The notes beneath the pieces are model-generated. The model was not told where the DNA came from. It searched no databases and worked only from the letters and a program-made list of their open reading frames with translations. Both the position numbers and the translations under genes were made by a program. Positions 1 to 64,000 of a stretch of DNA of 64,000 nt are shown here, piece after piece (position 1 is the first letter of the stretch; every line of letters begins with the position of its first letter). Origin of the DNA: an uncultured Eubacteriales bacterium (GTDB taxonomy: Bacteria > Bacillota > Clostridia > Oscillospirales > Acutalibacteraceae); assembly GCA_949292775.1 (NCBI GenBank), contig CASFBL010000006.1:1-64000 (forward strand), in the 5' to 3' direction.

Positions 1-1
1 C

Positions 2-1252
2 GCGCTTGTCGTTGTGGTTTTGACGCCTCTGTCGTTTTTTGTCGCTTCGTTTATTGCCAAGCACTCCCACGACAAATACCGGGAGCAGGCAAAACTGCGC
101 GGTAAAATGACCGGCTACGCTTCGGAAATGATTGAATGCGAAACGCTTGTAAAAGCCTACAGCATGGAAGAAAGCGTGGAAGAAAACTTCGACAAAATGA
201 ACCTCGACTTACAAAAAGTCGGCGTGATTGCGCATTTTTATTCTGCCCTTTCCAACCCCTGCACGCGTTTCGTCAACGCGATGGTCTATGCAGGCGTTGC
301 GATTGCAGGCGCCTATCTTTGTGTGACCGGGAAACTCACGGTCGGTGCGCTGACCTCCTTCCTCGCCTACTGCTCACAATACACAAAACCTTTCAACGAG
401 ATTTCCGGTGTAGTTGCAGAATTTCAGAATGCCGTGGCGAGCGCGAACCGCGTATTTCAGTTGTTAGACACAGAAGATGAAAGCGACGACAGTGCGCTCG
501 AAACCCTTTCGGTGCAGGACGGCACAGTGGGCTTTACACATGTGGATTTTGCCTATTCCAAGAAAAAGCCGTTGATTCGCGATTTTAATTTAGATGTAAA
601 AAGCGGCCAAACCATTGCGATTGTCGGCCCGACCGGCTGCGGTAAAACGACGATGATTAACCTTTTGATGCGCTTTTATGATGTCAACGCCGGAAAAATC
701 ACCGTAGACGGCAAAGATATCCGCACGGTGACGCGCGACAGCCTGCGCGGAGCATTCGGCATGGTGCTTCAGGACACTTGGCTGTTCCGCGGAACAGTGC
801 GGGAAAACATTGCTTACGGTGTGCCGGATGCGACCGACGAGGAAATCCGGGAAGCGGCAAAGGCGGCGCACGCACACAGCTTTATTAAGCGCTTGCCGAA
901 CGGCTACGACACGATATTAACTGAAAACGGCGACAATATTTCAGAGGGACAAAAACAGCTGCTGTGTATTGCGCGCGTCATGCTCAAACGCCCGCCGATG
1001 CTCATTTTGGACGAAGCGACCAGCAACATTGATACACGAACCGAAGTGCGGATTCAAAAGGCGTTTGCGGCGCTCATGGAAGGGCGGACGAGCTTCATTG
1101 TTGCCCACCGGCTTTCGACCATTCAAAACGCCGATGTCATTTTGGTCATGCGCGACGGGCAGATTATTGAAAAAGGCAATCACGAAGCCTTACTCGCGCA
1201 AAACGGGTTTTATGCACAGCTTTACAACAGCCAGTTTGCGGTGCAGGAATAA
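2..1252 (+). CDS. ABC exporter half-transporter, permease-ATPase fusion (5' truncated)
   Basis: C-terminal two thirds of an ABC exporter subunit in which membrane and ATPase domains are fused. The reading frame is open to the window edge, so the start lies outside; the GTG at 14 is internal. The first ~150 residues are the end of the transmembrane domain. The nucleotide-binding domain follows, with Walker A (GPTGCGKTT), the signature region (ISEGQKQ), Walker B (LILDEAT) and the switch histidine (VAHR). Such half-transporters usually pair with a second half encoded next to them, which would lie upstream of the window. The substrate cannot be read from sequence; family members export lipids, peptides or drugs. 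A strong terminator follows immediately. Confidence 0.93.
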   Translation, partial: ALVVVVLTPLSFFVASFIAKHSHDKYREQAKLRGKMTGYASEMIECETLVKAYSMEESVEENFDKMNLDLQKVGVIAHFYSALSNPCTRFVNAMVYAGVAIAGAYLCVTGKLTVGALTSFLAYCSQYTKPFNEISGVVAEFQNAVASANRVFQLLDTEDESDDSALETLSVQDGTVGFTHVDFAYSKKKPLIRDFNLDVKSGQTIAIVGPTGCGKTTMINLLMRFYDVNAGKITVDGKDIRTVTRDSLRGAFGMVLQDTWLFRGTVRENIAYGVPDATDEEIREAAKAAHAHSFIKRLPNGYDTILTENGDNISEGQKQLLCIARVMLKRPPMLILDEATSNIDTRTEVRIQKAFAALMEGRTSFIVAHRLSTIQNADVILVMRDGQIIEKGNHEALLAQNGFYAQLYNSQFAVQE

Positions 1253-1273
1253 TTACAGTTTTCTATAATAATG

Positions 1274-1303
1274 AAAAAAGAGAGGGTTTTCCCTCTCTTT
1301 TTT
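1274..1303 (+). terminator. Rho-independent terminator of the ABC exporter gene
   Basis: Perfect 13-bp stem (A-run plus GAGAGGG pairing with CCCTCTC plus T-run) around a 4-nt loop, 21 bp after the stop codon, ending in a T tract. The A/T runs on both sides could also stop transcription coming from the right. Confidence 0.9.
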
Positions 1304-1366
1304 GATTTTCCCCTATAAAAAGCCACGGCAAAAATGAAGGACCGGCTTTACTTTTTTGTTTACTGG

Positions 1367-1954
1367 TTAAGGCTCTGTTTCGATAAAATGGTTCTGATAC
1401 AAATCCCAATATTTTCTGTAAACACGATTTTGCTGCCCGTCAAGGTTTAATTGGTACATTCTAAAAATAACCTTATATCCTTTCGGCTGCCACTCCTCTT
1501 CATAGGAATATTGATATTTCATGCCAAGATTTATCATTACACCGCCACTGCGGGGGTTTTGAACATCGTGTGTTGCAGTTATATAGGGCACATGGTCTTT
1601 TTGCAGCTTGGCAATAACAGCCGCACCGGCTTCTGTCACTATGCCCTGATGCCAAAACTCTTTACGAAGGGCATATCCAAAATCGTGACTGTCATCTTGC
1701 TTCACTGTAATGTAGCCAATAGGTACATCTATATTTTTCAAGCAAATCGCGTAGAAATCACTTTGACTGTCTTCACAGACAATTTTTTCCTCAAAAAACT
1801 CTTTTGCATCTTCTATATTTTTTGCCGGGAACCACGGCAAAAAAGTATTCACATCTTTATCTTGCAACAGAAGATATAAGGCTTCTATGTCTTTTTCTGT
1901 AAAACTTCTCAATAAAAGCCTATTTGTTTCTATTACATGTAACTGTTTAATCAT
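1367..1954 (-). CDS. GNAT family N-acetyltransferase (RimJ/RimL type)
   Basis: A 195-residue acetyl-CoA-dependent N-acetyltransferase. It opens with the typical TNRLLLRSFTEKDIEALY strand-helix pattern, and the mid-region GYITVKQDDS.DFGYALRKEFWHQGIVTEAGAAV matches the central beta strands and the acetyl-CoA-binding turn of RimJ/RimL-like enzymes. The start at 1954 is chosen because AAAGGAAAAGT lies just upstream; an in-frame ATG 15 bp earlier overlaps that site and is unlikely. Relatives acetylate ribosomal-protein N-termini, polyamines or antibiotics, so the substrate here is unknown. The gene is single, with about 100 bp of AT-rich DNA and the nifJ terminator upstream. Confidence 0.85.
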   Translation of the reverse strand: MIKQLHVIETNRLLLRSFTEKDIEALYLLLQDKDVNTFLPWFPAKNIEDAKEFFEEKIVCEDSQSDFYAICLKNIDVPIGYITVKQDDSHDFGYALRKEFWHQGIVTEAGAAVIAKLQKDHVPYITATHDVQNPRSGGVMINLGMKYQYSYEEEWQPKGYKVIFRMYQLNLDGQQNRVYRKYWDLYQNHFIETEP

Positions 1955-2092
1955 ACTTTTCCTTTGCATTCCTATTCAACTTTTTGACTTAAAAAGCTCT
2001 ATGTTTTTAAAATACCATTTTTGATTTTCATTTTAAATTATATCAAAACGCACCGAATATGCAAGATTTTTTGATTTTTTCTAATCTGCGCT

Positions 2093-2132
2093 AAAAAACA
2101 CCCCCGGGCGTTCCGGTTGGAACGCTCGGGGG
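2093..2132 (-). terminator. Rho-independent terminator of nifJ
   Basis: A 14-bp GC-rich stem (2101-2114 with 2119-2132, one mismatch, 4-nt loop). Read on the minus strand it is followed by a T-rich tract, 22 bp after the nifJ stop. Confidence 0.9.
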
Positions 2133-2153
2133 CTTTGCGTTTATAGGATTTGC

Positions 2154-5100
2154 TTATTCTGCGTCGGGCGCATACAGATCCTTCAATCTCAGAAGGTGCT
2201 GATATCTTGCCTTTGCAGTGTCCTCCGCCTTTTGGAACAGAACTTCTGCTCTTTCGGGGAAGGAACGGGTCAACGAGGAGTAACGCGCTTCGTTCATAAT
2301 GAAGTCGCGATAGCTCTCGGAGCCTTCCTTGCTGTCGATGGTGAACGGGTTCTTGCCCTCTGCCTTGAGCGCCGGGTTGTAACGGAACATATTCCAATAA
2401 CCGCAGTCCACAGCCTTCTTCATTTCAGCCTGGCAGTTGGTCATGCCGCCCTTAATGGAGTGCATTTCGCACGGTGCATAAGCGATGATGATGGACGGAC
2501 CATGATAAGCTTCTGCTTCCACAAGAGCTTTAATGGTCTGGTTCTGGTCAGCGCCCATAGCGATCTGTGCAACATACACATAGCCATAGCTCATAGCGAT
2601 TTCAGCAAGGCTCTTCTTGGCGACCGCTTTACCGGCAGCTGCAAACTGTGCAACCTGACCGATGTTGGAAGCCTTGGAAGCCTGACCGCCGGTGTTGGAG
2701 TAAACTTCGGTATCGAATACCATGATGTTGACATCTTCACCGGTTGCAAGAACATGGTCTACGCCGCCGAAGCCGATATCATATGCCCAGCCGTCGCCGC
2801 CGAAGATCCAAACAGATTTCTTGGAAAGGTATTCCTTATTGTCAAGGATATCCTTACGGGTTTCGCAATCGCAATCCAGCGCTTCCAGCGCAGCAACGAG
2901 TGCCTTGGTCGCTTCGCCGTTCTTGTCGCCGTCGTTGACGGTGTCAAGATATGCGTTGCAAGCCGCTTTGACATCTTCCGGTGCTTCTTCAGCTGCCGCA
3001 AGCTCTTTGACTTCAGCAATCAAGCGGTTGCGGATAGCGTTCTGGCCGAGATACATACCATAGCCGTGCTCTGCGTTGTCCTCAAACAAGGAGTTTGCCC
3101 AAGCCGGACCGTGGCCGTCTTTATTGACGGTATAGGGAGAGGTTGCTGCCGGGCCGCCCCAAATGGAGGAACAGCCGGTTGCGTTGGAGATATACATTCT
3201 GTCGCCGAACAGCTGCGTAATCAGTCTTGCATAAGAGGTCTCGGCGCAGCCTGCGCAGGAGCCGGAGAACTCAAGAAGCGGTGTCTTGAACTGGCTGCCG
3301 ATTACGGTGTTGTTTGCAAGGTCTTCCTTAACGGAGACATTGGCAACCATGTAATCGAATGCCGGCTGTTTTTCGTCCTGAGATTCACGCGGAACCATTT
3401 TCAGGGAGTTCGTCGGGCAGACGCCGATGCAGACGCCGCAGCCCATACAATCCATCGGGGAGACAGCCATTGTGTATTTGTATTCGCCCTTGCCTTTGCC
3501 CTTCTTGTCAACAAGCGTTGCGCAAGCCGGCGCGTTGGCTGCTTCTTCTTCGTTCAAAGCATAGGGGCGGATGGTAGCGTGCGGGCAGACATAAGCGCAC
3601 TTGTTGCACTGTGCGCAGGTCGCGCCGTTCCACTCGGGAACCATAACCGCAACGCCGCGTTTTTCATAAGCGGAAGCGCCCTGCTCGAAGGTACCGTCTG
3701 CGTGATCGACAAATGCGGAAACCGGAAGAGAATCGCCGTCCATCTTGCCGACCGGCTTCATAATGTCGTCAACCATCTTGACGAGCTTCGCCGGGCCGTT
3801 TTCAGTTGCCGGAGTTTCGGTATCCACTGCGTTTGCCCAGTCAGCCGGAACATCAATCTTCACATAAGCGGTAGCGCCTGCGTCGATTGCCTTTTCGTTC
3901 ATTTCAACGATCTCTTTGCCCTTCTTCATGAACTTCTGGGCCTTTTCTTTCATGTAACCGATTGCTTCGTCAACCGGCAGAACCTTGGCAAGAGAGAAGA
4001 ACGCGGACTGCAGAACGGTGTTGGTACGCTTGCCAAGACCGATTTGTGCGGCAAGGTCAATAGCGTTGACCGTGTAAAGCTGAACATTGTTCTTTGCAAT
4101 GTAGCGCTTGGTTTCTGCGTTGAGCTTTTCAGCAAGCTCTTTTTCATCCCACTGGCAGTTGATGAGGAACACGCCGCCGGGTTTTACATCGTTGACCATG
4201 CGGAAGCCTTTTTCCACATAGGAGGGGTTATGGCAGGCAACGAAGTCCGCTTTGTTGATGTAGTAGGGGCTCTTGATCGGCTTGTCGCCAAAACGCAGGT
4301 GCGAAATGGTTACGCCGCCGGTCTTTTTGGAGTCATACTGGAAATATGCCTGAACATATTTGTCGGTATGGTCGCCGATAATCTTGATGGAGTCTTTGTT
4401 TGCGCCGACCGTACCGTCACCGCCGAGACCCCAGAACTTGCACTCGATGGTGCCCGGTGCCGCTGTGTTGGGCGCGGGCTTCTCTTCGAGAGAAAGGTGG
4501 GTAACATCATCGTTGATGCCGATGGTGAACTGACGCTCAGGCGTTTCTTTCTGGAGGTGTTCATAAACAGCAAAGACGCTCGCGGGCGGAGTATCCTTGG
4601 AACCAAGGCCGTAACGACCGCCGCAGACCTTCGCGGTTCTGCCCATTTCGTTGAGTGCCGCAACAACATCGAGGAACAGCGGTTCGCCGATGGAGCCGGG
4701 CTCTTTGGTTCTGTCGAGAACAGCAATTTTCTTTGCAGTCTCGGGGATAGCTGCGCAGAATGCTTTTGCGGAGAACGGTCTGTAAAGACGAACTTTGACA
4801 AGACCGACTTTTTCGCCCTTCGCGGTCAAATAGTCGATAACCTCTTCCGCGACATCGCAGATAGAGCCCATAGCAACAATAACTCTTTCTGCATCGGGTG
4901 CGCCGTAGTAGTTGAACAGCTTGTAGTCTGTGCCGAGCTTTTCGTTGACCTTGTCCATATATTTCTCAACGATTGCCGGAACAGCTTCATAATAGCTGTT
5001 GCAAGCTTCTCTGTGCTGGAAGAAAATATCGCCGTTTTCGTGAGAACCACGCATAACCGGGCGCTCGGGGTTGAGCGCGCGCTTACGGAACGCAGCGACT

Positions 5101-5720
5101 GCGTCCATATTGCACATTTCTTTCAGGTCTTTATAGTCCCAAATCTTGATTTTCTGAATTTCGTGAGAAGTACGGAAACCGTCAAAGAAGTTGATGAACG
5201 GAACACGGCCTTCAATTGCGGCAAGATGCGCAACAGCACCAAGGTCCATAACTTCCTGCGGGTTGGTTTCAGCAAGCATTGCAAAACCGGTCTGACGGCA
5301 GGCGTACACATCGGAATGGTCGCCGAAAATGTTCAGCGCATGAGAAGCCACGCAGCGCGCGGACACATGGAACACGCTCGGCAGCAATTCGCCTGCGATT
5401 TTGTACATGTTCGGGATCATCAGAAGAAGACCCTGAGAAGCGGTGTAGGTTGTAGTCAGCGCACCGGCTGCCAAAGAGCCGTGCACCGTACCTGCGGCGC
5501 CTGCTTCAGACTGCATTTCCGCCACGCGAACGGTGGTGCCGAAAATGTTTTTCTGCCCCTGTGCCGACCACTGGTCGACATAGTCCGCCATCGGGCTTGA
5601 GGGCGTAATGGGGTAAATGCCGGCAACCTCAGTAAAGGCATAAGACACATATGCCGCGGCATTGTTACCGTCCATGGTTTTGCTCTTGCGCTCCACCACG
5701 GCTTTTTTCGTTTCTGCCAT
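2154..5720 (-). CDS. nifJ: Pyruvate:ferredoxin (flavodoxin) oxidoreductase
   Basis: A 1188-residue homodimeric-type PFOR, the usual size for the single-chain enzyme. It converts pyruvate and CoA to acetyl-CoA, CO2 and reduced ferredoxin in the cytoplasm, the central oxidative step of clostridial fermentation. Domains in order: N-terminal pyruvate-binding domain (GIYPITPSSPMAD), transketolase-like domain II, gamma domain, a 2x[4Fe-4S] ferredoxin insert (CAQCNKCAYVCP and CMGCGVCIGVCP), then the TPP domain with GCAETSYARL and GDGWAYDIGFGG. The cysteine in SGSCAGCAET fits the third cluster. ATG at 5720 is preferred over the upstream in-frame start because AAGGAGG lies 8 bp before it. The gene is monocistronic, between its own promoter and terminator. 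Confidence 0.97.
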   Translation of the reverse strand: MAETKKAVVERKSKTMDGNNAAAYVSYAFTEVAGIYPITPSSPMADYVDQWSAQGQKNIFGTTVRVAEMQSEAGAAGTVHGSLAAGALTTTYTASQGLLLMIPNMYKIAGELLPSVFHVSARCVASHALNIFGDHSDVYACRQTGFAMLAETNPQEVMDLGAVAHLAAIEGRVPFINFFDGFRTSHEIQKIKIWDYKDLKEMCNMDAVAAFRKRALNPERPVMRGSHENGDIFFQHREACNSYYEAVPAIVEKYMDKVNEKLGTDYKLFNYYGAPDAERVIVAMGSICDVAEEVIDYLTAKGEKVGLVKVRLYRPFSAKAFCAAIPETAKKIAVLDRTKEPGSIGEPLFLDVVAALNEMGRTAKVCGGRYGLGSKDTPPASVFAVYEHLQKETPERQFTIGINDDVTHLSLEEKPAPNTAAPGTIECKFWGLGGDGTVGANKDSIKIIGDHTDKYVQAYFQYDSKKTGGVTISHLRFGDKPIKSPYYINKADFVACHNPSYVEKGFRMVNDVKPGGVFLINCQWDEKELAEKLNAETKRYIAKNNVQLYTVNAIDLAAQIGLGKRTNTVLQSAFFSLAKVLPVDEAIGYMKEKAQKFMKKGKEIVEMNEKAIDAGATAYVKIDVPADWANAVDTETPATENGPAKLVKMVDDIMKPVGKMDGDSLPVSAFVDHADGTFEQGASAYEKRGVAVMVPEWNGATCAQCNKCAYVCPHATIRPYALNEEEAANAPACATLVDKKGKGKGEYKYTMAVSPMDCMGCGVCIGVCPTNSLKMVPRESQDEKQPAFDYMVANVSVKEDLANNTVIGSQFKTPLLEFSGSCAGCAETSYARLITQLFGDRMYISNATGCSSIWGGPAATSPYTVNKDGHGPAWANSLFEDNAEHGYGMYLGQNAIRNRLIAEVKELAAAEEAPEDVKAACNAYLDTVNDGDKNGEATKALVAALEALDCDCETRKDILDNKEYLSKKSVWIFGGDGWAYDIGFGGVDHVLATGEDVNIMVFDTEVYSNTGGQASKASNIGQVAQFAAAGKAVAKKSLAEIAMSYGYVYVAQIAMGADQNQTIKALVEAEAYHGPSIIIAYAPCEMHSIKGGMTNCQAEMKKAVDCGYWNMFRYNPALKAEGKNPFTIDSKEGSESYRDFIMNEARYSSLTRSFPERAEVLFQKAEDTAKARYQHLLRLKDLYAPDAE

Positions 5721-5793
5721 TGATATTTCCTCCTTGAAAGGTTGTTTACCTGTGTATTTCGGCAGTAAAAACTGCCGCTCCACATACAAAGTC

Positions 5794-5822
5794 ATTGTAA
5801 CACTTTCTTTTTAAAGTGTAAA
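5794..5822 (-). promoter_or_regulatory. nifJ promoter with a dyad filling its spacer
   Basis: On the minus strand, TTTACA (5817-5822), a 17-bp spacer and TACAAT (5794-5799). The spacer region holds an inverted repeat, ACACTTT / AAAGTGT (5800-5806 and 5813-5819), where a repressor would block the polymerase. The 5' leader also carries a small hairpin, GGCAG / CTGCC, at about 5761-5776. The cognate regulator is unknown; the dyad does not match the TTGTTAA/TTAACAA Rex site. Confidence 0.65.
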
Positions 5823-5925
5823 TATAAAATCCTATGAAAATCCGCGCAAAATATGGTTTTTTTTGAAGATTTTGCAGAGAACGGCGCCGCGTTCTGTCCT
5901 ACTTTCAACGAAACTGGCCACAATG

Positions 5926-5954
5926 TTGACTTATTGCGAAAAATCGTATATACT
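5926..5954 (+). promoter_or_regulatory. Sigma-A promoter of the CNNM/CorC gene
   Basis: TTGACT (5926-5931), 17-bp spacer, TATACT (5949-5954). Predicted transcript start is about 30 bp before the ATG, just upstream of GAAAGGAG. Confidence 0.8.
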
Positions 5955-5993
5955 ATTAACCAAATTTACTTTGAAAGGAGTCCTTTTCACATT

Positions 5994-7403
5994 ATGGACG
6001 ACGCAGACCCCGGGAATATTATTTTAAAACTTGTTTTACTGTTCATTCTGACCTTGCTCAACGCCTTTTTTGCCATGTCTGAAATTGCAATTATTTCGCT
6101 CAACGACGCAAAAATCGACAAAATGGCAGAGGAAGGCCACAAACGAGCCCGGCAGGTCAAAAAACTGACCGAAAATTCCAGCAACTTTCTTTCGACCATT
6201 CAAATCGGCGTAACCCTCGCCGGTTTCCTAACTTCCGCAACGGCGGCACAGAGCTTTGCGACGATGCTCACAAATGCGCTTGCCGGAACCGCCATTGCAA
6301 ATGTCATTCCGCTCGGCGTTATCAGCGGCATTTCCACGGTGCTTATCACCCTTATCACCTCTTATTTCTCATTGGTGCTCGGGGAACTTGCGCCCAAGAA
6401 AATCGCCATGCAGAAGCCTGAAAAGGTTTCGTTTGCCGTTGTGCCGATTCTTTTGTTTGTAAGTTATGTGACATTGCCGTTTGTTAAGATTCTCTCGTTT
6501 TCCACAAACGCGGTGGTTCGTCTGTTTGGTCTTGACCCCAACGCTGACGAGGAAGAAGTCACTGAAGAAGAGATTCGCATGATGGTGGATGTCGGTCAGG
6601 AAAAAGGCGTTATTGAAGATGTGCAAAAGGAAATGATCAACAACATCTTTGAGTTTGACGACATTGATGTGGCTGACATTATGACCCACCGCACAGATAT
6701 GGCTTGTGTGGATTTGGAGGACTCGCTTTCAGACACCATTAAGCTCGCCATTGAAGAGGGATATTCGAGAATCCCGGTTTATGAAGAGGACCCCGACAAC
6801 ATTGTCGGCATCATCTATATCAAAGATTTGCTCAAATATGTCGGCACATCGCTCCCGAAATCCAAAGGGCTTAAGGATATCATGCGAAAAGCCTATTTTG
6901 TGCCGGAAAGCAAACGCTGCGGTGCGCTGTTCTCGGAAATGACCGAAAAGCACATTCAAATGGCTATTGTCGTGGACGAATACGGCGGAACAGCGGGTCT
7001 TGTCACGCTGGAGGACATTGTGGAAGCCATTGTCGGCAACATTCAGGATGAATACGACAACGAAGACGAGGAAATCTCGAAAATCAACGAAACCACCTTT
7101 ACAATAGACGGCATTACGGACTTGGAGGAAGTCGAGGAACAGCTCGGCATTAAATTCCCGAAAGACGATTATGACACGCTCGGCGGGTTCATTACAAGCC
7201 AGCTCGGCTTTTTGCCGCAGGACGGCGACATGAACACGGTGGAATATGAAAACATCCGTTTCACGGTTTTGAATGTGGAAGAACGCCGCATCGGCAAAGT
7301 CAAAGTAGAAATTTTGCCGGCGTCGGAAAACGCGGAGGACGCGCCGGCTGAGGAAAAGAAATCGATTTTCGAGCGCGGCCGCAAAGAAGATAGCGAGGAC
7401 TAA
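5994..7403 (+). CDS. CNNM/HlyC-CorC family membrane protein with CBS pair
   Basis: A 469-residue integral membrane protein of the CNNM (DUF21) family, often annotated hemolysin C or magnesium/cobalt efflux. The N-terminal ~200 residues contain about four hydrophobic segments of the DUF21 domain (LVLLFILTLLNAFFAMSE opening). Two CBS domains follow (DIMTHRTDM... and ...IQMAIVVDEYGGTAGLVTLEDIVEAIVG), then a C-terminal CorC_HlyC domain (ITDLEEVEEQLGIKFP...DTLGGFI). Family members act in Mg2+ homeostasis, probably as exporters gated by nucleotide binding to CBS. ATG at 5994 is chosen for its GAAAGGAG site and because the promoter lies inside the longer reading frame. Monocistronic. Confidence 0.9.
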   Translation: MDDADPGNIILKLVLLFILTLLNAFFAMSEIAIISLNDAKIDKMAEEGHKRARQVKKLTENSSNFLSTIQIGVTLAGFLTSATAAQSFATMLTNALAGTAIANVIPLGVISGISTVLITLITSYFSLVLGELAPKKIAMQKPEKVSFAVVPILLFVSYVTLPFVKILSFSTNAVVRLFGLDPNADEEEVTEEEIRMMVDVGQEKGVIEDVQKEMINNIFEFDDIDVADIMTHRTDMACVDLEDSLSDTIKLAIEEGYSRIPVYEEDPDNIVGIIYIKDLLKYVGTSLPKSKGLKDIMRKAYFVPESKRCGALFSEMTEKHIQMAIVVDEYGGTAGLVTLEDIVEAIVGNIQDEYDNEDEEISKINETTFTIDGITDLEEVEEQLGIKFPKDDYDTLGGFITSQLGFLPQDGDMNTVEYENIRFTVLNVEERRIGKVKVEILPASENAEDAPAEEKKSIFERGRKEDSED

Positions 7404-7431
7404 TTCCTCTGCATAAAAGCAAAACAAAAAC

Positions 7432-7456
7432 GACCGGTAATAACCGGTCTTTTTTT
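7432..7456. terminator. Bidirectional terminator between the CorC-type gene and araD
   Basis: GACCGGT / ACCGGTC stem with a 4-nt loop, flanked by a T7 tract on the plus strand and an A-rich run that gives GTTTTTG on the minus strand. It can end both convergent transcripts. Confidence 0.85.
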
Positions 7457-7474
7457 CTGTCTGTTTTAGAAAAA

Positions 7475-8179
7475 TCACTCAGATTTCTTACTCTGCCCGT
7501 AATAGGCATTTGCGCCGTGTTTGCGCAAATAGTGCTTATCAAGCAATTCCTGTTGCATGGAAGAAAGCGCGGGATTGAGCATTTTCGCATGCCACGCCAT
7601 AAAGGCAAGTTCTTCTAACACAACGGCGTTGTGCACAGCGTTTTTCGGGCTTGTGCCCCAACAGAACGGGCCGTGGCTGTGAACCAAAACGGCGGGAATA
7701 TCCTTGGCGCTTTTATCACAAAAGGTCTCCACAATTACATTGCCGGTCTCCAGCTCATATTTGCCGCCGATTTCTTCGGGCGTCATTTTGCGCGTGCAGG
7801 GAATCTCGCCGTAAAAATAGTCGCCGTGGGTGGTGCCGAGCGCTTCAATCCCCTGCCCTGCCTGAGCAAAAGTGGTCGCCCAGCGCGAATGGGTATGGAC
7901 AACGCCGCCGATGTCGGGGAACGCGTTATAAAGCACAACATGGGTGTCGGTGTCGGACGAAGGGTTCAAATCCCCCTCGACCTTTTCGCCGGTGGCAAGC
8001 GATACAACGACCATATCCTCCGGGCGCATGGTGTCATATTCCACGCCGGAGGGCTTGATGACCATAAGACCTTTTTCGCGGTCCACGCCGGACACATTGC
8101 CCCAAGTGAAAGTGACAAGATTATGTTTCGGCAAAAGCAGATTGGCTTCAAATACCGCCTGTTTTAATTCTTCGAGCAT
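7475..8179 (-). CDS. araD: L-ribulose-5-phosphate 4-epimerase
   Basis: A 234-residue class II aldolase-fold epimerase that converts L-ribulose 5-phosphate to D-xylulose 5-phosphate, the last step of bacterial L-arabinose catabolism. Visible motifs are [12 protein letters not shown], the substrate loop IKPSG, SSDTDTH and the metal-binding HTH ([14 protein letters not shown]) plus HSHGPFCWG. Length matches AraD. It follows araA by 10 bp and is the last gene of an araB-like/araA/araD operon. Fuculose-phosphate aldolase is the main alternative, excluded here by the araA neighbour and the SGVEYD/DTH pattern. Confidence 0.95.
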
Positions 8180-8189
8180 CGTTTTTCCC

Positions 8190-9665
8190 TCACTTTAACT
8201 TCCACGCAAGGTCGTTTAAGAACAGCTCCTGTTCGAGCGACGCGGGCGTGGTGTCTTTTGTGATGTGGACAAACTCAATATCCATAATCCGTGCCCAGTC
8301 TTTGAGCATTTCGGGAGTCGCATCATAGGTCAGAACGGTGTGGTGCGCGCCGCCCGCCAAAATCCAACACTCCGCACCTGTGCGAAGGTCCGGCATGGCA
8401 CGCCACATAACGCGCGCAACCGGAAGATTGGGCATCGGCAAAATCGGTTTGACCGCTTCGATATCTTGGCAAATCATGCGCAGTCTGCCGCCCATATCCA
8501 CAAGGCTCACGACGCAGGCTTTACCGGGATGTCCCTCAAAGACAAGGCGTGCGGGGTCTGCTTTGCCGCCGATGCCGAGCGGATGCACTTCGATGCGCGG
8601 GCGGTCTGCCGCGACGCTGGGGCAAACTTCAAGCATATGCGCGCCGAGCGAATATTCAGCGTCTTTTTGGAGGTTGTAAGTGTAATCTTCCATAAACGCC
8701 GAACCGCCGGTCATGCCCTCGGTCATCGCTTTCACAACTGCGGTCATCGCGGCGACTTTCCAGTCGCCCTCGCCGCCGTAGCCGTAGCCCTGTTCCATTA
8801 AGCGCTGGGAAGCAAGGCCGGGGAGCTGTTCCATGCCGTATAAATCTTCAAAGGTATTGGAAAATGCCTTACAGCCCTCACGGTCAAGCATTTTCTTCAT
8901 GGCGATTTCTTCTTTTGCCTGATAGCGCACCGCGTCGAGATTTTCCGTCGCGAAGGTGTAGCGCTCAGCGTATTCCTGCATCAGCGCGTCTGTTTCTTCT
9001 TCGGTGACTTTGCCGATTTCTTCGACCAGCTCGCCCACCGGCCAGGTATTGACCTGCCAACCAAGCTGCATCTGCACGCCGACCTTGTCGCCCTCGGTCA
9101 CGGCAACATTGCGCATATTGTCGCCGAAGCGCATGACCTTGAGGCGGCGGGAGAACGCCGCCGCCACCGCGGAGCGCATCCAGTCGCCGAGCCGCTTGAG
9201 AACATCTTCATCCTGCCAATAGCCCATAATCACCTTGCGCGGCATCCGCAGTCTTGCGGCGATGAAGCCGTGCTCGCGGTCGCCGTGCGCCGCCTGGTTT
9301 AAGTTCATGAAGTCCATGTCGATTTCTTCATTCGGGATTTCACGGTTATACTGCGTGGCAAAATGGCAATAGGGCTTTTGAAGCTTTGAAAGCCCGTCAA
9401 TCCACATTTTCGAGGGCGAAAATGTGTGCATCCAAGTAATCAGACCGGCGCACTTATCCTGATAATTCGCTTCTTTCACGACATTCGAGATTTCCTCAGG
9501 CGTTTTCGCCGTGACTTTATAAACGACCTTGCACGGCAAAATGCCGCTTTCGTTCATGGTGTCCGCCATTTCTTTGGCGCGAGATGCCACGATTTCCAAC
9601 ACCTCGGGACCGTACAGGAACTGACTGCCGACCACAAACCAAAATTCATATTCTTTCATTTGCAT
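8190..9665 (-). CDS. araA: L-arabinose isomerase
   Basis: A 491-residue cytoplasmic, Mn2+-dependent isomerase of L-arabinose to L-ribulose, of typical family length. The opening [17 protein letters not shown] is a hallmark of AraA, as are [19 protein letters not shown] and the C-terminal [14 protein letters not shown]. The ATG at 9665 has GAGGTG six bases upstream and is preferred to the GTG at 9674, which overlaps that site. It lies 29 bp downstream of the kinase gene and 10 bp upstream of araD, so the three are co-transcribed. Confidence 0.97.
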
Positions 9666-9694
9666 ATTTGTCACCTCATCGGGATAGTTTTCTG

Positions 9695-11293
9695 TTACAA
9701 CGATTTTACAGCCGTTTGTTCAACCGCAAGCGCGCGGCGGTAACGGGTCATATAAGCATTAAAGCCCTCGGCGTCCTCTGCATCCGGCTCAACGCACGAA
9801 CCGGCATTTTCGCCGAACACTTCTGTAGAAAGATAGGTTTCAAGCGATTGATTTGCTTTTTTCTCGCGCAGGTAAGAAGCCAAAAGCGCAATGCCCCATG
9901 CGCCGCCCTCCCCTGCGGTTTCCATCACCACAACCGGGGTATGCATGGCGCCTGCCAACAGCTTTTGCCCGACCAGCGGGGTTTTGAAAAGCCCGCCGTG
10001 GCCGCAAAGGCGGTCAAGCGCGATATGTTCTTTCTCGAACAAGATGTCCATGCCTAACCGCAAGGTCGCCATTGTGCTATATAAAAGTGTTCTCGCGAAA
10101 TTGGGAAGCGTAAGCGTACTTTCGGGCCGACGCAGGAACAGCGGGCGACCGTCGGAAAGCCCCGCGACCGGTTCGCCGGCATAGCAGTTGTAAGAAACCA
10201 AGCCGCCGCCATCCTTTTTGCCTTTCAGCGCAGCTTCATAAAAAGCGTCATACAAGGCAGGTTTGGAAAGGTTGGCATTTCCGAGTTCCAACACTTCGGA
10301 AAACAAGCGAATCCACGCGTCCAAATCAGAAGTGCATGTATTGCAATGCACCATTGCCACCGGCGCGCCCGTCGGCGTGGTGACCATATCGATTTCGGGA
10401 TAAACGCCGGAAAGCGGTTTTTCAAGCACCACCATAGAGAAAATTGAAGTCCCGGCGGAAACATTGCCTGTGCGCGGCGCGACGCTGTTTGTAGCGATCA
10501 TGCCCGTGCCTGCGTCGCCCTCCGGCGGGCAGAACGGCACACCCGGCAGAAGCGCCCCGGACGGGTCTAACAGCTTTGCACCTTTTTCGGTAAGGCAACC
10601 GGCATCCTCCCCTGCCGAAAGCACCTTCGGCAAAAGCGAGCGCAACGGCTTTTGAAAGCCGTGTGCAGCCGCGGCGGCGTCAAACTGCGCGAGCATCTTT
10701 TCATCATAATCACAAGCTGCGCTGTCTATCGGGAACATGCCCGAAGCCTCACCCACGCCGAGCACCTTTTCGCCGGTTAAAATCCAATGGATATAGCCGG
10801 CAAGCGTGGTGAGAAACGCCAGCTGCGGCAGGTGCGGTTCCTCTTTTAAAATCGCCTGATACAAATGCGCCGCGCTCCAGCGCTGGGGGATATTAAAATT
10901 CAAAAGCGCGGTCAGTTCCGCAGACGCTTCGGCAGTCATTGTGTTGCGCCAAGTGCGAAACGGTACAAGCAGATTATTTTGCTTGTCAAACGGCAGATAG
11001 CCGTGCATCATTGCGGAAATACCGATGGAACCGATTTTGCGCAAAGTCACGCCGTATTCTTCAAAAACAGACTGCGCAAGCTCGCGGTAGCAGCTTTGAA
11101 GCCCTGCGACAGCATCCTCCAAACGATAAGTCCAAACGCCGTCTTCCAGCCGGTTTTCCCAGGAAAACGCCCCGGATGCAAGCGGAGCACGGTCTTCACC
11201 GATTAAAACGGCTTTGATGCGCGTAGAACCGAATTCCACGCCCAAAGAAGTCCGCCCGTTTTCGAGACAGTCTATGATTTTTTGCTTTTCCAA
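9695..11293 (-). CDS. FGGY-family carbohydrate kinase, likely L-ribulokinase
   Basis: A 532-residue ASKHA-fold sugar kinase. The phosphate-1 loop is near the start (SLGVEFGSTRIKAVLIGED), and the C-terminal nucleotide-binding part contains GHGGLFKTPLVGQKLLAGAM and ETAGEGGAWGIALLA. The family phosphorylates a sugar on a terminal hydroxyl with ATP. First position in an operon with araA and araD makes ribulokinase the likely function; the sequence belongs to the FGGY branch often seen with clostridial araA rather than the classical AraB branch, so I give no symbol. Translation starts at TTG, with GGGAGG seven bases upstream. A 29-bp gap leads into araA. Confidence 0.85.
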   Translation of the reverse strand: MEKQKIIDCLENGRTSLGVEFGSTRIKAVLIGEDRAPLASGAFSWENRLEDGVWTYRLEDAVAGLQSCYRELAQSVFEEYGVTLRKIGSIGISAMMHGYLPFDKQNNLLVPFRTWRNTMTAEASAELTALLNFNIPQRWSAAHLYQAILKEEPHLPQLAFLTTLAGYIHWILTGEKVLGVGEASGMFPIDSAACDYDEKMLAQFDAAAAAHGFQKPLRSLLPKVLSAGEDAGCLTEKGAKLLDPSGALLPGVPFCPPEGDAGTGMIATNSVAPRTGNVSAGTSIFSMVVLEKPLSGVYPEIDMVTTPTGAPVAMVHCNTCTSDLDAWIRLFSEVLELGNANLSKPALYDAFYEAALKGKKDGGGLVSYNCYAGEPVAGLSDGRPLFLRRPESTLTLPNFARTLLYSTMATLRLGMDILFEKEHIALDRLCGHGGLFKTPLVGQKLLAGAMHTPVVVMETAGEGGAWGIALLASYLREKKANQSLETYLSTEVFGENAGSCVEPDAEDAEGFNAYMTRYRRALAVEQTAVKSL

Positions 11294-11325
11294 GCTGTTC
11301 CCTCCCGAAAAAGTTCTTTTGTATA

Positions 11326-11354
11326 ATGATAGCGCAACGAAAAAAGTTACGCAA
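11326..11354 (-). promoter_or_regulatory. Promoter of the araB-like/araA/araD operon
   Basis: Minus strand TTGCGT (11349-11354), 17-bp spacer, TATCAT (11326-11331), between the GH2 terminator and the kinase start. No clear AraR or AraC operator was recognised. Confidence 0.5.
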
Positions 11355-11390
11355 GCTTTTTTCTGTGTTTTTCACAGTAAAAAAGCAAAA

Positions 11391-11418
11391 AAATTGCCGG
11401 ACAAATTGTCCGGCAATT
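11391..11418 (-). terminator. Terminator of the GPH symporter-GH2 operon
   Basis: A 13-bp stem (AAATTGCCGGACA with TGTCCGGCAATTT), 3-nt loop, followed on the minus strand by a run of T, 11 bp beyond the GH2 stop. It separates the glycosidase operon from the arabinose operon. Confidence 0.9.
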
Positions 11419-11429
11419 TCAATATATTT

Positions 11430-13955
11430 TTAGGATTTTTGAATCTTCTGCAAAGCTTCTTCAGCGGTTTTTTCCATATCTTCGGGCAGTTTTTTCGAAA
11501 ATGCCGTTAGCAGCTGGCTTACGGTGAAGCCGTCAAACAACCCGAGCATACCCTCGCTTACAGGGAATCCAAGTTTTTCGGAAAACCCGGAAACGAACTG
11601 CATCAGCGCCGCTTTCCCCTGTTCATTTGCTCGAATGTCGTCGATGGTGTCGTAAATGCTGAAACACGAAGCATCATACGGCATTTTTTCCGCTTCGTCC
11701 GGGTGTTTGTTGCCGGGGGCGGGAATCTGCTGTAACAAGGCATTCACCAAAGACAGCGCGCCCTGCGGCAGACGGCTGCCCGCCATGGAAATAATCTTTT
11801 CCAGCGTGAAATTCTTGACCATTGCAAGCATGCCTTTGCCGATGTTCATGTTCATTTTTTTGCCAATGAAGTCGATTGCGCCCTCAACGAGTTTGCCGCC
11901 CGCCTCTGTTTTCATCACATCGCCGAGCTTATCCTGCACGGACAAATAGCCCTCGCGCAGTTCCAGTTTTTCCGCTTCGCCGCCCTCGAACCAGTTGGCA
12001 GCGCCCGTGCCCGCGTTGCTGTTCTTCAGCTCATATTCGGGGTTGGGTTCTTCGACGCGCAACAGCGTAATGGTGTCGCTCGTCTCACCTGCCGTTGCCG
12101 TCAGCGTGTTTTCGCCGTCTTTCAACGGTACATTTTCAAACAGGAACACTTTGTCGCCGCCAGCGCTTCCGAATTCTGTGCCGTTGACCGTGAGTGTCAC
12201 GCGCGGGCAGTTGGAATACACCTTGACGGTAATCGTACCGGTTGCGCGCTCTTTGAAGCGGCGCGAACAGATATGGACGAACGGCGTATCGGTCCAATAG
12301 GCTTTGTAAATGAAGAAGCTGTCTTTTTTGGTCTTACGGTCATAAGTTACAAGGCCTTTGTTATTTCTGCCCTTGACGCCGCCCTCATCACGCATATCAC
12401 TTGCAAAGTCAAACATATTCCAAACATGCGTGCTCCACAAAAACGGACGGGTGCTGAAAGTCTCCAGCATTTTTTCATGGTAATAGGCCTGGTATTCTTC
12501 GGAATAATCCTGCACTTGCGGGTGATCGTTGTGGTATTTTAAAATACCCTCGCAGCCGTATTCGGAAATGCCGAGACAAATTTCGGGATTTTCCTTGTGG
12601 AAATCATCAATCCACGGGCCGTTGTCGGCAACCTCGCCCAAATACCAACCGAAATAGTGGTTGTAGGAGACGATATCGGTAATATGGTTAAGCGCGCTGT
12701 CGGGCTCGACCATGGAAAGCTGCGCCATTGTGGTCAGACGGGTTTTATCAAGCCCGTGGCAAAGGTCGTTCAGGTCATGGAGGTTTGCCGCAAGATTCGG
12801 GTGCTCGCCGCCGATGGTAATTTCATTGGCGATGCCCCAGCAGACAATGGACGGGTGGTTATAGTTTTGCAGCACAAGCTCGCGCATTTGCGAAATGGTA
12901 TTGTCGTGGGCTTCTTTTGTGTCCATAAAAGAGGAAATAAACGGAATTTCCGCCCAGACGACCATGCCGTATTCATCGCAAAGGTCATAGAAGGTCTGGC
13001 TGTGCTGATAATGCGCCAAGCGAATGGTATTGGCGCCAACCTCGGCAATGAGCTCCATATCTTCTCTGTGCTCTTTTTCGGTGATTGCCCAGCCCATATC
13101 GAGGCGGTCCTGGTGACGGGAAACACCATGCAGCGGATAGGGCTTGCCGTTTAAGAAGAAGCCTTTATCCGGGTCCACACGGAAAGTACGCACGCCGAAG
13201 CGCTGTTCAACGCAGTCCACAGCTTCTCCGTTTTCTATAAGTTCCGCTTTCACAGTGTAAAGATAGGGGTCAATTCGTCCGTTCCAAAGGTGCGGGTTTT
13301 GAAGCTTAATGGTAGCAGACGGAGCATCCGCCGGAACTTCCGCCGTTTGACCATCCACAGTAAAGCGGACAGTTTTGCCTGTTTTATTGCCGGAAACATA
13401 GGCGTTTAAGACGATATCCGCACTGCCGTCGTCGAGCACTTTCGGGGTGACGGCAACGCCGGGCGTGCCGTAATAATCCAAATCAAAATGCGTTTCGGGC
13501 ACGGTGATGACGCGCACATCGCGGTAAAGTCCGCCGAAAAATGTAAAATCCGCGTTCTGCGGATAGATTTCCTGATTTTCTCCGTTATCCACAAGCACGG
13601 CGAGCTTGACTTTGCCAAAATGGATGTGATCTGTCACATCACAGCGGAAAGTGGAAAAGCCGCCGCGGTGTTCACAGATTTCTTTGCCGTTGGCGTAAAC
13701 ACGGCAGAGTGCATTCGCACCCAAAAACTCCAGATAGACACGCTCACCCTTTTTCGGTTTTATCTCTAAGGTGTTGACATACCAGCAGGTGTCGCGGTAA
13801 TAGTCCATGCCGCCGTCCTGCCCGTCAAGATTGTTCCAAGTGTGCGGCAGTGTGACCGGCTCAAAGCCGCTGTCTGCGTGCTTCGGCACGCGGTCGTGTT
13901 TTTCGGGTCCTTTGTGAAACTGCCAGCCGGTATTAAAAACTGTAACTTTACGCAT
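11430..13955 (-). CDS. Glycoside hydrolase family 2 enzyme with duplicated C-terminal module
   Basis: An 841-residue intracellular GH2 enzyme (beta-galactosidase-like; beta-glucuronidase or alpha-L-arabinopyranosidase specificity is possible). It has a sugar-binding jelly roll (LPHTWNNLDG...YYRDTCWY), an immunoglobulin-like domain and a TIM barrel with the acid/base glutamate in GIANEI (Glu378) and the nucleophile in ISEYG (Glu465). The last ~170 residues are not part of a standard GH2: they form two helical repeats of about 78 residues. The start at 13955 lies 4 bp after the symporter stop; an upstream in-frame ATG at 13967 would overlap that gene. No signal peptide, so it acts on imported oligosaccharides or glycosides. 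Confidence 0.88.
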   Translation of the reverse strand: MRKVTVFNTGWQFHKGPEKHDRVPKHADSGFEPVTLPHTWNNLDGQDGGMDYYRDTCWYVNTLEIKPKKGERVYLEFLGANALCRVYANGKEICEHRGGFSTFRCDVTDHIHFGKVKLAVLVDNGENQEIYPQNADFTFFGGLYRDVRVITVPETHFDLDYYGTPGVAVTPKVLDDGSADIVLNAYVSGNKTGKTVRFTVDGQTAEVPADAPSATIKLQNPHLWNGRIDPYLYTVKAELIENGEAVDCVEQRFGVRTFRVDPDKGFFLNGKPYPLHGVSRHQDRLDMGWAITEKEHREDMELIAEVGANTIRLAHYQHSQTFYDLCDEYGMVVWAEIPFISSFMDTKEAHDNTISQMRELVLQNYNHPSIVCWGIANEITIGGEHPNLAANLHDLNDLCHGLDKTRLTTMAQLSMVEPDSALNHITDIVSYNHYFGWYLGEVADNGPWIDDFHKENPEICLGISEYGCEGILKYHNDHPQVQDYSEEYQAYYHEKMLETFSTRPFLWSTHVWNMFDFASDMRDEGGVKGRNNKGLVTYDRKTKKDSFFIYKAYWTDTPFVHICSRRFKERATGTITVKVYSNCPRVTLTVNGTEFGSAGGDKVFLFENVPLKDGENTLTATAGETSDTITLLRVEEPNPEYELKNSNAGTGAANWFEGGEAEKLELREGYLSVQDKLGDVMKTEAGGKLVEGAIDFIGKKMNMNIGKGMLAMVKNFTLEKIISMAGSRLPQGALSLVNALLQQIPAPGNKHPDEAEKMPYDASCFSIYDTIDDIRANEQGKAALMQFVSGFSEKLGFPVSEGMLGLFDGFTVSQLLTAFSKKLPEDMEKTAEEALQKIQKS

Positions 13956-15294
13956 CTTTCTTGTCATCCTTTTCTTCTTTAATATTATACATTAAGAACA
14001 TAGACAGGAAGCAAACAACATTCCCGATAAACGGCAGCAAGCTAACAACAAAATAGATATTGTCCGCAACGCCCGGAAGCTGGTTGGCACCGTTTGCCTG
14101 CACATATCCGGCCCAGCCGATAGCCAGCGAAACCGCGGCGCTTCCTATGCCCTGCGCCAATTTTCTGAACAAAGAATAAGTCGCGTAGATGGTGCCCTCT
14201 TCACGCTGGCCTGTGCGTTTTTCCTGATAATCGATGCAATCGGCAACCATTGCCCAAATCAGAACGGTATAAAACCCGGTTGCAAACATGCCAATTGCAA
14301 AAATCGCCAGCCAAACATAAGGATTTTGAATTTTGACAAAAGTCAAAATTCCCGTGGAAACGATAGACAGCAAAAACGGATAAGTCGTGATTGCTTTTTT
14401 GCTGAAGCGCTTCGCCAAAGGCTTGACAAGAAGAATCGCAAGCAAGACCGGACCGCCCGCGAGAACAGACGCAACCGACATGAGCTTTGCATTTTTAAAG
14501 TAGTACATGAACAAATACTGCATGGAGTTGGTCACGGTCATAACAAGCGCAGTATAAGCAACGGTGGAAATCGTCAGCGCCATCATCGGACGGTTGCGGA
14601 AAAAGGCGATGAGCGTTTTAAAATAATTAAACTTTTTCTTTTCACCGGGTTCAGATTGCACGCGCTCCGTGACAAGCCGGCAGAGAAGCTGGAACGAGAT
14701 AAGTCCGATGACGCCCATTACAGCGACGATATAAATAAACAGGCGGCCTTTGGGCTGGTCGTTTTCATCATAAACCAACAGCGGCAAAATTACAAAAACC
14801 GGCGCTTGCGCAAGCATTGCGCCGATGCTGCGGAAGTTGGAAAGCTCAACGCGCTGCAGGCGATCTTTGGTGATAACAGATTGCAGGGAGCCGTAAGGCA
14901 CATTGACACTGGTGTATGCCACACTCCAAACCATATAGGTGCCGAGGCACAAAGCTACGCGCACGCCATACGGTGCGTCAGGCACATACAGGAACATAAT
15001 AATGCTCGACGCCAAAAGCGGCAGACTCGCCCATTTGATCCAAGGTTTAAATTTGCTGCCGCCGCGCGGGGGCGAAGCGTCACAGATACCGCCGATAATC
15101 GGGTCGTTGATTGCATCCCACACCTTGGCAACGACAATGATGATAGCATAATGCTCGGGAAGAATGCCGAGACAAGTCACGAAAAACAGCATCATGTAGC
15201 TGTTGATAAAGGCAAAACTCATGTTACAGCCAAAATCGCCGAGGGCATAGCCAATCTTGTCACGCCATCCAAAAGGTCTGATGGTTTTTTCCAT
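13948..15294 (-). CDS. GPH-family sugar:cation symporter (MFS)
   Basis: A 448-residue, 12-helix transporter of the glycoside-pentoside-hexuronide:cation symporter family. The opening FGWRDKIGYALGDFGCNMSFAFI and the cytoplasmic DPIIGGICD motif near helix 2-3 are characteristic. It imports a di- or oligosaccharide or glycoside with Na+ or H+. The ATG at 15294 follows AAGGAG and is preferred to the longer frame. The stop lies within a few bases of the GH2 start, so transporter and hydrolase are probably translationally coupled and share a substrate. Confidence 0.92.
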   Translation of the reverse strand: MEKTIRPFGWRDKIGYALGDFGCNMSFAFINSYMMLFFVTCLGILPEHYAIIIVVAKVWDAINDPIIGGICDASPPRGGSKFKPWIKWASLPLLASSIIMFLYVPDAPYGVRVALCLGTYMVWSVAYTSVNVPYGSLQSVITKDRLQRVELSNFRSIGAMLAQAPVFVILPLLVYDENDQPKGRLFIYIVAVMGVIGLISFQLLCRLVTERVQSEPGEKKKFNYFKTLIAFFRNRPMMALTISTVAYTALVMTVTNSMQYLFMYYFKNAKLMSVASVLAGGPVLLAILLVKPLAKRFSKKAITTYPFLLSIVSTGILTFVKIQNPYVWLAIFAIGMFATGFYTVLIWAMVADCIDYQEKRTGQREEGTIYATYSLFRKLAQGIGSAAVSLAIGWAGYVQANGANQLPGVADNIYFVVSLLPFIGNVVCFLSMFLMYNIKEEKDDKKDA

Positions 15295-15364
15295 AGTATT
15301 CTCCTTATTTTGAAATTTTTGCACATGCTGAAACTTGCATGGAAAAGGAAATATGCTATTTATA

Positions 15365-15392
15365 AGTATACCAAAAAACCACAAAAAGTCCA
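15365..15392 (-). promoter_or_regulatory. Promoter of the GPH symporter-GH2 operon
   Basis: Minus strand TGGACT (15387-15392), 16-bp spacer, TATACT (15365-15370), 70 bp upstream of the symporter ATG. Confidence 0.55.
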
Positions 15393-15469
15393 TGGAGAAA
15401 TTGAAATTTTTAAGCAAATTCCCGAAAGTTGTTCTGTTTGCTCCTGCTGTGCTGACGCTTCTTGTTAAA

Positions 15470-15498
15470 TTGCAGAAAAGAAAAAAATATGCTATACT
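15470..15498 (+). promoter_or_regulatory. Probable promoter of the HAD phosphatase gene
   Basis: TATACT (15493-15498) with a weak -35 (TTGCAG) 17 bp upstream; the start codon follows about 30 bp later with AAAGGAAA in front. The remaining sequence between the two divergent promoters shows no further feature. Confidence 0.45.
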
Positions 15499-15531
15499 TT
15501 TTGCAGAAATTTCGCAAAGGAAAATTGCTTT

Positions 15532-16374
15532 ATGAAAACGCTTTACATTTCCGATTTAGACGGCACGCTGTTAGACAACAGCGGGCATATTTCTGAAAAA
15601 AGTCTTTCCATTCTCAACCGGTTGTCTGCGCAAGGGCTTATATTTTCGATTGCGACCGCACGCAGCATTATGACAGCACGGGACCTTTTAGGCTCGCTTC
15701 GGCTCAACGCGCCGGTGGTCTTAATGAACGGCGTATTTTTGTTTGATTTGAAAGAAAACAAGGCGGTGCGCTGCCACGAAATTGACAGCGAAGCGCTAAA
15801 AAAAGTGCTCTCTGTCTTTTCGGCACATGACAAAGCGCCGCTTTTGTTCTTATTCGGTGACGACGGACTGCTTTCAATTTTCTTCACAGAGCAAAAGCTG
15901 CAAATTCACAAAGATTTTTACGCACAGCGTGAAAAAAGCTTTGCGGGGCGTTTTCGGCGCGTGGAGCATCTTTTTGTGCCGGAGCACCAGCACGCAGTTT
16001 ATGTAAATCTTGTGGATTTATATGAAGAACTCGCGCCCATAGCCGACGCACTGAAAGCAATTCCCGTCGTCGCTTTTTCGTTTTACAGTGACACCTACTC
16101 CCCTTACTGGTTTTTAGAAGTCTATGCCGAAAGCGCCAGCAAGGCGAACGGCGCGCTGGAAGTAAAAGCGCTGACCGGCGCGGACCGCATTGCCGCGTTC
16201 GGCGACAATTTAAACGACCTGACGCTGTTCGCCTGCGCGGACGAAACCTATGCCGTTTCAAACGCCGTGGACGAGGTCAAAGCGCGCGCCACAGCCGTTA
16301 TCAAAAGCAACGAAGAGGACGGCGTGGCGGAATTTCTGCTGCAAAATTTCTCAAAAAAATCCATTGACAACTAA
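15532..16374 (+). CDS. HAD-superfamily phosphatase, Cof/YidA type
   Basis: A 280-residue cytoplasmic haloacid dehalogenase-like hydrolase of subfamily IIB. Motif I is LYISDLDGTLLDN (residues 2-14, two catalytic aspartates), motif II is in the SIATARS segment and motif IV is AFGDNLNDLTLF. A large C2 cap lies between motifs II and III. Members dephosphorylate sugar phosphates, nucleotides or FMN, and the specificity cannot be assigned. The stop codon overlaps the promoter of the following tRNA gene, so the two genes are packed but separately transcribed. Confidence 0.9.
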   Translation: MKTLYISDLDGTLLDNSGHISEKSLSILNRLSAQGLIFSIATARSIMTARDLLGSLRLNAPVVLMNGVFLFDLKENKAVRCHEIDSEALKKVLSVFSAHDKAPLLFLFGDDGLLSIFFTEQKLQIHKDFYAQREKSFAGRFRRVEHLFVPEHQHAVYVNLVDLYEELAPIADALKAIPVVAFSFYSDTYSPYWFLEVYAESASKANGALEVKALTGADRIAAFGDNLNDLTLFACADETYAVSNAVDEVKARATAVIKSNEEDGVAEFLLQNFSKKSIDN

Positions 16375-16392
16375 GGGCAATCGTGGTATTAT
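16364..16392 (+). promoter_or_regulatory. tRNA-Leu promoter
   Basis: Consensus TTGACA (16364-16369), 17-bp spacer, TATTAT (16387-16392). The -35 lies at the HAD stop codon. The precursor leader contains an AACGCC-GAAA-GGCGTT hairpin (about 16405-16420) before the mature tRNA. Confidence 0.8.
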
Positions 16393-16433
16393 ATTCAAGC
16401 GTTGAACGCCGAAAGGCGTTTAAAACTGAATAT

Positions 16434-16520
16434 GCGGATATGGCGGAATCGGCAGACGCGCTAGATTCAGGTTCTAGTCGGGGCAACTCGGTGGAGGTTC
16501 AAGTCCTCTTATCCGCACCA
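16434..16520 (+). tRNA. tRNA-Leu, anticodon CAG
   Basis: An 87-nt cloverleaf including an encoded CCA. The acceptor stem pairs GCGGATA with TATCCGC; the anticodon loop TTCAGGT (16466-16472) gives CAG at 16468-16470, reading CUG. There is a long variable arm as expected of class II tRNA-Leu, and the T arm is GGAGG-TTCAAGT-CCTCT. The 3' end is the attachment point of the 13-kb insertion: its last bases are repeated at 29589-29612. Confidence 0.95.
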
Positions 16521-16522
16521 AA
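16499..16522 (+). repeat. Left 24-bp attachment repeat (end of tRNA-Leu)
   Basis: The last 22 bases of the tRNA gene (T loop to CCA) plus two A residues are repeated exactly at 29589-29612. The intact tRNA is on this side, so the site is regenerated at the gene's 3' end, as is usual for islands that use tRNA targets. Confidence 0.8.
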
Positions 16523-16535
16523 TCAGAAAGAGTCG

Positions 16536-16569
16536 CTTGGGGCACCCTCCGTAAGGAAGGTGCCCCAAG
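16536..16569 (+). terminator. Hairpin downstream of tRNA-Leu
   Basis: An 11-bp perfect stem (CTTGGGGCACC with GGTGCCCCAAG), 12-nt loop, followed by a short T-rich stretch. It probably ends the tRNA transcript now that the presumed native terminator lies 13 kb away. Confidence 0.55.
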
Positions 16570-16623
16570 GACTTTTGTATCTTAAGTTAAATAATAGTTT
16601 TGTTGAAACGGTGTAGCCTTTGG

Positions 16624-18342
<1,719 letters not shown>

Positions 18343-18401
18343 CTATCATACCATATCGGCTGCAATTATTCAACGCTTTAATGTGGTAAATCAAATGTTT
18401 T

Positions 18402-18662
18402 CTACTCTTTTTTCAAAACAATGCGTTCCACCTTTTCAGTGATATTCTCACCTGCGTCCTCTTTGAAAAAGGCCCTTACTGCATAGAGTGTGCCGTCGAT
18501 TTCCTTTACAAAGTTCAGTGGTTCAAGGTACATACCTTGCTTAAACCACGCTATACGCTCTTCTTTGGTAAGTTCAGTAAGGTGGTCGGTTATCCCGTCG
18601 AGGAGAGAATAAATCTCGCCCGTTTTTTCTATTGCATTGCCTTGATTATCTATATACATCAT
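18402..18662 (-). CDS. Small transposon-encoded protein, TnpW-like
   Basis: An 86-residue acidic protein. The C-terminal half (IDGTLYAVRAFFKEDAGENITEKVERIVL) has the pattern of the small TnpW proteins found beside serine recombinases in clostridial elements: a short beta hairpin followed by a helix with E-K-V-R-I spacing. Function unknown. It starts inside the relaxase stop codon (ATGA overlap), so it is translated from the mobilization operon and sits between relaxase and recombinase. Confidence 0.6.
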   Translation of the reverse strand: MMYIDNQGNAIEKTGEIYSLLDGITDHLTELTKEERIAWFKQGMYLEPLNFVKEIDGTLYAVRAFFKEDAGENITEKVERIVLKKE

Positions 18663-20017
18663 CGTTCCCGTTGCTCCTTCTGCTGTGATTTTCTGTTTTG
18701 TTCGGCTTCTTTTGCCCTGTATTCGTTGGCATAAAGTAAATCGGTTTTTTCCTGAATTTTAATTGACCGCTCCTCAATGCCCTTGTTCAGTTTCAGCTGC
18801 TTTCTGAGTTCCGTTATCCTCTCCGTAACGCCTGACTTTTCCTGCCGCAAGGTTTCTTTTTCGGCTGGTGATGCCCTGCGAATTTTGTTTTGCAGTTTGG
18901 TGCGGTAAGCGATCAGCTTATCCATTTCGCCCTGTAATCTATCCCTGTCCGCATACAGATTATCAAAGGTTGCAATGCCGTATTTGCTCATATACCGCAC
19001 CTGCTCGGATAGTTCCTCCAGCTTCTTTAAATCTTCCTTGAGATAGGGGCTTGTGGGGCGGTAGGTGGTTTTCTTGGGTAAAACACCTAACAGATAGCAG
19101 TAGTGCAGATACAGCTTGTAAATATGGCTCGTCTTTTGAAAAGGCTTAAACCAGTCCCGCAAGCTTTGCGGCATTTGAGGTGGATAGGTGATTGTCGCCC
19201 TGCGGTTTCCGAAGGAAGCGTATGCACCCATTGTCCTTTGGATATTTTCAGGCGTCCATCTTTCATCCAGCGTGTCCAGCCTTGTGAAATACTCATACTG
19301 CGGCAATCGTATCTTCCAATGCTTGCCGGTGAAGTCGGTAATATATCCTTTCCGCCGCAGATATTCCTCCATATAGTAGGGGCTGCGGCTGAAATTGATG
19401 GCTTCTTTTACATCTTCACGGTAAACATTGTATCTTGTCGGCTTGCCGCTTTTCTCATCCAGCCATACCTGCCTTGACGGCGCTTTATGCGGTTTTTCGA
19501 TAACCGACAAGCCGTGCTCCCGGCAGATCCGGTCGGATACCTCACGGAGTTTTCTCTGCTCTGTTTTGGAATAGTTGTATTTCTTGCCGTCTAAAAAGGA
19601 AACTGAATTGAAGCAAAAATGGTTGTGCAGATGGTCTTTATCCAGGTGGGTAGTGACGATGATCTGATACTTTTCTCCCCACATTTCCTTTGCCAACTGC
19701 AAGCCGATTTCATGCGCCTGTTCGGGTGTAACTTCGCCGGGCTTGAAGCTTTGATAACCGTGCCAGGCGATATATCCGTTTTCCTTGCCGTACTGCCTTT
19801 TCGTTAGAATCATCTGCTGCAGGGCAATCTCTTTCAGACAGTTGATAGCCGAAACATATTCGCCCTGTTCGGTCGCTTCAGGGCGGCTGACATAGGAAAA
19901 CACATCCCACAGCGGCTGCAAGCCCGGAGTCTCTGCTCTTGTCTTTTCAGGATTTTCCACATAGGCAATCAGGTCTTTCAGCCTGCCCTCGATATGCCAT
20001 AAACTGGTGGTTGCCAT
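18659..20017 (-). CDS. Relaxase / mobilization nuclease (MOB_P-like)
   Basis: A 452-residue DNA relaxase that would nick oriT and lead the strand into a recipient. The metal-binding histidine motif HLDKDHLHNHFCFN (residues 124-137) matches HxDxxHxHNH of the MobA/VirD2 group. The C-terminal third is charged and helical (QEKSGVTERITELRKQLKLNK...), a likely coiled coil. Its start overlaps the MobC-like stop by one base (TAATG) and its stop overlaps the next gene, so mobC-like, relaxase and tnpW-like form one operon transcribed away from the oriT-like hairpins. Confidence 0.9.
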   Translation of the reverse strand: MATTSLWHIEGRLKDLIAYVENPEKTRAETPGLQPLWDVFSYVSRPEATEQGEYVSAINCLKEIALQQMILTKRQYGKENGYIAWHGYQSFKPGEVTPEQAHEIGLQLAKEMWGEKYQIIVTTHLDKDHLHNHFCFNSVSFLDGKKYNYSKTEQRKLREVSDRICREHGLSVIEKPHKAPSRQVWLDEKSGKPTRYNVYREDVKEAINFSRSPYYMEEYLRRKGYITDFTGKHWKIRLPQYEYFTRLDTLDERWTPENIQRTMGAYASFGNRRATITYPPQMPQSLRDWFKPFQKTSHIYKLYLHYCYLLGVLPKKTTYRPTSPYLKEDLKKLEELSEQVRYMSKYGIATFDNLYADRDRLQGEMDKLIAYRTKLQNKIRRASPAEKETLRQEKSGVTERITELRKQLKLNKGIEERSIKIQEKTDLLYANEYRAKEAEQNRKSQQKEQRER

Positions 20018-20325
20018 TATCCCGCCTCCTGTAGATTGAGGATCAGACCTTCAATTTCTTTGCAGACCCCCAAAGCAGACGGCTCGTATTTGCTACATTT
20101 TTGAAAGCCGTTATGAACATCATAGAGGGCGTTTAACAGTTCCCAAAACTCTTTTTTAGGCTGTGATTTGGGCGCTTTGCCTTTGCATAACTGACGGATA
20201 AATGCCGATTGAGACAGCCCGCATGCTGATGCACAGTGCTTCAGTTTTTCGTGTTCTTCTTCGGATAAGCGTACCTTGATACGTACTTTTCGATTGTTTT
20301 CTTTATTCAAAAATATCATCTCCAT
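20017..20325 (-). CDS. MobC-like relaxosome accessory protein
   Basis: A 102-residue protein with an N-terminal ribbon-helix-helix signature (RKVRIKVRLSEEEHEKLKHCASACGLSQSAFIRQLCKG) typical of MobC proteins that bind oriT and help the relaxase. The start is uncertain: ATG at 20325 has little ribosome-binding sequence, whereas a TTG at 20310 (giving MNKENNRKVRI...) has GGAGATGAT upstream. It is the first gene of the mobilization operon and directly faces the hairpin cluster proposed as oriT. Confidence 0.8.
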   Translation of the reverse strand: MEMIFLNKENNRKVRIKVRLSEEEHEKLKHCASACGLSQSAFIRQLCKGKAPKSQPKKEFWELLNALYDVHNGFQKCSKYEPSALGVCKEIEGLILNLQEAG

Positions 20326-20355
20326 TCTTGTGTTTTATCTTAGTAAGGGGGTATT

Positions 20356-20424
20356 CAGGGGGTGTCCCCTGAGTCAGTCCGCATTCCTTTAGGGTGCGGA
20401 TTGGGATTGTGGGTGCCACAATCC
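20356..20424. other. Candidate origin of transfer (oriT): three hairpins
   Basis: Three consecutive inverted repeats lie 30-100 bp upstream of the MobC-like gene: CAGGGG/CCCCTG (20356-20371), TCCGCA/TGCGGA (20378-20400) and a perfect 9-bp GGATTGTGG/CCACAATCC with a 3-nt loop (20404-20424). Clustered repeats beside mobC and the relaxase are the usual organisation of oriT. The nick site cannot be placed from sequence. Confidence 0.5.
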
Positions 20425-20990
20425 GATGCTCGTTATCCCTATGGACATCATCTTTCTCTTTGCCGTTTTACCCGAATGTCGTTCCTGCCCCTGCTTTTTC
20501 AGCGGCGTGGTTTTGCTCTGCTTTCCGAGAAAGCTGTCATCGCAAAATCATATCCCATTCAGACGGTCATTCAGTTGTAATCGACAAAACAAAAAAAGCC
20601 GATACACAGAGACATCAAAAATCGACGGGAGTTTTGCTCTCGCTTCAAAATGATGTTCTATGTAACGGCTTTGAATTTCAAAGACGGGACTGTTTGTTCA
20701 TCTGTTCACTCGCTGACAGTACCAAAAAGCATAGAGTACAGACGGCGGTATTTTCTCTTAGCATACACGCAGGCATTGGTCGGTTTACACCGCATTCCTA
20801 ATCCAAACATCTTGTATTCAGTTTTAACTCTCATTCAAGAGGGATTTCATTATATCAAAACCATCGCCGAAAATCAAGTTTTTGGTAAGATTCTGTATAG
20901 TTTTTGCAAAAGCAGGTCATACTATTTTGTTACACTATCTGTCAAACGCCCTATTATCGGCAAATATATGTTAAAATAATTTTGAAGCAC
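20425..20990. other. Gene-poor stretch inside the element
   Basis: About 570 bp between the oriT-like hairpins and the defence-operon promoter. Short open frames on the plus strand (for example 20650-20979, 109 codons) lack a good ribosome site and resemble no family I recognise. I see no convincing gene; it may be a decayed remnant or part of the oriT region. Confidence 0.4.
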
Positions 20991-20991
20991 A

Positions 20992-21020
20992 TTGTAATTA
21001 TTCCGATATTGTGATATACT
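20992..21020 (+). promoter_or_regulatory. Promoter of the fic-mod-res-hamAB-like operon
   Basis: TTGTAA (20992-20997), 17-bp spacer, TATACT (21015-21020), about 35 bp before the AGGAGG of the fic gene. It is the only good promoter seen for the five-gene run. Confidence 0.7.
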
Positions 21021-21060
21021 AAATTTATATAAGTAGCCCTCAAATCAGGAGGTATGAAAG

Positions 21061-21984
21061 ATGGAATATTTAACAGTTACACAGGCGGCGGAAAAATGGG
21101 GTATCTCTACCCGTCGTGTTCGTTTGCTTTGTGCCAATGGTGAAATTGACGGAGTTATCCGCAAAGGAAAATTATATATGATACCTGCAGAAACAGAAAA
21201 ACCGTTGGATAAACGAAAATTGCCTAACAAAAAAAAACGCGGCAGATTTGCAGATATACTAACTGAAATTGATATTAAAAAAGTTAAACTTGACGATATG
21301 CGTCCGCTTACTGCAGGCGAAACACAGCGTTTGCGTGATGAATTTATGGTTGACTTCACCTATAATTCAAACGCTATTGAAGGCAACACGCTTACTTTGA
21401 AAGAGACCGCTATGGTGCTTGAAGGAATGACGATAGACCGTAAACCCTTGAAAGATCATCTTGAAGCTGTCGGGCACCGTGACGCATTCCTTTATATTGA
21501 AGATATTGCACAAAATAAGGCAAGATTGAGAGATACGGAAATCAAGGCGATTCATTCATTAGTACTAATGAATAGACCTGAAGATAAAGGAGTTTACCGC
21601 CGTATTCCTGTCACAATTGCAGGTGCATATACCGAACCGGTACAACCATTTCTCATTGAGCCGAAATTGACGGAGTTACTTGCCGAAAATGAAGAGCGTA
21701 AAAAGACAATGCATCCGATTGAACGCATTGCCCGTTTTCATCTCGAATTTGAAGGAATACATCCTTTTATAGACGGTAACGGCAGAACAGGTCGCTTGAT
21801 TTTAAATCTTGAGCTTATCCGCAACGGTTATCCCGCAATCAACGTGAAGTTTACTGACCGTAAACGCTATTATGATGCTTTTGATGCATTTTATCGTGAC
21901 GGCAAAGCAGACGATATGGTGTTACTTGTTGCAGAGTATGTAAACGAACGCCTTGACCGGTATTTAGAAATTGTGAAAGAGTAA
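21061..21984 (+). CDS. Fic-domain protein with N-terminal helix-turn-helix
   Basis: A 307-residue protein. Residues 1-45 resemble a MerR/excisionase winged helix (EYLTVTQAAEKWGISTRRVRLLCANGEI). The Fic core has an intact catalytic motif, HPFIDGNGRTGR (234-245), expected to transfer AMP or another phospho-group onto a hydroxyl side chain. The segment YNSNAIEGN (101-109) fits the inhibitory (S/T)xxxE(G/N) helix, so this is a class II, self-inhibited Fic protein. It opens the defence operon, with a strong AGGAGG, and is followed by mod after 19 bp. It could regulate the operon through its HTH, or act as a toxin-like effector; neither is shown. Confidence 0.88.
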   Translation: MEYLTVTQAAEKWGISTRRVRLLCANGEIDGVIRKGKLYMIPAETEKPLDKRKLPNKKKRGRFADILTEIDIKKVKLDDMRPLTAGETQRLRDEFMVDFTYNSNAIEGNTLTLKETAMVLEGMTIDRKPLKDHLEAVGHRDAFLYIEDIAQNKARLRDTEIKAIHSLVLMNRPEDKGVYRRIPVTIAGAYTEPVQPFLIEPKLTELLAENEERKKTMHPIERIARFHLEFEGIHPFIDGNGRTGRLILNLELIRNGYPAINVKFTDRKRYYDAFDAFYRDGKADDMVLLVAEYVNERLDRYLEIVKE

Positions 21985-22003
21985 TAGTATTAGGAGAAAC
22001 AAA

Positions 22004-23635
22004 ATGAGTACAAATGTATCAAAGCAAAAGCGTGAGGACTTGCTGAATAAAATAAAAGAAATCCGAACCTTTATTTCTACCGCTCCGCAGGACGAGAACA
22101 CGGGCAATCTGCTCTCCTATCTGTCTGACCTTGAAAAAGACGTGAACGGGAAGAAATATGGGCTTGTGTTCGAAGAGCACCGGGAAGAAATTGACGAGGT
22201 GCTGGACACCCACACGCCGGTGCTGACAGAGGACGCAGATCTGTTCATCGATAATGGTGGGCAAATGAATTTTCTTATTGAGGGAGACAACCTTGCTTCG
22301 TTGCAGTTGCTTGAAAAGACACACAAGGGTAAAATTGACCTTATCTATATTGATCCGCCGTACAATACGGGAGCAAAAGACTTTGTATATGATGATGCGT
22401 TTATTGATACCACTGATGGTTTTAACCATAGTAAATGGCTGTCATTTATGAAACAACGCCTCACGCTGTCGAAAAGGTTACTTGCACCCTATGGAACGAT
22501 TTTTATGTCCATAGATGACAATGAATTTTCCCAGTTAAAACTATTGTGTGATGAGGTCTTTGGCGCAAATAATTGTGTAGGTACAATCCTATGGAAAAAG
22601 AAAACGAACGGTAATAATATGGGGTGGCTTCCTCCTGTACACGATTACATATTGTGCTACTCAAAAGAAATTGAAAAAATATATGACTTAGGTTTTGAAG
22701 TTTCAGAAGAAGATATTCTTAAAAATTATAGCAACCCCGACAATGATCCGCGTGGACCGTGGACAACTACAGACTTATCAGCAAATCATAAAGGACCGTA
22801 TTTTCCTGTTACCAATCCAAAAACTGGAGATGTTTATTATCCTCCTGACGGAAGATATTGGGTGTTTAACGAGCAGGAAATACAGCGAAGGATAGCCGAT
22901 GGAAGAATCATTTTTGGTAAAAGCGGAACCGCAAGACCGGTGCAACGAGTTTTTGTGAAAGATCGAAAATTTTCAAAACGCAAAGCGGAATCTTGGTGGG
23001 ATAATCACGGAATGAATGCCGATGCAACACAAGAATTAAAAGATATTTTTGGTATTGCAAAAGTGTTTACACATCCCAAACCGACTCAACTCATCAAGGA
23101 TATTGTGACGATGTCGTGTAGTAAAACTGCAACTATTCTCGACTTTTTTGCAGGCTCCGGCACTACTGGACACGCTGTTATGAAACTGAACGCCGAGGAC
23201 GGTGGAAACCGTCGCTTTATCCTCTGCACCAACAACGAAAACAATATCTGCCGTGATGTTACATATGGGCGTATCAAGCGTGTGATTGACAAAGAGGGGT
23301 ACGCCGCCTCTCTGAAATATTACAAGGTCGACTACATCCCCATTTCGGATCGTATGTACTATGAATACGCCGATGAACTGCTCACCCATATCCGTGAGTT
23401 GGTGGAATTGGAAAACGGTGTGAATTTTACGGGCAATGCGGAGATTGCTATCGTACTGACCGAAGAAGAACTTGCTGATTTTATGGCGAATATCGAAGCC
23501 TATGGCAAGTGCCGCAAACTGTATATGGGGCACGATCTGCTGCCTGATGAGGAGCAGGAACAATCTCTTGCTGACCACGGTATCGAAGTCAATATCATTC
23601 CCGACTACTATTATCGGGATTTACAGGAGGTGTAA
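22004..23635 (+). CDS. mod: Type III restriction-modification methyltransferase (Mod)
   Basis: A 543-residue N6-adenine methyltransferase of the beta class: catalytic motif IV DPPYNTG (117-123) precedes the SAM-binding motif I ILDFFAGSGTTGH (378-390). The region between them (about 180-370) is the variable target-recognition part. Mod recognises a short asymmetric site and methylates one strand; with Res it forms the type III nuclease complex. It follows the fic gene by 19 bp (TAGGAGAAAC ribosome site) and precedes res by 3 bp. No simple-sequence tract suggesting phase variation was seen in the gene. Confidence 0.93.
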   Translation: MSTNVSKQKREDLLNKIKEIRTFISTAPQDENTGNLLSYLSDLEKDVNGKKYGLVFEEHREEIDEVLDTHTPVLTEDADLFIDNGGQMNFLIEGDNLASLQLLEKTHKGKIDLIYIDPPYNTGAKDFVYDDAFIDTTDGFNHSKWLSFMKQRLTLSKRLLAPYGTIFMSIDDNEFSQLKLLCDEVFGANNCVGTILWKKKTNGNNMGWLPPVHDYILCYSKEIEKIYDLGFEVSEEDILKNYSNPDNDPRGPWTTTDLSANHKGPYFPVTNPKTGDVYYPPDGRYWVFNEQEIQRRIADGRIIFGKSGTARPVQRVFVKDRKFSKRKAESWWDNHGMNADATQELKDIFGIAKVFTHPKPTQLIKDIVTMSCSKTATILDFFAGSGTTGHAVMKLNAEDGGNRRFILCTNNENNICRDVTYGRIKRVIDKEGYAASLKYYKVDYIPISDRMYYEYADELLTHIRELVELENGVNFTGNAEIAIVLTEEELADFMANIEAYGKCRKLYMGHDLLPDEEQEQSLADHGIEVNIIPDYYYRDLQEV

Positions 23636-23638
23636 GCG

Positions 23639-25825
23639 GTGCAACTGAAAAACTTTCAATTATCGGCTGTAAAATCGCTTTTTGAGGCGATGGATAAGCC
23701 TGTCCGTGACATTATTCTAAAAAGCCCTACGGGCAGCGGAAAGACGATTATTCTTACATATTTTATGCACCAGTATGTGCAATCTTACCGCAATACCGTG
23801 TTTGTATGGCTCACCCCCGGCAAGGGAAATTTGGAGGAGCAGAGCAAGAAAAAGATGGATCAGTATATCCACGCCGCTCAGACAAAGTTGCTCTCCGATG
23901 TAATGACGGGCGGCTTTGAAGAAAACGATAACTGTTTCATCAACTGGGAAAAGCTGACGAAAAAGGGCAACAACGCCCTGAAAGACAGCGAACGCACCAA
24001 CTTCTTGGAGCATATCGAACACGCTCTGAACGCCGGTTTGCATTTTATTGTTATTGTGGACGAAAGCCATCAGAACAACACGGTGAAGGCGGATGAAATC
24101 ATCCAGTATTTCCATACGGACAAAATCATCCGTTGCTCCGCTACGCCGAAAGGTATTAAAAATGCGGAAATCATAGAAATTCCTGAAGCGGATGTTATTG
24201 CCGAGGGACTTATCAAGAAAATGCTAATAATTAATGAGGATTTTCCTCAACAGGTGGAAATGGAGAATGCAACCAGCTATCTGTTGGAACAGGCTTATGC
24301 CAAGCAGCGTGAAATCCGTGCTGAATTTCTTTCCGCCGGAAAGGACATCAATCCTTTGATCGTGGTGCAGATTCCAAACAAATCGGAGAAATTGCAGGAC
24401 GATGTGGAACGCTGGTTTGAAACGCAAGGCGTAACCTATGAAAACGGTCAGCTTGCGGTGTGGCTCTCTGATATGCACGAAAACTTGGAGGGCATTGAAG
24501 AAATCAATGCGCCCTCTGTTGCTGTTATTATCAAGCAAGCTGTTGCCACGGGCTGGGACTGTCCGAGAGCTGCCATTTTGGTAAAGCTTCGTGACAATAT
24601 GGATGAAATCTTTGAAATTCAGACCATTGGGCGTATTCGCCGTATGCCGGAGGCACATCACTACGGTAAAGATTTGTTGGATAGCTGTTATCTCTACACT
24701 TTCGATGAAAAATTCACCGCCGGTGTCAAGCTGAGCCTCGGCAAAGGGGCTTTGGAAGCAGCTACCCTGTTCCTTAAAAATGAGTATAAAGGCATCACCC
24801 TGACCTCCGAACAGAGAACGATGGTGACAGATCACCGCAATCCGAAAAAGGCTCTGCTCTCTGTAGCAAAGTATTTTGAAGAAAAATTCAAAACTGGCTC
24901 GAATAAGGTAGAGAACAAGACACGCTTGCAGGCGGCGGGCTTTGAATTTAGTGCCGATATTCTGCGTCATACCCTTTCGGGTGAAACTGCAACCTTGGAT
25001 TTTGCTTCGGCAGATATGAATACGGTCATCATTACCGAAAAGCTGAATACCCACGATCACGGTCATATGTACCATCAGAAGGTGGGTAAAATTGGTTTGG
25101 AAATCGGAATGGAATACAGCTATATGAATACGATCATTCGTAAGCTGTTTGATCGCAATTTTACATACAGTCGTAAAATCCTCGCAATGGAACCGAGAGA
25201 GGTCTATGCATTTGTTATCAACAACGCCGATCTGCTACGGCACACGGTGCGTGAAGCGATGGCAGCTGATCTTCAACAACTTACCTTTGATATTAGTCAA
25301 GTATCAAAGGTACCGTTCCGAATCCCACAGTCCTGCCTGTTTACCTATGATGGTACAGCAAAAACACAGTTAGAAATGAAGAAAAATGTATATCGGGGCT
25401 ACCTTTCCTCTGCGGAAGTTCGCTCCTCTTCAGAACGCAAATTTGAGAAATTCTGCGAAAAGTGCGATGCCGTGGAATGGGTATATAAAAATGGTGATAA
25501 AGGCAATGAGTATTTGTCCATCGTATATGCGGATAATTCGGACAAGCAGAAGAATTTTTATCCCGACTATATAATCAGCGTAAACGGTGAAGTTTGGATC
25601 GTGGAGACCAAGGGCGGCTTTGACCGCAGTGGCAATAGCCAAGATATTGACATTTTCACACCGAAAAAATTCGCTGTGCTGAAAGATTATTTGGAACGCT
25701 ACGGCTTAAAGGGTGGCATTGTCCGCTATGACGAAAAAAGTGAAGAACTGTGCATTTGTATGGACAGCTATTCCGAGGATATTAACAGCGATAGCTGGGT
25801 TGTGCTGAGTGATATTTTGAAGTGA
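23639..25825 (+). CDS. res: Type III restriction enzyme subunit (Res)
   Basis: A 728-residue helicase-nuclease. Superfamily 2 motifs are Walker A SPTGSGKT (29-36), the DEAD-like box VDESH (140-144), SATPKG and QTIGRIRR. The C-terminal PD-(D/E)xK endonuclease is present as PDYIISVNGEVWIVETK (Asp643, Glu656, Lys658). It needs Mod and ATP to cut between two unmethylated sites. Translation starts at GTG 23639 with AGGAGG eight bases upstream, inside the end of mod, so the pair is coupled. It is shorter than the ~900-1000 residues of EcoP1I-type Res, but all key motifs are there. Confidence 0.92.
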   Translation: MQLKNFQLSAVKSLFEAMDKPVRDIILKSPTGSGKTIILTYFMHQYVQSYRNTVFVWLTPGKGNLEEQSKKKMDQYIHAAQTKLLSDVMTGGFEENDNCFINWEKLTKKGNNALKDSERTNFLEHIEHALNAGLHFIVIVDESHQNNTVKADEIIQYFHTDKIIRCSATPKGIKNAEIIEIPEADVIAEGLIKKMLIINEDFPQQVEMENATSYLLEQAYAKQREIRAEFLSAGKDINPLIVVQIPNKSEKLQDDVERWFETQGVTYENGQLAVWLSDMHENLEGIEEINAPSVAVIIKQAVATGWDCPRAAILVKLRDNMDEIFEIQTIGRIRRMPEAHHYGKDLLDSCYLYTFDEKFTAGVKLSLGKGALEAATLFLKNEYKGITLTSEQRTMVTDHRNPKKALLSVAKYFEEKFKTGSNKVENKTRLQAAGFEFSADILRHTLSGETATLDFASADMNTVIITEKLNTHDHGHMYHQKVGKIGLEIGMEYSYMNTIIRKLFDRNFTYSRKILAMEPREVYAFVINNADLLRHTVREAMAADLQQLTFDISQVSKVPFRIPQSCLFTYDGTAKTQLEMKKNVYRGYLSSAEVRSSSERKFEKFCEKCDAVEWVYKNGDKGNEYLSIVYADNSDKQKNFYPDYIISVNGEVWIVETKGGFDRSGNSQDIDIFTPKKFAVLKDYLERYGLKGGIVRYDEKSEELCICMDSYSEDINSDSWVVLSDILK

Positions 25826-25835
25826 GGTGAATGTC

Positions 25836-26525
25836 TTGAAGATAACTGACCACAGGATACTAACTGAGTTTTCTCCTGCAAAAGTTCAATTTTTCAGAAT
25901 AGATCCTGAAGATATTTCAGCAACATTGTCAGATATTTTGCGTACTCTCATGGACTTGTCTTGGCTCAGTAAATTCGATCAAGACTTTGAACAGAAAGCA
26001 TTTGCCTCCCGTGCAAAGAAAACCATTGATGATATTAAAGAAAAGTTTGATAAATGTGTTGATGACAATATCAGCAAAGATGCTGGTGAGTATGTAGTAT
26101 CTGAATTAGCCAGAGAAACTATGGTATCAAAATTGGACTATTTAGATATTCCTCTTGATGAACTTGTTGGTAAAAAACGTTCCGGGAATCCTGGGTTTGA
26201 TTTTCATTCGCAAAACAAAATTACGGATACGGTTATTTTCGGTGAAGCGAAATATGTTGCCACTACAACAGCGTATTCATCGGCATTGCCACAAATCGTC
26301 GATTTTATCAGAGATGGAAAAGATGTTGAGGATCTTCCTGAATTAAAACCGTTCTGTACAACATCGGCTTTGCAAAGGGCGGCCGATGGAAGAAAGGGAT
26401 TTTCTGCTGCGTTTTCAGCAAAAACTACCAACACAGATAGAATAATCGCTAATATCACGAAGCGCCCGGACTTTCAATCATTACTTCAATATGAAGAACT
26501 CATTTTGGTGGCGGTGGACTTATGA
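25836..26525 (+). CDS. HamA-like protein (candidate DUF1837 nuclease of a Hachiman system)
   Basis: A 229-residue protein without a signal or membrane segment. Its middle part contains DAGEYVVSELARE and then GFDFHS......FGEAKYV, which gives an Asp, five residues, then Glu-x-Lys (Asp131, Glu137, Lys139): the layout of a PD-(D/E)xK nuclease core as in HamA/DUF1837. TTG at 25836 has GAGGTGA six bases upstream; a GTG at 25827 is the alternative. The gene follows the res stop almost directly and its end overlaps the helicase start. Identification as HamA rests on this motif, length and partner, not on an alignment. Confidence 0.62.
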   Translation: MKITDHRILTEFSPAKVQFFRIDPEDISATLSDILRTLMDLSWLSKFDQDFEQKAFASRAKKTIDDIKEKFDKCVDDNISKDAGEYVVSELARETMVSKLDYLDIPLDELVGKKRSGNPGFDFHSQNKITDTVIFGEAKYVATTTAYSSALPQIVDFIRDGKDVEDLPELKPFCTTSALQRAADGRKGFSAAFSAKTTNTDRIIANITKRPDFQSLLQYEELILVAVDL

Positions 26526-28843
26526 ATACTGTTTTAGAAAAGGGCAATATCATTGCCAAAATCCGCAAAGGGGAAGATTTGGAGCAGATTATCGACTATG
26601 TCAAATCTGAAATTTATCAAAATGGTCCCAATAGCTCGGTGGTTTTAGAAATAGTATCATATTTCAAACTGTTTCAACCAGAGTTTTTCAAGAAAGACGA
26701 GCAAGAAATCATTGCTACGATGGGGCTGTTTTTCAAACAGCCCAAAATCGAAAGCCTTACAGGATCAGTCTTTGAGATGTATCATCAGCAACTCAAGGAC
26801 GAATTCGGCAATGACTATACGCCAATGCAAGCAGATATACTTAAGAAGATACGAGATTTGCAGTATTTCAGCTTTTCAGCTCCAACAAGTACGGGAAAAT
26901 CATTTGTGTTTCGACATCTTATTTCTGAATGTTCTAATGATGTGGTTGTCATTGTTCCATCAAGGGCACTCATTAACGAGTACTACGACCGACTGAACAA
27001 CCTTGTAGACACAAAAACTGTAAATATCCTGACTTTTGTTGATAGGATTAACACAAAACACATTCACAGAAATATTTTCATACTGACACCTGAACGCGCA
27101 AGAGAGTTGTTCAAGAATAAGGATTGGCTAAAAATTGACCTTATTCTATTTGATGAAGCACAGCTTAGTGATGAGCACTCCGTTCGAGGTCTGTATTTTG
27201 ATAGTATTGTGAGGCGATCACTAAAATATTTTCCTGATGCAAAATTTGTTTTTGCACATCCTTTCATCAAAAATCCTGAAGCGCAATTGCAGAAGAATGG
27301 CATCGAAACCATTGATACAACGGCAACATACAGCAATTATGAATTAAAAAATGTAGGACAGATTTTTTATACCCATGACACCACGAACCAAAAATTTTAT
27401 CATTTCGGGAGTGATCCTGCAACGCTGGGAAAACGCAAGTTGGAAGCAAACTTTGATCCCATTGAATCGGCACTAAAAAAGGGTGGTAGTGTACTGATCT
27501 ATGTACCAAAGTCACATATTTACAGCAAGCAGATATACATTCAATTCCAGAGGTATATTTCTATGTGCCAACCAATTGATGATCCTATTGCAATAAAAAT
27601 GATAGATGAGCTAAAGGAGTATATTGGTGCTTCAACAACTGATAAGTTGTTTTATAACTCTGATATGCTGGAAAAACTGAGATGTGGGATTGTTGTTCAT
27701 CACGGTTCAATGCCATTGACAGCCCGTTTGATATTAGAGCATTTTACGCAGCAAGGCTTCTGTAAAATCTGTTTTGCTACTTCTACACTGGAGCAGGGAA
27801 TCAATATGCCATTCGATGTGGTTTATCTTGACCGTTTCGAGGAAAGTAAAACACTTTCTGTTAAAAATCTGATTGGTAGAGCCGGTCGCTCTACCAACAA
27901 ACCAGTATTTGATTTTGGCAGCGTCATTTTGCGACCAAATGCAATGAGTAGATTCCGAAAAGTGTATCGCAAGAAAAATACTCTTTCGTCAAAATCTCGA
28001 TTAGATACCACAGACGATAAAATTGATGAAAAATATGAAGAGTACAAAGAAGCAATCAAAACAGGGGAATTCTCGGATGAGTATAATCTTACAAATAAGG
28101 ATCTTGAGAAATTAAAGTCAGATAGTGTTACTACGGTAGTCCCCACATTATTGGATATGATGTTTACTGATGCAGGCTTTGTGTTGCCTAATGCAGTAGC
28201 AAAAGAGGTGTATGAGGACTTCCAGTGCTTGTACAAGCAGTACTTAGGCCGAGAACTAACTGCAGCAGAAAAATTTGTTTTTGATTCCGCCATCAAAATA
28301 ATGATATGGAAAGTGCACGGCAAAACATTTAGTAAGATTTGTCAAGAGAGATATGCTTATGTTTCCAATGTTGCTCAACGGCGATTATTGTCACGAGCAG
28401 GTCAACAAGATCGTGCTGATAGTCTGACAGTTAGATACATAGCAGGCTATAGTGATATTCCAGATAAAGAATTGCGTACTTTCCCCTTATTCCCTGCTGA
28501 AACAAAGGGTAAAGATGTCGATTACGACCGTATTGTTTATGATACATATGATTTTCTCGATAAACTTATAGGGTTTAAGCTGAGCGATTTGTTCTATGCG
28601 GTTTTCCATCAGTATTATCTTGCGTATCAAGACGATCGTGCTGAGCGGTTGGCAAAGTACATCAAATATGGAACAGAAGACTCAACTGAGATATGGATGT
28701 TACGATATGGGTTTTCTTTTGAAGAAATTGAATGGTTGAAGCCTTGTGTTGAAAGTATTGATCAAACGGAAATTAAATTTAATGAAAAAATTGAAAACCT
28801 CAGCGATGCTCAGAAAAGTAGTATTGCGAAATTTATTTTTTAA
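26522..28843 (+). CDS. Superfamily 2 helicase, HamB-like
   Basis: A 773-residue DNA/RNA helicase. Motifs: Walker A APTSTGKS (120-127), Ia IVPSRAL, motif II LFDEAQ (209-214), motif V STLEQGINMP (421-430) and motif VI IGRAGRS (451-457), as in Ski2/HamB-like enzymes. The C-terminal ~250 residues are of unknown fold. The ATG overlaps the stop of the HamA-like gene (4 bp), typical of Hachiman, where HamB's ATPase licenses the HamA nuclease. It is shorter than some HamB proteins. The alternative is an uncharacterised helicase-nuclease defence pair. Base composition is AT-richer than in mod and res, suggesting the pair was acquired separately. Confidence 0.7.
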   Translation: MNTVLEKGNIIAKIRKGEDLEQIIDYVKSEIYQNGPNSSVVLEIVSYFKLFQPEFFKKDEQEIIATMGLFFKQPKIESLTGSVFEMYHQQLKDEFGNDYTPMQADILKKIRDLQYFSFSAPTSTGKSFVFRHLISECSNDVVVIVPSRALINEYYDRLNNLVDTKTVNILTFVDRINTKHIHRNIFILTPERARELFKNKDWLKIDLILFDEAQLSDEHSVRGLYFDSIVRRSLKYFPDAKFVFAHPFIKNPEAQLQKNGIETIDTTATYSNYELKNVGQIFYTHDTTNQKFYHFGSDPATLGKRKLEANFDPIESALKKGGSVLIYVPKSHIYSKQIYIQFQRYISMCQPIDDPIAIKMIDELKEYIGASTTDKLFYNSDMLEKLRCGIVVHHGSMPLTARLILEHFTQQGFCKICFATSTLEQGINMPFDVVYLDRFEESKTLSVKNLIGRAGRSTNKPVFDFGSVILRPNAMSRFRKVYRKKNTLSSKSRLDTTDDKIDEKYEEYKEAIKTGEFSDEYNLTNKDLEKLKSDSVTTVVPTLLDMMFTDAGFVLPNAVAKEVYEDFQCLYKQYLGRELTAAEKFVFDSAIKIMIWKVHGKTFSKICQERYAYVSNVAQRRLLSRAGQQDRADSLTVRYIAGYSDIPDKELRTFPLFPAETKGKDVDYDRIVYDTYDFLDKLIGFKLSDLFYAVFHQYYLAYQDDRAERLAKYIKYGTEDSTEIWMLRYGFSFEEIEWLKPCVESIDQTEIKFNEKIENLSDAQKSSIAKFIF

Positions 28844-28886
28844 AATTGAATGAATTTTGAGAACTTCTCACAATGTGTATTTGAAC

Positions 28887-28938
28887 TTAACGCAACGACG
28901 GCAAGAATTTCTTCCTGCCGCCGTTCTAAGTTAGTTGT
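28887..28938. terminator. Imperfect hairpin between the helicase and tnpV genes
   Basis: An imperfect stem (AACGACGGCAAGAA region with TTCCTGCCGCCGTT region) lies between the convergent helicase and TnpV genes. It may serve as a shared terminator, though T tracts are poor. Confidence 0.4.
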
Positions 28939-29311
28939 AAATTATATCGTGATTCACGATTTCTGCTGCCCTACTTTGGATGTTATTCATTCGTGCAACC
29001 CATTTCATTTGATTTTCCAATTTGAGTTGTTCAGTAACGCCCTCACGCTCTGCCATCTGATTTACCAGCCGAGAAAACATTTCCTGTGCCTGCTCGTCAA
29101 CATCGGCAAGGTGGCTGCTTAGTTTACCGCTTGTAAACAAATTCATATACAAAACCTTATGATTTTGCTTTAAGTATTTTGCGTGCCGCTGTCCCCATAC
29201 GCCAATATGCCTTTCTTCCTCTTCGGCGGGTAAAATAAGATCAGGCAAATAATAGTCGCCTTGAAGTGTATAACTGATACCTGTTTTTTCATCTGTGTAA
29301 TGCTGTTTCAT
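28931..29311 (-). CDS. tnpV: Transposon-encoded protein TnpV
   Basis: A 126-residue protein of the TnpV family, recognised by the pattern YTLQGDYYLPDLILPAEEE...IGVWGQRHAKYLKQNHKVLYMNLFTSGKLSSHLADVDEQAQEMFSRLV. TnpV proteins accompany serine recombinases in Tn4451-like clostridial elements; their function is not known. Start ATG has GGAGGATTACAAA in front. Its presence near the right end shows that the element extends at least this far past the defence operon. Confidence 0.85.
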   Translation of the reverse strand: MKQHYTDEKTGISYTLQGDYYLPDLILPAEEEERHIGVWGQRHAKYLKQNHKVLYMNLFTSGKLSSHLADVDEQAQEMFSRLVNQMAEREGVTEQLKLENQMKWVARMNNIQSRAAEIVNHDIIYN

Positions 29312-29378
29312 TTTGTAATCCTCCAGTATGATTGATTTTACCTACAATCCGATCAATCTGGCCGGCTACAAAGCCCAA

Positions 29379-29410
29379 GGGAGAAGCTACTTCCTTATGT
29401 AGCCTCTCCC
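29379..29410. repeat. Inverted repeat near the right end of the element
   Basis: GGGAGA-A-GCTAC pairs with GTAGC-C-TCTCCC around an 8-nt loop, 70 bp upstream of tnpV. A T-rich tract follows nine bases later on the plus strand. It may be a terminator or part of a recombinase binding region. Confidence 0.5.
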
Positions 29411-29444
29411 TTTAGCGGCTCTTTTTGATTTTGCAAATAATTTT

Positions 29445-29460
29445 AAGAGGACTTGAACCT
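29445..29460 (-). repeat. Inverted copy of the tRNA-Leu T arm
   Basis: Sixteen bases that are the exact reverse complement of 16495-16510 in tRNA-Leu. Together with the direct copy at 29587-29600 they flank the 29461-29586 cassette as an inverted repeat. Confidence 0.75.
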
Positions 29461-29588
29461 GGGAAGGTTTCGGCGTTTAGAAAATGTGCCGGCGGCACAT
29501 TTTCAGCCGGAAGCGCGAGGGCGGTACCGCACGCACAGCGTGGGGTGTCCCAAGCGGGCAGTCTGCAAGGCGAAGCCGACGCAGACGG
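29461..29588. other. Structured GC-rich cassette between tRNA-derived repeats
   Basis: About 128 bp, far GC-richer than the DNA on its left. It contains a perfect palindrome of 10-bp arms (AAAATGTGCC, 3-nt loop, GGCACATTTT) at about 29479-29502 and a GCGGTACCGC palindrome. All three plus-strand frames are open but Arg/Cys-rich and unlike real proteins, so I read it as non-coding. Confidence 0.55.
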
Positions 29589-29612
29589 TCAAGTCCTCTT
29601 ATCCGCACCAAA
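29589..29612 (+). repeat. Right 24-bp attachment repeat (tRNA-Leu 3' fragment)
   Basis: Exact copy of 16499-16522. Only this fragment of the tRNA is present; the bases just before it differ, so the T stem is not complete and no second tRNA is made. Confidence 0.8.
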
Positions 29613-29646
29613 AAACAGCTCACACTTTTGTGTGGGCTGTTTTTTA
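29612..29646 (+). terminator. Terminator beyond the right repeat, likely the native tRNA-Leu terminator
   Basis: An 11-bp stem (AACAGCTCACA with TGTGGGCTGTT, one G-T pair), 6-nt loop and T tract. It starts right at the repeat, at the distance expected of a tRNA terminator in the uninterrupted locus. Confidence 0.8.
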
Positions 29647-29701
29647 TCAAATTCGCCTCCAAAATTTTTGTTATTTTTTTCACAATTTTTCGCTTTTGCT
29701 A

Positions 29702-29750
29702 TTGCAAAATGGATTTTAATAGGTTATAATCAAAATATAACAAGTGTTAT
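29702..29750 (+). promoter_or_regulatory. tetR-operon promoter and operator
   Basis: TTGCAA (29702-29707), 17-bp spacer, TATAAT (29725-29730). The predicted start region carries a perfect dyad ATAACA-AG-TGTTAT (29737-29750), well placed for autorepression by the TetR protein encoded just downstream. Confidence 0.75.
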
Positions 29751-29765
29751 TTTATAGGAGCGAGT

Positions 29766-30356
29766 ATGTCAGCGAGAAAACGGATTTTTAAAGAGGATAT
29801 TCTTTCTGCGGGCATTCGGGTCATTCAGAAGCACGGCGCCGAGGCGCTCACCGTGCGCAACATTGCCGGGGAACTTGGCTGCTCGACACAGCCAATCTAT
29901 TCGGAATTTCGCAATTTAGACGCTTTAAAAGAAGCGCTGCTGCCCTATGCGAAAGAAAAATACCTGCGGTTTTCTTCTACAAATTACAAGGCGTTTGCGC
30001 TGGCGTTTTTGGAATTCGCCAAAACGCAAAAAGAACTGTTCAAATTTTTGTATTTGCGCAAGCGCGCGGACAGCCGGCAGATTTTGGAGGATGTCAACTA
30101 CGCTTCGACGGTCGAGCTTTTGTCAAGAAATTTGAAAATGACCGAGGCGCAGGCGAAAGATATGCACCGCTGGATGCAATACTATTGTTATACGCAAGGC
30201 GTTATGCTTGCGACCGACTACCGGGAACCGTCTTTACAGGAACTGGGCGAAGAGCTGACCGAGCTTTTCTGCATCATGCTTCGGCATTATAAAGCCGTCA
30301 AAAGTGAAGAAGAGCTTGCCTTTTGGCTGGACAAAGCCCGCAACCTAATCATATAA
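29766..30356 (+). CDS. TetR/AcrR-family transcriptional regulator
   Basis: A 196-residue one-component repressor. Residues 1-50 form the TetR DNA-binding domain (AGIRVIQKHGAEALTVRNIAGELGCSTQPIYSEFRNLDALKEAL). The C-terminal helical half is the ligand-binding and dimer part (YYCYTQGVMLATDYREPS). It is the first gene of an operon with two redox enzymes and has its own candidate operator at 29737-29750, so it probably senses the substrate of that pathway. The next gene starts 11 bp after its stop. Confidence 0.92.
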   Translation: MSARKRIFKEDILSAGIRVIQKHGAEALTVRNIAGELGCSTQPIYSEFRNLDALKEALLPYAKEKYLRFSSTNYKAFALAFLEFAKTQKELFKFLYLRKRADSRQILEDVNYASTVELLSRNLKMTEAQAKDMHRWMQYYCYTQGVMLATDYREPSLQELGEELTELFCIMLRHYKAVKSEEELAFWLDKARNLII

Positions 30357-30367
30357 GGAGGAACATT

Positions 30368-31924
30368 ATGAACAGAGAAGCAGCAAAATCCTATGATGTT
30401 GTCGTCATAGGCGCCGGCAACGGCGGACTGGCTGCGGCGATTCGCGTTTTGCAGGGCGGTTTTTCCTGCCTGCTTTTGGAAAAGCACAACCTGCCGGGCG
30501 GTTTTGCCACCAGCTTTAAAAGAGGCAGATTTGAATTTGAAGCAAGCCTCCACGAACTCAACGACTTTGGTTCACCGCAGGAGCCGGGCGACATCCGCAC
30601 GCTGTTCCGCGAGCTGGGTGTTGAGGACAAAATCGACTGGATTCGCATTCCCGAAGCCTATCACCTGATTACGACCGACAAAAAATATGACTGCGAAATG
30701 CCGTTCGGCATTGAAGCCTTTACAAACAAAATGGAGGAATACTGCCCGGGTTCGAGAAAATCCGTCACGGAATTTTTTGAGCTTTGCAACGAGGTGCGCG
30801 ACGCACAGACCTATTCCAACTCCGTCAACGGAAACACGGATTCTGCTTATATGAAAGAGCATTTCCCGAACTTCATCAAAGCGGGCAGCTATTCTGTAAA
30901 CGAAGTGCTTGACGCGCTGCACATGCCGAAAAAAGCACAGGACATTCTCAACGCCTACTGGTGCTATCTCGGCGTGGACTGCGACCGTATGAGCTTTTTG
31001 CATTATGGCTCCATGGTCATCCGCTATATTACGCGCGACGCTTGGATGCCGAAAATGCGTTCACACGAAATCAGCCTTGCGTTTGACGCACGCATCCGCG
31101 AGCTCGGCGGCGACATTTGGTATCAATCGGAAGCTGATGAAATCAAGACCGATGACCAGAACCGCATTACCGGCGTGGTGCTTTCTGACGGCACGCTCAT
31201 CAAAACAAACCATGTCATTGCCAACTGCTCGCCCCACACGGTATATGGCAAGATGATGGACAAAAAATCCGTTTCGGAAAAAATTGTCCGTGCCACCAAC
31301 GCGCGCACCTTTGCCGGACGCGGTTATACGCTTTTCCTGGGGCTTAATAAATCCGCAGAAGAGCTTGGCATAAAAAGCCACAACTATTTCATCTATGACA
31401 CTGCGGACTCGGTCAAACAGTATGATATGATGAAAAAGGTTGAGACCAACCATGTTCAGGCAACTGTCTGCCTCAACAACGCCTACCCCGGCTGCTCGCC
31501 GGAGGGCACTTGCATGATGTATTTCACCACCATGTTCATGTCGGACGACTGGGGCAATGTCTCGGAGACTGACTATTTCAAGGCAAAAGACCGCGTTGCT
31601 GACGACATGATTCGCGTTTTCGAGCGGGAGACCGGCTGCAAGATCCGCGACGCCATTGAAGAAATCAGCGTTGCCTCCCCCACCACCTATGCCCGTTACT
31701 GCGGCCACCCGCAGGGTGTAATTTACGGCTATGAGACCGCCGAGTGGGACAGCCTGATGCCCAGAATGATGATGATGAAAGAGGACGCCGCGTTGTTCCC
31801 GGGGCTTCGCTTTGCCGGCGGCTACGCCATGCGTTCCAGCGGATATTCCAGCGCCTATGTTTCGGGCGACCTGTCCGGCAGACAGACTGTCGGTGATTTG
31901 AAAAAGGAGGCTGCGGTAAAATGA
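30368..31924 (+). CDS. FAD-dependent oxidoreductase, phytoene desaturase/CrtISO-like fold
   Basis: A 518-residue flavoprotein. The N-terminal dinucleotide-binding motif is YDVVVIGAGNGGLAAAIRVLQGG, followed by LLLEKHNLPGGFATSFKRGRFEFEASLHEL, typical of the phytoene desaturase/retinol saturase group. The C-terminal flavin motif GLRFAGGYAMRSSGYSSAYVSG closes the FAD site. Relatives reduce or isomerise C=C bonds. Start at 30368 is chosen for ATAAGGAGG; the longer frame overlaps tetR. The stop overlaps the next start (ATGA), so the flavoreductase downstream is probably its electron-delivering partner. Substrate unknown. Confidence 0.85.
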   Translation: MNREAAKSYDVVVIGAGNGGLAAAIRVLQGGFSCLLLEKHNLPGGFATSFKRGRFEFEASLHELNDFGSPQEPGDIRTLFRELGVEDKIDWIRIPEAYHLITTDKKYDCEMPFGIEAFTNKMEEYCPGSRKSVTEFFELCNEVRDAQTYSNSVNGNTDSAYMKEHFPNFIKAGSYSVNEVLDALHMPKKAQDILNAYWCYLGVDCDRMSFLHYGSMVIRYITRDAWMPKMRSHEISLAFDARIRELGGDIWYQSEADEIKTDDQNRITGVVLSDGTLIKTNHVIANCSPHTVYGKMMDKKSVSEKIVRATNARTFAGRGYTLFLGLNKSAEELGIKSHNYFIYDTADSVKQYDMMKKVETNHVQATVCLNNAYPGCSPEGTCMMYFTTMFMSDDWGNVSETDYFKAKDRVADDMIRVFERETGCKIRDAIEEISVASPTTYARYCGHPQGVIYGYETAEWDSLMPRMMMMKEDAALFPGLRFAGGYAMRSSGYSSAYVSGDLSGRQTVGDLKKEAAVK

Positions 31925-33081
31925 ACTTCAAAAAACAGATTTTCGGCTTCATGGATATGCTCCGCTTTAAGAAATTAGTGCCGAACCGCCGCGAGGCTCT
32001 TGCAAACGGCGACGCCACCCCCCTGCCCACCTCTTACCGCACCAACGAGCTTGCAGAGCGCCTGCACCCCGGTTATATGCAGGTTGAGCTTACTGAAGTG
32101 CGTGCGCTGACGCCGAACATGCACGCCCTCACTTTCCGCCGCACAGACAGCGACGCTTTTCCGTTTTTCCGTGCGGGGCAATATGTTTCTCTGCAAACCA
32201 AGGTTGGCGACAGCCTTGTGAGCCGCCCCTACTCGATTGCTTCAAGCCCCAGAGAAGCGCTCCAAAACACGCTGACGCTCGGCATTGAAAACGCCGGCTT
32301 CTTCTCCGGGTTTTTAAGCGGGGATGTAAAACCCGGCGACACCTTTGTGATGACCGAGCCGAGCGGTGAATTCCACTATGAGACCCTGCGCGATAAAAAG
32401 CAAATCGTCTGCATTGCGGGCGGCAGCGGCATTACACCGTTCCTCTCGATGGCGAAAAGCAAGTTCGAGGGCGATGAAGACTATGACATGACCCTGTTTT
32501 ACGGGGTTCGTGACCGCGCGCACATCGCTTTTTCGGAAGAATTGAATGCTCTCGCAGAAAAAGGGCTTAAAATTTTCTATGTGCTCAGTGAGGAAGAAGC
32601 GGAAGGCTATGAACACGGTTTTGTCTCCGCCGCGCTTTTGGAAAAATATGTGGATGTGCATAATGTCACATTCTTCCTCTGCGGTCCGCAGGCGATGTAT
32701 AAATTCGTACTCGGCGAGCTGGCAAAATACAATCTGCCGGTCAAGGCTGTTCGCAAGGACGCAACCTGCTGCGGCGACCTTGCCATTGACGACCCCAAGA
32801 CCTATACGCTGACCGTGCATATCCGCGACGAAGTGTTCACTGTTCCTGCAAAGGAAAACGAGACGCTGCTCGTCGCCATGGAACGCGCGGGCATCAACGC
32901 TCCCAACAAGTGCCGAGCAGGCGGCTGCGGCTATTGCCACAGCAAGTGGTTAAACGGCGAATTCAAGATTGCCGACGGGCGCGACGGGCGCCGCGAAGCT
33001 GACCGCAAATTCGGCTTCATCCACCCGTGTGTGACCTATCCGTTAAGCGATTTGGAAATAGATGTTCCCCCTGCTTATTAA
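31921..33081 (+). CDS. Flavoreductase with C-terminal 2Fe-2S ferredoxin domain
   Basis: A 386-residue electron-transfer protein. An FAD-binding beta barrel (AGQYVSLQ...SRPYSIASSP) is followed by an NAD(P)-binding domain (VCIAGGSGITPFLSMAKS and FFLCGPQAMY), then a plant-type [2Fe-2S] domain with CRAGGCGYCHSKW and a distal HPC cysteine. This is the arrangement of phthalate or benzoate dioxygenase reductase-like proteins. It would pass electrons from NAD(P)H to the FAD enzyme encoded just upstream (4-bp overlap). The N-terminal ~50 residues (FGFMDMLRFKKLVPNRREAL) are extra. Confidence 0.88.
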   Translation: MNFKKQIFGFMDMLRFKKLVPNRREALANGDATPLPTSYRTNELAERLHPGYMQVELTEVRALTPNMHALTFRRTDSDAFPFFRAGQYVSLQTKVGDSLVSRPYSIASSPREALQNTLTLGIENAGFFSGFLSGDVKPGDTFVMTEPSGEFHYETLRDKKQIVCIAGGSGITPFLSMAKSKFEGDEDYDMTLFYGVRDRAHIAFSEELNALAEKGLKIFYVLSEEEAEGYEHGFVSAALLEKYVDVHNVTFFLCGPQAMYKFVLGELAKYNLPVKAVRKDATCCGDLAIDDPKTYTLTVHIRDEVFTVPAKENETLLVAMERAGINAPNKCRAGGCGYCHSKWLNGEFKIADGRDGRREADRKFGFIHPCVTYPLSDLEIDVPPAY

Positions 33082-33103
33082 GCTTATGCTTCCACAATAG
33101 GAT

Positions 33104-33143
33104 ACGGCTGTTTTTCCGATTTGGGAAAACAGCCGTCTTTTTT
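33104..33143 (+). terminator. Terminator of the tetR-flavoenzyme operon
   Basis: ACGGCTGTTTTTCC pairs with GGAAAACAGCCGT around a short loop, followed by a long T tract. Confidence 0.9.
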
Positions 33144-33174
33144 TGGGAGAACATTCTCATCTTTCGTGTTTACA

Positions 33175-33203
33175 TTGACAACGCGCAGCGGATAGTATAC
33201 GAT
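33175..33203 (+). promoter_or_regulatory. Promoter of the GH28/URO-D-like operon
   Basis: Perfect TTGACA (33175-33180), 17-bp spacer, TACGAT (33198-33203). The same unusual -10, TACGAT, is seen in front of the GH16 gene at 59901-59906. Confidence 0.6.
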
Positions 33204-33254
33204 ACGCTTAGAACTTGGTCGTGTGCTGTTTGAAAAATCAGCAGTTTGGAAGTG

Positions 33255-34898
33255 ATGCTTTTGAAACACACTTTAAAATATTTGGGACTTTCTGTTGCCG
33301 GAAAACTCACTGTGTTTGCAGACGAAGTGGCTGCCTTTTCAGGGATTGCGCGGCGGAAACTTCGTCATGCAGATAAAAGCGGCACACCGTTTGAAGGAAA
33401 ATACCATTTAGACGAAAACGGCTGGTTTATTGCCGACATTCCGAAAGAGAAATATCTGTATGTCCCCGCGCAAAAAGAAAACGAACAGATTTTTGACATT
33501 CGCAGCTATGGCGCAGACGCGAAATCGGATTTTAAAACCAACCGCACGGCAATCAACCGTGCCATTGCAGACGCTTCAAAGGTCGGCGGCGTAGTGTTGG
33601 TGACCGGCGGCGAATATACTTGCGCCAACATTTGCCTTTTAAGCAATGTTACCTTGCGCATTACAAAAGGCAGTGCGCTTTGCAACATCTCTTATGCTTG
33701 TGACAAGCAGGAAAACAGGGAATTTCACAGCCTTCCCGAAAACAACACGATTTCGCGCAACGCGCTTATATATGCAGAAAACGCAGAAAACATTACAATT
33801 GAAGGGCCTGGACAGCTCAAAGGAAACGGGGCGACCTATTGCCTGCCGCAGGCAGACAGCTCTCGGTTTCATCCGCTCAGCACCTTTCACCTCAAGACCT
33901 TTATCGCCGAACACCGCAAGCGCATTATGATGGGGCGCGAGCATGAAATGACGCGCGACTTTATTTTGGCAGTCAACTACTGCAAAAATGTGACGGTGCG
34001 CAATTTGGAAATTTACGAGGCCGGCTCGTGGACCTGCCGCATGGAGGGCAACGAAAACCTGCTGTTTGAGCGCGTGGTCATTAACAACAATATCCGCGTT
34101 GCAAATTCAGACGGCATTGACATTATGGGCGGCAGGAACACCGTTATCCGCAACTGCTTCATTGCGACCGGCGACGATGCCGTTTGTCTGAAAACCGACC
34201 CCGGGAATCTGCCGATACAGCAAGTATTGGTGGAAAACTGTGAACTGATGTCGCTTGCCAACTGCTTTAAAATCGGCACGGCTACCTGCAACGATATTTC
34301 CGATGTCACGGTGCAGGATTGCAGCTTTTTTATGCCCGGCATAGCGGGCGGTTACGCAGGCATTGCACTGGAAGCAACCGACGGCGGGAAAGTCAGCAAT
34401 ATTACCGTGCGCTGCATTCAAATGGAGCACATCACCGCCCCGTTTTTGCTGTGGCTCGGCTACCGGAAAAGCGGCTCACAGCTTGAAAACATCACGCTTT
34501 CCGACATTACCGCCACGGATTGCGACCTGCCGGCATCGATTACCGGGTTTCACACCCGCAAAGAAACGGGACTTGTAAAAAATGTTACCTTAAAGAACAT
34601 AAATGCGACTTACCGCAAAGCGAGCGAAAAGCTGCATATTTTCTTAAAGCGGTATGCTTACGAAGGCAAAGAAAATTTGGGCGGATACCCGGAAAGCACG
34701 CGGGTTTCTCACCTATACATACGCAGCCATGAGGGCAGCGCCTATTACGATTTGCCTGTATATGGGCTGTTTGTCCGCAATGCGCAGGATGTGTCCGTTC
34801 AAAACTTTCAGGTGCAGCCGCGGCCGTGCAACCGGCGGCCTTTGACCAACCTGCGCGAAAGCGAGCTATATAACATTCAAAACAGCAAATGGGAATAA
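33255..34898 (+). CDS. Glycoside hydrolase family 28 (polygalacturonase-like)
   Basis: A 547-residue right-handed beta-helix protein. An N-terminal ~80-residue segment precedes the pectate-lyase-like start FDIRSYGADAKSDFKTNRTAINRAI. The catalytic region has NSDGIDIMGGRNTVIRNC and GDDAVCLKT, carrying the three aspartates of GH28 (NxD and DD). The usual GHG histidine motif is replaced by ANCFKIGT, and no clear RxK follows. No signal peptide: it probably cleaves galacturonic-acid oligomers inside the cell. ATG 33255 is chosen over a TTG at 33246. It is co-transcribed with the URO-D-like gene 51 bp downstream. Confidence 0.85.
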   Translation: MLLKHTLKYLGLSVAGKLTVFADEVAAFSGIARRKLRHADKSGTPFEGKYHLDENGWFIADIPKEKYLYVPAQKENEQIFDIRSYGADAKSDFKTNRTAINRAIADASKVGGVVLVTGGEYTCANICLLSNVTLRITKGSALCNISYACDKQENREFHSLPENNTISRNALIYAENAENITIEGPGQLKGNGATYCLPQADSSRFHPLSTFHLKTFIAEHRKRIMMGREHEMTRDFILAVNYCKNVTVRNLEIYEAGSWTCRMEGNENLLFERVVINNNIRVANSDGIDIMGGRNTVIRNCFIATGDDAVCLKTDPGNLPIQQVLVENCELMSLANCFKIGTATCNDISDVTVQDCSFFMPGIAGGYAGIALEATDGGKVSNITVRCIQMEHITAPFLLWLGYRKSGSQLENITLSDITATDCDLPASITGFHTRKETGLVKNVTLKNINATYRKASEKLHIFLKRYAYEGKENLGGYPESTRVSHLYIRSHEGSAYYDLPVYGLFVRNAQDVSVQNFQVQPRPCNRRPLTNLRESELYNIQNSKWE

Positions 34899-34949
34899 GA
34901 GGCGCGTGTACAAACACAGCGTTTCATAAATCAATCAGGAGGTCTCTTT

Positions 34950-36206
34950 ATGCGCATTCTTGGCAGTTTTGTCTGTACCCCCAAAGAAAAGCACCGGCTT
35001 CGTGAGCTTGCAAAAAGACACGCAGAGCTTGCAAACTCACCGAAAAATTTGGAGCGCGTAGCACTTTGGAAACGCCACAACAGCTTTTGCGGTGAGCGCC
35101 CGGTCATTCACATTGAGGTCGGCACCTTTCGAAAAGAGATTATTGACCCAATGATGACCTGCAGTTCCCCTTTCGCGCGCATGGTAGAATACAATTTATT
35201 GCAGGATTTTGTAAATCTGGACTTGTTTGATGACGACAAAGTCATACCGCCTTATTATCAGTTACCGTATGTGACGGAATTCAGGCTGTTTGACATTCCT
35301 GTCAAGGAATCGGTGATTACCGACGAAAACGGTACAGAGCAGGGACACCAGTTTAATCAGCCGATTCAAGATCTGCACGAGGATTTTGACAAAATCATGC
35401 AGCCGAGCAAGATTGTCATACATAAAAATATAACCATGCTTTACAAAAAGGCGCTGGAAGATATTTTCGGCGATATTCTGCCGGTTCAGCTGGTTTGCAA
35501 CAGTCTGTATGCTGTTCCCACACAGCATGTGGTGCACTTTATGGGCATGGAAAACATGCTGTTTGCGATGTATGACTATCCGGATGAATTCCAGAAAATG
35601 ATGGACCGCATTGCGGAAGAATATATCCGTTATTTTAAATATTTAGAAGACAACAACTGTTTGCTGCAAAACCATGGATTTGAAAATCTGGCGCAGGGGT
35701 CTTTGTGCTTTTGGAATGAGCCGGAAAAGACTGGAAAGATTTGCACCACAGACATTTGGGGATTCATGGACTCTCAGGAAACGGTCGGCATCTCACCGGA
35801 GATGTTTGAAACCTTTATTTTTCCCTGCTATGCAAAAATTGCCGCGCTGTTCGGCAGGCTCTCTTACGGCTGTTGCGAGCCGGTCAGCGCGGTTTGGGAT
35901 TGTGTGCGCCGCTTGGACAATCTGAAAAAAGTTTCTATTTCGCCTTGGTGCGATGAGGATTTCATGGCAGAGCAGCTGCGTGGCAAAGACATTATCTATC
36001 ACCGCAAACCCAGCCCCAATTTTCTCGGTGTTGGGGAAGCTCTGGACGAGGACGGGTTCCGCGCACACATTGAAAAGACACTGAAAACAGCGCAGGGCTG
36101 TCATTTAGAAATTACCCAGCGCGATGTCTACACGGTGAACCATGATTTGAAAAAAGTACAGCGCTATGTGGAAATCATCCGGGAAAGCATACAAAACTGC
36201 TGGTAA
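34950..36206 (+). CDS. Uroporphyrinogen decarboxylase-family (URO-D-like) protein
   Basis: A 418-residue protein with a URO-D/methyltransferase-type barrel: FARMVEYNLLQDFVNLDLFDDDKVIPPYYQLPYVTEFRL near the middle and YGCCEPVSAVWDCVRRLDNLKKVSISPWCDEDFM near the end. The late YGCCEP.S and SPWCD cysteines resemble the substrate or zinc-binding positions of corrinoid methyltransferases rather than heme enzymes. Such proteins recur in clostridial sugar loci, where their function is unknown. The ribosome site is TCAGGAGG. No other tetrapyrrole gene lies near, so a role in heme synthesis is unlikely. Confidence 0.75.
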   Translation: MRILGSFVCTPKEKHRLRELAKRHAELANSPKNLERVALWKRHNSFCGERPVIHIEVGTFRKEIIDPMMTCSSPFARMVEYNLLQDFVNLDLFDDDKVIPPYYQLPYVTEFRLFDIPVKESVITDENGTEQGHQFNQPIQDLHEDFDKIMQPSKIVIHKNITMLYKKALEDIFGDILPVQLVCNSLYAVPTQHVVHFMGMENMLFAMYDYPDEFQKMMDRIAEEYIRYFKYLEDNNCLLQNHGFENLAQGSLCFWNEPEKTGKICTTDIWGFMDSQETVGISPEMFETFIFPCYAKIAALFGRLSYGCCEPVSAVWDCVRRLDNLKKVSISPWCDEDFMAEQLRGKDIIYHRKPSPNFLGVGEALDEDGFRAHIEKTLKTAQGCHLEITQRDVYTVNHDLKKVQRYVEIIRESIQNCW

Positions 36207-36230
36207 CCAGCTTTCTGAATTTAAAACTTA

Positions 36231-36267
36231 AAGGCTGCTTCTCAGAAAATCTGAAAAGCAGCCTTTT
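36231..36267. terminator. Terminator between URO-D-like and AraC-type genes
   Basis: AAGGCTGCTT...TCAG pairs with CTGA...AAGCAGCCTT, followed by TT-rich sequence; usable by both convergent genes. Confidence 0.8.
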
Positions 36268-36302
36268 GCTATATGTAAAACAGCTGATATGCTTTTATAT
36301 TT

Positions 36303-36971
36303 TTATGTTTTTCCAGACCGCTCTTGCTTTTTTTGGCGGAAGGTCTTGCCGTAATATTTCATCAAAAGCCGTTCGGTCTGGCGGGTGCAAAGTCCGATTT
36401 TTTCGGAAAGGCTTTTAAGCGTCAAATCCGGTTCATATAAAAACGAATTTTCAATGAGTAAAAACCGTTTATCATTCAAGGTTTCTGCTTCGGCGCGTTC
36501 AGAAAAATCCGGCGGCAAAAAACAGCGCGTGATTTGCGTGAGCAGCTGCATAAGGCCTCCTGCAACCGCACTTTTGTAATCCGGCTTTTTCTCCCGGTAT
36601 TCGCGCAGAATCGTTTGGGCTATTGCCGCGTCAAACGCCTCCGAAAACCAAAAACCGGTATCCAGAAAAAGTGAGGCAAAGGTATTTTCAGGCGTTTCAT
36701 CGCCCTTTTGCAAATAGATAAAAACATCTGTGACCGGGTCATTCAAATCAGTTGTTTGGGCATGGCACACCTGCGGGCCGGTTATGAAGAAATCACCGGA
36801 TTTTAAGTTATAAACGCCCGTGTCGGTCTCCAAAGTCCCCTTGCCGCCCGTGATAAAATGCAGCTCATAACTGTTTTTAGAGTGGGAATGCCGCGAAATA
36901 TTATAAAGCAGCGCACCGCCGCCAACATCTGCAACCGTAAATCGTATTTGATTCCATACAAATTCAATCAT
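36303..36971 (-). CDS. AraC-type regulator with cupin domain and a single HTH
   Basis: A 222-residue regulator. The N-terminal cupin (SHSKNSYELHFITGGKGTLETDTGVYNLKSGDFFITGPQVCHAQ) is the sugar-sensing half of AraC proteins. The C-terminal part has one helix-turn-helix (LTLKSLSEKIGLCTRQTERLLMKYYGKTFRQKK) and then stops, although AraC domains normally carry a second HTH of about 40 more residues. An A7 run lies just before the end, but shifting the frame does not give an obvious second HTH. ATG at 36971 is chosen over an upstream start. It is divergent from the GH95-like gene, its probable target. Confidence 0.8.
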   Translation of the reverse strand: MIEFVWNQIRFTVADVGGGALLYNISRHSHSKNSYELHFITGGKGTLETDTGVYNLKSGDFFITGPQVCHAQTTDLNDPVTDVFIYLQKGDETPENTFASLFLDTGFWFSEAFDAAIAQTILREYREKKPDYKSAVAGGLMQLLTQITRCFLPPDFSERAEAETLNDKRFLLIENSFLYEPDLTLKSLSEKIGLCTRQTERLLMKYYGKTFRQKKQERSGKT

Positions 36972-37001
36972 AGCACCACCGCAAAGAGCATAGCACAAAA
37001 C

Positions 37002-37056
37002 GCGACATCTCGTCAAGAAGAATGTCGCTTTTTTAAAAGACGAAATATGCTACAAT
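37002..37056 (+). promoter_or_regulatory. Divergent regulatory region, hairpin and -10 of the GH95-like gene
   Basis: TACAAT at 37051-37056 lies 27 bp before the GH95-like ATG, with a poor -35. Upstream, GCGACAT (37002-37008) and ATGTCGC (37022-37028) form a 7-bp dyad followed by TTTTTT, which could be an operator for the divergent AraC-type protein or a small terminator. Confidence 0.4.
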
Positions 37057-37083
37057 AAAATCATCTTATGAAAGGGTGGTTTC

Positions 37084-39756
37084 ATGAAAAAGTTCAAAAA
37101 ACTGCTTTGCGCAGCGCTTGCCGGCTGCCTGCTTGTGCCACTGGCTTCCTGCGGCACGCAAAAAGCCGACATCAGCGACATTTTTGACAGCAACGAAAAA
37201 ATTTCTTACTGCACGACCTATGACGAACTGTCTGAGACCAAGACAAACAAAACCAAAACTTGGCGACAGGGCATGATTTCCGGCAACGGTCTTCAAGGTG
37301 TTATTACAAGTGGTTCGCCTTACAGCGACACGCTGATTTTCCAAAATATGCACTTCATTTTGCCGAATCAGAACGCCCGCACTTGCCCCGACACTTCCGA
37401 TGAACTGGAAACCGTCAAGCAGAGCATTGTGGAAGGCAAGGACATTGTAGACGACGCGAGCTATGACGATGTTTACAGCTTCCACCCGGGCGGCGCGCTT
37501 CGCATCAAGCAGGAAAACCGGCGCGAAACAGATTATGTCCGCTACACGGATTATGAGACCGCCGAAGTCGGCGTGCGCTACACCGATAAAAACGGCACAT
37601 GGACACGCGCAACCTTTACTTCCCAGGCGGACGGCGTGAGCATTACCAAAATCGGTGCCTCCTCGACCGGCAGCAAGGTCAATCTGACGCTGTCCTTTGA
37701 TGATATTTCCACTTTTGCAAACTACGGTGACGGCAAAGAAGTCGATTTGCAGTATAAAAAGCTTGCAAACGCAGATGAAAACACCATTGCATTCATCGCG
37801 CACTATCCGAATTATGAAAACAGCGAGCTGAAAAACGGCGGATATGCAACGCTGACCTACATTGTCTGTGAAAACGGCAGCAAACAAATCACAGAGGGTA
37901 AAGAAGTCAAAGACGAGCAATATGTCGGCGACAGCAACCCGCAGATTGAAATTACCGATGCAGATAATGTATATCTGATTGCGGTTTCCGACCGCACCCA
38001 CGACATGGGCGCTTACAGCGATTTTGCCGCGCAGACGGACTACTCGCTTCTCGCCGAACTGAAAGACACGGCAATTGCGGTAGCGTACAAATACACCGCC
38101 GACGGTAAATTCAGCTATGACGCGGCATTGTCGGCGCATCTTAAAATTTATGAGCCGCTGTTTAATGCGGTAACGCTCACCCTCGGTAACGGCACAACGG
38201 ATGAAAGCAATGAATCTGTTATCAGCGGTCAGCGCCGCAAAAAAGAATTTCAAAGCGATCTTGCGCAGCGTGCCTATTATTCGGGTCGTTACGCGGCGCT
38301 TTGCAGCTCCGGCTATTCCACAAGCCGCCTTTACGGCATGTGGATTGGCGAATGGAACGCGGGCTGGGGCAGCAAATACACCATGGATGCCAATGTGAAT
38401 CTGCAAACTTCTGCGCTCAACACAGAAAACATCCGCACAGCACCGGTCGGCTACGCCTGCTTTATTTTACGGCAGGTGCCGGACTGGGAAGAAAATGCCC
38501 AGGCAACACACGGCTATACAGACGCCATTCAGGCGCCGGTCAACACCGACGGCGACAAGGCAGTCATCACTGAAACCTGCTACCCGTATCCGTTCCGCTA
38601 CTGGAACGCCGGAACAAGCTGGATGCTTCTGCCGCTTTACGAAACCTTACAGACTTACGGCGATATTCAGATTCCGATTAACGGGGAATATGACCTTGAC
38701 AAGCTGAAATCGGTTTTGTCGCTCACCGAAGAAGATTTGACCGACGCGGACATTGCCGCTTTGAAAGCGCGCGGATATTTGAATCTCAAGGAGGACATTC
38801 TTCTCCCTCTGCTTACCAAATCGGCGAACTACTGGCGGCAGATGCTCACACCGGAATATTACACAGATGCAAACGGCGGCATTCACTACACCCCCGGCAA
38901 AGAAGCGCTTGCAGACGGCGAATCCTATTGTATTTTGCCGAGCTATTCGCCGGAAAACAATCCGGCAAACTACCCGAGCCCGTCGGTTGCGAACACCGCG
39001 ATTGACATTGCAGCTTGCAGAAGCAATCTGGAAATGCTCATTGAAGTACAGAAGTCCGTCATGCCGGACTCTGACACCTCCCAGTGGGAAGAAATGCTCG
39101 AAAACCTGCCGCCGTATCAGTACGATGAGACCGGCGCGCTTAAGGAATTTGCCTGCACCGCATTTGAAGAAAACAACGAGCACCGGCATTTAAGCCACCT
39201 GTATTGCGCCTGGCCGCTCAACGAAACACAAGATAATCCGGAGCTTGTGAAAGCCTGCGAGCAGGCAATCGCCAACCGCGAAAGCGAAAACGAAGCCAGC
39301 CACGCGCTCGTGCACCGTTCGCTGATTGCCGCGCGCCTCAAGGACAGAGACAGCCTGACTGACGCGCTGCTCAACTTAATGAACCACAAAATCTATTATG
39401 ATTCGCTGATGACCAACCACGACTATGACCGCGGCAGCTGTTACTGCACGGACTTTGCGATTGGCTACACCGGCATTATTAACGAAAGCCTTGTGTATTC
39501 AGCGCCGGGCGAAATTGAAATCCTGCCGGCGCTTCCGACCAGCGGCTTCGAGAGCGGTTCTATAAAGGGGCTTCGTGCACGCTCTCAGGCGCTCATTCAA
39601 GACCTCACTTGGGATACGCAGGCGAAAACCGCTTCAGTAACCATTCAGTCCGACATCGCACAGACCATTGAAGTCTCCTGCGGCTTGGGCGCGGAAACAA
39701 AAACTGTTACACTTGCCGCCGGTGAAACCGCTACGGTGGAATTTGCGTTGAGCTGA
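37084..39756 (+). CDS. Secreted lipoprotein glycosidase, GH95-like (alpha-L-fucosidase/galactosidase)
   Basis: An 890-residue surface lipoprotein. The signal peptide ends in a lipobox (LVPLASC, Cys20), so the protein is anchored outside the membrane. The N-terminal domain is beta-rich (WRQGMISGNGLQGVITSG). The (alpha/alpha)6 barrel follows (TSRLYGMWIGEWNAGWGSKYTMDANVNLQTSAL, and RHLSHLYCAWPLNE near the C-terminus), with a final beta domain. These match GH95, which removes alpha-1,2-L-fucose or L-galactose. The ribosome site is AAAGGGTGG. Divergent from an AraC-type regulator and ended by its own terminator. GH65-like relatives are a less likely alternative. Confidence 0.78.
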   Translation: MKKFKKLLCAALAGCLLVPLASCGTQKADISDIFDSNEKISYCTTYDELSETKTNKTKTWRQGMISGNGLQGVITSGSPYSDTLIFQNMHFILPNQNARTCPDTSDELETVKQSIVEGKDIVDDASYDDVYSFHPGGALRIKQENRRETDYVRYTDYETAEVGVRYTDKNGTWTRATFTSQADGVSITKIGASSTGSKVNLTLSFDDISTFANYGDGKEVDLQYKKLANADENTIAFIAHYPNYENSELKNGGYATLTYIVCENGSKQITEGKEVKDEQYVGDSNPQIEITDADNVYLIAVSDRTHDMGAYSDFAAQTDYSLLAELKDTAIAVAYKYTADGKFSYDAALSAHLKIYEPLFNAVTLTLGNGTTDESNESVISGQRRKKEFQSDLAQRAYYSGRYAALCSSGYSTSRLYGMWIGEWNAGWGSKYTMDANVNLQTSALNTENIRTAPVGYACFILRQVPDWEENAQATHGYTDAIQAPVNTDGDKAVITETCYPYPFRYWNAGTSWMLLPLYETLQTYGDIQIPINGEYDLDKLKSVLSLTEEDLTDADIAALKARGYLNLKEDILLPLLTKSANYWRQMLTPEYYTDANGGIHYTPGKEALADGESYCILPSYSPENNPANYPSPSVANTAIDIAACRSNLEMLIEVQKSVMPDSDTSQWEEMLENLPPYQYDETGALKEFACTAFEENNEHRHLSHLYCAWPLNETQDNPELVKACEQAIANRESENEASHALVHRSLIAARLKDRDSLTDALLNLMNHKIYYDSLMTNHDYDRGSCYCTDFAIGYTGIINESLVYSAPGEIEILPALPTSGFESGSIKGLRARSQALIQDLTWDTQAKTASVTIQSDIAQTIEVSCGLGAETKTVTLAAGETATVEFALS

Positions 39757-39772
39757 CAAAACCAAATAAACA

Positions 39773-39805
39773 AAAACAGGACTGTGTAAGCAGTCCTGTT
39801 TTTTT
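39773..39805. terminator. Bidirectional terminator, GH95-like gene and antiporter
   Basis: AAAACAGGACTG pairs with CAGTCCTGTTTT, 6-nt loop, T tract on the plus strand and A-rich flank serving the minus-strand antiporter. Confidence 0.88.
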
Positions 39806-41021
39806 ATGCGTCTTTTGCTTCGGCAAATTCTTTTGCAACTTTCTCGTCACGCGGCAGCAGCTTTTTATAGGTGAGGTCAATAAGGAATGCCCCGAGCGGC
39901 GCGGTAATCAAAATGGCAAGCACGGCAACGGTAAGGACGATGTTGCCGCAGGAAAGCCCCATAGCGAGCGGCACGGAACCAATTGCCGCCTGCACGGTGG
40001 CTTTCGGCATATAGGCAAGCATGCAAAACAGCCGTTCTTTAAAGATGAGCTTTGTGCGAAGCAGGCAGCACCAGACGCCCGCCATGCGAAATTCCAAAAC
40101 GCCGAAAATGAGGACAACAGCGGAAAGTCCCGCGGCGTAAGCATAGTGCAAATCGACTGTTGCGCCGACGAGCACGAACAGCAAAAGCTCCGCCGCGACC
40201 CAAAGCTTTGAAAATTTCAAAGACAGGCGTTTCGCGACCACATCGCGCTTTCTTTGCAGCGCAATGCCAAGGCTCATAACTGCCAAAAGCCCGGATATGG
40301 GAACAATGCCCTCTAACGCATCTTCCAGCGCGACAAGCAGGAAAGAAAGACTTAAAATCAACAGGACTTTGATGGAGTCGCGCATGTGTACTCTTTGAAA
40401 GAAAAATGCAAGCAAAAGTCCCAAAGCCGCGCCGACCAAAACGCCCAGCAAAATAGAAACCGGGATTTCTGCAAAACGCAGCGGAGAAAGGCTTTCCCCT
40501 TGGGCAAGGCCGGTAAACGCAGAAAACAGCACGATGACAAACACATCGTCCACAGAAGCACCGGCTAAAATCATTTGCGGAATACTTTTTTGTGTGCCGT
40601 AGCCCTCTTCCATCAGCCGCAGCATCTTCGGCACGATAACCGCCGGGGAAACCGCGCCGACCACGGCGCCCATAATCGCGGCGTCTAAATACGAGATATG
40701 CAAAAGCGGTGGGGCAAGCACAAGCATACCGAGGATTTCAAAGCACGCGGGCAAAAAGCACATGAGAATTGCGGGTCGCCCGACCTTTTTTAAATCGTGG
40801 ATATTGAGATTTAAGCCCGCGCGCGTCAAAATAATAATCAGCGCAATCTGCCGCAAATCCGCAGAGATAGACAATAATGATTCATCCAACCAATCGAGTG
40901 CATAAGGGCCGAGCACGATGCCGACAATCAGCATTCCTAAAAGCGGCGGCATGCGCAGTTTTTGAAACAGCGCGCCGAAAATCAGTCCGAACAGAAAAAT
41001 CAAGGCAAGACTTGTAAGCAT
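39804..41021 (-). CDS. Cation:proton antiporter (CPA type)
   Basis: A 405-residue membrane protein with about 12 hydrophobic helices. The N-terminus (FGLIFGALFQKLRMPPLLGMLIVGIVLGPYAL) and the segment ASVDDVFVIVLFSAFTG, with its charged pair in a membrane helix, match Na+/H+ or K+/H+ antiporters of the CPA1/CPA2 group. There is no C-terminal TrkA-N domain. Its mRNA has a ~115-nt structured leader and a promoter with a dyad in the spacer, so expression is probably tightly controlled, perhaps by an ion or pH. Monocistronic. Confidence 0.88.
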   Translation of the reverse strand: MLTSLALIFLFGLIFGALFQKLRMPPLLGMLIVGIVLGPYALDWLDESLLSISADLRQIALIIILTRAGLNLNIHDLKKVGRPAILMCFLPACFEILGMLVLAPPLLHISYLDAAIMGAVVGAVSPAVIVPKMLRLMEEGYGTQKSIPQMILAGASVDDVFVIVLFSAFTGLAQGESLSPLRFAEIPVSILLGVLVGAALGLLLAFFFQRVHMRDSIKVLLILSLSFLLVALEDALEGIVPISGLLAVMSLGIALQRKRDVVAKRLSLKFSKLWVAAELLLFVLVGATVDLHYAYAAGLSAVVLIFGVLEFRMAGVWCCLLRTKLIFKERLFCMLAYMPKATVQAAIGSVPLAMGLSCGNIVLTVAVLAILITAPLGAFLIDLTYKKLLPRDEKVAKEFAEAKDA

Positions 41022-41139
41022 AAAACGCCTCCAAATTAGGTTTTTGGCACAAAAAAAGCTGATGCTCCTGCAAAAATGCAGAAGTCATCAGCAAAAATGC
41101 GGTTTCGGCAAAAGCCGTGGGAGAACTTCATTCCCGTTT
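41022..41139 (-). promoter_or_regulatory. Structured 5' leader of the antiporter mRNA (candidate riboswitch)
   Basis: Read on the minus strand the leader has GGGA...UCCC and CGGC-UUUU-GCCG hairpins, then a long hairpin (about 41067-41099: GCUGAUG..CUGC / GCAG..CAUCAGC) followed by seven U. That is the layout of an aptamer plus terminator ahead of the ribosome site GGAGG. I do not recognise the class. Confidence 0.5.
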
Positions 41140-41145
41140 GACGGT

Positions 41146-41174
41146 ATTGTAACACAGAACGCTCTGTGCGTCAA
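41146..41174 (-). promoter_or_regulatory. Antiporter promoter with spacer dyad
   Basis: Minus strand TTGACG (41169-41174), 17-bp spacer, TACAAT (41146-41151). The spacer is almost filled by the perfect dyad CACAGA-N4-TCTGTG (41153-41168), a likely repressor site. Confidence 0.75.
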
Positions 41175-41181
41175 GCACCAT

Positions 41182-43143
41182 TTATTGCAGCGTAAACACG
41201 GCTTCAGAGCCGCTTGCCTTGTATGTTTTTCCGTCGCACACGATTTCGATGGCATAAGTATGCGCACCGCTGCGGCGCACAAACACATCTGCACATTTTC
41301 CGCAAAGCCAAATTTTTCGAATGGTGAACTGCGGCCAAGCTACTGGCAGGTGCGGACGGAGCTCAAAGCTGTTAAAGCCTGTGGGGCGGTAACCGAGCAC
41401 GCCTTCGGAGAAAATACGCAGATACAGCCCGCTTTCTGCGGAAAGCTGCGCCTGATTGCCCTCGGGGAACGCTTCCACCGCATAGGGAATGTGCTCGCCC
41501 AACAGCCGCGCTTTGGAATAGGTTTCTAACAGCTCCAGCGCGCTTTCCTGCTGCCCGGCATAAAACATACCGCGCAGCGCATAAAGCGTGGAACGGTCCC
41601 AAAAGGTCTTTTCACCGCGTCGGGTGACCAAACCTTCATTCTGCCGCAGCGCCGGGGATAAAAGCGCTTTGGTCGTCGCTTCGGCGCGGTCCGTTATCCC
41701 CATAGTCAGCGGAATGGCAATCCAGGAACGCAGACGGGATTCCTCGGCGCAGTAGCGATAGGTTGCAAAGCCGTCTACTTCCCTGCCGAAATAGCTTTCA
41801 ATGGCTTTGCGCAGTTCTTCCGCTTCGCTTCGGTACTTTTGCGCGGCATCGGCATTGCCAAATTCCTCTTCCAAATACGCCGCACTTAAAAGCGCATCAT
41901 AAGCAAGCGAAGAAGTGCAAAGATTGGCTTTTCCGCTTTCAAAGCGATTCTCCAATTCATCAGAATCGCTTTCAATAACACCGTCGGCATTGCGTTTAGA
42001 CAGCGTATAGGCAAGGCAGTCGCGAACCGGCTGCAAATAGGCCTTTGCCGTTTCTTTGTCACCCAAAGAAAGCAAGAAGCGCGCACAGCCGTATGCATAC
42101 ATGGTGCTGTCGCCGCGGTCTTTTGCACCGTGCCAAATGCCGTCGCCCTCCGAGATTATGCTTGTAATCAATGCTTTTTTAGGGGAAATGTATTTCTGAT
42201 ACAGTTTATAGCAATTTTTCGCTTGTTCTACCCCTGTTGGGTAGCCGAGATAGGCAAACAGTGGGTTGATATATTCGCACTGGTCGTTTGTCCAAAGCGC
42301 GGCATAGTATCCGCCGCCGCCCGGCGAATGCATCAGCCCGGCTTTGGTTTTATAAATGCTCTCACAGGCGCGAATCTTAGCAAACCGCGCCATTGCGTTG
42401 ATTGTCTCATCAGGCGACTCTACAATGAAAAAATCCGCCGTTTCTTTTAAAAATGCTGCCCGGTCGCAAAGCGCCTGCGCGCCGTCTGCGTTTGACAGCT
42501 CGGCGTTTTCCGGTACTGCGCCATAGGCGATGCAAAACTGCCCTTTTTCCCCTTTTTGCAGCGTCAGTTCTTCAGGGGTCAGCACCGCACCGTACCGATA
42601 ACGCTTTCGGTCCACACCGTATATGGCGGCGGTCAGCTTCGGCCGGTCATTGTTTTGCAGAGACACACAAACCGGGGCGTCTCCTGTGTTTTCCACGGTC
42701 AGCAATTCCATGCACGCGCTCTGCATACGGGCGGCAAACATCTTGCGTTCCACATGAAGCGCACCGCAATGACTGAATACATGCAATATCCCGTCAAAGA
42801 CAAACTGTTCTGCCGTTTCCGCTTGCTTTTCGCCGTTTATAAGCAGGGCTGCGCCATGAAAATTGCAGTCTAAGCTGCTGTGGGTCAAATTGGGATACAA
42901 ACGCAGCTGCGGAAACACCACATGGCGCATCAGACGCATGCAGCCGTTTTCGTCGGCACCGTAACTAATGATAGAAGAACAGAAAAAGCCGGACATTTCC
43001 AAATGGTTGGCATAAGACGCGCCGGGACGCACGGTAAAGCAAACCTTGTTTTCCATAAGGGTGTGCTTTGGCGCTGTGTAAGGGGTGCGCATAGCTGCCC
43101 ACGGTGCAAAAACGCGCTGCCTTTTTCGCCGGAACTGAAACAT
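41182..43143 (-). CDS. Intracellular (alpha/alpha)6-barrel glycosidase
   Basis: A 653-residue protein without a signal peptide. The N-terminal ~250 residues are beta-rich (VRPGASYANHLEMSGFFCSSIISYGADENG). The C-terminal half has the pattern of six-hairpin glycosidases: WTNDQCEYINPLFAYLGYPTG, EGDGIWHGAKDRGDSTMYAYGCARFLLSLGD and KTFWDRSTLYALRGMFYAGQQESALELL. The repeated W-x-x-D/E motifs suit an inverting hydrolase or phosphorylase, but I cannot name the family. It follows the GPH symporter gene by 12 bp (AGGAGGGG ribosome site) and probably processes the imported sugar. Confidence 0.75.
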   Translation of the reverse strand: MFQFRRKRQRVFAPWAAMRTPYTAPKHTLMENKVCFTVRPGASYANHLEMSGFFCSSIISYGADENGCMRLMRHVVFPQLRLYPNLTHSSLDCNFHGAALLINGEKQAETAEQFVFDGILHVFSHCGALHVERKMFAARMQSACMELLTVENTGDAPVCVSLQNNDRPKLTAAIYGVDRKRYRYGAVLTPEELTLQKGEKGQFCIAYGAVPENAELSNADGAQALCDRAAFLKETADFFIVESPDETINAMARFAKIRACESIYKTKAGLMHSPGGGGYYAALWTNDQCEYINPLFAYLGYPTGVEQAKNCYKLYQKYISPKKALITSIISEGDGIWHGAKDRGDSTMYAYGCARFLLSLGDKETAKAYLQPVRDCLAYTLSKRNADGVIESDSDELENRFESGKANLCTSSLAYDALLSAAYLEEEFGNADAAQKYRSEAEELRKAIESYFGREVDGFATYRYCAEESRLRSWIAIPLTMGITDRAEATTKALLSPALRQNEGLVTRRGEKTFWDRSTLYALRGMFYAGQQESALELLETYSKARLLGEHIPYAVEAFPEGNQAQLSAESGLYLRIFSEGVLGYRPTGFNSFELRPHLPVAWPQFTIRKIWLCGKCADVFVRRSGAHTYAIEIVCDGKTYKASGSEAVFTLQ

Positions 43144-43155
43144 ACTTTCCCCTCC

Positions 43156-44853
43156 TTATGCCTGCTGCTTGACATCACTTTGCAAAAGCGCCTCCAGACA
43201 ATCATAGCCGGCAAGCTCTTTTAACAAAAATTCGTTGTTTTCTGCTTTTGCATAGTCGCAAATGCTTTGGACATTATCGATATCCTCTGCCGTCAGAACC
43301 GCATTTTGATAATTCTGCACAGCGGCACGCACTTTGAGCGCGCGGATATAGTCGGCATGCTTCTTTTCGGAAAGGTCATAGAAAACCAGCGGAATCACGC
43401 AAATCACCGACGCGATAATACCAAGCCACGTTACACTTTCAAAGGTATCATGCATGATGGTGGGGTCTTTGAGCGCGACATCAATGTTATCGCCGAAGCC
43501 AACGCCGCCGAATGACATGAAAATGGGCATCAGTGCGCTTGTAAAGAAGCCGAACAGCGTCGTGATAAACGCACTGCAGTTCTGCCAGAAACCTTCCAGC
43601 CGCTTGCCGGTTTTCCACTGCTGATAGTCGAGCACATCCGGCACCATAACACTGGAAATGTAGCTCAAGCCGTTAAACAGATTTTGGAAGAAAATTGCCA
43701 CCAGCATCAAATAGGGGCTGGAAAGCGTAAACAGCTGTAAAAACGCCATGGCGACAAAGCCGATGCTGGAAAACACCATGACATTGCGTTTCCCGAACTT
43801 TTTAATAAGCCACGGTCCCAACAGCATGCCCGGAATCAGCGCGTTATTCAGCACCATGTTGCACACGGTAAGGACAACCGCACCTGCCTGACCGCCGATG
43901 GCGTAGTTGCAGATCCACAAATACATATTGATGTTGCCGCGCACGCCGACTGCAACGGAAAAAATGGTGATGATCCAGAAATATTTATTGGTCAGCAGCT
44001 GTTTCGCACCGTCGCGGAATTTGACTTTAGCGACATACTGCCTATGTACGACGGTACGCTCTTCTGTACCGAAATAGGCAAAAAAGACAAACAAAATTCC
44101 GCCGAGGCCGCAGATGGGGAACGCCCAGCGGTACAGTTCAATGTTATTCATCGGGTTATCGCTGTCGGCAAAAGCAACTGCCGCCACCAGCGGGATTACG
44201 ATATTTACAATGGAACTGGGCAGATTTGAAATCAAACCTTTAAACGCGCCGATGTTGGCTCGCTCCTGAGAAACGGGAGAAATGGTTTGCTCAATGCCGA
44301 CAAGGCACTGCGTCAGCAAAGTGTAGAAAAATGTGCCGATTTGAATCAGCAGGAACATGACGGCGGAGCCGAGCGTCACTTCAATGACGGACGCGGGAAC
44401 CGCGAACACGCGCAGTTCCGGAATGCTGAATTGAAACAGCACATTCGTGGTCCAACTTTCCGGAATAAAAGGTATGAAAGTAAAACAAACGACCGTTAAA
44501 ATGGAAGTCCACGGCAAAAACGGCTTAAATTTACCTTTTGGGGAATTGGAATTGTCGATCATCATGGACAAAATCGGCGCACGAACAAGTCCGAAAATCG
44601 ACGCCAAAATACCGGCAACAAATATAAAGCCGGTTGAAACTTTGAAATAGCTTATCATCATTGGAATATTAATGGCTATTGTTGTCCAGCTGATGATAAC
44701 GCTCAAAAAGGACACAGAGCCGCTGCCCATTGCAAGGTTGACAAATTCCTTGTAACAGACAAAATAGCCGTCCGGCGGTGTTTTCCAGTGCGCTTTCAGC
44801 CTTTTCAGCCCGTCGGTCGCTTTCTGAATCAGAGATCCCGTTTCTTTCTTCAT
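43156..44853 (-). CDS. GPH-family sugar:cation symporter (second)
   Basis: A 565-residue, 12-helix MFS transporter. The N-terminal YFVCYKEFVNLAMGSGSVSFLSVI and the cytoplasmic loop FGLVRAPILSMMIDNSNSPKGKFKPFLPW correspond to the GPH fold. A ~60-residue charged C-terminal tail (KKHADYIRALKVRAAVQNYQNAVLTAEDIDNVQSI...) is cytoplasmic and could be regulatory. It lies between the broken GH89 gene (30-bp gap) and the (alpha/alpha)6 glycosidase, so the locus was probably built to import and cut a host or plant oligosaccharide. Confidence 0.88.
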   Translation of the reverse strand: MKKETGSLIQKATDGLKRLKAHWKTPPDGYFVCYKEFVNLAMGSGSVSFLSVIISWTTIAINIPMMISYFKVSTGFIFVAGILASIFGLVRAPILSMMIDNSNSPKGKFKPFLPWTSILTVVCFTFIPFIPESWTTNVLFQFSIPELRVFAVPASVIEVTLGSAVMFLLIQIGTFFYTLLTQCLVGIEQTISPVSQERANIGAFKGLISNLPSSIVNIVIPLVAAVAFADSDNPMNNIELYRWAFPICGLGGILFVFFAYFGTEERTVVHRQYVAKVKFRDGAKQLLTNKYFWIITIFSVAVGVRGNINMYLWICNYAIGGQAGAVVLTVCNMVLNNALIPGMLLGPWLIKKFGKRNVMVFSSIGFVAMAFLQLFTLSSPYLMLVAIFFQNLFNGLSYISSVMVPDVLDYQQWKTGKRLEGFWQNCSAFITTLFGFFTSALMPIFMSFGGVGFGDNIDVALKDPTIMHDTFESVTWLGIIASVICVIPLVFYDLSEKKHADYIRALKVRAAVQNYQNAVLTAEDIDNVQSICDYAKAENNEFLLKELAGYDCLEALLQSDVKQQA

Positions 44854-44883
44854 TCCTCTTTCTCCTTTGCAGTCGGTTATGCT

Positions 44884-47006
44884 TTACACAGAAAACTGTG
44901 TATAGTCCAAAAGTATTTGTGCACACAGTGCCACCGGGTCTTGCGGTGCAGCAGCTGTGTCGTGCTTGCGGCGGCGGCACCACGCCACCGTCCAATCGGC
45001 AAGCTTTGCATAAAACGGCGTTGCCCGCATATAGATTTTACCGGCCTTTCGCGGGAGCAGGCGCTCCAGATAGAGTGTGCGCCTGCCGTTTTTCTTTTCG
45101 ATTCTTTCAAAAAACATTTCCCAGCGCGGCAAATAAAAATCCCGCAGCAAGCCTGCCCATTCGCGCCAAGCATAGTCATAAATTTCAGAGTTTTTATAAG
45201 GCCCCCAAATGGTCAGAAGCGCGCTTGCGTTTTCTTCCAGCCACTGGCTTTCCGCTTCATTTTCGGCAAGCTTTTTCGCATCGTCTAACCATTTGTAAAA
45301 ATTCATTTCCGGAAAACTGCACAAAACCTCGTCCCAACGGACAAACAAATTTTAAAACGCTTTTTTCAACTGCAAATACGCTTTTCGGTCACGCGCACGG
45401 TATGCACGCACAAAACGGTCGTGCAGAACAATAGCCGTGTTCGACACAAATTGTCTGGTCAAGTCTGCCACATCGTACTGATATGTATAAACATTGTAAA
45501 ATCGGTCACGGTCGGCCAGCAGTTTTTCCAAAGCAATGCGAATATATGCAGGTTCATATGGTTTCTGTATAAAATCACACTGCCCGCTGCTTTGCACACA
45601 AAACATGGGAAGCGCGCAGAGCACGGAGGAATAGCCGGAATCATACAGCGGTTCCACATAGACATGCTGAAACAAAATACGGTTTCAGCAACCGCGTTTT
45701 CCGTTTCCGCACCGTATCGCCGCCGGCAATAGCTTTTCAGCCACGGTTCCACATCCATCGGCTCGCTGCTGGTTTCACATCAAACAGGGCTTCGTAATAC
45801 AGCGGATTTGAAAGCGAGCCTTCCATAAACAGGCCGGTTCCGACAAGGTTCGGCAGTTCCTTGCAAAGCTTTCCGAATTCGTTTTCCGCCGTTCGGCCGA
45901 TATTGCCGTGGAAACAGGTCTTTTGTCCGAAATTGTCCAGTCTGCCCAAAAGAAAAGGATAGCCTGAAAAATTGTCGTGCCGCAGACGAATTCTGCCATC
46001 TAAATCCCAAATCAAAAGGTGCTCTTTGGGGACAGCTTTCATAATTGGGTCACGAAGCGACCACGACTGCATGACCCAAACGCTTTGCGGGTTGAAATCA
46101 TGCAGCAATGTAAAGATTGCTTGCCCAACCGCATTTAGATAAGCTTCGCCGCGCACCGTCGGTTTGCTTTCATGGAAAGGGTCGGCGGCATAAAAGCCAT
46201 AGTCGCCGAGCAGCGCTTTCTGTGTTTGCAGAAAGAGACTTCCAAAGGTCTGAAACAAAGGGTCGGTCGGGTCAAGCTGCGCCGTTTTCGGGAACTTTGC
46301 CCAGCGGCGCGTCAAGGTGATATGCGCTTTCGGAAATTTTCGCACAAAGGCGCGGGGCGCAAAGCCGGAAAATCCCTGCTGCACAGGGAACATGCCCAGC
46401 TGCACCTCGCGTTCTATAATTTTTTTTGCCAAGTTCTAAACGGCGATAGACATAAGACGCATCTTTCGGCGGCAAAACGCCCTCAAAATTCGTCATACAC
46501 TGCCAAGGGTAATACGCAGGACCGGATAAAAACTGCAGCGCTTCTTCGCCGGTAAAGCCGACTTTCTGCAGCACCTCATACCACACAGCCTCAGTTCCGA
46601 TAGGCGCAAGCGGCATATTGATACCGTTGAGCGCAAGAAAATCGATTTCCTGCTCCCAGCGTTCCCAGTCCCAAAACGGCATAGAATATCCAAAGGTGCA
46701 ATAATTGTATATTGCCCGGTATTTCTGCGGAATGACCTGTCTGATTTTTTGTGTAGGAATCGGCAGTTCGTCCGGCAGTTCGATGCGGCTGCCGCACCAG
46801 GAAATGTGCACGCCACAGTATGTTTTCAAATACTGATACAGCGCATGTGCAAGGCTAACGCCGGTATCTCCGCGCAGAATGATTTTCCCCTGACCGGCAT
46901 CGATTTCATAGCAATTCAAACCGTCTGCAGAAGGAATATGTTCTAAAACAAACGCTGTTGCTTTTTCGCCGACCGCGCGGCGCAGCAATGCTGCCGCTGC
47001 TTCCAT
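44884..47006 (-). pseudogene. Broken alpha-N-acetylglucosaminidase (GH89, NAGLU-like)
   Basis: About 708 codons of GH89 sequence in four pieces. Piece 1 (47006 to ~46436) has YCTFGYSMPFWDWERWEQEIDFLALNGINMPLAPIGTEAVW. The frame then changes at a GGCA8 run, and piece 2 carries PVQQGFSGFAPRAF, ADPFHES and FMEGSLSNPLYYEALFD with the catalytic-site glutamates. A second shift near 45756 leads to VEPWLKSYCRRRYG, a third near 45680 to LFQHVYVEPLYDSG. A TAA at 45352-45354 then interrupts the last piece, and the sequence continues in the same frame to 44884. It heads the operon with the GPH symporter and the (alpha/alpha)6 glycosidase. Sequencing error could explain one shift, hardly all four lesions. 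Confidence 0.82.
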
Positions 47007-47036
47007 AACCCTGCCCTCGCAAAATTATTTTGTTAC

Positions 47037-47061
47037 GGTCGTTTTCCGATTTGAAACGACC
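47037..47061. promoter_or_regulatory. Dyad upstream of the GH89 operon
   Basis: GGTCGTTT and AAACGACC (8-bp arms, 9-bp gap) lie about 30 bp upstream of the GH89 start. It may be an operator of this sugar operon; no T tract supports a terminator. Confidence 0.4.
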
Positions 47062-47123
47062 CCGTTTGAGAAAGACGCGGAAAAACTGCGAATTGTCTTA
47101 ATTTTTATAAAAAAAGAATTGTA

Positions 47124-47816
47124 TCAGCGAAGGCTCTCCCCTGCCAATGCTTTAAGACCCTCGTCATTTAAGATTTCAATTTTGCCGCGTGTTAAGCGCA
47201 CAAGCTGCTCCGACTGCAAATAACGAAGCATACGGGTTACAACCTCGCGCGCACTGCCCAGGTGATTGCCAAGCTGTTCATGGGTACAGACAAGCGTATT
47301 GCTCCCCGCAAGGTCTTTTTCTTCCAGCAGCAAAGCGGCAAGTCGGCTGTCGAGCCTATGGTTGAGCACTTGGTCAACAAGCCACAGAACCTCTGAAAAA
47401 CGCGACGCCATCAATTCGTTGGTATAATTGGCGACGGCTGCATTTGTTTCCATCAGACTTTTGTAAATGTCGGTCGGAATTTGATAGGCAACCGTTTCTT
47501 CGAGTGCCTCAATTTGAATATCAAATTGCAGACTGTGAAGCATGCACGAAGCCGACATCAGGCAAATATCCCGCGAAAGAAGACGATAAAGCGTTACTTC
47601 CTTGCCGGTTTCGGAAAAGATAAAAGCGCGCAGCTGCCCGCTGCACACGACAAAAAGCCCTGTGCATTCATTGCCGCCGGAAACGGTCTGCCCTTTATGA
47701 AAAGTGCGTTTTTGGGCGGATGCGGTAAGCTTTGCCTGCTCTGCCGCATCAATTTTCTGCCAAAACGGAAGATATGAAGAGAGGGGCGACACACCCTCCG
47801 CTTTTACACCGCTCAA
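47124..47816 (-). CDS. Crp/Fnr-family transcriptional regulator
   Basis: A 230-residue regulator. Residues ~15-130 form the cyclic-nucleotide-binding-type sensor domain (FHKGQTVSGGNECTGLFVVCSGQLRAFIFSETGKEVTLYRLLSRDICLMSASC). The C-terminal winged helix is CTHEQLGNHLGSAREVVTRMLRYLQSEQLVRLTRGKIEI. This is the clostridial Crp-like branch whose cysteines may sense redox state or metal. Its TTG start at 47816 overlaps the stop of the NifX-like gene, making it the last gene of the feo operon and a possible iron or redox regulator. Confidence 0.85.
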   Translation of the reverse strand: MSGVKAEGVSPLSSYLPFWQKIDAAEQAKLTASAQKRTFHKGQTVSGGNECTGLFVVCSGQLRAFIFSETGKEVTLYRLLSRDICLMSASCMLHSLQFDIQIEALEETVAYQIPTDIYKSLMETNAAVANYTNELMASRFSEVLWLVDQVLNHRLDSRLAALLLEEKDLAGSNTLVCTHEQLGNHLGSAREVVTRMLRYLQSEQLVRLTRGKIEILNDEGLKALAGESLR

Positions 47817-48202
47817 TGGTTCCCGCCGCAGCCATGCTTATCTTCGCCGCAGCTGTGTCCGTTTTCATGGTGATGACTGCACAAAACATCCGGCACAAAA
47901 TGCAAGGTGCCTGAAAGCAGTGCCTGTACACTTTGGTCCGCGTTTCCGGTAACACCGGGAAAAATCGTAATGCCGCATTTTGCGAGTGCATCTTTTGCGC
48001 CTGCACCAATGCCGCCGCAAATCAGCGTATTTACGCCTGCGGACTCTAAAAGCCCCGCAAGCGCGCCGTGGCCGCTCGCGCCGGTCGGCAAAAGGTGGCT
48101 TTCTTTTACGGTGTTATTTTCCACCGTGTAAAGCTTAAACTGCGCCGTGTGCCCAAAATGCTGGAACACCATACCGTTTTCATAAGTAACAGCTATAATC
48201 AT
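47813..48202 (-). CDS. NifX/NifB-type iron-molybdenum-cofactor-binding domain protein
   Basis: A 129-residue protein with the dinitrogenase FeMo-cofactor fold (MIIAVTYENGMVFQHFGHTAQFKLYTVE...LICGGIGAGAKDALAKCGI). The last ~25 residues are rich in His and Cys (CSHHHENGHSCG...HGCGG), a likely metal-binding tail. No nitrogenase gene is near; in anaerobes such small proteins are often seen with iron genes and may carry Fe-S or heavy-metal clusters. It lies downstream of feoB and overlaps the Crp/Fnr gene start. Confidence 0.85.
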   Translation of the reverse strand: MIIAVTYENGMVFQHFGHTAQFKLYTVENNTVKESHLLPTGASGHGALAGLLESAGVNTLICGGIGAGAKDALAKCGITIFPGVTGNADQSVQALLSGTLHFVPDVLCSHHHENGHSCGEDKHGCGGNH

Positions 48203-48298
48203 AGGTAATTTCTCCTTTTATAAACGCACCGAAAATGGTGTTAAAAACTTACAGAATTCATCATACAACAAAACCAGCGACAAGTCAATCGGAATGAA

Positions 48299-48326
48299 AA
48301 ACAGCCTGCACAAGGTGCAGGCTGCC
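48299..48326 (-). terminator. Terminator after the FeoB-associated small protein
   Basis: CAGCCTGCAC / GTGCAGGCTG with a 3-nt loop, followed by TTTTC on the minus strand. It may limit read-through from feoAAB into the NifX-like/Crp part. Confidence 0.8.
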
Positions 48327-48358
48327 TTCCAAGGAAAGAAAAATTTAGCAGGAAACGA

Positions 48359-48532
48359 TTATTGCTTGTGGCACATACCGGCGCACGGACACGACGCACA
48401 GCCGCTGCACCCGCAGGCAGATTTTCCCTTTTTACGGTCTTTGCGAAGTTTAAGAATAATGAACACAACAAGCACTGCCAATGCGGCAGAAATCAAAATG
48501 GTTGCAAGATTTTCAGAGAGAAATGTCAGCAT
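48359..48532 (-). CDS. FeoB-associated Cys-rich membrane protein
   Basis: A 57-residue protein. An N-terminal membrane helix (NLATILISAALAVLVVFIILKL) is followed by a basic stretch and a cysteine-rich tail (CGCSGCASCPCAGMC). This is the small FeoB-associated family of Firmicutes, which probably helps handle Fe2+ at the membrane. The ribosome site (AAGGAG) lies inside the end of feoB and the two genes overlap by 7 bp, so translation is coupled. Confidence 0.88.
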   Translation of the reverse strand: MLTFLSENLATILISAALAVLVVFIILKLRKDRKKGKSACGCSGCASCPCAGMCHKQ

Positions 48533-50949
48533 TTTTCAGCTCCTTTGCGCTTTTTCAGGGCAACGCTGCTCTTAAGTGTTTGCGATTCCCGATAGGGTTT
48601 CACCAGCATATAGACGATAACACCAGCGACGAGGAAGGCCGCGATACTGCCGACAACATTGCCGCTGCCGGTAAACAGCATGCCAAACTGATAGACCATT
48701 AAAGAAATTGCATAGGCAAACAGGGTTTGATAGCCGATTGCAAACCATGTCCATTTGGCACTGTTCATTTCACGGCGGATTGCACCGATTGCTGCAAAGC
48801 AGGGTGCGCAAAGCAGGTTGAAAATCAGGAACGAATACCCGGCAAGACGCGTCATGCCTTCGAAATCCAAAACGCCGAACACACCGACGACTTCTTCTTT
48901 GGCTACAAGTCCCATGACCGTTGCAATCGTTGCCTTGGCCGTGCCGAAACCAAGCGGACGGAACACGACGCTCACCGCGCCGCCGATGATGCCGAGGATA
49001 CTGTTTTCAAGTTCCATTTCGGGGTCAAAGACGAATTTGCCGTCCGCAAAGCCGCAGACAGAGCCCACCCAAATGAGAATGGAGGACAGCAGAATGATGG
49101 TTCCTGCTTTCCGCATGAAGGACGAGGCTCGCTCCCACATAGAGCGCAGTACATTGCCCGCGGTCGGCCAGTGATATGCCGGAAGTTCCATAACAAACGG
49201 CGCAGGGTCACCCGCAAACATTTTGGTCTTTTTAAGCATAATACCCGAAACAACAATGGCAGCAATCCCGATAAAATAGGCGCTTGGCGCGACCCACCAC
49301 GCGCCGCCGAACAGCGCGGAGGCAATCAGCGCAATAATCGGAAGCTTTGCGCTGCAGGGTATGAAAGTTGTGGTCATAATCGTCATTTTGCGGTCACGGT
49401 CGTTTTCAATGGTACGCGACGCCATAACGCCGGGAACGCCGCAGCCGGTACCGATGAGCATGGGGATAAACGATTTGCCCGAAAGACCGAATTTGCGGAA
49501 AATGCGGTCGAGCACAAACGCGATACGCGCCATATAACCGCAGCTTTCTAAAAATGCCAGCAGGAAGAACAAAACAAGCATTTGCGGCACAAAGCCGAGC
49601 ACCGCGCCGACGCCGGCGACAATACCGTCTAAAATAAGGCCCTGCAGCCAGTCCGCACAGTTTACAGCTGTGAGGCCGCGCTCCACGAGCACCGGGATAC
49701 TCGGCACCCACACGCCATATGCAGAAGTATCCGGCGCGCCCTCGAGCGACGCATCTACGGTTTCGGAAATAGCATACCCCTCGTTTTCGAGGGAAGCTGC
49801 ATAACTGCCGTAAGCTTCTTCAAATGCACCGAAATCCTTTTCCTGCATGGCGGTGAGAATATCGCCTGCGCCAACGACCTCGGCATCCGCCGCCAGCTTT
49901 ACGGTCGAGAGCACCGCAGGCGTCCAGACATTTTCCGCGGCATATTCGGTCACGGCTTCTTCGTAAGCAGAAGAGCCGATGCCGAACAAATGCCAGCCGT
50001 CGCCGAACACGCCGTCGTTCACCCAGTCAGTCGCAAAGGTGCCGACTGTGGAAACGGACAGGTAGTACACCAAAAACATAACTACGGCGAAAATCGGAAG
50101 CGCGGCAAACCGATTGGTAACCACACGGTCAATTTTATCCGAAACGGACAGCTTTTTTGTATTTCTCTTTTTGTAACAGCCCTTGATGATGGAAGCGATA
50201 TAGACATAACGCTCGTTGGTGATGATGCTTTCTTCGTCATCGTCCAACTCTTTTTCAACCGCCTGAATATCTTTTTCAATGTGGGCTTTGGCGCTTTCGC
50301 TTAAATGCAGCTGTTCAAAGACTTTTTCATCGCGTTCAAATAATTTGACCGCATACCAGCGCTGCTGCTCTTCCGGAAGGTCGTGCACAGTAACTTCTTC
50401 AATGTGTGCCAGCGCGTGTTCCACAGGGCCGGAAAAGCTGTGCTGCGGAATGGTCTTTGTCCCCTGCGCCGCTTCTATGGCAGCTTCGGCCGCTGCGGTG
50501 ACCCCTGTGCCTTTCAGCGCGGAAATTTCAACGACCTTACAGCCGATGGCTTCAGACAGCGCTTCAATATTCAGCCGGTCACCGTTTTTATGTACAATAT
50601 CCATCATATTTACGGCCACGACCACAGGAATACCAAGCTCGGTCAGTTGTGTGGTCAAATAAAGATTGCGCTCTAAATTGGTGCCGTCTACAATATTCAG
50701 AATTGCGTCGGGGCGCTCAGCAATCAGATAGTTTCTTGCGACGACCTCCTCGAGCGTATACGGAGAAAGGGAATAAATGCCCGGCAAGTCTGTAATGACG
50801 ACATCACTGTGTTTTTTTAGCTTCCCCTCTTTTTTCTCCACGGTGACGCCCGGCCAGTTGCCGACAAACTGATTTGAACCGGTCAAGGCGTTGAACAGCG
50901 TAGTTTTGCCGCTGTTTGGGTTGCCCGCAAGGGCGATTTTGATTTGCAT
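48526..50949 (-). CDS. feoB: Ferrous iron transporter FeoB
   Basis: An 807-residue Fe2+ transporter. The N-terminal G domain has G1 GNPNSGKTT, G3 DLPGIYSL and G4-type NMMD motifs. A helical regulatory spacer follows (about 170-270), and the C-terminal membrane domain has two Gate regions with about 9-11 helices (LAFLESCGYMARIAF, GTGCGVPGVMASR and the later TIATVMGLVAKEEVVGV). ATG at 50949 has AAGGA upstream; a TTG two codons earlier is less likely. It has a candidate iron-regulator dyad 26 bp upstream, separate from that of feoA. Confidence 0.97.
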   Translation of the reverse strand: MQIKIALAGNPNSGKTTLFNALTGSNQFVGNWPGVTVEKKEGKLKKHSDVVITDLPGIYSLSPYTLEEVVARNYLIAERPDAILNIVDGTNLERNLYLTTQLTELGIPVVVAVNMMDIVHKNGDRLNIEALSEAIGCKVVEISALKGTGVTAAAEAAIEAAQGTKTIPQHSFSGPVEHALAHIEEVTVHDLPEEQQRWYAVKLFERDEKVFEQLHLSESAKAHIEKDIQAVEKELDDDEESIITNERYVYIASIIKGCYKKRNTKKLSVSDKIDRVVTNRFAALPIFAVVMFLVYYLSVSTVGTFATDWVNDGVFGDGWHLFGIGSSAYEEAVTEYAAENVWTPAVLSTVKLAADAEVVGAGDILTAMQEKDFGAFEEAYGSYAASLENEGYAISETVDASLEGAPDTSAYGVWVPSIPVLVERGLTAVNCADWLQGLILDGIVAGVGAVLGFVPQMLVLFFLLAFLESCGYMARIAFVLDRIFRKFGLSGKSFIPMLIGTGCGVPGVMASRTIENDRDRKMTIMTTTFIPCSAKLPIIALIASALFGGAWWVAPSAYFIGIAAIVVSGIMLKKTKMFAGDPAPFVMELPAYHWPTAGNVLRSMWERASSFMRKAGTIILLSSILIWVGSVCGFADGKFVFDPEMELENSILGIIGGAVSVVFRPLGFGTAKATIATVMGLVAKEEVVGVFGVLDFEGMTRLAGYSFLIFNLLCAPCFAAIGAIRREMNSAKWTWFAIGYQTLFAYAISLMVYQFGMLFTGSGNVVGSIAAFLVAGVIVYMLVKPYRESQTLKSSVALKKRKGAEKC

Positions 50950-50974
50950 GGTCAAGATTCCTTTCTGTATTTCA

Positions 50975-50990
50975 GTTAGCTTCCGCTAAC
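50975..50990 (-). promoter_or_regulatory. Iron-regulator dyad in front of feoB
   Basis: GTTAG-CTTCCG-CTAAC, the same GTTAG-N6-CTAAC pattern as the two boxes at 51517-51532 and 51542-51557. Suggests an additional controlled start for feoB. Confidence 0.6.
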
Positions 50991-51013
50991 CGCATATTAA
51001 AAAAATAAAAGAT

Positions 51014-51235
51014 TTACTCTATCTCGATTTTGTCTGCGTCCGCCTTGCGGATGGAAAGCTCATAGCCCCGAACCGTCACTTCCACAGGGTCACCGAGCGG
51101 CGCAACCTTGCGGACTTGCAGCTCAACCCCGCGGGTAATGCCCATATCCATAATTCGGCGCTTTACCGCGCCCTCGCCGTGCAGCGCAATGACTTTGCAC
51201 TTTTGCCCTACCTTTGCCTCTTTCAGCGTTTTCAT
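51014..51235 (-). CDS. feoA: FeoA protein (first copy next to feoB)
   Basis: A 73-residue SH3-like FeoA protein (LKEAKVGQKCKVIALHGEGAVKRRIMDMGITRGVELQVRKVAPLGDPVEVTVRGYELSIRK). FeoA supports FeoB-dependent Fe2+ uptake by binding the cytoplasmic part of FeoB. The ribosome site is AGGAGG. It lies 64 bp upstream of feoB. Confidence 0.93.
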   Translation of the reverse strand: MKTLKEAKVGQKCKVIALHGEGAVKRRIMDMGITRGVELQVRKVAPLGDPVEVTVRGYELSIRKADADKIEIE

Positions 51236-51257
51236 TGGTTTGCCTCCTATTTTTTAT

Positions 51258-51470
51258 TTATATCATAATTTTACTTGCCATTTCCCGGCTGATTGCCACG
51301 CGCGTGTCTTTCACACGGACAATCAGATTGCCGCCGATTTCAGAAACGATACGCACACACGCACCTGCAACAAACCCAAGATTTTCCAAGTGCTGCCGTG
51401 TTTCCGGTTTACCGCCGACCTTGCGAACAATGTTTTCCTCGTCGGGCGCGGCAAAAGTCAAAGGCATCAT
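51258..51470 (-). CDS. feoA: FeoA-like protein (second copy)
   Basis: A 70-residue second FeoA domain (LTFAAPDEENIVRKVGGKPETRQHLENLGFVAGACVRIVSEIGGNLIVRVKDTRVAISREMASKIM). It is the first gene of the operon and is quite diverged from the neighbouring copy, so the pair is an old duplication, common in clostridial feo operons. The start is one of two adjacent ATG codons behind AGGA. Confidence 0.9.
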   Translation of the reverse strand: MMPLTFAAPDEENIVRKVGGKPETRQHLENLGFVAGACVRIVSEIGGNLIVRVKDTRVAISREMASKIMI

Positions 51471-51516
51471 ACTGCATCCTGCTTTCCTCTTACCAGTTTT
51501 TGTAGATTTGTCATTC

Positions 51517-51568
51517 GTTAGTCTTGCCTAACTGCATATATGTTAGCACTGACTAACTGCTTTGTCAA
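51517..51568 (-). promoter_or_regulatory. feo promoter with two DtxR-type boxes
   Basis: Minus strand TTGACA (51563-51568), 17-bp spacer, TAACAT (51540-51545). Box 1 (GTTAG-N6-CTAAC, 51542-51557) overlaps the -10 and spacer; box 2 (51517-51532) covers the expected transcript start. Spacing is 25 bp between centres. These resemble TTAG...CTAA operators of DtxR/IdeR proteins. Confidence 0.8.
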
Positions 51569-51603
51569 TAGAAAAATTGAAATTTTTTCTTTTTGGGATT
51601 GGT

Positions 51604-51631
51604 TTGCAAACAAAAGATTTTGTGATACAAT
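51604..51631 (+). promoter_or_regulatory. Promoter of the dtxR-like gene
   Basis: TTGCAA (51604-51609), 16-bp spacer, TACAAT (51626-51631), 30 bp before the TTG start. Confidence 0.6.
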
Positions 51632-51661
51632 AAAAAGAACAGAATGACAGGAGGCAAAGCT

Positions 51662-52024
51662 TTGAAGATTCAGGAATCTGCCGAAAATTATTTGGAGACG
51701 ATTTTGGTTCTGCAAAACCGTAAAGGTCATGTACGCGCGGTGGACATTGCCACCGAGCTGTCGTTTTCTAAGCCAAGTGTCAGTGTGGCGATGAAAAATC
51801 TGCGCGAAAACGGATATATCGAAGTGGATGCAGACGGCAGCATTCACCTGTTGTCCCCCGGCCGCGAAATTGCCGAGCGCATTTATGAACGGCATACCCT
51901 GCTTTCAAACTGGCTGTGTACACTCGGCGTTGACCCTAAAATTGCAGCGGAGGACGCCTGCCGCATAGAGCATGTTTTAAGCGAAGAAAGCTTTGAAGCG
52001 CTGAAAAAACACACCAAACAGTAA
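51662..52024 (+). CDS. DtxR/MntR-family metal-dependent regulator
   Basis: A 120-residue metalloregulator: N-terminal winged helix (SAENYLETILVLQNRKGHVRAVDIATELSFSKPSVSVAMKNLRENGYIEV), then the metal-binding and dimer domain (REIAERIYERHTLLSNWLCTLGVDPKIAAEDACRIEHVLSEESFEAL). The C-terminal SH3 domain of DtxR is absent, as in MntR. With iron it should bind dyads and repress. The TTG start has AGGAGG seven bases upstream. It is divergent from feoA-feoA-feoB, whose promoter carries two candidate boxes. Confidence 0.92.
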   Translation: MKIQESAENYLETILVLQNRKGHVRAVDIATELSFSKPSVSVAMKNLRENGYIEVDADGSIHLLSPGREIAERIYERHTLLSNWLCTLGVDPKIAAEDACRIEHVLSEESFEALKKHTKQ

Positions 52025-52031
52025 AGAATTT

Positions 52032-52054
52032 ACCGCGGCAATTTCTGCCGCGGT
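52032..52054 (+). terminator. Terminator of the dtxR-like gene
   Basis: ACCGCGGCA / TGCCGCGGT stem with a 5-nt loop, followed by TTTGCTTT. Confidence 0.85.
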
Positions 52055-52092
52055 TTTGCTTTGCATGCACAATGAAAAACTGTTTAAAGCTC

Positions 52093-52121
52093 TTGATTTT
52101 TAAGACTGCTTTTGCTACTAT
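52093..52121 (+). promoter_or_regulatory. Promoter of the GH36 operon
   Basis: TTGATT (52093-52098), 17-bp spacer, TACTAT (52116-52121), about 50 bp upstream of the ATG. Confidence 0.6.
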
Positions 52122-52171
52122 TAACCTGCAAACACGGGCGGTCCGCGTAATTTATTTTTAAGAGGTGGCTT

Positions 52172-54271
52172 ATGCCGATTTTTGTTCGTGACAACTGTTT
52201 TATTTTGGAAACACCAAACACGCACTATGCTTTTGGGGTTTCAAACGGCGAATTACAGCATATACATTGGGGCGAAAAGTGCCCGCAAATGGATTACACT
52301 GTGCCGCACTACCGGGAAGAGGTTTCCCAGCACCCCGCGTCTGAATTTGACAAGCGGGAATATGCGCCTTTCGGCGGCACCTATTACCGGGAATGTGCAT
52401 TAAAATGTACCTTTGCCGACGGCTGCCGGGAAACGGTGCTTGCCTTTGAGCGTTACACCTTGGCAGACGACACCCTGACCATTTTTTGCAAAGACCGGCA
52501 TTACCCGTTATCGGTCAAACTGATTTATAAAGTACAGCCGGATTCTGACATTCTGACACGCTATGTTGAAATCACCAACACAGGCGACAAAGATATCGTG
52601 CTGCACAAAGCCGCTTCGGCACAGCTGCACCTCCCCTCCCGCGAGCCGTACTCCGTTTTGAATTTTAACGGAAGCTGGTCGGCGGAATTCAGAAAGGCTG
52701 AAGAAGTGCTGAAAGGCGGCAGCATGGTGTTTGAAAGCCGCCGCGGCCTTACCGGGCATTGCCAAAACCCGTCGGTTATCTTTTCGCAAAATGCAACAGA
52801 GGAGGCCGGCGATGTCTTTTTCGCCGCTCTTGGCTTCACCGGCAATTTCAAAATTTCAGCAGAACGCAATTTTGCAGGGCTGACGCATGCTGTAATCGGT
52901 TTGCAGGATTTTGATTTTTCATATATCCTGCACCCGGACGAAAGCTTCTGCGCGCCGCCGGTTTATTGCGGATATACCAAAGGATTTGCCGCGATGAGCC
53001 ATGAAATGCACCGTTTTGCCGTTGCACATATTTTGCCCGAAAGATTTAAGAACGAACCGTTGCCGGTGCTTTACAACAGCTGGGAGGCAACGGAATTTGA
53101 TGTCAGCGAGGAAGGGCAGCTTCGGCTGGCGAAAATCGCCGCTTCGCTCGGCTGCGAACTTTTTGTTATGGACGACGGTTGGTTCGGCGAGCGCAAGGAT
53201 GACCACGCGGGGCTTGGTGACTGGGTCGTAAACCCGGTAAAATTTCCGAACGGCTTAAAGCCCCTGATTGATGGCGTTCACGCGCTGGGCATGAAATTCG
53301 GCATTTGGTTTGAGCCGGAAATGGTCAATCCGGATTCTGATTTATGTAGAAAGCACCCGGACTGGGCATATCACTACCCTGCAAGAGAGCCAAGCGAGCT
53401 GCGCTGGCAGCTGGTGCTCAACATGACAAGACCTGATGTGCAGGACTATGTTTTCACTTGCATGGACAACTTGCTGAACGCCTATGACATCAGCTATATC
53501 AAATGGGATATGAACCGTCCGTTTTCGGAAACCGGTGCAGAGAATTTGGAAAATCCGCAGGAGCTTTGGTACCGGCACACACTCGCTGTATATTCGATTG
53601 TAGACCGGCTGCGCGAAAAGCACCCCGATGTGCAGTTTGAGGCCTGCGCTTCCGGCGGCGGGCGCGTGGATTTCGGCGCAATGCAGCACTTTGACATGGT
53701 TTGGACTTCCGACAACACGGACCCTGTGGACCGGTTGGTCATTCAGCACGGATACAGCTACCTGTATCCCATCAAATGCATGCGCGCGTGGGTAACAGAC
53801 ATGAACCGCACCTCGCGCCCGACTTCGCTCGACTATCGGTTCAATGTATCCATGCAGGGCTCTTTGTCGCTCGGCGGCAATCTGCTGGAATACACTGACG
53901 AAGAACTGAAAACCTGCGCAAAATATATTGCGCTTTATAAAGAGCTTCGCCCGCTTGTGCAGTTCGGAAAACTCTATCGTCTGACAAACGGGCGCGCAGA
54001 CCGCATTTCTATGACGCAATATGTAGACAAAAACCGGGAAAACAGCGTTTTGTTTGTCTGCACACAACCGACTACATTTTTTGCTGACCGCTTTGTAACC
54101 ATTCGCTTAAAAGGTCTTTGCCCGGACGCCATGTACCGCGTTCATTCTTCCGGCGAAGAATTCACCGCTTCGGGCGGGGTGCTGATGCATTGCGGGTTCC
54201 ACGCAAAATTCACACATGCGTTCGCGTCAGAGATATACAGAATCGAAAAGCTCCCGGAGGCACAGGGATGA
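52172..54271 (+). CDS. Alpha-galactosidase, GH36
   Basis: A 699-residue cytoplasmic glycosidase that releases alpha-linked galactose, for example from raffinose-type sugars. An N-terminal beta-sandwich (to about residue 290) is followed by the TIM barrel (NSWEATEFDVSEEGQLRLAKIAASLGCELFVMDDGWFGERKDDHAGLGDW). The nucleophile aspartate lies in YIKWDMNR and the acid/base in WTSDNTD; FGIWFEPEMVNPDSDL is typical of the family. No signal peptide, so it acts on imported sugars. Its stop overlaps the start of the kinase-GNAT gene. Confidence 0.93.
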   Translation: MPIFVRDNCFILETPNTHYAFGVSNGELQHIHWGEKCPQMDYTVPHYREEVSQHPASEFDKREYAPFGGTYYRECALKCTFADGCRETVLAFERYTLADDTLTIFCKDRHYPLSVKLIYKVQPDSDILTRYVEITNTGDKDIVLHKAASAQLHLPSREPYSVLNFNGSWSAEFRKAEEVLKGGSMVFESRRGLTGHCQNPSVIFSQNATEEAGDVFFAALGFTGNFKISAERNFAGLTHAVIGLQDFDFSYILHPDESFCAPPVYCGYTKGFAAMSHEMHRFAVAHILPERFKNEPLPVLYNSWEATEFDVSEEGQLRLAKIAASLGCELFVMDDGWFGERKDDHAGLGDWVVNPVKFPNGLKPLIDGVHALGMKFGIWFEPEMVNPDSDLCRKHPDWAYHYPAREPSELRWQLVLNMTRPDVQDYVFTCMDNLLNAYDISYIKWDMNRPFSETGAENLENPQELWYRHTLAVYSIVDRLREKHPDVQFEACASGGGRVDFGAMQHFDMVWTSDNTDPVDRLVIQHGYSYLYPIKCMRAWVTDMNRTSRPTSLDYRFNVSMQGSLSLGGNLLEYTDEELKTCAKYIALYKELRPLVQFGKLYRLTNGRADRISMTQYVDKNRENSVLFVCTQPTTFFADRFVTIRLKGLCPDAMYRVHSSGEEFTASGGVLMHCGFHAKFTHAFASEIYRIEKLPEAQG

Positions 54272-55266
54272 TTTTATTCATCGGCGGCGAAAGTCACACA
54301 GGAAAAACCTTGCTGATGCAGGCGCTTATCGAACGCTATCACATGCCGGCATGCAGCCTGGACCATATTAAAATGGGGCTTTTCCGGGGAAAAGCAGACT
54401 GCGGTTTTTCCCCGACAGACAGCGATGAAAAGATTGCCGAGATTTTGTGGCCAATCGTAAAAGGCATGGCAGACACCTGTTTAGAAAACGAACAGCATCT
54501 GATTTTGGAAGGCTGTTATCTGCCGCAAAGCGATGTGGCGGACTATGTGCAGCAGAACAAGGACGCCTATGCACTTTATCTTGCCTTTTCTGACAGTTAC
54601 ATCCAAGCCCATTTTAACGAGTATATCTTGCCGTTTGAGAGCGCTATTGAACAGCGCGTGACCGGCGATTACGAGCAATCCACTTGTCTTGCCGGCAACC
54701 GAGAAACCCAAAAGCGCTGTTTTGAAACGGGCCTCCCCTGCTATGTTACAGACGATTCCTTTTCTGCACAGCAGGAACGCATTTTGAAGGATTTAGACCG
54801 GCAGCTTTTACGGCTTCGAGCGTTCCGACAAGAAGACACAGACGAGATTCTCCGCCTGTTTGGCGACACCGTTCGCACAGTATGCCGCAGAGATTACACC
54901 CTTGCGCAAACAGACGCATGGGCGAACAGCGCCAACGACCGGGCGCGCTGGGAACGCACCCTTTCAGAGCATAAAACACTTGTTGCCGCGCTTGGCGCAC
55001 GAATTGTCGGCTTTGCAGATTTAGACGGCGATTATTTAGACCGGCTTTATGTACACCGTGATTTTCAAGGGCGCGGCATTGGCTCAGCGCTTTTGCACGA
55101 ACTGGAAGCGTTTGCGAGACAGCGGAAAATTTCGGAGCTTGAAACGCACGCGAGCCGCACAGCAAAGCCATTTTTTGCAAAGCAAGGCTTTCGCCTTGTT
55201 CAGGCGCAAACCGTTGTGCGAGACGGAGAAACTTTAGAAAACTTTGTCATGCGGAAAGTATTATAA
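54268..55266 (+). CDS. P-loop kinase-like / GNAT acetyltransferase fusion
   Basis: A 332-residue two-domain protein. Residues 1-~175 have a Walker A motif GGESHTGKT near the start and resemble 2-phosphoglycerate kinase or nucleotide kinase proteins (ACSLDHIKMGLFRG, LILEGCYLP). Residues ~180-332 are a GNAT domain (LRAFRQEDTDEILRLFGDTV... LDRLYVHRDFQGRGIGSALLHELEAFARQ) with the QGRGIGS acetyl-CoA loop. ATG at 54268 overlaps the GH36 stop (ATGA), so it is coupled. Function unknown; a fusion of phosphotransfer and acetyltransfer activities suggests small-molecule modification or detoxification. Confidence 0.82.
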   Translation: MILFIGGESHTGKTLLMQALIERYHMPACSLDHIKMGLFRGKADCGFSPTDSDEKIAEILWPIVKGMADTCLENEQHLILEGCYLPQSDVADYVQQNKDAYALYLAFSDSYIQAHFNEYILPFESAIEQRVTGDYEQSTCLAGNRETQKRCFETGLPCYVTDDSFSAQQERILKDLDRQLLRLRAFRQEDTDEILRLFGDTVRTVCRRDYTLAQTDAWANSANDRARWERTLSEHKTLVAALGARIVGFADLDGDYLDRLYVHRDFQGRGIGSALLHELEAFARQRKISELETHASRTAKPFFAKQGFRLVQAQTVVRDGETLENFVMRKVL

Positions 55267-55275
55267 TAACAAAAG

Positions 55276-55307
55276 AAACAGACAGTGAATTTTTCACTGT
55301 CTGTTTT
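55276..55307. terminator. Terminator after the GH36 operon (copy 1 of a repeated hairpin)
   Basis: AAACAGACAGTGA / TCACTGTCTGTTT stem and T-rich tail. Nearly the same hairpin recurs at 55814-55844. Confidence 0.88.
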
Positions 55308-55312
55308 AATAT

Positions 55313-55498
55313 TTAATCAAAAAAATCAAAAAACAAGATTTTATGCCAAAGCGATTGCGTTTTTCGCTCAGCTAAAATTATCGGCTTAAACTTTGCACAC
55401 CCTTCACATAATTCAAGTTCTTCTGACCGTATGAAATCTCGCTCTGTGTAACTTGTATGATTCAGCCGATTCCAACAGTCCAAACAAAATTCTGCCAT
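55313..55498 (-). CDS. Small cysteine-rich (zinc-ribbon-like) protein
   Basis: A 61-residue protein beginning MAEFCLDCWNRLN and continuing to LELCEGCAKFKP: two CxxC pairs about 30 residues apart, a probable zinc ribbon. The C-terminus is hydrophobic and aromatic (SLWHKILFFDFF). ATG at 55498 has GGAGGTGATAAA upstream and is preferred to the longer frame. It is divergent from an XRE regulator across a long palindrome. I recognise the pattern as a small clostridial protein of unknown function. Confidence 0.7.
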   Translation of the reverse strand: MAEFCLDCWNRLNHTSYTERDFIRSEELELCEGCAKFKPIILAERKTQSLWHKILFFDFFD

Positions 55499-55516
55499 TT
55501 TATCACCTCCGACCAC

Positions 55517-55559
55517 ATTATAGGTCAATTTCACCCTATTTTCAATAGGGCAAATTGAC
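55517..55559. promoter_or_regulatory. Operator palindrome and promoter between the zinc-ribbon and XRE genes
   Basis: Minus strand TTGAAA (55540-55545), 17-bp spacer, TATAAT (55517-55522). The promoter is covered by a palindrome of 36 bp: GTCAATTT (55524-55531), CCCTATT-TTC-AATAGGG (55534-55550) and AAATTGAC (55552-55559), with a one-base asymmetry. A good candidate site for the XRE protein encoded on the plus strand. Confidence 0.75.
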
Positions 55560-55580
55560 ATAATAGTGTTGGGTGATGCT

Positions 55581-55799
55581 ATGAATCGAATTAAGGCGCT
55601 TCGAAAAGAAAGAGGCTATACACAAATCAAAATTCAGCTGATGACCGGAATAGATCAAAGCGATTATTCTAAAATCGAAAATGGCAAACGATATTTTACT
55701 TTTGAACAATGTAAAAAGCTGGCCGTCGCGCTAAACACCAGCATGGACTACCTTGCCGGACTAACCGATGAAAAAGAGCCTTACCCGCGTAAAAAATAA
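55581..55799 (+). CDS. XRE-family HTH regulator
   Basis: A 72-residue single-domain Cro/CI-type repressor (MNRIKALRKERGYTQIKIQLMTGIDQSDYSKIENGKRYFTFEQCKKLAVALNTSMDYLAGLTDE). The family binds palindromic operators as a dimer, and a 36-bp palindrome lies 22 bp upstream of its start. ATG 55581 (with GGTG upstream) is preferred to an earlier in-frame codon. It forms a divergent pair with the zinc-ribbon protein; no toxin gene is visible. Confidence 0.88.
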   Translation: MNRIKALRKERGYTQIKIQLMTGIDQSDYSKIENGKRYFTFEQCKKLAVALNTSMDYLAGLTDEKEPYPRKK

Positions 55800-55813
55800 T
55801 ATTTTCAAGTAAA

Positions 55814-55844
55814 AAACAGACAGTGAAATTTTCACTGTCTGTTT
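55814..55844. terminator. Terminator between XRE and ZIP genes (copy 2 of the repeated hairpin)
   Basis: Same AAACAGACAGTGA / TCACTGTCTGTTT stem as at 55276-55307 with a slightly different loop; serves the XRE gene and, on the minus strand, the ZIP gene. Confidence 0.88.
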
Positions 55845-55847
55845 CTT

Positions 55848-56603
55848 TTATGCTACGGCTGCCTGCAGGACAATCATCAGAATAAAACCGACAATCAGCG
55901 AATAGGTAGCCAGTCGTTCATAACCGTGCGCATGGGTGTCGGGTATCATTTCGTCGCAAATCACATAAAGCATTGTTCCGCCCGCGAACGAAAGTGCAAA
56001 CGGCAAAAGCACTTCAGAGGCCGTGCCCGCCGCATAGCCGATAAAGGTACCGGCAACTTCAATTAGACTCGTAGCGAGCGCAATGAAAAAGGTGCGCGGG
56101 CGGCTGATACCGGCAAGCAGCATCGGGGAAATGAGCACCATACCCTCCGGTATGTTTTGCAGCATGATACCGGCGGCAACCGAAAGCGCCTGTCCGGTAT
56201 CTTCTCCGCCGAAGGAGACCCCTGCCGCCATGCCTTCGGGCAGATTGTGAATTGCGATTGCCAGCACAAATAAAAGCACGCGGTTAACGGTCGGGTTATT
56301 GTGGTGTTCCGACTCCTGAAGTCCTGAAAGCTTGTGCAGATGCGGCACAAGCAAATCCATTAAATTGAGAAACACCGCGCCGACCAAAATGCCGAGCACG
56401 ACCTGCCAAATGCCGCGAAGCCCTGTTCGTTCGGCCGCGGGTAAAATCAGCCCCACCGTTGCTGCGGCAAACATGACGCCTGCCGCAAAGCTTAAAATTG
56501 CATCATTCCATTTATGCGGAATCTTGTTAAAAAGAAAACCGAGCAAGGCGCCAATGACGGTAGAACCGCCGACGCCAAGCGCGGTCAGCAAAACCGGCTG
56601 CAT
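55848..56603 (-). CDS. ZIP-family metal (Zn/Fe/Mn) transporter
   Basis: A 251-residue membrane protein with about eight helices. The metal-binding helix motifs are clear: AIAIHNLPEGMAAGVSFGG (helix 4) and IMLQNIPEGMVLISPML (helix 5). The loop between helices 3 and 4 is histidine-rich (VPHLHKLSGLQESEHHNN). ZIP proteins import divalent metals, mainly zinc. Monocistronic, with AAAGGAC-type ribosome site. Confidence 0.92.
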   Translation of the reverse strand: MQPVLLTALGVGGSTVIGALLGFLFNKIPHKWNDAILSFAAGVMFAAATVGLILPAAERTGLRGIWQVVLGILVGAVFLNLMDLLVPHLHKLSGLQESEHHNNPTVNRVLLFVLAIAIHNLPEGMAAGVSFGGEDTGQALSVAAGIMLQNIPEGMVLISPMLLAGISRPRTFFIALATSLIEVAGTFIGYAAGTASEVLLPFALSFAGGTMLYVICDEMIPDTHAHGYERLATYSLIVGFILMIVLQAAVA

Positions 56604-56675
56604 AAATTTCGTCCTTTCTTTGGTTCTCTTATTATTCTATACAAAAGAATCAAAAATGACAAAGCCATTTTAAAA

Positions 56676-56712
56676 GCAAAAGCCGCCGATGCTTTTAAAG
56701 CACCGGCGGTTT
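56676..56712 (-). terminator. Terminator of pckG
   Basis: An imperfect CCGCCGGTGC / GCATCGGCGG stem read on the minus strand, followed by TTTTGCTTTT, just after the pckG stop. Confidence 0.8.
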
Positions 56713-56722
56713 TTTAAAGGAC

Positions 56723-58513
56723 TTATTTCAGGTTTGCTTTCAGGGTATCCAGCTCGTCGGCAAGCTCCTTCGGCAGTTTGTCGCCGAATTTCTGATAGAA
56801 CTCTGCAATGCCGTCTGTTTCGTTTGCCCACAGGCTCTTATCCACATCCAAAATGCTTTCAAGAGATTCCAGAGAAACCTCGCCCTCAAGGCCTTCAATG
56901 TTGATGTCTTTCGCATACGGAATGTAGCCGATTGCGGTTTCCTTCGCGTCGACTTCGCCGTCGCAGCGTTTCAGGATCCATTCAAGAACGCGAAGGTTGT
57001 CGCCGAAGCCCGGCCACATGAAGTTGCCTTCGTCATCCTTACGGAACCAGTTAACATTGAAGATCTTCGGTGCTTTATCCGGGTCAAGGGTCTTGCCGAT
57101 TTCGATCCAGTGTTTCCAATAGTCACCCATGTTGTAGCCGCAGAACGGAAGCATAGCCATCGGGTCACGACGGACAACGCCTACCGCACCGGCCGCAGCA
57201 GCGGTGGTTTCAGACGCCATGATGGAGCCAACGAACACACCATGGTTCCAGTCTCTTGACTGATAAACCAGCGGAGCAAGCTTTGCACGGCGGCCGCCGA
57301 ACACGAATGCGGAAATCGGAACACCTTCCGGATTTTCAAATTCAGAGCTGATGCACGGGCAGTTGACTGCAGGTGCGGTGAAGCGACTGTTCGGGTGTGC
57401 AAGGTTTTTACCCTCAGCCTTATATTCCGGACCGTTGACCTTGTTGCCGGTCCACTCTTCTGCGTTTACAGGCGGGTTCTTGTCAAGACCTTCCCACCAA
57501 ACGGTGTTGTCATCCAGATTACGCGCAACATTGGTGAAAATGGTGCCCTTCTTGGTGGAAGCAAGTGCGTTCGGGTTGGATTTTTCGTTGGTACCCGGTG
57601 CTACGCCGAAGAAGCCGTTTTCGGGGTTGATGGCATACAGTCTGCCGTCTTTGCCCTTGCGGATCCAGGAAATATCGTCGCCGACACACCAAACTTTGTA
57701 ACCTTTCTTGCGATAGCCTTCCGGCGGGATAAGCATTGCAAGGTTGGTCTTGCCGCAGGCAGACGGGAATGCCGCGCAGATGTATTTGACTTCGCCTTTC
57801 GGATTTTCGATGCCGAGGATGAGCATATGCTCAGCCTGCCAGCCTTCGTTTTTGCCCTGATAGGAAGCAATACGAAGTGCGAAGCACTTTTTGCCGAGCA
57901 AAACATTTCCGCCGTAACCGGAGTTTACGGAAATGATGGTGTTGTCTTCGGGGAACTGGCAAATCCATCTCTTTTCAGCGTCGATATCACATTTGCAGTG
58001 AAGACCGCGCACCCAGTCATTGGAGTCGCCGAGCACTTCCAGAACTTTTTTGCCGACGCGGGTCATGATGCACATATTGAGCACAACATAGATGGAGTCG
58101 GTAAGCTCAATACCGGCTTTTGCAAGCGGTGAACCGATCGGGCCCATGGAATAGGGAATGACATACATGGTTCTGCCCTTGTAGCTGTCGCGAGCAATAT
58201 CGTAAACCATTTTATAGGCTTTTTCGGGGTCCATCCAGTGGTTGGTGGGGCCTGCATCCTCTTCCTTTTTGGAGCAGATGAGGGTTCTGTCCTCCACGCG
58301 CGCAACATCGTTGACCGCGGTTCTGTGATAATAGCAATCGGGGAGAAGCTCCTCGTTGAGTTTGATCAGTTCGCCGGTGGAGCAGGCTTCTTTGCGAAGC
58401 GCTTCGATCTGCTCTTCGGAGCCGTCGATCCAAACGATTTTGTCGGGCTTGACAAGCTCGACTTTTTCGTCGATCCATGACAAAATGCTTTTGTTCTGTG
58501 TAAGTGCTGCCAT
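56723..58513 (-). CDS. pckG: Phosphoenolpyruvate carboxykinase (GTP)
   Basis: A 596-residue GTP-dependent PEP carboxykinase, the usual length. It interconverts oxaloacetate and GTP with PEP, CO2 and GDP; in fermenters it often runs toward oxaloacetate for succinate. The P-loop is AAFPSACGKTNLAML, followed by the metal-site and guanine-binding region CVGDDISWIRKGKDGRLYAINPENGFFGVAPGT. ATG at 58513 has AAGGAG upstream; the longer frame is not supported. Monocistronic, with its own promoter and terminator. Confidence 0.97.
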   Translation of the reverse strand: MAALTQNKSILSWIDEKVELVKPDKIVWIDGSEEQIEALRKEACSTGELIKLNEELLPDCYYHRTAVNDVARVEDRTLICSKKEEDAGPTNHWMDPEKAYKMVYDIARDSYKGRTMYVIPYSMGPIGSPLAKAGIELTDSIYVVLNMCIMTRVGKKVLEVLGDSNDWVRGLHCKCDIDAEKRWICQFPEDNTIISVNSGYGGNVLLGKKCFALRIASYQGKNEGWQAEHMLILGIENPKGEVKYICAAFPSACGKTNLAMLIPPEGYRKKGYKVWCVGDDISWIRKGKDGRLYAINPENGFFGVAPGTNEKSNPNALASTKKGTIFTNVARNLDDNTVWWEGLDKNPPVNAEEWTGNKVNGPEYKAEGKNLAHPNSRFTAPAVNCPCISSEFENPEGVPISAFVFGGRRAKLAPLVYQSRDWNHGVFVGSIMASETTAAAAGAVGVVRRDPMAMLPFCGYNMGDYWKHWIEIGKTLDPDKAPKIFNVNWFRKDDEGNFMWPGFGDNLRVLEWILKRCDGEVDAKETAIGYIPYAKDINIEGLEGEVSLESLESILDVDKSLWANETDGIAEFYQKFGDKLPKELADELDTLKANLK

Positions 58514-58616
58514 AGTACTTTCTCCTTCTTTCAAAATCCGGCAAAACACCGGACAAAAAATTTGCATAATTGATAACAGAAAAATTCAAAAATCCGAAAT
58601 TTTCCATTGTAGCCTT

Positions 58617-58645
58617 ATTATAGTCTATTTCCTCAAAAAAAGCAA
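58617..58645 (-). promoter_or_regulatory. pckG promoter
   Basis: Minus strand TTGCTT (58640-58645), 17-bp spacer, consensus TATAAT (58617-58622). About 95 nt of leader precede the start codon without a clear structure. Confidence 0.65.
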
Positions 58646-58741
58646 CACCGAAAATGTTAATAATTTGTCAATTCTCTGTGCCTTTTTGATTAACAATATA
58701 CAAAAATGCGGTTGGTTGTCGAGAAAAAACCATTGTTTTCG

Positions 58742-59755
58742 TTAATCTTCCGTAATCGGCATGGTGGCAAAGGCGTTTAAGTCCATTCCGCCGCGCTTGC
58801 CCGCGAGGTACTCGTAATACCCCTGCGCCCCGACCATGGCCGCATTGTCGCCGCAAAGGGAAAGTTCCGGCAAATACAAATCAACACCTGTGCGTTTTGC
58901 AAGTTTTTGCATATCTTCTCGCAAAACAGAATTTGCAGAGACGCCGCCGGCAAGCACAAGTTTTTTGGTTTCCGGCAGGCTTTGCAATGCTTTTTCTGTA
59001 TTGCTGACCAGCGAATTCACCACCGCGCGCAAGAAAGACGCCCCCAAATCGGGAACGGGAACTGCCTCCCCTTTTTGCCCGGCATTATGTATTATATTCA
59101 CAACAGAGGTTTTTAATCCGGAGAAGCTAAAATCAAGCGGGCTGCCTTCCACATGCGGATGCGGAAAAGAAAACGCCTTGTCATTGCCGTCTTTTGCGGC
59201 TTTATCCAAATGCACGCCGCCGGGATACGGCAAACCCATTGCACGGGCGGCTTTGTCGAGGGCTTCACCCGCGGCATCGTCACGCGTTCTGCCGAGCACT
59301 TGAAAATCTGTATAATCCCGCACATGCACAAGCAGCGTATTGCCGCCGGAAACCACCAAGCAAAGAAACGGCGGCTCTAAATCGGGGTGTGTGATATAAT
59401 TTGCGGCAATGTGCGAACGCAGATGATGCACCGGTACAAGCGGCAGACCGGAAGAGAGAGACAAGCCTTTGGCGTAATTGACACCAACCAAAAGCGCACC
59501 GATAAGCCCCGGCGCATAGGTCACGGCAATCGCATCTATATCCGTAAGTTTGCAGGATGCTTGTTCGAGTGCCTGCCGGGTCACCTCGGAAATCGCTTCT
59601 GCATGCATACGGGAAGCAATTTCGGGCACAACGCCCCCAAAGATTTTATGCCGCTCGATTTGGGTAGCCACAACAGAAGAAAGTACCGTTCTGCCGTTTT
59701 CCACTATGGCTGCGGCGGTCTCATCGCACGAGCTTTCCAGCGCCAAAATCTTCAT
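58742..59755 (-). CDS. tsaD: tRNA N6-adenosine threonylcarbamoyltransferase
   Basis: A 337-residue ASKHA-fold protein essential for the t6A modification at position 37 of ANN-decoding tRNAs. It opens MKILALESSCDETAAAIV. The metal site is formed by VPVHHLRSHIAANY and the later CGDNAAMV. The nucleotide site is in SGGNTLLVHV and the VLAGGVSAN loop. TsaD works with TsaB, TsaC and TsaE, which are not in the window. The ribosome site is AAGGAGG. Confidence 0.97.
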   Translation of the reverse strand: MKILALESSCDETAAAIVENGRTVLSSVVATQIERHKIFGGVVPEIASRMHAEAISEVTRQALEQASCKLTDIDAIAVTYAPGLIGALLVGVNYAKGLSLSSGLPLVPVHHLRSHIAANYITHPDLEPPFLCLVVSGGNTLLVHVRDYTDFQVLGRTRDDAAGEALDKAARAMGLPYPGGVHLDKAAKDGNDKAFSFPHPHVEGSPLDFSFSGLKTSVVNIIHNAGQKGEAVPVPDLGASFLRAVVNSLVSNTEKALQSLPETKKLVLAGGVSANSVLREDMQKLAKRTGVDLYLPELSLCGDNAAMVGAQGYYEYLAGKRGGMDLNAFATMPITED

Positions 59756-59877
59756 AAAACTGCCTCCTTATAAATTCAGCTTCGCCAAATCGGCGACCGG
59801 ATACTATATTACCATAAGCGCACGGTGAATTCAACTGAAAAACCGCTGAAAATCCCGCGGTTTCGCGCGGCTTTCTG

Positions 59878-59906
59878 TTGACTTTTCGCGTATTTTTCGA
59901 TACGAT
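59878..59906 (+). promoter_or_regulatory. Promoter of the GH16-like gene
   Basis: TTGACT (59878-59883), 17-bp spacer, TACGAT (59901-59906), about 30 bp before the ATG. The rest of the tsaD-GH16 intergenic DNA shows nothing further. Confidence 0.55.
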
Positions 59907-59937
59907 ACAATTAGATTTTCGTGCGGAGGGTTCAATT

Positions 59938-60996
59938 ATGAAAAAAACATATATTTTAATCGGGATCGCCGTTTTGGTTTGTCTGGTTCTTGCCGCAGTT
60001 GTTGTAACGGTGTGTCTCAAGCACAGCAAGAGCAACACACAGGCAAACTGGCAAGAGATGGGCTTTGATCTGTCGCTTCCAACGCTCGGCGAAGACGGCT
60101 GGTATATGGTTTTCGAGGATGATTTTGAGGGGGATGCGCTCAACCAAAACATTCGATTCGGCGAAAATTACACCGGGCAAAAAGAGATTTGGACAACTTC
60201 CCCGCACGCGATTCGCTGGGAAAGCAACGATGAAAGCAAGCCGCAGCAAGCCTGCTGGTGGTGTCCCGAAATGGTGGAGGTCAAGGACTCCAATGTAATC
60301 ATTCATGCGCGTTATGAAGACAGCCACACCTGTTCGGGGGACTGCCCTGCCGCCGGGCGGTTCACTGGCGGAATTGAAACACGCCGCATTGCAGGCGACA
60401 ACAATCAAAACAAAGGTTCACAAGATGAACTGCTGTTTGCACAGGCATTCGGCTATTTTGAAGTTCGTGCAAAATTCCCTGACGCTGACGGACTTTGGTC
60501 GGCATTTTGGCTGCAATCCTCTAACCAGAGAAAGGTTTCGAGCGCGGGCGTGGACGGCACGGAAATTGACGTATTTGAAAGTGCATTCCGCAAAAGCCGC
60601 CAAAGCAAAATGGGGCACGCGCTGTTGTGGAACGGCTATGGGAAATTCGCCGATTCCGAAGCGTATATCGGTGATTTGCAGCAGAACTTATATGACGGCT
60701 ATCACACCTATGCGCTCAAGTGGACGCCGGAATATTATGTATTTTACATTGACGGCGAGCCGACCTGGGCTTCTATGGGCGGCGGCGTTTCTAAGGTAAA
60801 AGAGTTTTTGCGCCTGACGGTAGAAATTGACGCCGGTGACGCCTGGGGCCCGCACGGGCAGGATATCGGGCAGTTTGATGAAAACAGCGACAGCGCGTTT
60901 ATGGTGGACTATGTAAAAGTTTGGCAAAACGAAAGCTACGAAGCCTTTGAAATTGACGACAGCAAATTCCCTGGCAGTTTAGATATGGACAACTAA
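59938..60996 (+). CDS. Membrane-anchored GH16-family glycosidase
   Basis: A 352-residue extracellular enzyme. An N-terminal helix (TYILIGIAVLVCLVLAAVVVTVC) anchors it, without a lipobox. The concanavalin-like domain begins WYMVFEDDFEGDALN and has the catalytic motif GTEIDVFESAF (ExDxxE, two glutamates and the helper aspartate). GH16 enzymes cleave beta-1,3/1,4-glucans, laminarin, agar or galactans; the substrate here is not clear. A cysteine-rich insert (CWWCPEMVE, HTCSGDC) is unusual. ATG 59938 has GGAGGG upstream. Confidence 0.88.
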   Translation: MKKTYILIGIAVLVCLVLAAVVVTVCLKHSKSNTQANWQEMGFDLSLPTLGEDGWYMVFEDDFEGDALNQNIRFGENYTGQKEIWTTSPHAIRWESNDESKPQQACWWCPEMVEVKDSNVIIHARYEDSHTCSGDCPAAGRFTGGIETRRIAGDNNQNKGSQDELLFAQAFGYFEVRAKFPDADGLWSAFWLQSSNQRKVSSAGVDGTEIDVFESAFRKSRQSKMGHALLWNGYGKFADSEAYIGDLQQNLYDGYHTYALKWTPEYYVFYIDGEPTWASMGGGVSKVKEFLRLTVEIDAGDAWGPHGQDIGQFDENSDSAFMVDYVKVWQNESYEAFEIDDSKFPGSLDMDN

Positions 60997-61015
60997 AAAC
61001 TTTTGACAAGCAAAA

Positions 61016-61046
61016 AAGGAGCAAGTTTTACGCTTGCTCCTTTTAT
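61016..61046 (+). terminator. Terminator of the GH16-like gene
   Basis: AAGGAGCAAG / CTTGCTCCTT stem with a 7-nt loop and a T-rich tail. Confidence 0.88.
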
Positions 61047-61065
61047 TTTGCAAAATTTACTGACA

Positions 61066-61528
61066 AAAACCAAATGCTCCGCAGATATTTCTGCGGAGCA
61101 TGGATTTTATGTTTTGTTATTCAATTTTATCCTGCGCTGTCCGCTACGATACCAGACTATACGAAAATCGTTTTTGTTTTTGTATCTCTTTAGCGTACAT
61201 TCACGAACACAATCAAATTTGTTCTTACGATAATATTCTTACAAATTACTTACCTGTCAAATTCGATCGCAGCGGACAGCGAACCGCCATGTCTGCGGTT
61301 CTTCTACACCGTACATCGGATTCGCCTCCCTTTCGTAATGTAACAAGGGCTTTTCAGAAACCAAACCCAACTCAAAAACTTTTCCTTACAAATTTTGTTG
61401 GATCAAATTTTCTCTCACTCTTTAGCCGTTAGCTTTTAGCTTTTGGCTTTTGGCTTTTGGCTTTTAGCTTTTGTTCCCTTTTGGGAGCCTGCCTTATGTG
61501 GGTTTCTTTTGGTTTCTTCCCTTTGTTC
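61066..61528 (-). ncRNA. Unassigned minus-strand transcription unit (candidate structured RNA)
   Basis: About 460 bp bounded by a near-consensus promoter on the right (61535-61562) and a perfect 11-bp hairpin plus T tract on the left (61074-61101, TGCTCCGCAG/CTGCGGAGCA). A 16-nt inverted repeat (61135-61150 with 61266-61281, one mismatch) would close a ~115-nt domain. The only translatable frame is 19 codons long (start near 61312, MYGVEEPQTW...), with AAGGGAGG upstream. On the plus strand the same DNA holds a 76-codon frame I do not trust. Not recognisable as RNase P RNA, tmRNA or SRP RNA. Confidence 0.5.
61430..61471. repeat. Six tandem 7-bp repeats
   Basis: Six consecutive copies of T(A/G)GCTTT with no interruption, order A-A-G-G-G-A at the variable position. 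It lies in the 5' part of the minus-strand transcription unit. Confidence 0.85.
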
Positions 61529-61534
61529 ACCTTT

Positions 61535-61562
61535 ATTATAGCACGCGTTTGTAAAATGTCAA
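61535..61562 (-). promoter_or_regulatory. Strong promoter reading into the 61.1-61.5 kb unit
   Basis: Minus strand consensus TTGACA (61557-61562), 16-bp spacer, consensus TATAAT (61535-61540). Both hexamers are perfect, the best promoter in the window, yet no ordinary gene lies downstream. Confidence 0.8.
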
Positions 61563-61671
61563 TAGTTTTTTTATAAATTTTTAAAAATTTTTATTTATAA
61601 CGCCTTGCCCGTATACAGTGCCTTAGAAAATCAAGGCATTTGCACATTTTTGAAGAGGACATTTTTTACAG

Positions 61672-61700
61672 TTGACTGTTGCCGATTTTCGGGGTACAAT
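61672..61700 (+). promoter_or_regulatory. Promoter of the DUF1292 gene
   Basis: TTGACT (61672-61677), 17-bp spacer, TACAAT (61695-61700), 30 bp before the ATG. Confidence 0.75.
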
Positions 61701-61729
61701 GTTTACAGAAAACAACGGAGGAACTTAGG

Positions 61730-62029
61730 ATGGACGAAAACTATAACCCCGATATTGTCAGCGTGGTCGATGAGGACGGTGTGGAGCACACCTTTGAGGA
61801 GCTCGACCGCATTGAAACGGATGACGCGCGCTATGTTGCGCTTTTGCCCGTTTACGACGAGGCGGAAGAAATTTTAGACGACGACGGCGAGCTCATCATT
61901 TTAAAAGTGTCTGAAGAAGACGGTGAGACCTATCTCGAACCGATTGAGGACGAGGACGAATTCAACGAAATCGGCAGCATTTTTGAAGAACGCCTTTCCG
62001 ATTTGTTTGACATTCAAGAGGAAGAATAA
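61730..62029 (+). CDS. DUF1292-family acidic protein
   Basis: A 99-residue very acidic protein (VSVVDEDGVEHTFEELDRIETDDARYVALLPVYDEAEEILDDDGELIILKVSEEDGETYLEPIEDEDEFNEIGSIFEERL), matching the DUF1292/YrzB family of Firmicutes. Function unknown; the genes often sit near ruvX/fur-type housekeeping genes. ATG 61730 has CGGAGG upstream. Confidence 0.88.
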   Translation: MDENYNPDIVSVVDEDGVEHTFEELDRIETDDARYVALLPVYDEAEEILDDDGELIILKVSEEDGETYLEPIEDEDEFNEIGSIFEERLSDLFDIQEEE

Positions 62030-62097
62030 GCTTTACTTTGCGGCATACAATAGAAACAACCTGCCCGATGCGATAAACGCACGGTACAATATTAACC

Positions 62098-62252
62098 CAA
62101 CACTTTCTTTTAGGGAGTCGGAAATCCGAAGTGGTGTGCAGACCTCCCGCCTTTCGGCGGACGCTGGGAGTACTAAAGCCGAGGAAAAGACACCCACCTG
62201 CTTATGAGCAGGTTATTATTTGCCGTGTGCGGTCGGGTGGGGATTTTCAAAC
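62098..62252 (+). ncRNA. ssrS: Probable 6S RNA
   Basis: A ~155-nt intergenic RNA candidate after a TACAAT -10 element (62085-62090). The ends pair (GGAAATCC near 62120 with GGGGATTTTC near 62240), giving a long rod. A central hairpin CTCCCGCC-TTTC-GGCGG...GGGAG and a 3'-side CCTGCTTATGAGCAGG hairpin preceded by ACACCCA resemble the open-bubble layout of clostridial 6S RNA, which mimics a promoter and binds sigma-A RNA polymerase. A terminator follows. Identification is by eye and needs a covariance-model search. Confidence 0.5.
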
Positions 62253-62257
62253 AAAAG

Positions 62258-62286
62258 AAACCAGCTGTTTTTGCAGCTGGTTTTTT
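62258..62286 (+). terminator. Terminator after the 6S-like RNA
   Basis: AACCAGCTG / CAGCTGGTT stem, 6-nt loop, long T tract; also at the end of the convergent VOC gene. Confidence 0.88.
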
Positions 62287-62289
62287 GTT

Positions 62290-62664
62290 TTAATATGTGC
62301 TTTTTTTACAAAGGCAAAACGGGTGACCGGCCGGGTCAAACAGCGTGACCCAATCGTCACCGCCAAACTGCGCCTTTGCACGGACCGCACCCAATTTCTC
62401 AGCGCGGTCAGCGGCTAAATGCACATCTTCCACCTGAAAATCAAAGTGCATTTGCTTTTGCTGTGTCTGCGGAAGTTCCGGCCAAATCGGCGGTATATAA
62501 TCCGGTTCTTCCAAAAAAGCAAACACAATACCCTCGCCGCTTCGCACCGCCGGGAAAGAAAAAAGCTCTGTTTTTTCCCAGCCGAGAAGATTTGCATAAA
62601 ACGCCTGCAATTCAGCGGCGCTTTTGCAGTCGACCATAACGCTGCCGAGTGTTAGGCTTCTCAA
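62290..62664 (-). CDS. VOC-family (glyoxalase/bleomycin-resistance fold) protein
   Basis: A 124-residue vicinal-oxygen-chelate protein with two beta-alpha-beta-beta-beta repeats (LGSVMVDCKSAAELQAFYANLLGWEK... and MHFDFQVEDVHLAADRAEKLGAVRAKAQFGGDDWVTLFDPAGHPFCLC). The group includes glyoxalases, dioxygenases and antibiotic-binding proteins; specificity unknown. It uses a TTG start that overlaps the stop of the transglutaminase gene, with GGGGAG upstream. Confidence 0.85.
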   Translation of the reverse strand: MRSLTLGSVMVDCKSAAELQAFYANLLGWEKTELFSFPAVRSGEGIVFAFLEEPDYIPPIWPELPQTQQKQMHFDFQVEDVHLAADRAEKLGAVRAKAQFGGDDWVTLFDPAGHPFCLCKKSTY

Positions 62665-63473
62665 AGCGTCTCTCCCCTTTCACTCGAATCAGACGGACAA
62701 ACGCGCACACTCGCTTCAATCGTTTGCTTCTGCGTGCCGCCGCCGATAAACAGCCCGCGGTTGATGCCGCAGTCGGCAAAATCACGCCCGTGGCTCAAGG
62801 TCAAATAGCGGTTATTGACCCATTTGTCATTGGTCGGGTCAATCCCACTCCAAAGCCCGTTGTCGTAAAACTCGACCCAGGCGTGGGTTTCGCCGACGCC
62901 CTCCTGAATGCCGACCACATAGCGCGCCGGAATCGACAGCTTGCGGCAAAGGGCGATTAAAATATGGGCGTAATCCTGGCAGACGCCTTTCCCCTTTTCG
63001 AGCGCCTCCTCAGCCGTGGTTTGCACGGTGGTTGCGCCGCTTTGATAGGTAAACTGTTTGCGCATTTCCCGCATCAACAGTTCTACCGCTTCGCCGGTCG
63101 GCAAGGTTTCTACGGCGGCACGGTTCTTTTCCGCCAAAGCGGTCAGCCGTTCGCCACAGTGGGTATACTGCGACGGGTATTTATAAATCCCGTTGAGTGG
63201 TTCTGTCGCCTTATCTTCAATATGGATTTGCGCCAAGCCGTTGACATAAACCGAAAAGACAGAATGCGGCTCTGTAATGCGGTCGGTCAAAATTCGGTTG
63301 CCGAAGCCGTCGGCGGTCTCGGTGAGCACATTGTGCGGCGAAACCTCAATAAACAGCTCCCGAATCGTTTGGTATTCGTTGTCAAACGGCAGGCAGCGCA
63401 AAGAAAAGCAATGGCGCACGACGGGAGAGGAAAATTCAATTTTCATTGCGTAGGAAAACTCAACTTGTTCCAT
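62661..63473 (-). CDS. Transglutaminase-like (papain-fold) protease-family protein
   Basis: A 270-residue protein. An N-terminal beta domain (bacterial transglutaminase-like N-terminal region) precedes the core with the catalytic cysteine in KGKGVCQDYAHILIALCRKLSIPARYVVG, the histidine in GETHAWVEFY and the aspartate in GIDPTNDKWV. Such proteins are encoded next to alpha-E domain proteins, as here, and are thought to act in peptide cross-linking or cleavage, possibly with an ATP-grasp partner outside the window. ATG 63473 has AAAGGAGGGG upstream. Confidence 0.9.
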   Translation of the reverse strand: MEQVEFSYAMKIEFSSPVVRHCFSLRCLPFDNEYQTIRELFIEVSPHNVLTETADGFGNRILTDRITEPHSVFSVYVNGLAQIHIEDKATEPLNGIYKYPSQYTHCGERLTALAEKNRAAVETLPTGEAVELLMREMRKQFTYQSGATTVQTTAEEALEKGKGVCQDYAHILIALCRKLSIPARYVVGIQEGVGETHAWVEFYDNGLWSGIDPTNDKWVNNRYLTLSHGRDFADCGINRGLFIGGGTQKQTIEASVRVCPSDSSERGETL

Positions 63474-63486
63474 TCTTTCCCCTCCT

Positions 63487-64000
63487 TTATCCATAGAACT
63501 CCGGCGCGGTCACAAACAGCCGGGCAAGCTCGTTTTGAATCGTGAATTTATCCGCTTCAAAATCGTCTTTTTCCAAAATGATTTTCATTAGCACATTGAT
63601 AGCTTCAATGTTGCAGTCCACGCCGACTTTATAAAGCCGGTTTAATAAAATGCTGAATTCCTTGCGAATCATTTCCGGCTTGCAGGAAAAGCGGGTATAC
63701 AAATCAATTCGTTCGACGCTTCTACCGAACTTTAAAATATTGCGGGTGGTTTCCGACTCGACATAATCGTCCGCCGAGCCCCAAAAGGCAAAAATACAGT
63801 CGAACACCTCCTGCAATTTCAGCATTGGCGCGCTGCTCTCTTTGCCGCGCTGCATAGCGTTGACCGCAAGCTGAATATAGGACATGGTCTCGCTGCTGAT
63901 TTCATTGCGCATCACAACGGCGTTGTCATAAGCGCAAAGCATGGTGCTCATCACGGAATTCGGATTTTTTTCATCGAACAGAAAATTGGAGATAAAATCC
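63487..64000 (-). CDS. Alpha-E domain protein (N-terminus beyond the window)
   Basis: C-terminal part of an alpha-E family protein, a helical domain (NSVMSTMLCAYDNAVVMRNEISSETMSYIQLAVNAM... TTRNILKFGRSVERIDLYTRF) of unknown function. The frame stays open from 63487 to the window edge, so the gene is truncated by the window. It precedes the transglutaminase-like gene by 13 bp, the usual order of this cluster, in which an ATP-grasp protein normally sits further upstream. Confidence 0.88.
   Translation of the reverse strand, partial: DFISNFLFDEKNPNSVMSTMLCAYDNAVVMRNEISSETMSYIQLAVNAMQRGKESSAPMLKLQEVFDCIFAFWGSADDYVESETTRNILKFGRSVERIDLYTRFSCKPEMIRKEFSILLNRLYKVGVDCNIEAINVLMKIILEKDDFEADKFTIQNELARLFVTAPEFYG

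What the first reader, a model, noticed from the sequence alone, without database searches (positions are those of the whole stretch)
20992..28843. One-promoter operon: Fic + type III RM + Hachiman-like pair on a mobilizable element
Five genes on one strand with gaps of 19, 3 and about 10 bp and one 4-bp overlap follow a single good promoter. They encode an HTH-Fic protein, Mod, Res, a PD-(D/E)xK candidate and a SF2 helicase. Two complete defence systems in one transcription unit, headed by a Fic protein, is an unusual arrangement and may act as a layered system.
Basis: partly seen in the sequence, partly recalled or inferred. Interest (0 to 1): 0.78.

Follow-up and report, generated by a model that had tools for sequence, protein, structure and literature searches.

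The report
Restriction system carrying a Hachiman pair
A mobile DNA element in a bacterium carries one tightly packed gene cluster that joins a DNA-cutting restriction system to a second, Hachiman-like anti-virus pair; the four-gene core recurs in distant bacteria, while the gene at its head and the part that reads DNA sequence are exchanged.

Summary
In detail: five same-strand genes (Fic, type III Mod, Res, a D-GExK nuclease, a Ski2-like helicase) follow a promoter-like site that a relative conserves. They are cargo of a ~12.9-kb Tn4451-like mobilizable element beside a tRNA-Leu; one same-genus genome has the empty site. The last two genes are a divergent Hachiman pair: the helicase matches HamB (1e-57); the nuclease escapes HamA models but keeps D-GExK in 72 of 72 aligned. 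Mod-Res-HamA-HamB recurs in 8 of 79 HamB loci, from Clostridia, Dielma, Paenibacillus and Gardnerella; with the window they form one HamB clade, with one unlinked member inside. Fic is not core: it heads 2 of 9 copies. Mod's target-recognition region is swapped in L032, L033 and L042 while Res and HamAB stay 88-96% identical. Linkage is asymmetric: 16 of 16 Mod-Res relatives found through Res lack HamAB, two of them close, and 9 of the 16 carry other genes (TIR, Thoeris, Schlafen, AAA, unassigned) in that slot. Best reading: a restriction chassis with an interchangeable second-tier module, perhaps joined through DNA ends. Coupling is untested; passive stacking is nearly as likely.

The parts
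16434..16520 (+). tRNA-Leu (cag), next to the element's left end
   Evidence: ARAGORN
16533..29415 (.). Mobilizable element, about 12.9 kb (ends uncertain by about 9 bp)
   Evidence: Empty site in same-genus genome G024 (locus L157): window flanks 15236-16541 and 29407 onward lie directly together there; homology of L031 and L042 to the window also stops at 29412
16624..18312 (-). Large serine recombinase, TnpX-like (Resolvase, Recombinase, Zn ribbon, DUF4368)
   Evidence: Pfam; the name TnpX-like is recalled
18402..18662 (-). TnpW
   Evidence: Pfam PF14202, 9e-12
18659..20017 (-). MobA/VirD2-type relaxase
   Evidence: Pfam PF03432, 1e-41
20017..20325 (-). NikA-like mobilization protein
   Evidence: Pfam PF21983, 3.2e-13
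20992..21020 (+). Promoter candidate TTGTAA-17-TATACT, extended -10
   Evidence: Scan; hexamers and spacing kept in L042
21061..21984 (+). HTH-Fic protein, 307 aa; Fic motif HPFIDGNGRTGR and inhibitory-type motif SNAIEGN; accessory head gene
   Evidence: Pfam Fic 8.7e-20, HTH_17 5.2e-6; PADLOC PDC-S04 2.6e-35; full-length at this place in 2 of 9 copies
22004..23635 (+). Type III Mod methyltransferase, 543 aa; DPPYN and FAGSG motifs
   Evidence: PADLOC MTase_III 6.9e-124, Pfam N6_N4_Mtase 1.4e-38
22450..23132 (+). Exchanged target-recognition region of Mod (approximate)
   Evidence: DNA homology breaks at 22410-22485 in 5 of 6 relatives compared, resumes at 23124-23135 in 4 of these and at 23312 in L032; protein identity to the window is 3-57% per 30-residue bin over residues 151-360 in 7 of 8 relatives, 97-100% in L031
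23639..25825 (+). Type III Res, 728 aa: SF2 helicase plus C-terminal PD-(D/E)xK (FYPDYII...ETKGG)
   Evidence: Pfam ResIII 2.9e-18, PADLOC REase_III 1.4e-16; D...E(T/A)K in 19 of 19 Res C-termini aligned
25827..26525 (+). HamA-like nuclease, 232 aa (TTG 25836 is the alternative start); E88, D125, G139-E140-x-K142
   Evidence: D125, G139, E140, K142 invariant in 72 of 72; hhalign to canonical HamA 78.5% probability, E 1.7e-5; model pLDDT 92.4
26522..28843 (+). HamB-like Ski2-type SF2 helicase, 773 aa
   Evidence: PADLOC HamB 1e-57; model pLDDT 88.2 matches Hel308, Pol theta helicase and HamB 8VX9 (3.1e-16, rank 6)
28890..28935 (+). Hairpin after HamB, possible terminator (weak)
   Evidence: RNA fold of 28844-28960, z -2.36; not listed by the terminator scan
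28931..29311 (-). TnpV
   Evidence: Pfam PF14198, 4.2e-49

Best explanation
It is a composite defence operon: a short-form type III restriction-modification chassis (Mod-Res) whose downstream slot holds a divergent Hachiman pair, and whose upstream slot holds an exchangeable accessory gene, here an HTH-Fic protein. The whole is cargo of a Tn4451-like mobilizable element. Likely working: (1) Mod methylates the host's own sites, and its exchanged recognition region decides which sites; (2) Res, with Mod, cuts unmodified incoming DNA; (3) DNA ends and single-stranded tails made by Res, by phage replication or by failed restriction are loaded by HamB; (4) HamB then releases or activates HamA, which degrades DNA and stops the infection at the cost of the cell. 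So Mod-Res is the selective first tier and HamAB the unselective second tier, meeting through the state of the DNA rather than necessarily through protein contact. Steps 1 and 2 are inferred from family membership, 3 and 4 from the published Hachiman mechanism; the hand-off from Res to HamB is inference. Fic is probably a separate, autoinhibited AMP-transferase addition, possibly regulatory through its HTH domain (inference from recalled family knowledge).
For: Gene anatomy and families. Same four-gene order in 8 of 79 HamB loci plus the window, in Lachnospiraceae, Anaerovoracaceae, Erysipelotrichaceae, Paenibacillaceae, Bifidobacteriaceae and unclassified Clostridia (names as printed). On the HamB tree the 9 linked copies and L035 form one clade (SH-aLRT 100, quick tree): 8 of the 9 relatives in it have Mod-Res. 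Order is kept although HamB has fallen to 55-66% identity between the deep members. Target-recognition exchange in Mod with Res, HamA and HamB at 88-96% in L032, L033 and L042. Res and HamA data do not reject each other's tree (p-AU 0.206 and 0.076). HamA active-site residues invariant in 72 of 72. Purifying selection on the genes. Published: HamB takes in a free ssDNA end and HamA is activated; those authors note that damage by other defence systems adds to it (PMC12278908, Discussion read whole; passages). [quoted passage not shown]
Against: No result here shows interaction. Mod-Res relatives found by searching with Res all lacked HamAB: 0 of 13 read from whole genomes and 0 of 3 read from plasmids, including L171 (71%) and L172 (61%), which sit inside the linked group; a single clade of linked Res is rejected (p-AU 5.6e-61). 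L035 has HamAB of the clade without Mod-Res. Most HamAB pairs of the wider family lack this Mod-Res (71 of 79), so HamAB does not need it. HamB's tree is rejected by Res data (0.017) and HamA data (0.0002), and HamB data narrowly reject the Res tree (0.0455; HamA tree 0.057), so parts may have recombined. Five of the nine copies are close (HamB 87-97%) and may count as one recent spread.
Confidence: 0.45

Rival explanations
1. Passive stacking. Mod-Res and HamAB are independent systems that share one promoter because a mobile element that carries more defences spreads better. There is no hand-off; conservation of order reflects joint transfer of one block.
For: Both parts occur apart (71 of 79 HamB loci; 16 of 16 Mod-Res relatives found through Res). 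The slot after Res takes unrelated genes: TIR/SEFIR, ThsA-ThsB, AAA_15, SLFN_AlbA_2. The head slot takes Fic, AbiE, ORF6N. Gene trees conflict in part.
Against: The HamAB clade concerned is nearly always behind Mod-Res (8 of 9 relatives), over deep divergence and several families, while head gene and recognition region turn over.
Confidence: 0.35
2. Guard. HamAB is held quiet in cells with a working restriction enzyme and fires when a phage blocks restriction, as PrrC does for EcoprrI.
For: RM loci with embedded guards are known: PrrC is silenced by a linked type I enzyme (PMC2610378, start of abstract in the listing; PMC12707154, passages). The tight operon would fit.
Against: Most HamAB pairs here have no such partner; published Hachiman is triggered by DNA damage.
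Confidence: 0.1
3. Licensed degrader. Mod marks self for HamAB as well as for Res, so HamAB works as a second restriction enzyme of the same system.
For: Mod, Res, HamA and HamB are kept together while the recognition part of Mod changes.
Against: Most HamAB pairs here lack this Mod (other methylases near them were not searched for); nothing here tests contact with Mod.
Confidence: 0.05

Closest known systems
Hachiman (HamA-HamB)
   Same: Adjacent nuclease then Ski2-like helicase; D-GExK motif of HamA; helicase recognised by HamB models; fold related to 8VX9 chain B.
   Different: The HamA is short (232 aa; the ten canonical ones fetched here have 265-328) and below the curated HamA models; 2 of 72 aligned members touch PF08878 at E 0.1 (best 1.9e-4). 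It sits in a type III RM operon, which my literature searches did not find described.
Type III restriction-modification (Mod-Res)
   Same: Mod with DPPYN-type methylase and exchanged recognition region; Res with SF2 helicase and C-terminal PD-(D/E)xK.
   Different: Res of 728 aa; the best stretches of the three REase_III hits lie in its helicase part; accessory genes before Mod, between Mod and Res, and after Res in relatives.
RM loci with embedded accessory or guard genes (PrrC in EcoprrI)
   Same: A second, cell-stopping defence inside an RM operon.
   Different: PrrC cuts tRNA and belongs to a type I system; here the partner is a predicted DNA nuclease-helicase pair behind type III. Whether it is a guard is untested.
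Tn4451-type mobilizable elements
   Same: Serine recombinase, TnpV, TnpW, relaxase.
   Different: Carries defence genes instead of the resistance gene known for Tn4451 (recalled).
SoFic and class II Fic proteins
   Same: Canonical Fic motif, N-terminal inhibitory-type motif (definitions recalled); PADLOC SoFic hit 1.1e-25.
   Different: Far below the NCBIfam SoFic equivalog cut-off (43.6 of 550 bits); has an added HTH_17.

Membership tests
Hachiman | Nuclease gene directly before a HamB helicase gene | tested here: met
   Window, and a match to its nuclease just before HamB in 78 of 79 relatives; L069 holds only 441 bp before HamB
Hachiman | HamB-type Ski2-like SF2 helicase | tested here: met
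   PADLOC HamB 1e-57; 8VX9 chain B at rank 6 of the fold matches, after Hel308 and Pol theta
Hachiman | HamA family (DUF1837, PF08878) | tested here: inconclusive
   Window protein: no HamA hit in PADLOC, Pfam, NCBIfam; 2 of 72 members hit PF08878, best 1.9e-4, and single members hit PADLOC HamA models, best 5.3e-5; profile-profile to ten canonical HamAs 78.5%, E 1.7e-5, against 0.29 for a control with Res C-termini
Hachiman | D-GExK active site of HamA | tested here: met
   D125, G139, E140, K142 invariant in 72 of 72; 8 of the 79 loci left out as short, cut, broken or in another code. Motif as in PMC12799240 passages
Hachiman | HamA fold as in 8VX9 | tested here: inconclusive
   Foldseek: no match at E <= 0.001; the 50 listed of 286 are weak, some are PD-(D/E)xK enzymes, no HamA among them; second aligner not available
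Hachiman | Anti-phage activity through DNA degradation | not testable with these tools
   needs the bench
Type III RM | Mod methyltransferase of the type III family | tested here: met
   MTase_III 6.9e-124
Type III RM | Res with helicase and endonuclease parts | tested here: met
   ResIII 2.9e-18; C-terminal D...E(T/A)K in 19 of 19 aligned; the endonuclease part rests on motif, not on a model hit
Type III RM | Site-specific methylation and ATP-dependent cutting | not testable with these tools
   needs methylome and enzyme assay
SoFic | NCBIfam SoFic equivalog | tested here: not met
   43.6 bits against a cut-off of 550
Class II Fic | Fic motif plus N-terminal inhibitory (S/T)xxxE(G/N) | tested here: met
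   Read in the sequence: HPFIDGNGRTGR and SNAIEGN; motif definitions recalled
Tn4451-type element | Serine recombinase, TnpV, TnpW, relaxase between defined ends | tested here: met
   the gene list of Tn4451 is recalled

The most novel reading that the evidence does not exclude
Mod-Res-HamA-HamB is one integrated system: Res cutting at unmodified sites makes the DNA ends that switch on HamAB, so a sequence-specific restriction event is amplified into whole-genome destruction and abortive infection. More generally, this short type III restriction family would be a trigger chassis with an interchangeable effector slot (HamAB, Thoeris ThsA-ThsB, TIR/SEFIR, Schlafen, AAA).
Probability: 0.28. Interest if true: 0.8.

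Novelty: new variant of a known kind. Interest (0 to 1): 0.5.

Why it matters
If the two tiers are joined, a methylation-based self/non-self test would be setting off a general cell-suicide nuclease, and that is directly testable by changing only whether a phage's sites are modified. Even if they are merely stacked, the locus suggests that one family of type III restriction operons collects second-line defences in a fixed downstream slot, which is a way to look for new ones: the genes behind Res in L139, L142, L144 and L172 have no clear functional assignment.

Tried and rejected
Fic as a core member: rejected, 2 of 9 copies. The four-gene block as a fixed, obligate unit: rejected on L035, L171 and L172. 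HamA as an unrelated nuclease: not favoured, because active-site pattern, position and profile comparison agree, but the fold search did not settle it. Searches of viral contigs with HamB, HamA and Res gave no relative; phage records gave three distant HamB matches (22-29% identity); plasmids gave no HamB at E <= 1e-40 and seven records with Res relatives, of which three were read. Sequence search of solved structures with HamA gave only chance-level matches, mostly cytochrome c (best 0.047 and 0.038).

Literature: no paper describing a type III RM-Hachiman operon came up (25 listed of 16,048 that held any two terms; 1; 9 listed of 10; 12 listed of 19; 2; 4); a Fic / type III restriction / defense island search found 0 papers. 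These cover open-licence PMC papers only, and most were seen only as listings. PMC13335696 and PMC11514479 mention Hachiman and type III RM separately in the passages seen; PMC12839542 passages name HamB only as a Ski2 example.
Full report
1. What is there. The window lies on contig C6 of an unnamed 2.16-Mb genome in 44 contigs. Three genomes labelled 'same class' have contigs of the same lengths as named Clostridia-type records (G333, G345 and G158 against L039, L040 and L093), so I infer a Clostridia host. The five genes stand as described. Gaps are 19, 3 and 1 or 10 bp, then a 4-bp overlap. The fourth gene may start at GTG 25827 or TTG 25836; in the eight linked relatives the aligned first codon is GTG, TTG or ATG, so the point is open. 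The promoter candidate at 20992-21020 is not remarkable by count (25 sites found, 23.4 expected), but the Dielma copy L042 keeps both hexamers and the spacing where much of the DNA further upstream has drifted.

2. The element. On the minus strand to the left lie a large serine recombinase with DUF4368, TnpW, a relaxase and a NikA-like protein; to the right is TnpV. Same-genus genome G024 has the empty site: window stretches 15236-16541 and 29407 onward lie directly together in L157. The element is therefore about 16533 to 29415, just after a tRNA-Leu. Only this one genome was examined for the empty site, and the first 200 bp of the right flank are duplicated there. Homology of L031 and L042 to the window also ends at 29412. 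In L042 no match to the recombinase, relaxase or NikA-like protein was found; TnpV matches lie downstream in L031, L033 and L042, 3 of the 8 linked copies. Cargo G+C is 37-46%, flanks 44-56% per kilobase.

3. The proteins. Fic: HTH_17 match plus Fic domain, Fic motif and SNAIEGN read in the sequence. Mod: MTase_III 6.9e-124. Res: helicase plus C-terminal FYPDYII...ETKGG; the D...E(T/A)K pattern is in 19 of 19 aligned Res C-termini, two of which (L138, L142) have AD for PD; L031, L140 and L141 were not in that alignment. HamB: 1e-57 in PADLOC; the model (pLDDT 88.2) is closest in fold to DNA helicases Hel308 and Pol theta, with HamB 8VX9 at rank 6. HamA: no model matches the window protein at the limits used. 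In an alignment of the window and 71 of 79 relatives, D125, G139, E140 and K142 never vary; eight loci were left out as short, cut, broken or in another code. This is the D-GExK pattern of HamA (PMC12799240, passages). Profile comparison with ten canonical HamAs fetched by PF08878 gives 78.5% and E 1.7e-5 over the active-site stretch; controls with Res C-termini give E 0.29 (HamA-like) and 0.098 (canonical HamA). The model (pLDDT 92.4) found no solved structure at E <= 0.001. I call it HamA-like, not proven HamA.

4. Is the arrangement conserved? A scan of genome contigs with the HamB alignment, by two short peptide patterns, gave 79 loci (80 of 89 relatives kept). Of these, 8 have Mod-Res-HamA-HamB in this order on one strand: L031 (its Res split by an in-frame stop), L032, L033, L034 (an FRG-domain gene between Mod and Res), L036 (Gardnerella), L037, L038 (Paenibacillus) and L042 (Dielma). 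L103 has a weak Mod match about 4 kb upstream without Res and is not counted. On the HamB tree (78 rows; L106 and L107 left out) the 9 linked copies and L035 form a clade (SH-aLRT 100). L035 lacks Mod-Res in the 3 kb held upstream, and its HamA ORF is short. The linkage label needs 2 changes on that tree, against a mean of 8.7 in shuffles; near-copies help this number.

5. From the other side the picture is looser. Searching with Res gave 11 other genomes of 391 in the class (ten read, one fragment not), 3 of 329 in the phylum at a stricter limit (three read), and 7 plasmid records (three read). None of these 16 loci has a HamA or HamB match. Two of them, L171 (Res 71%) and L172 (61%), fall inside the linked group on the Res tree, and a single linked clade is rejected. 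An earlier tree without them showed one clade, so that result depended on sampling. The eight linked relatives were found through HamB, so the share of close Mod-Res loci that carry HamAB cannot be read from these numbers. What can be read: this HamAB clade is nearly always behind Mod-Res (8 of 9 relatives), whereas Mod-Res often stands without it.

6. Slots. In 9 of 9 linked copies HamA starts 1-17 bp after Res. In 9 of 16 other Mod-Res loci a same-strand gene of another kind starts within 25 bp of Res (ORFs of at least 100 aa, 90 in L171-L173, annotated genes in the plasmids): AAA_15 (L138), SAP_new25 (L139), TIR/SEFIR (L140, L141), an unassigned pair (L142), ThsA_Macro with ThsB_TIR (L143), a gene with a sub-cut-off DUF4145 match (L144), SLFN_AlbA_2 (L145) and an unassigned gene (L172) (families; L141 by its likeness to L140; the 118-aa gene of L142 and the genes of L172 were not scanned). 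Seven have none. The head slot holds Fic (window, L042), AbiEi-AbiEii with DUF6680 (L031; the same proteins by eye in L033), ORF6N (L032) or a DUF4143 end at the contig's edge (L034); L036 has only a 52-aa Fic-like stretch, and L037 and L038 have no head gene close by. I did not run a background rate for same-strand neighbours at this spacing.

7. Mosaic history. Between the window and L032, L033 and L042, Res, HamA and HamB are 88-96% identical, but Mod is 62-66%, the loss lying in its middle; L031 (94-97% in all four) keeps the same recognition region. DNA homology breaks at 22410-22485 in five of six relatives compared and resumes at 23124-23135 in four, at 23312 in L032; L037 and L038 were not in that comparison. 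This is exchange of the target-recognition region, known in type III systems (recalled). In trees of the nine, Res and HamA data do not reject each other's tree (0.206, 0.076); HamB's tree is rejected by HamA data (0.0002) and Res data (0.017); HamB data reject the Res tree narrowly (0.0455) and not the HamA tree (0.057). The likely cause is the place of L036, but that fork is weak (49). dN/dS is 0.025-0.09 in the comparisons that could be computed; one could not, and dS exceeds 1 for the start of Mod.

8. Fic. In the class, 27 genomes besides the window's, of 291 searched, have a relative at E <= 1e-60. Nine loci were read more widely: none has a match to Mod, Res or HamAB, though in L202 and L204 the contig ends just after Fic; L198 has an HsdR-like gene two genes on (by eye). 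So Fic looks like a free-standing gene that joined the head slot.

9. How it probably works. Published Hachiman: a free ssDNA end enters HamB, ATP hydrolysis follows, and HamA destroys DNA (PMC12278908, Discussion read whole). A restriction enzyme beside it would supply ends on foreign DNA, so joint expression makes functional sense without protein contact. This is inference. Passive stacking explains nearly as much, and I give it 0.35 against 0.45.

10. Novelty and score. Each part is known in kind; the HamA is a divergent relative; the four-gene combination, its spread over two phyla and the exchangeable slots are, as far as reach, not described. Accessory genes beside restriction systems are an established idea (PMC12707154, passages). 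I rate it a new variant of a known kind, interest 0.5.

Noticed in passing
L143:5701-9298: A short type III Mod-Res followed within 25 bp by ThsA_Macro and ThsB_TIR genes: a type III restriction operon with a Thoeris-type pair in the slot that HamAB occupies here.
   Followed up: partly
L142:11352-13109, L139:11103-11720, L144:6245-7177, L172:11854-13322: Genes directly behind type III Res with no clear functional family (SAP_new25 in L139, a sub-cut-off DUF4145 in L144, none or not scanned in the others); candidates for unknown second-tier defence.
   Followed up: no
L031:7118-9304: Res of this close copy is split by an in-frame stop (585 and 117 aa ORFs) while Mod, HamA and HamB stay open.
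   Followed up: no
window 29430-29613: A short dispersed repeat of about 180 bp, starting just right of the element, recurs in this genus; copies stand in tandem at the empty site in L157.
   Followed up: partly
L042:4093-12890: In Dielma the same cargo and TnpV lie between sequences like the element's two ends, without a match to recombinase or mobilization genes: a minimal, perhaps trans-mobilized form.
   Followed up: partly
PDB 9wh1 chain B: The closest solved sequence to this HamB family (1.7e-46) is labelled 'DNA polymerase theta (Helicase domain only)', 853 aa; the label may hide a bacterial HamB-like protein.
   Followed up: no
L036:9315-12304: In Gardnerella Res is 83% but HamB only 57% identical to the window's: HamB may have been replaced in place by another of the same clade, or evolves faster there.
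   Followed up: partly
L052:12328-13299 and L088:8144-9196: Distant Fic-like genes (28-29%) also lie beside two HamAB pairs that lack Mod-Res: just after HamB in L052, before HamA on the other strand in L088.
   Followed up: no
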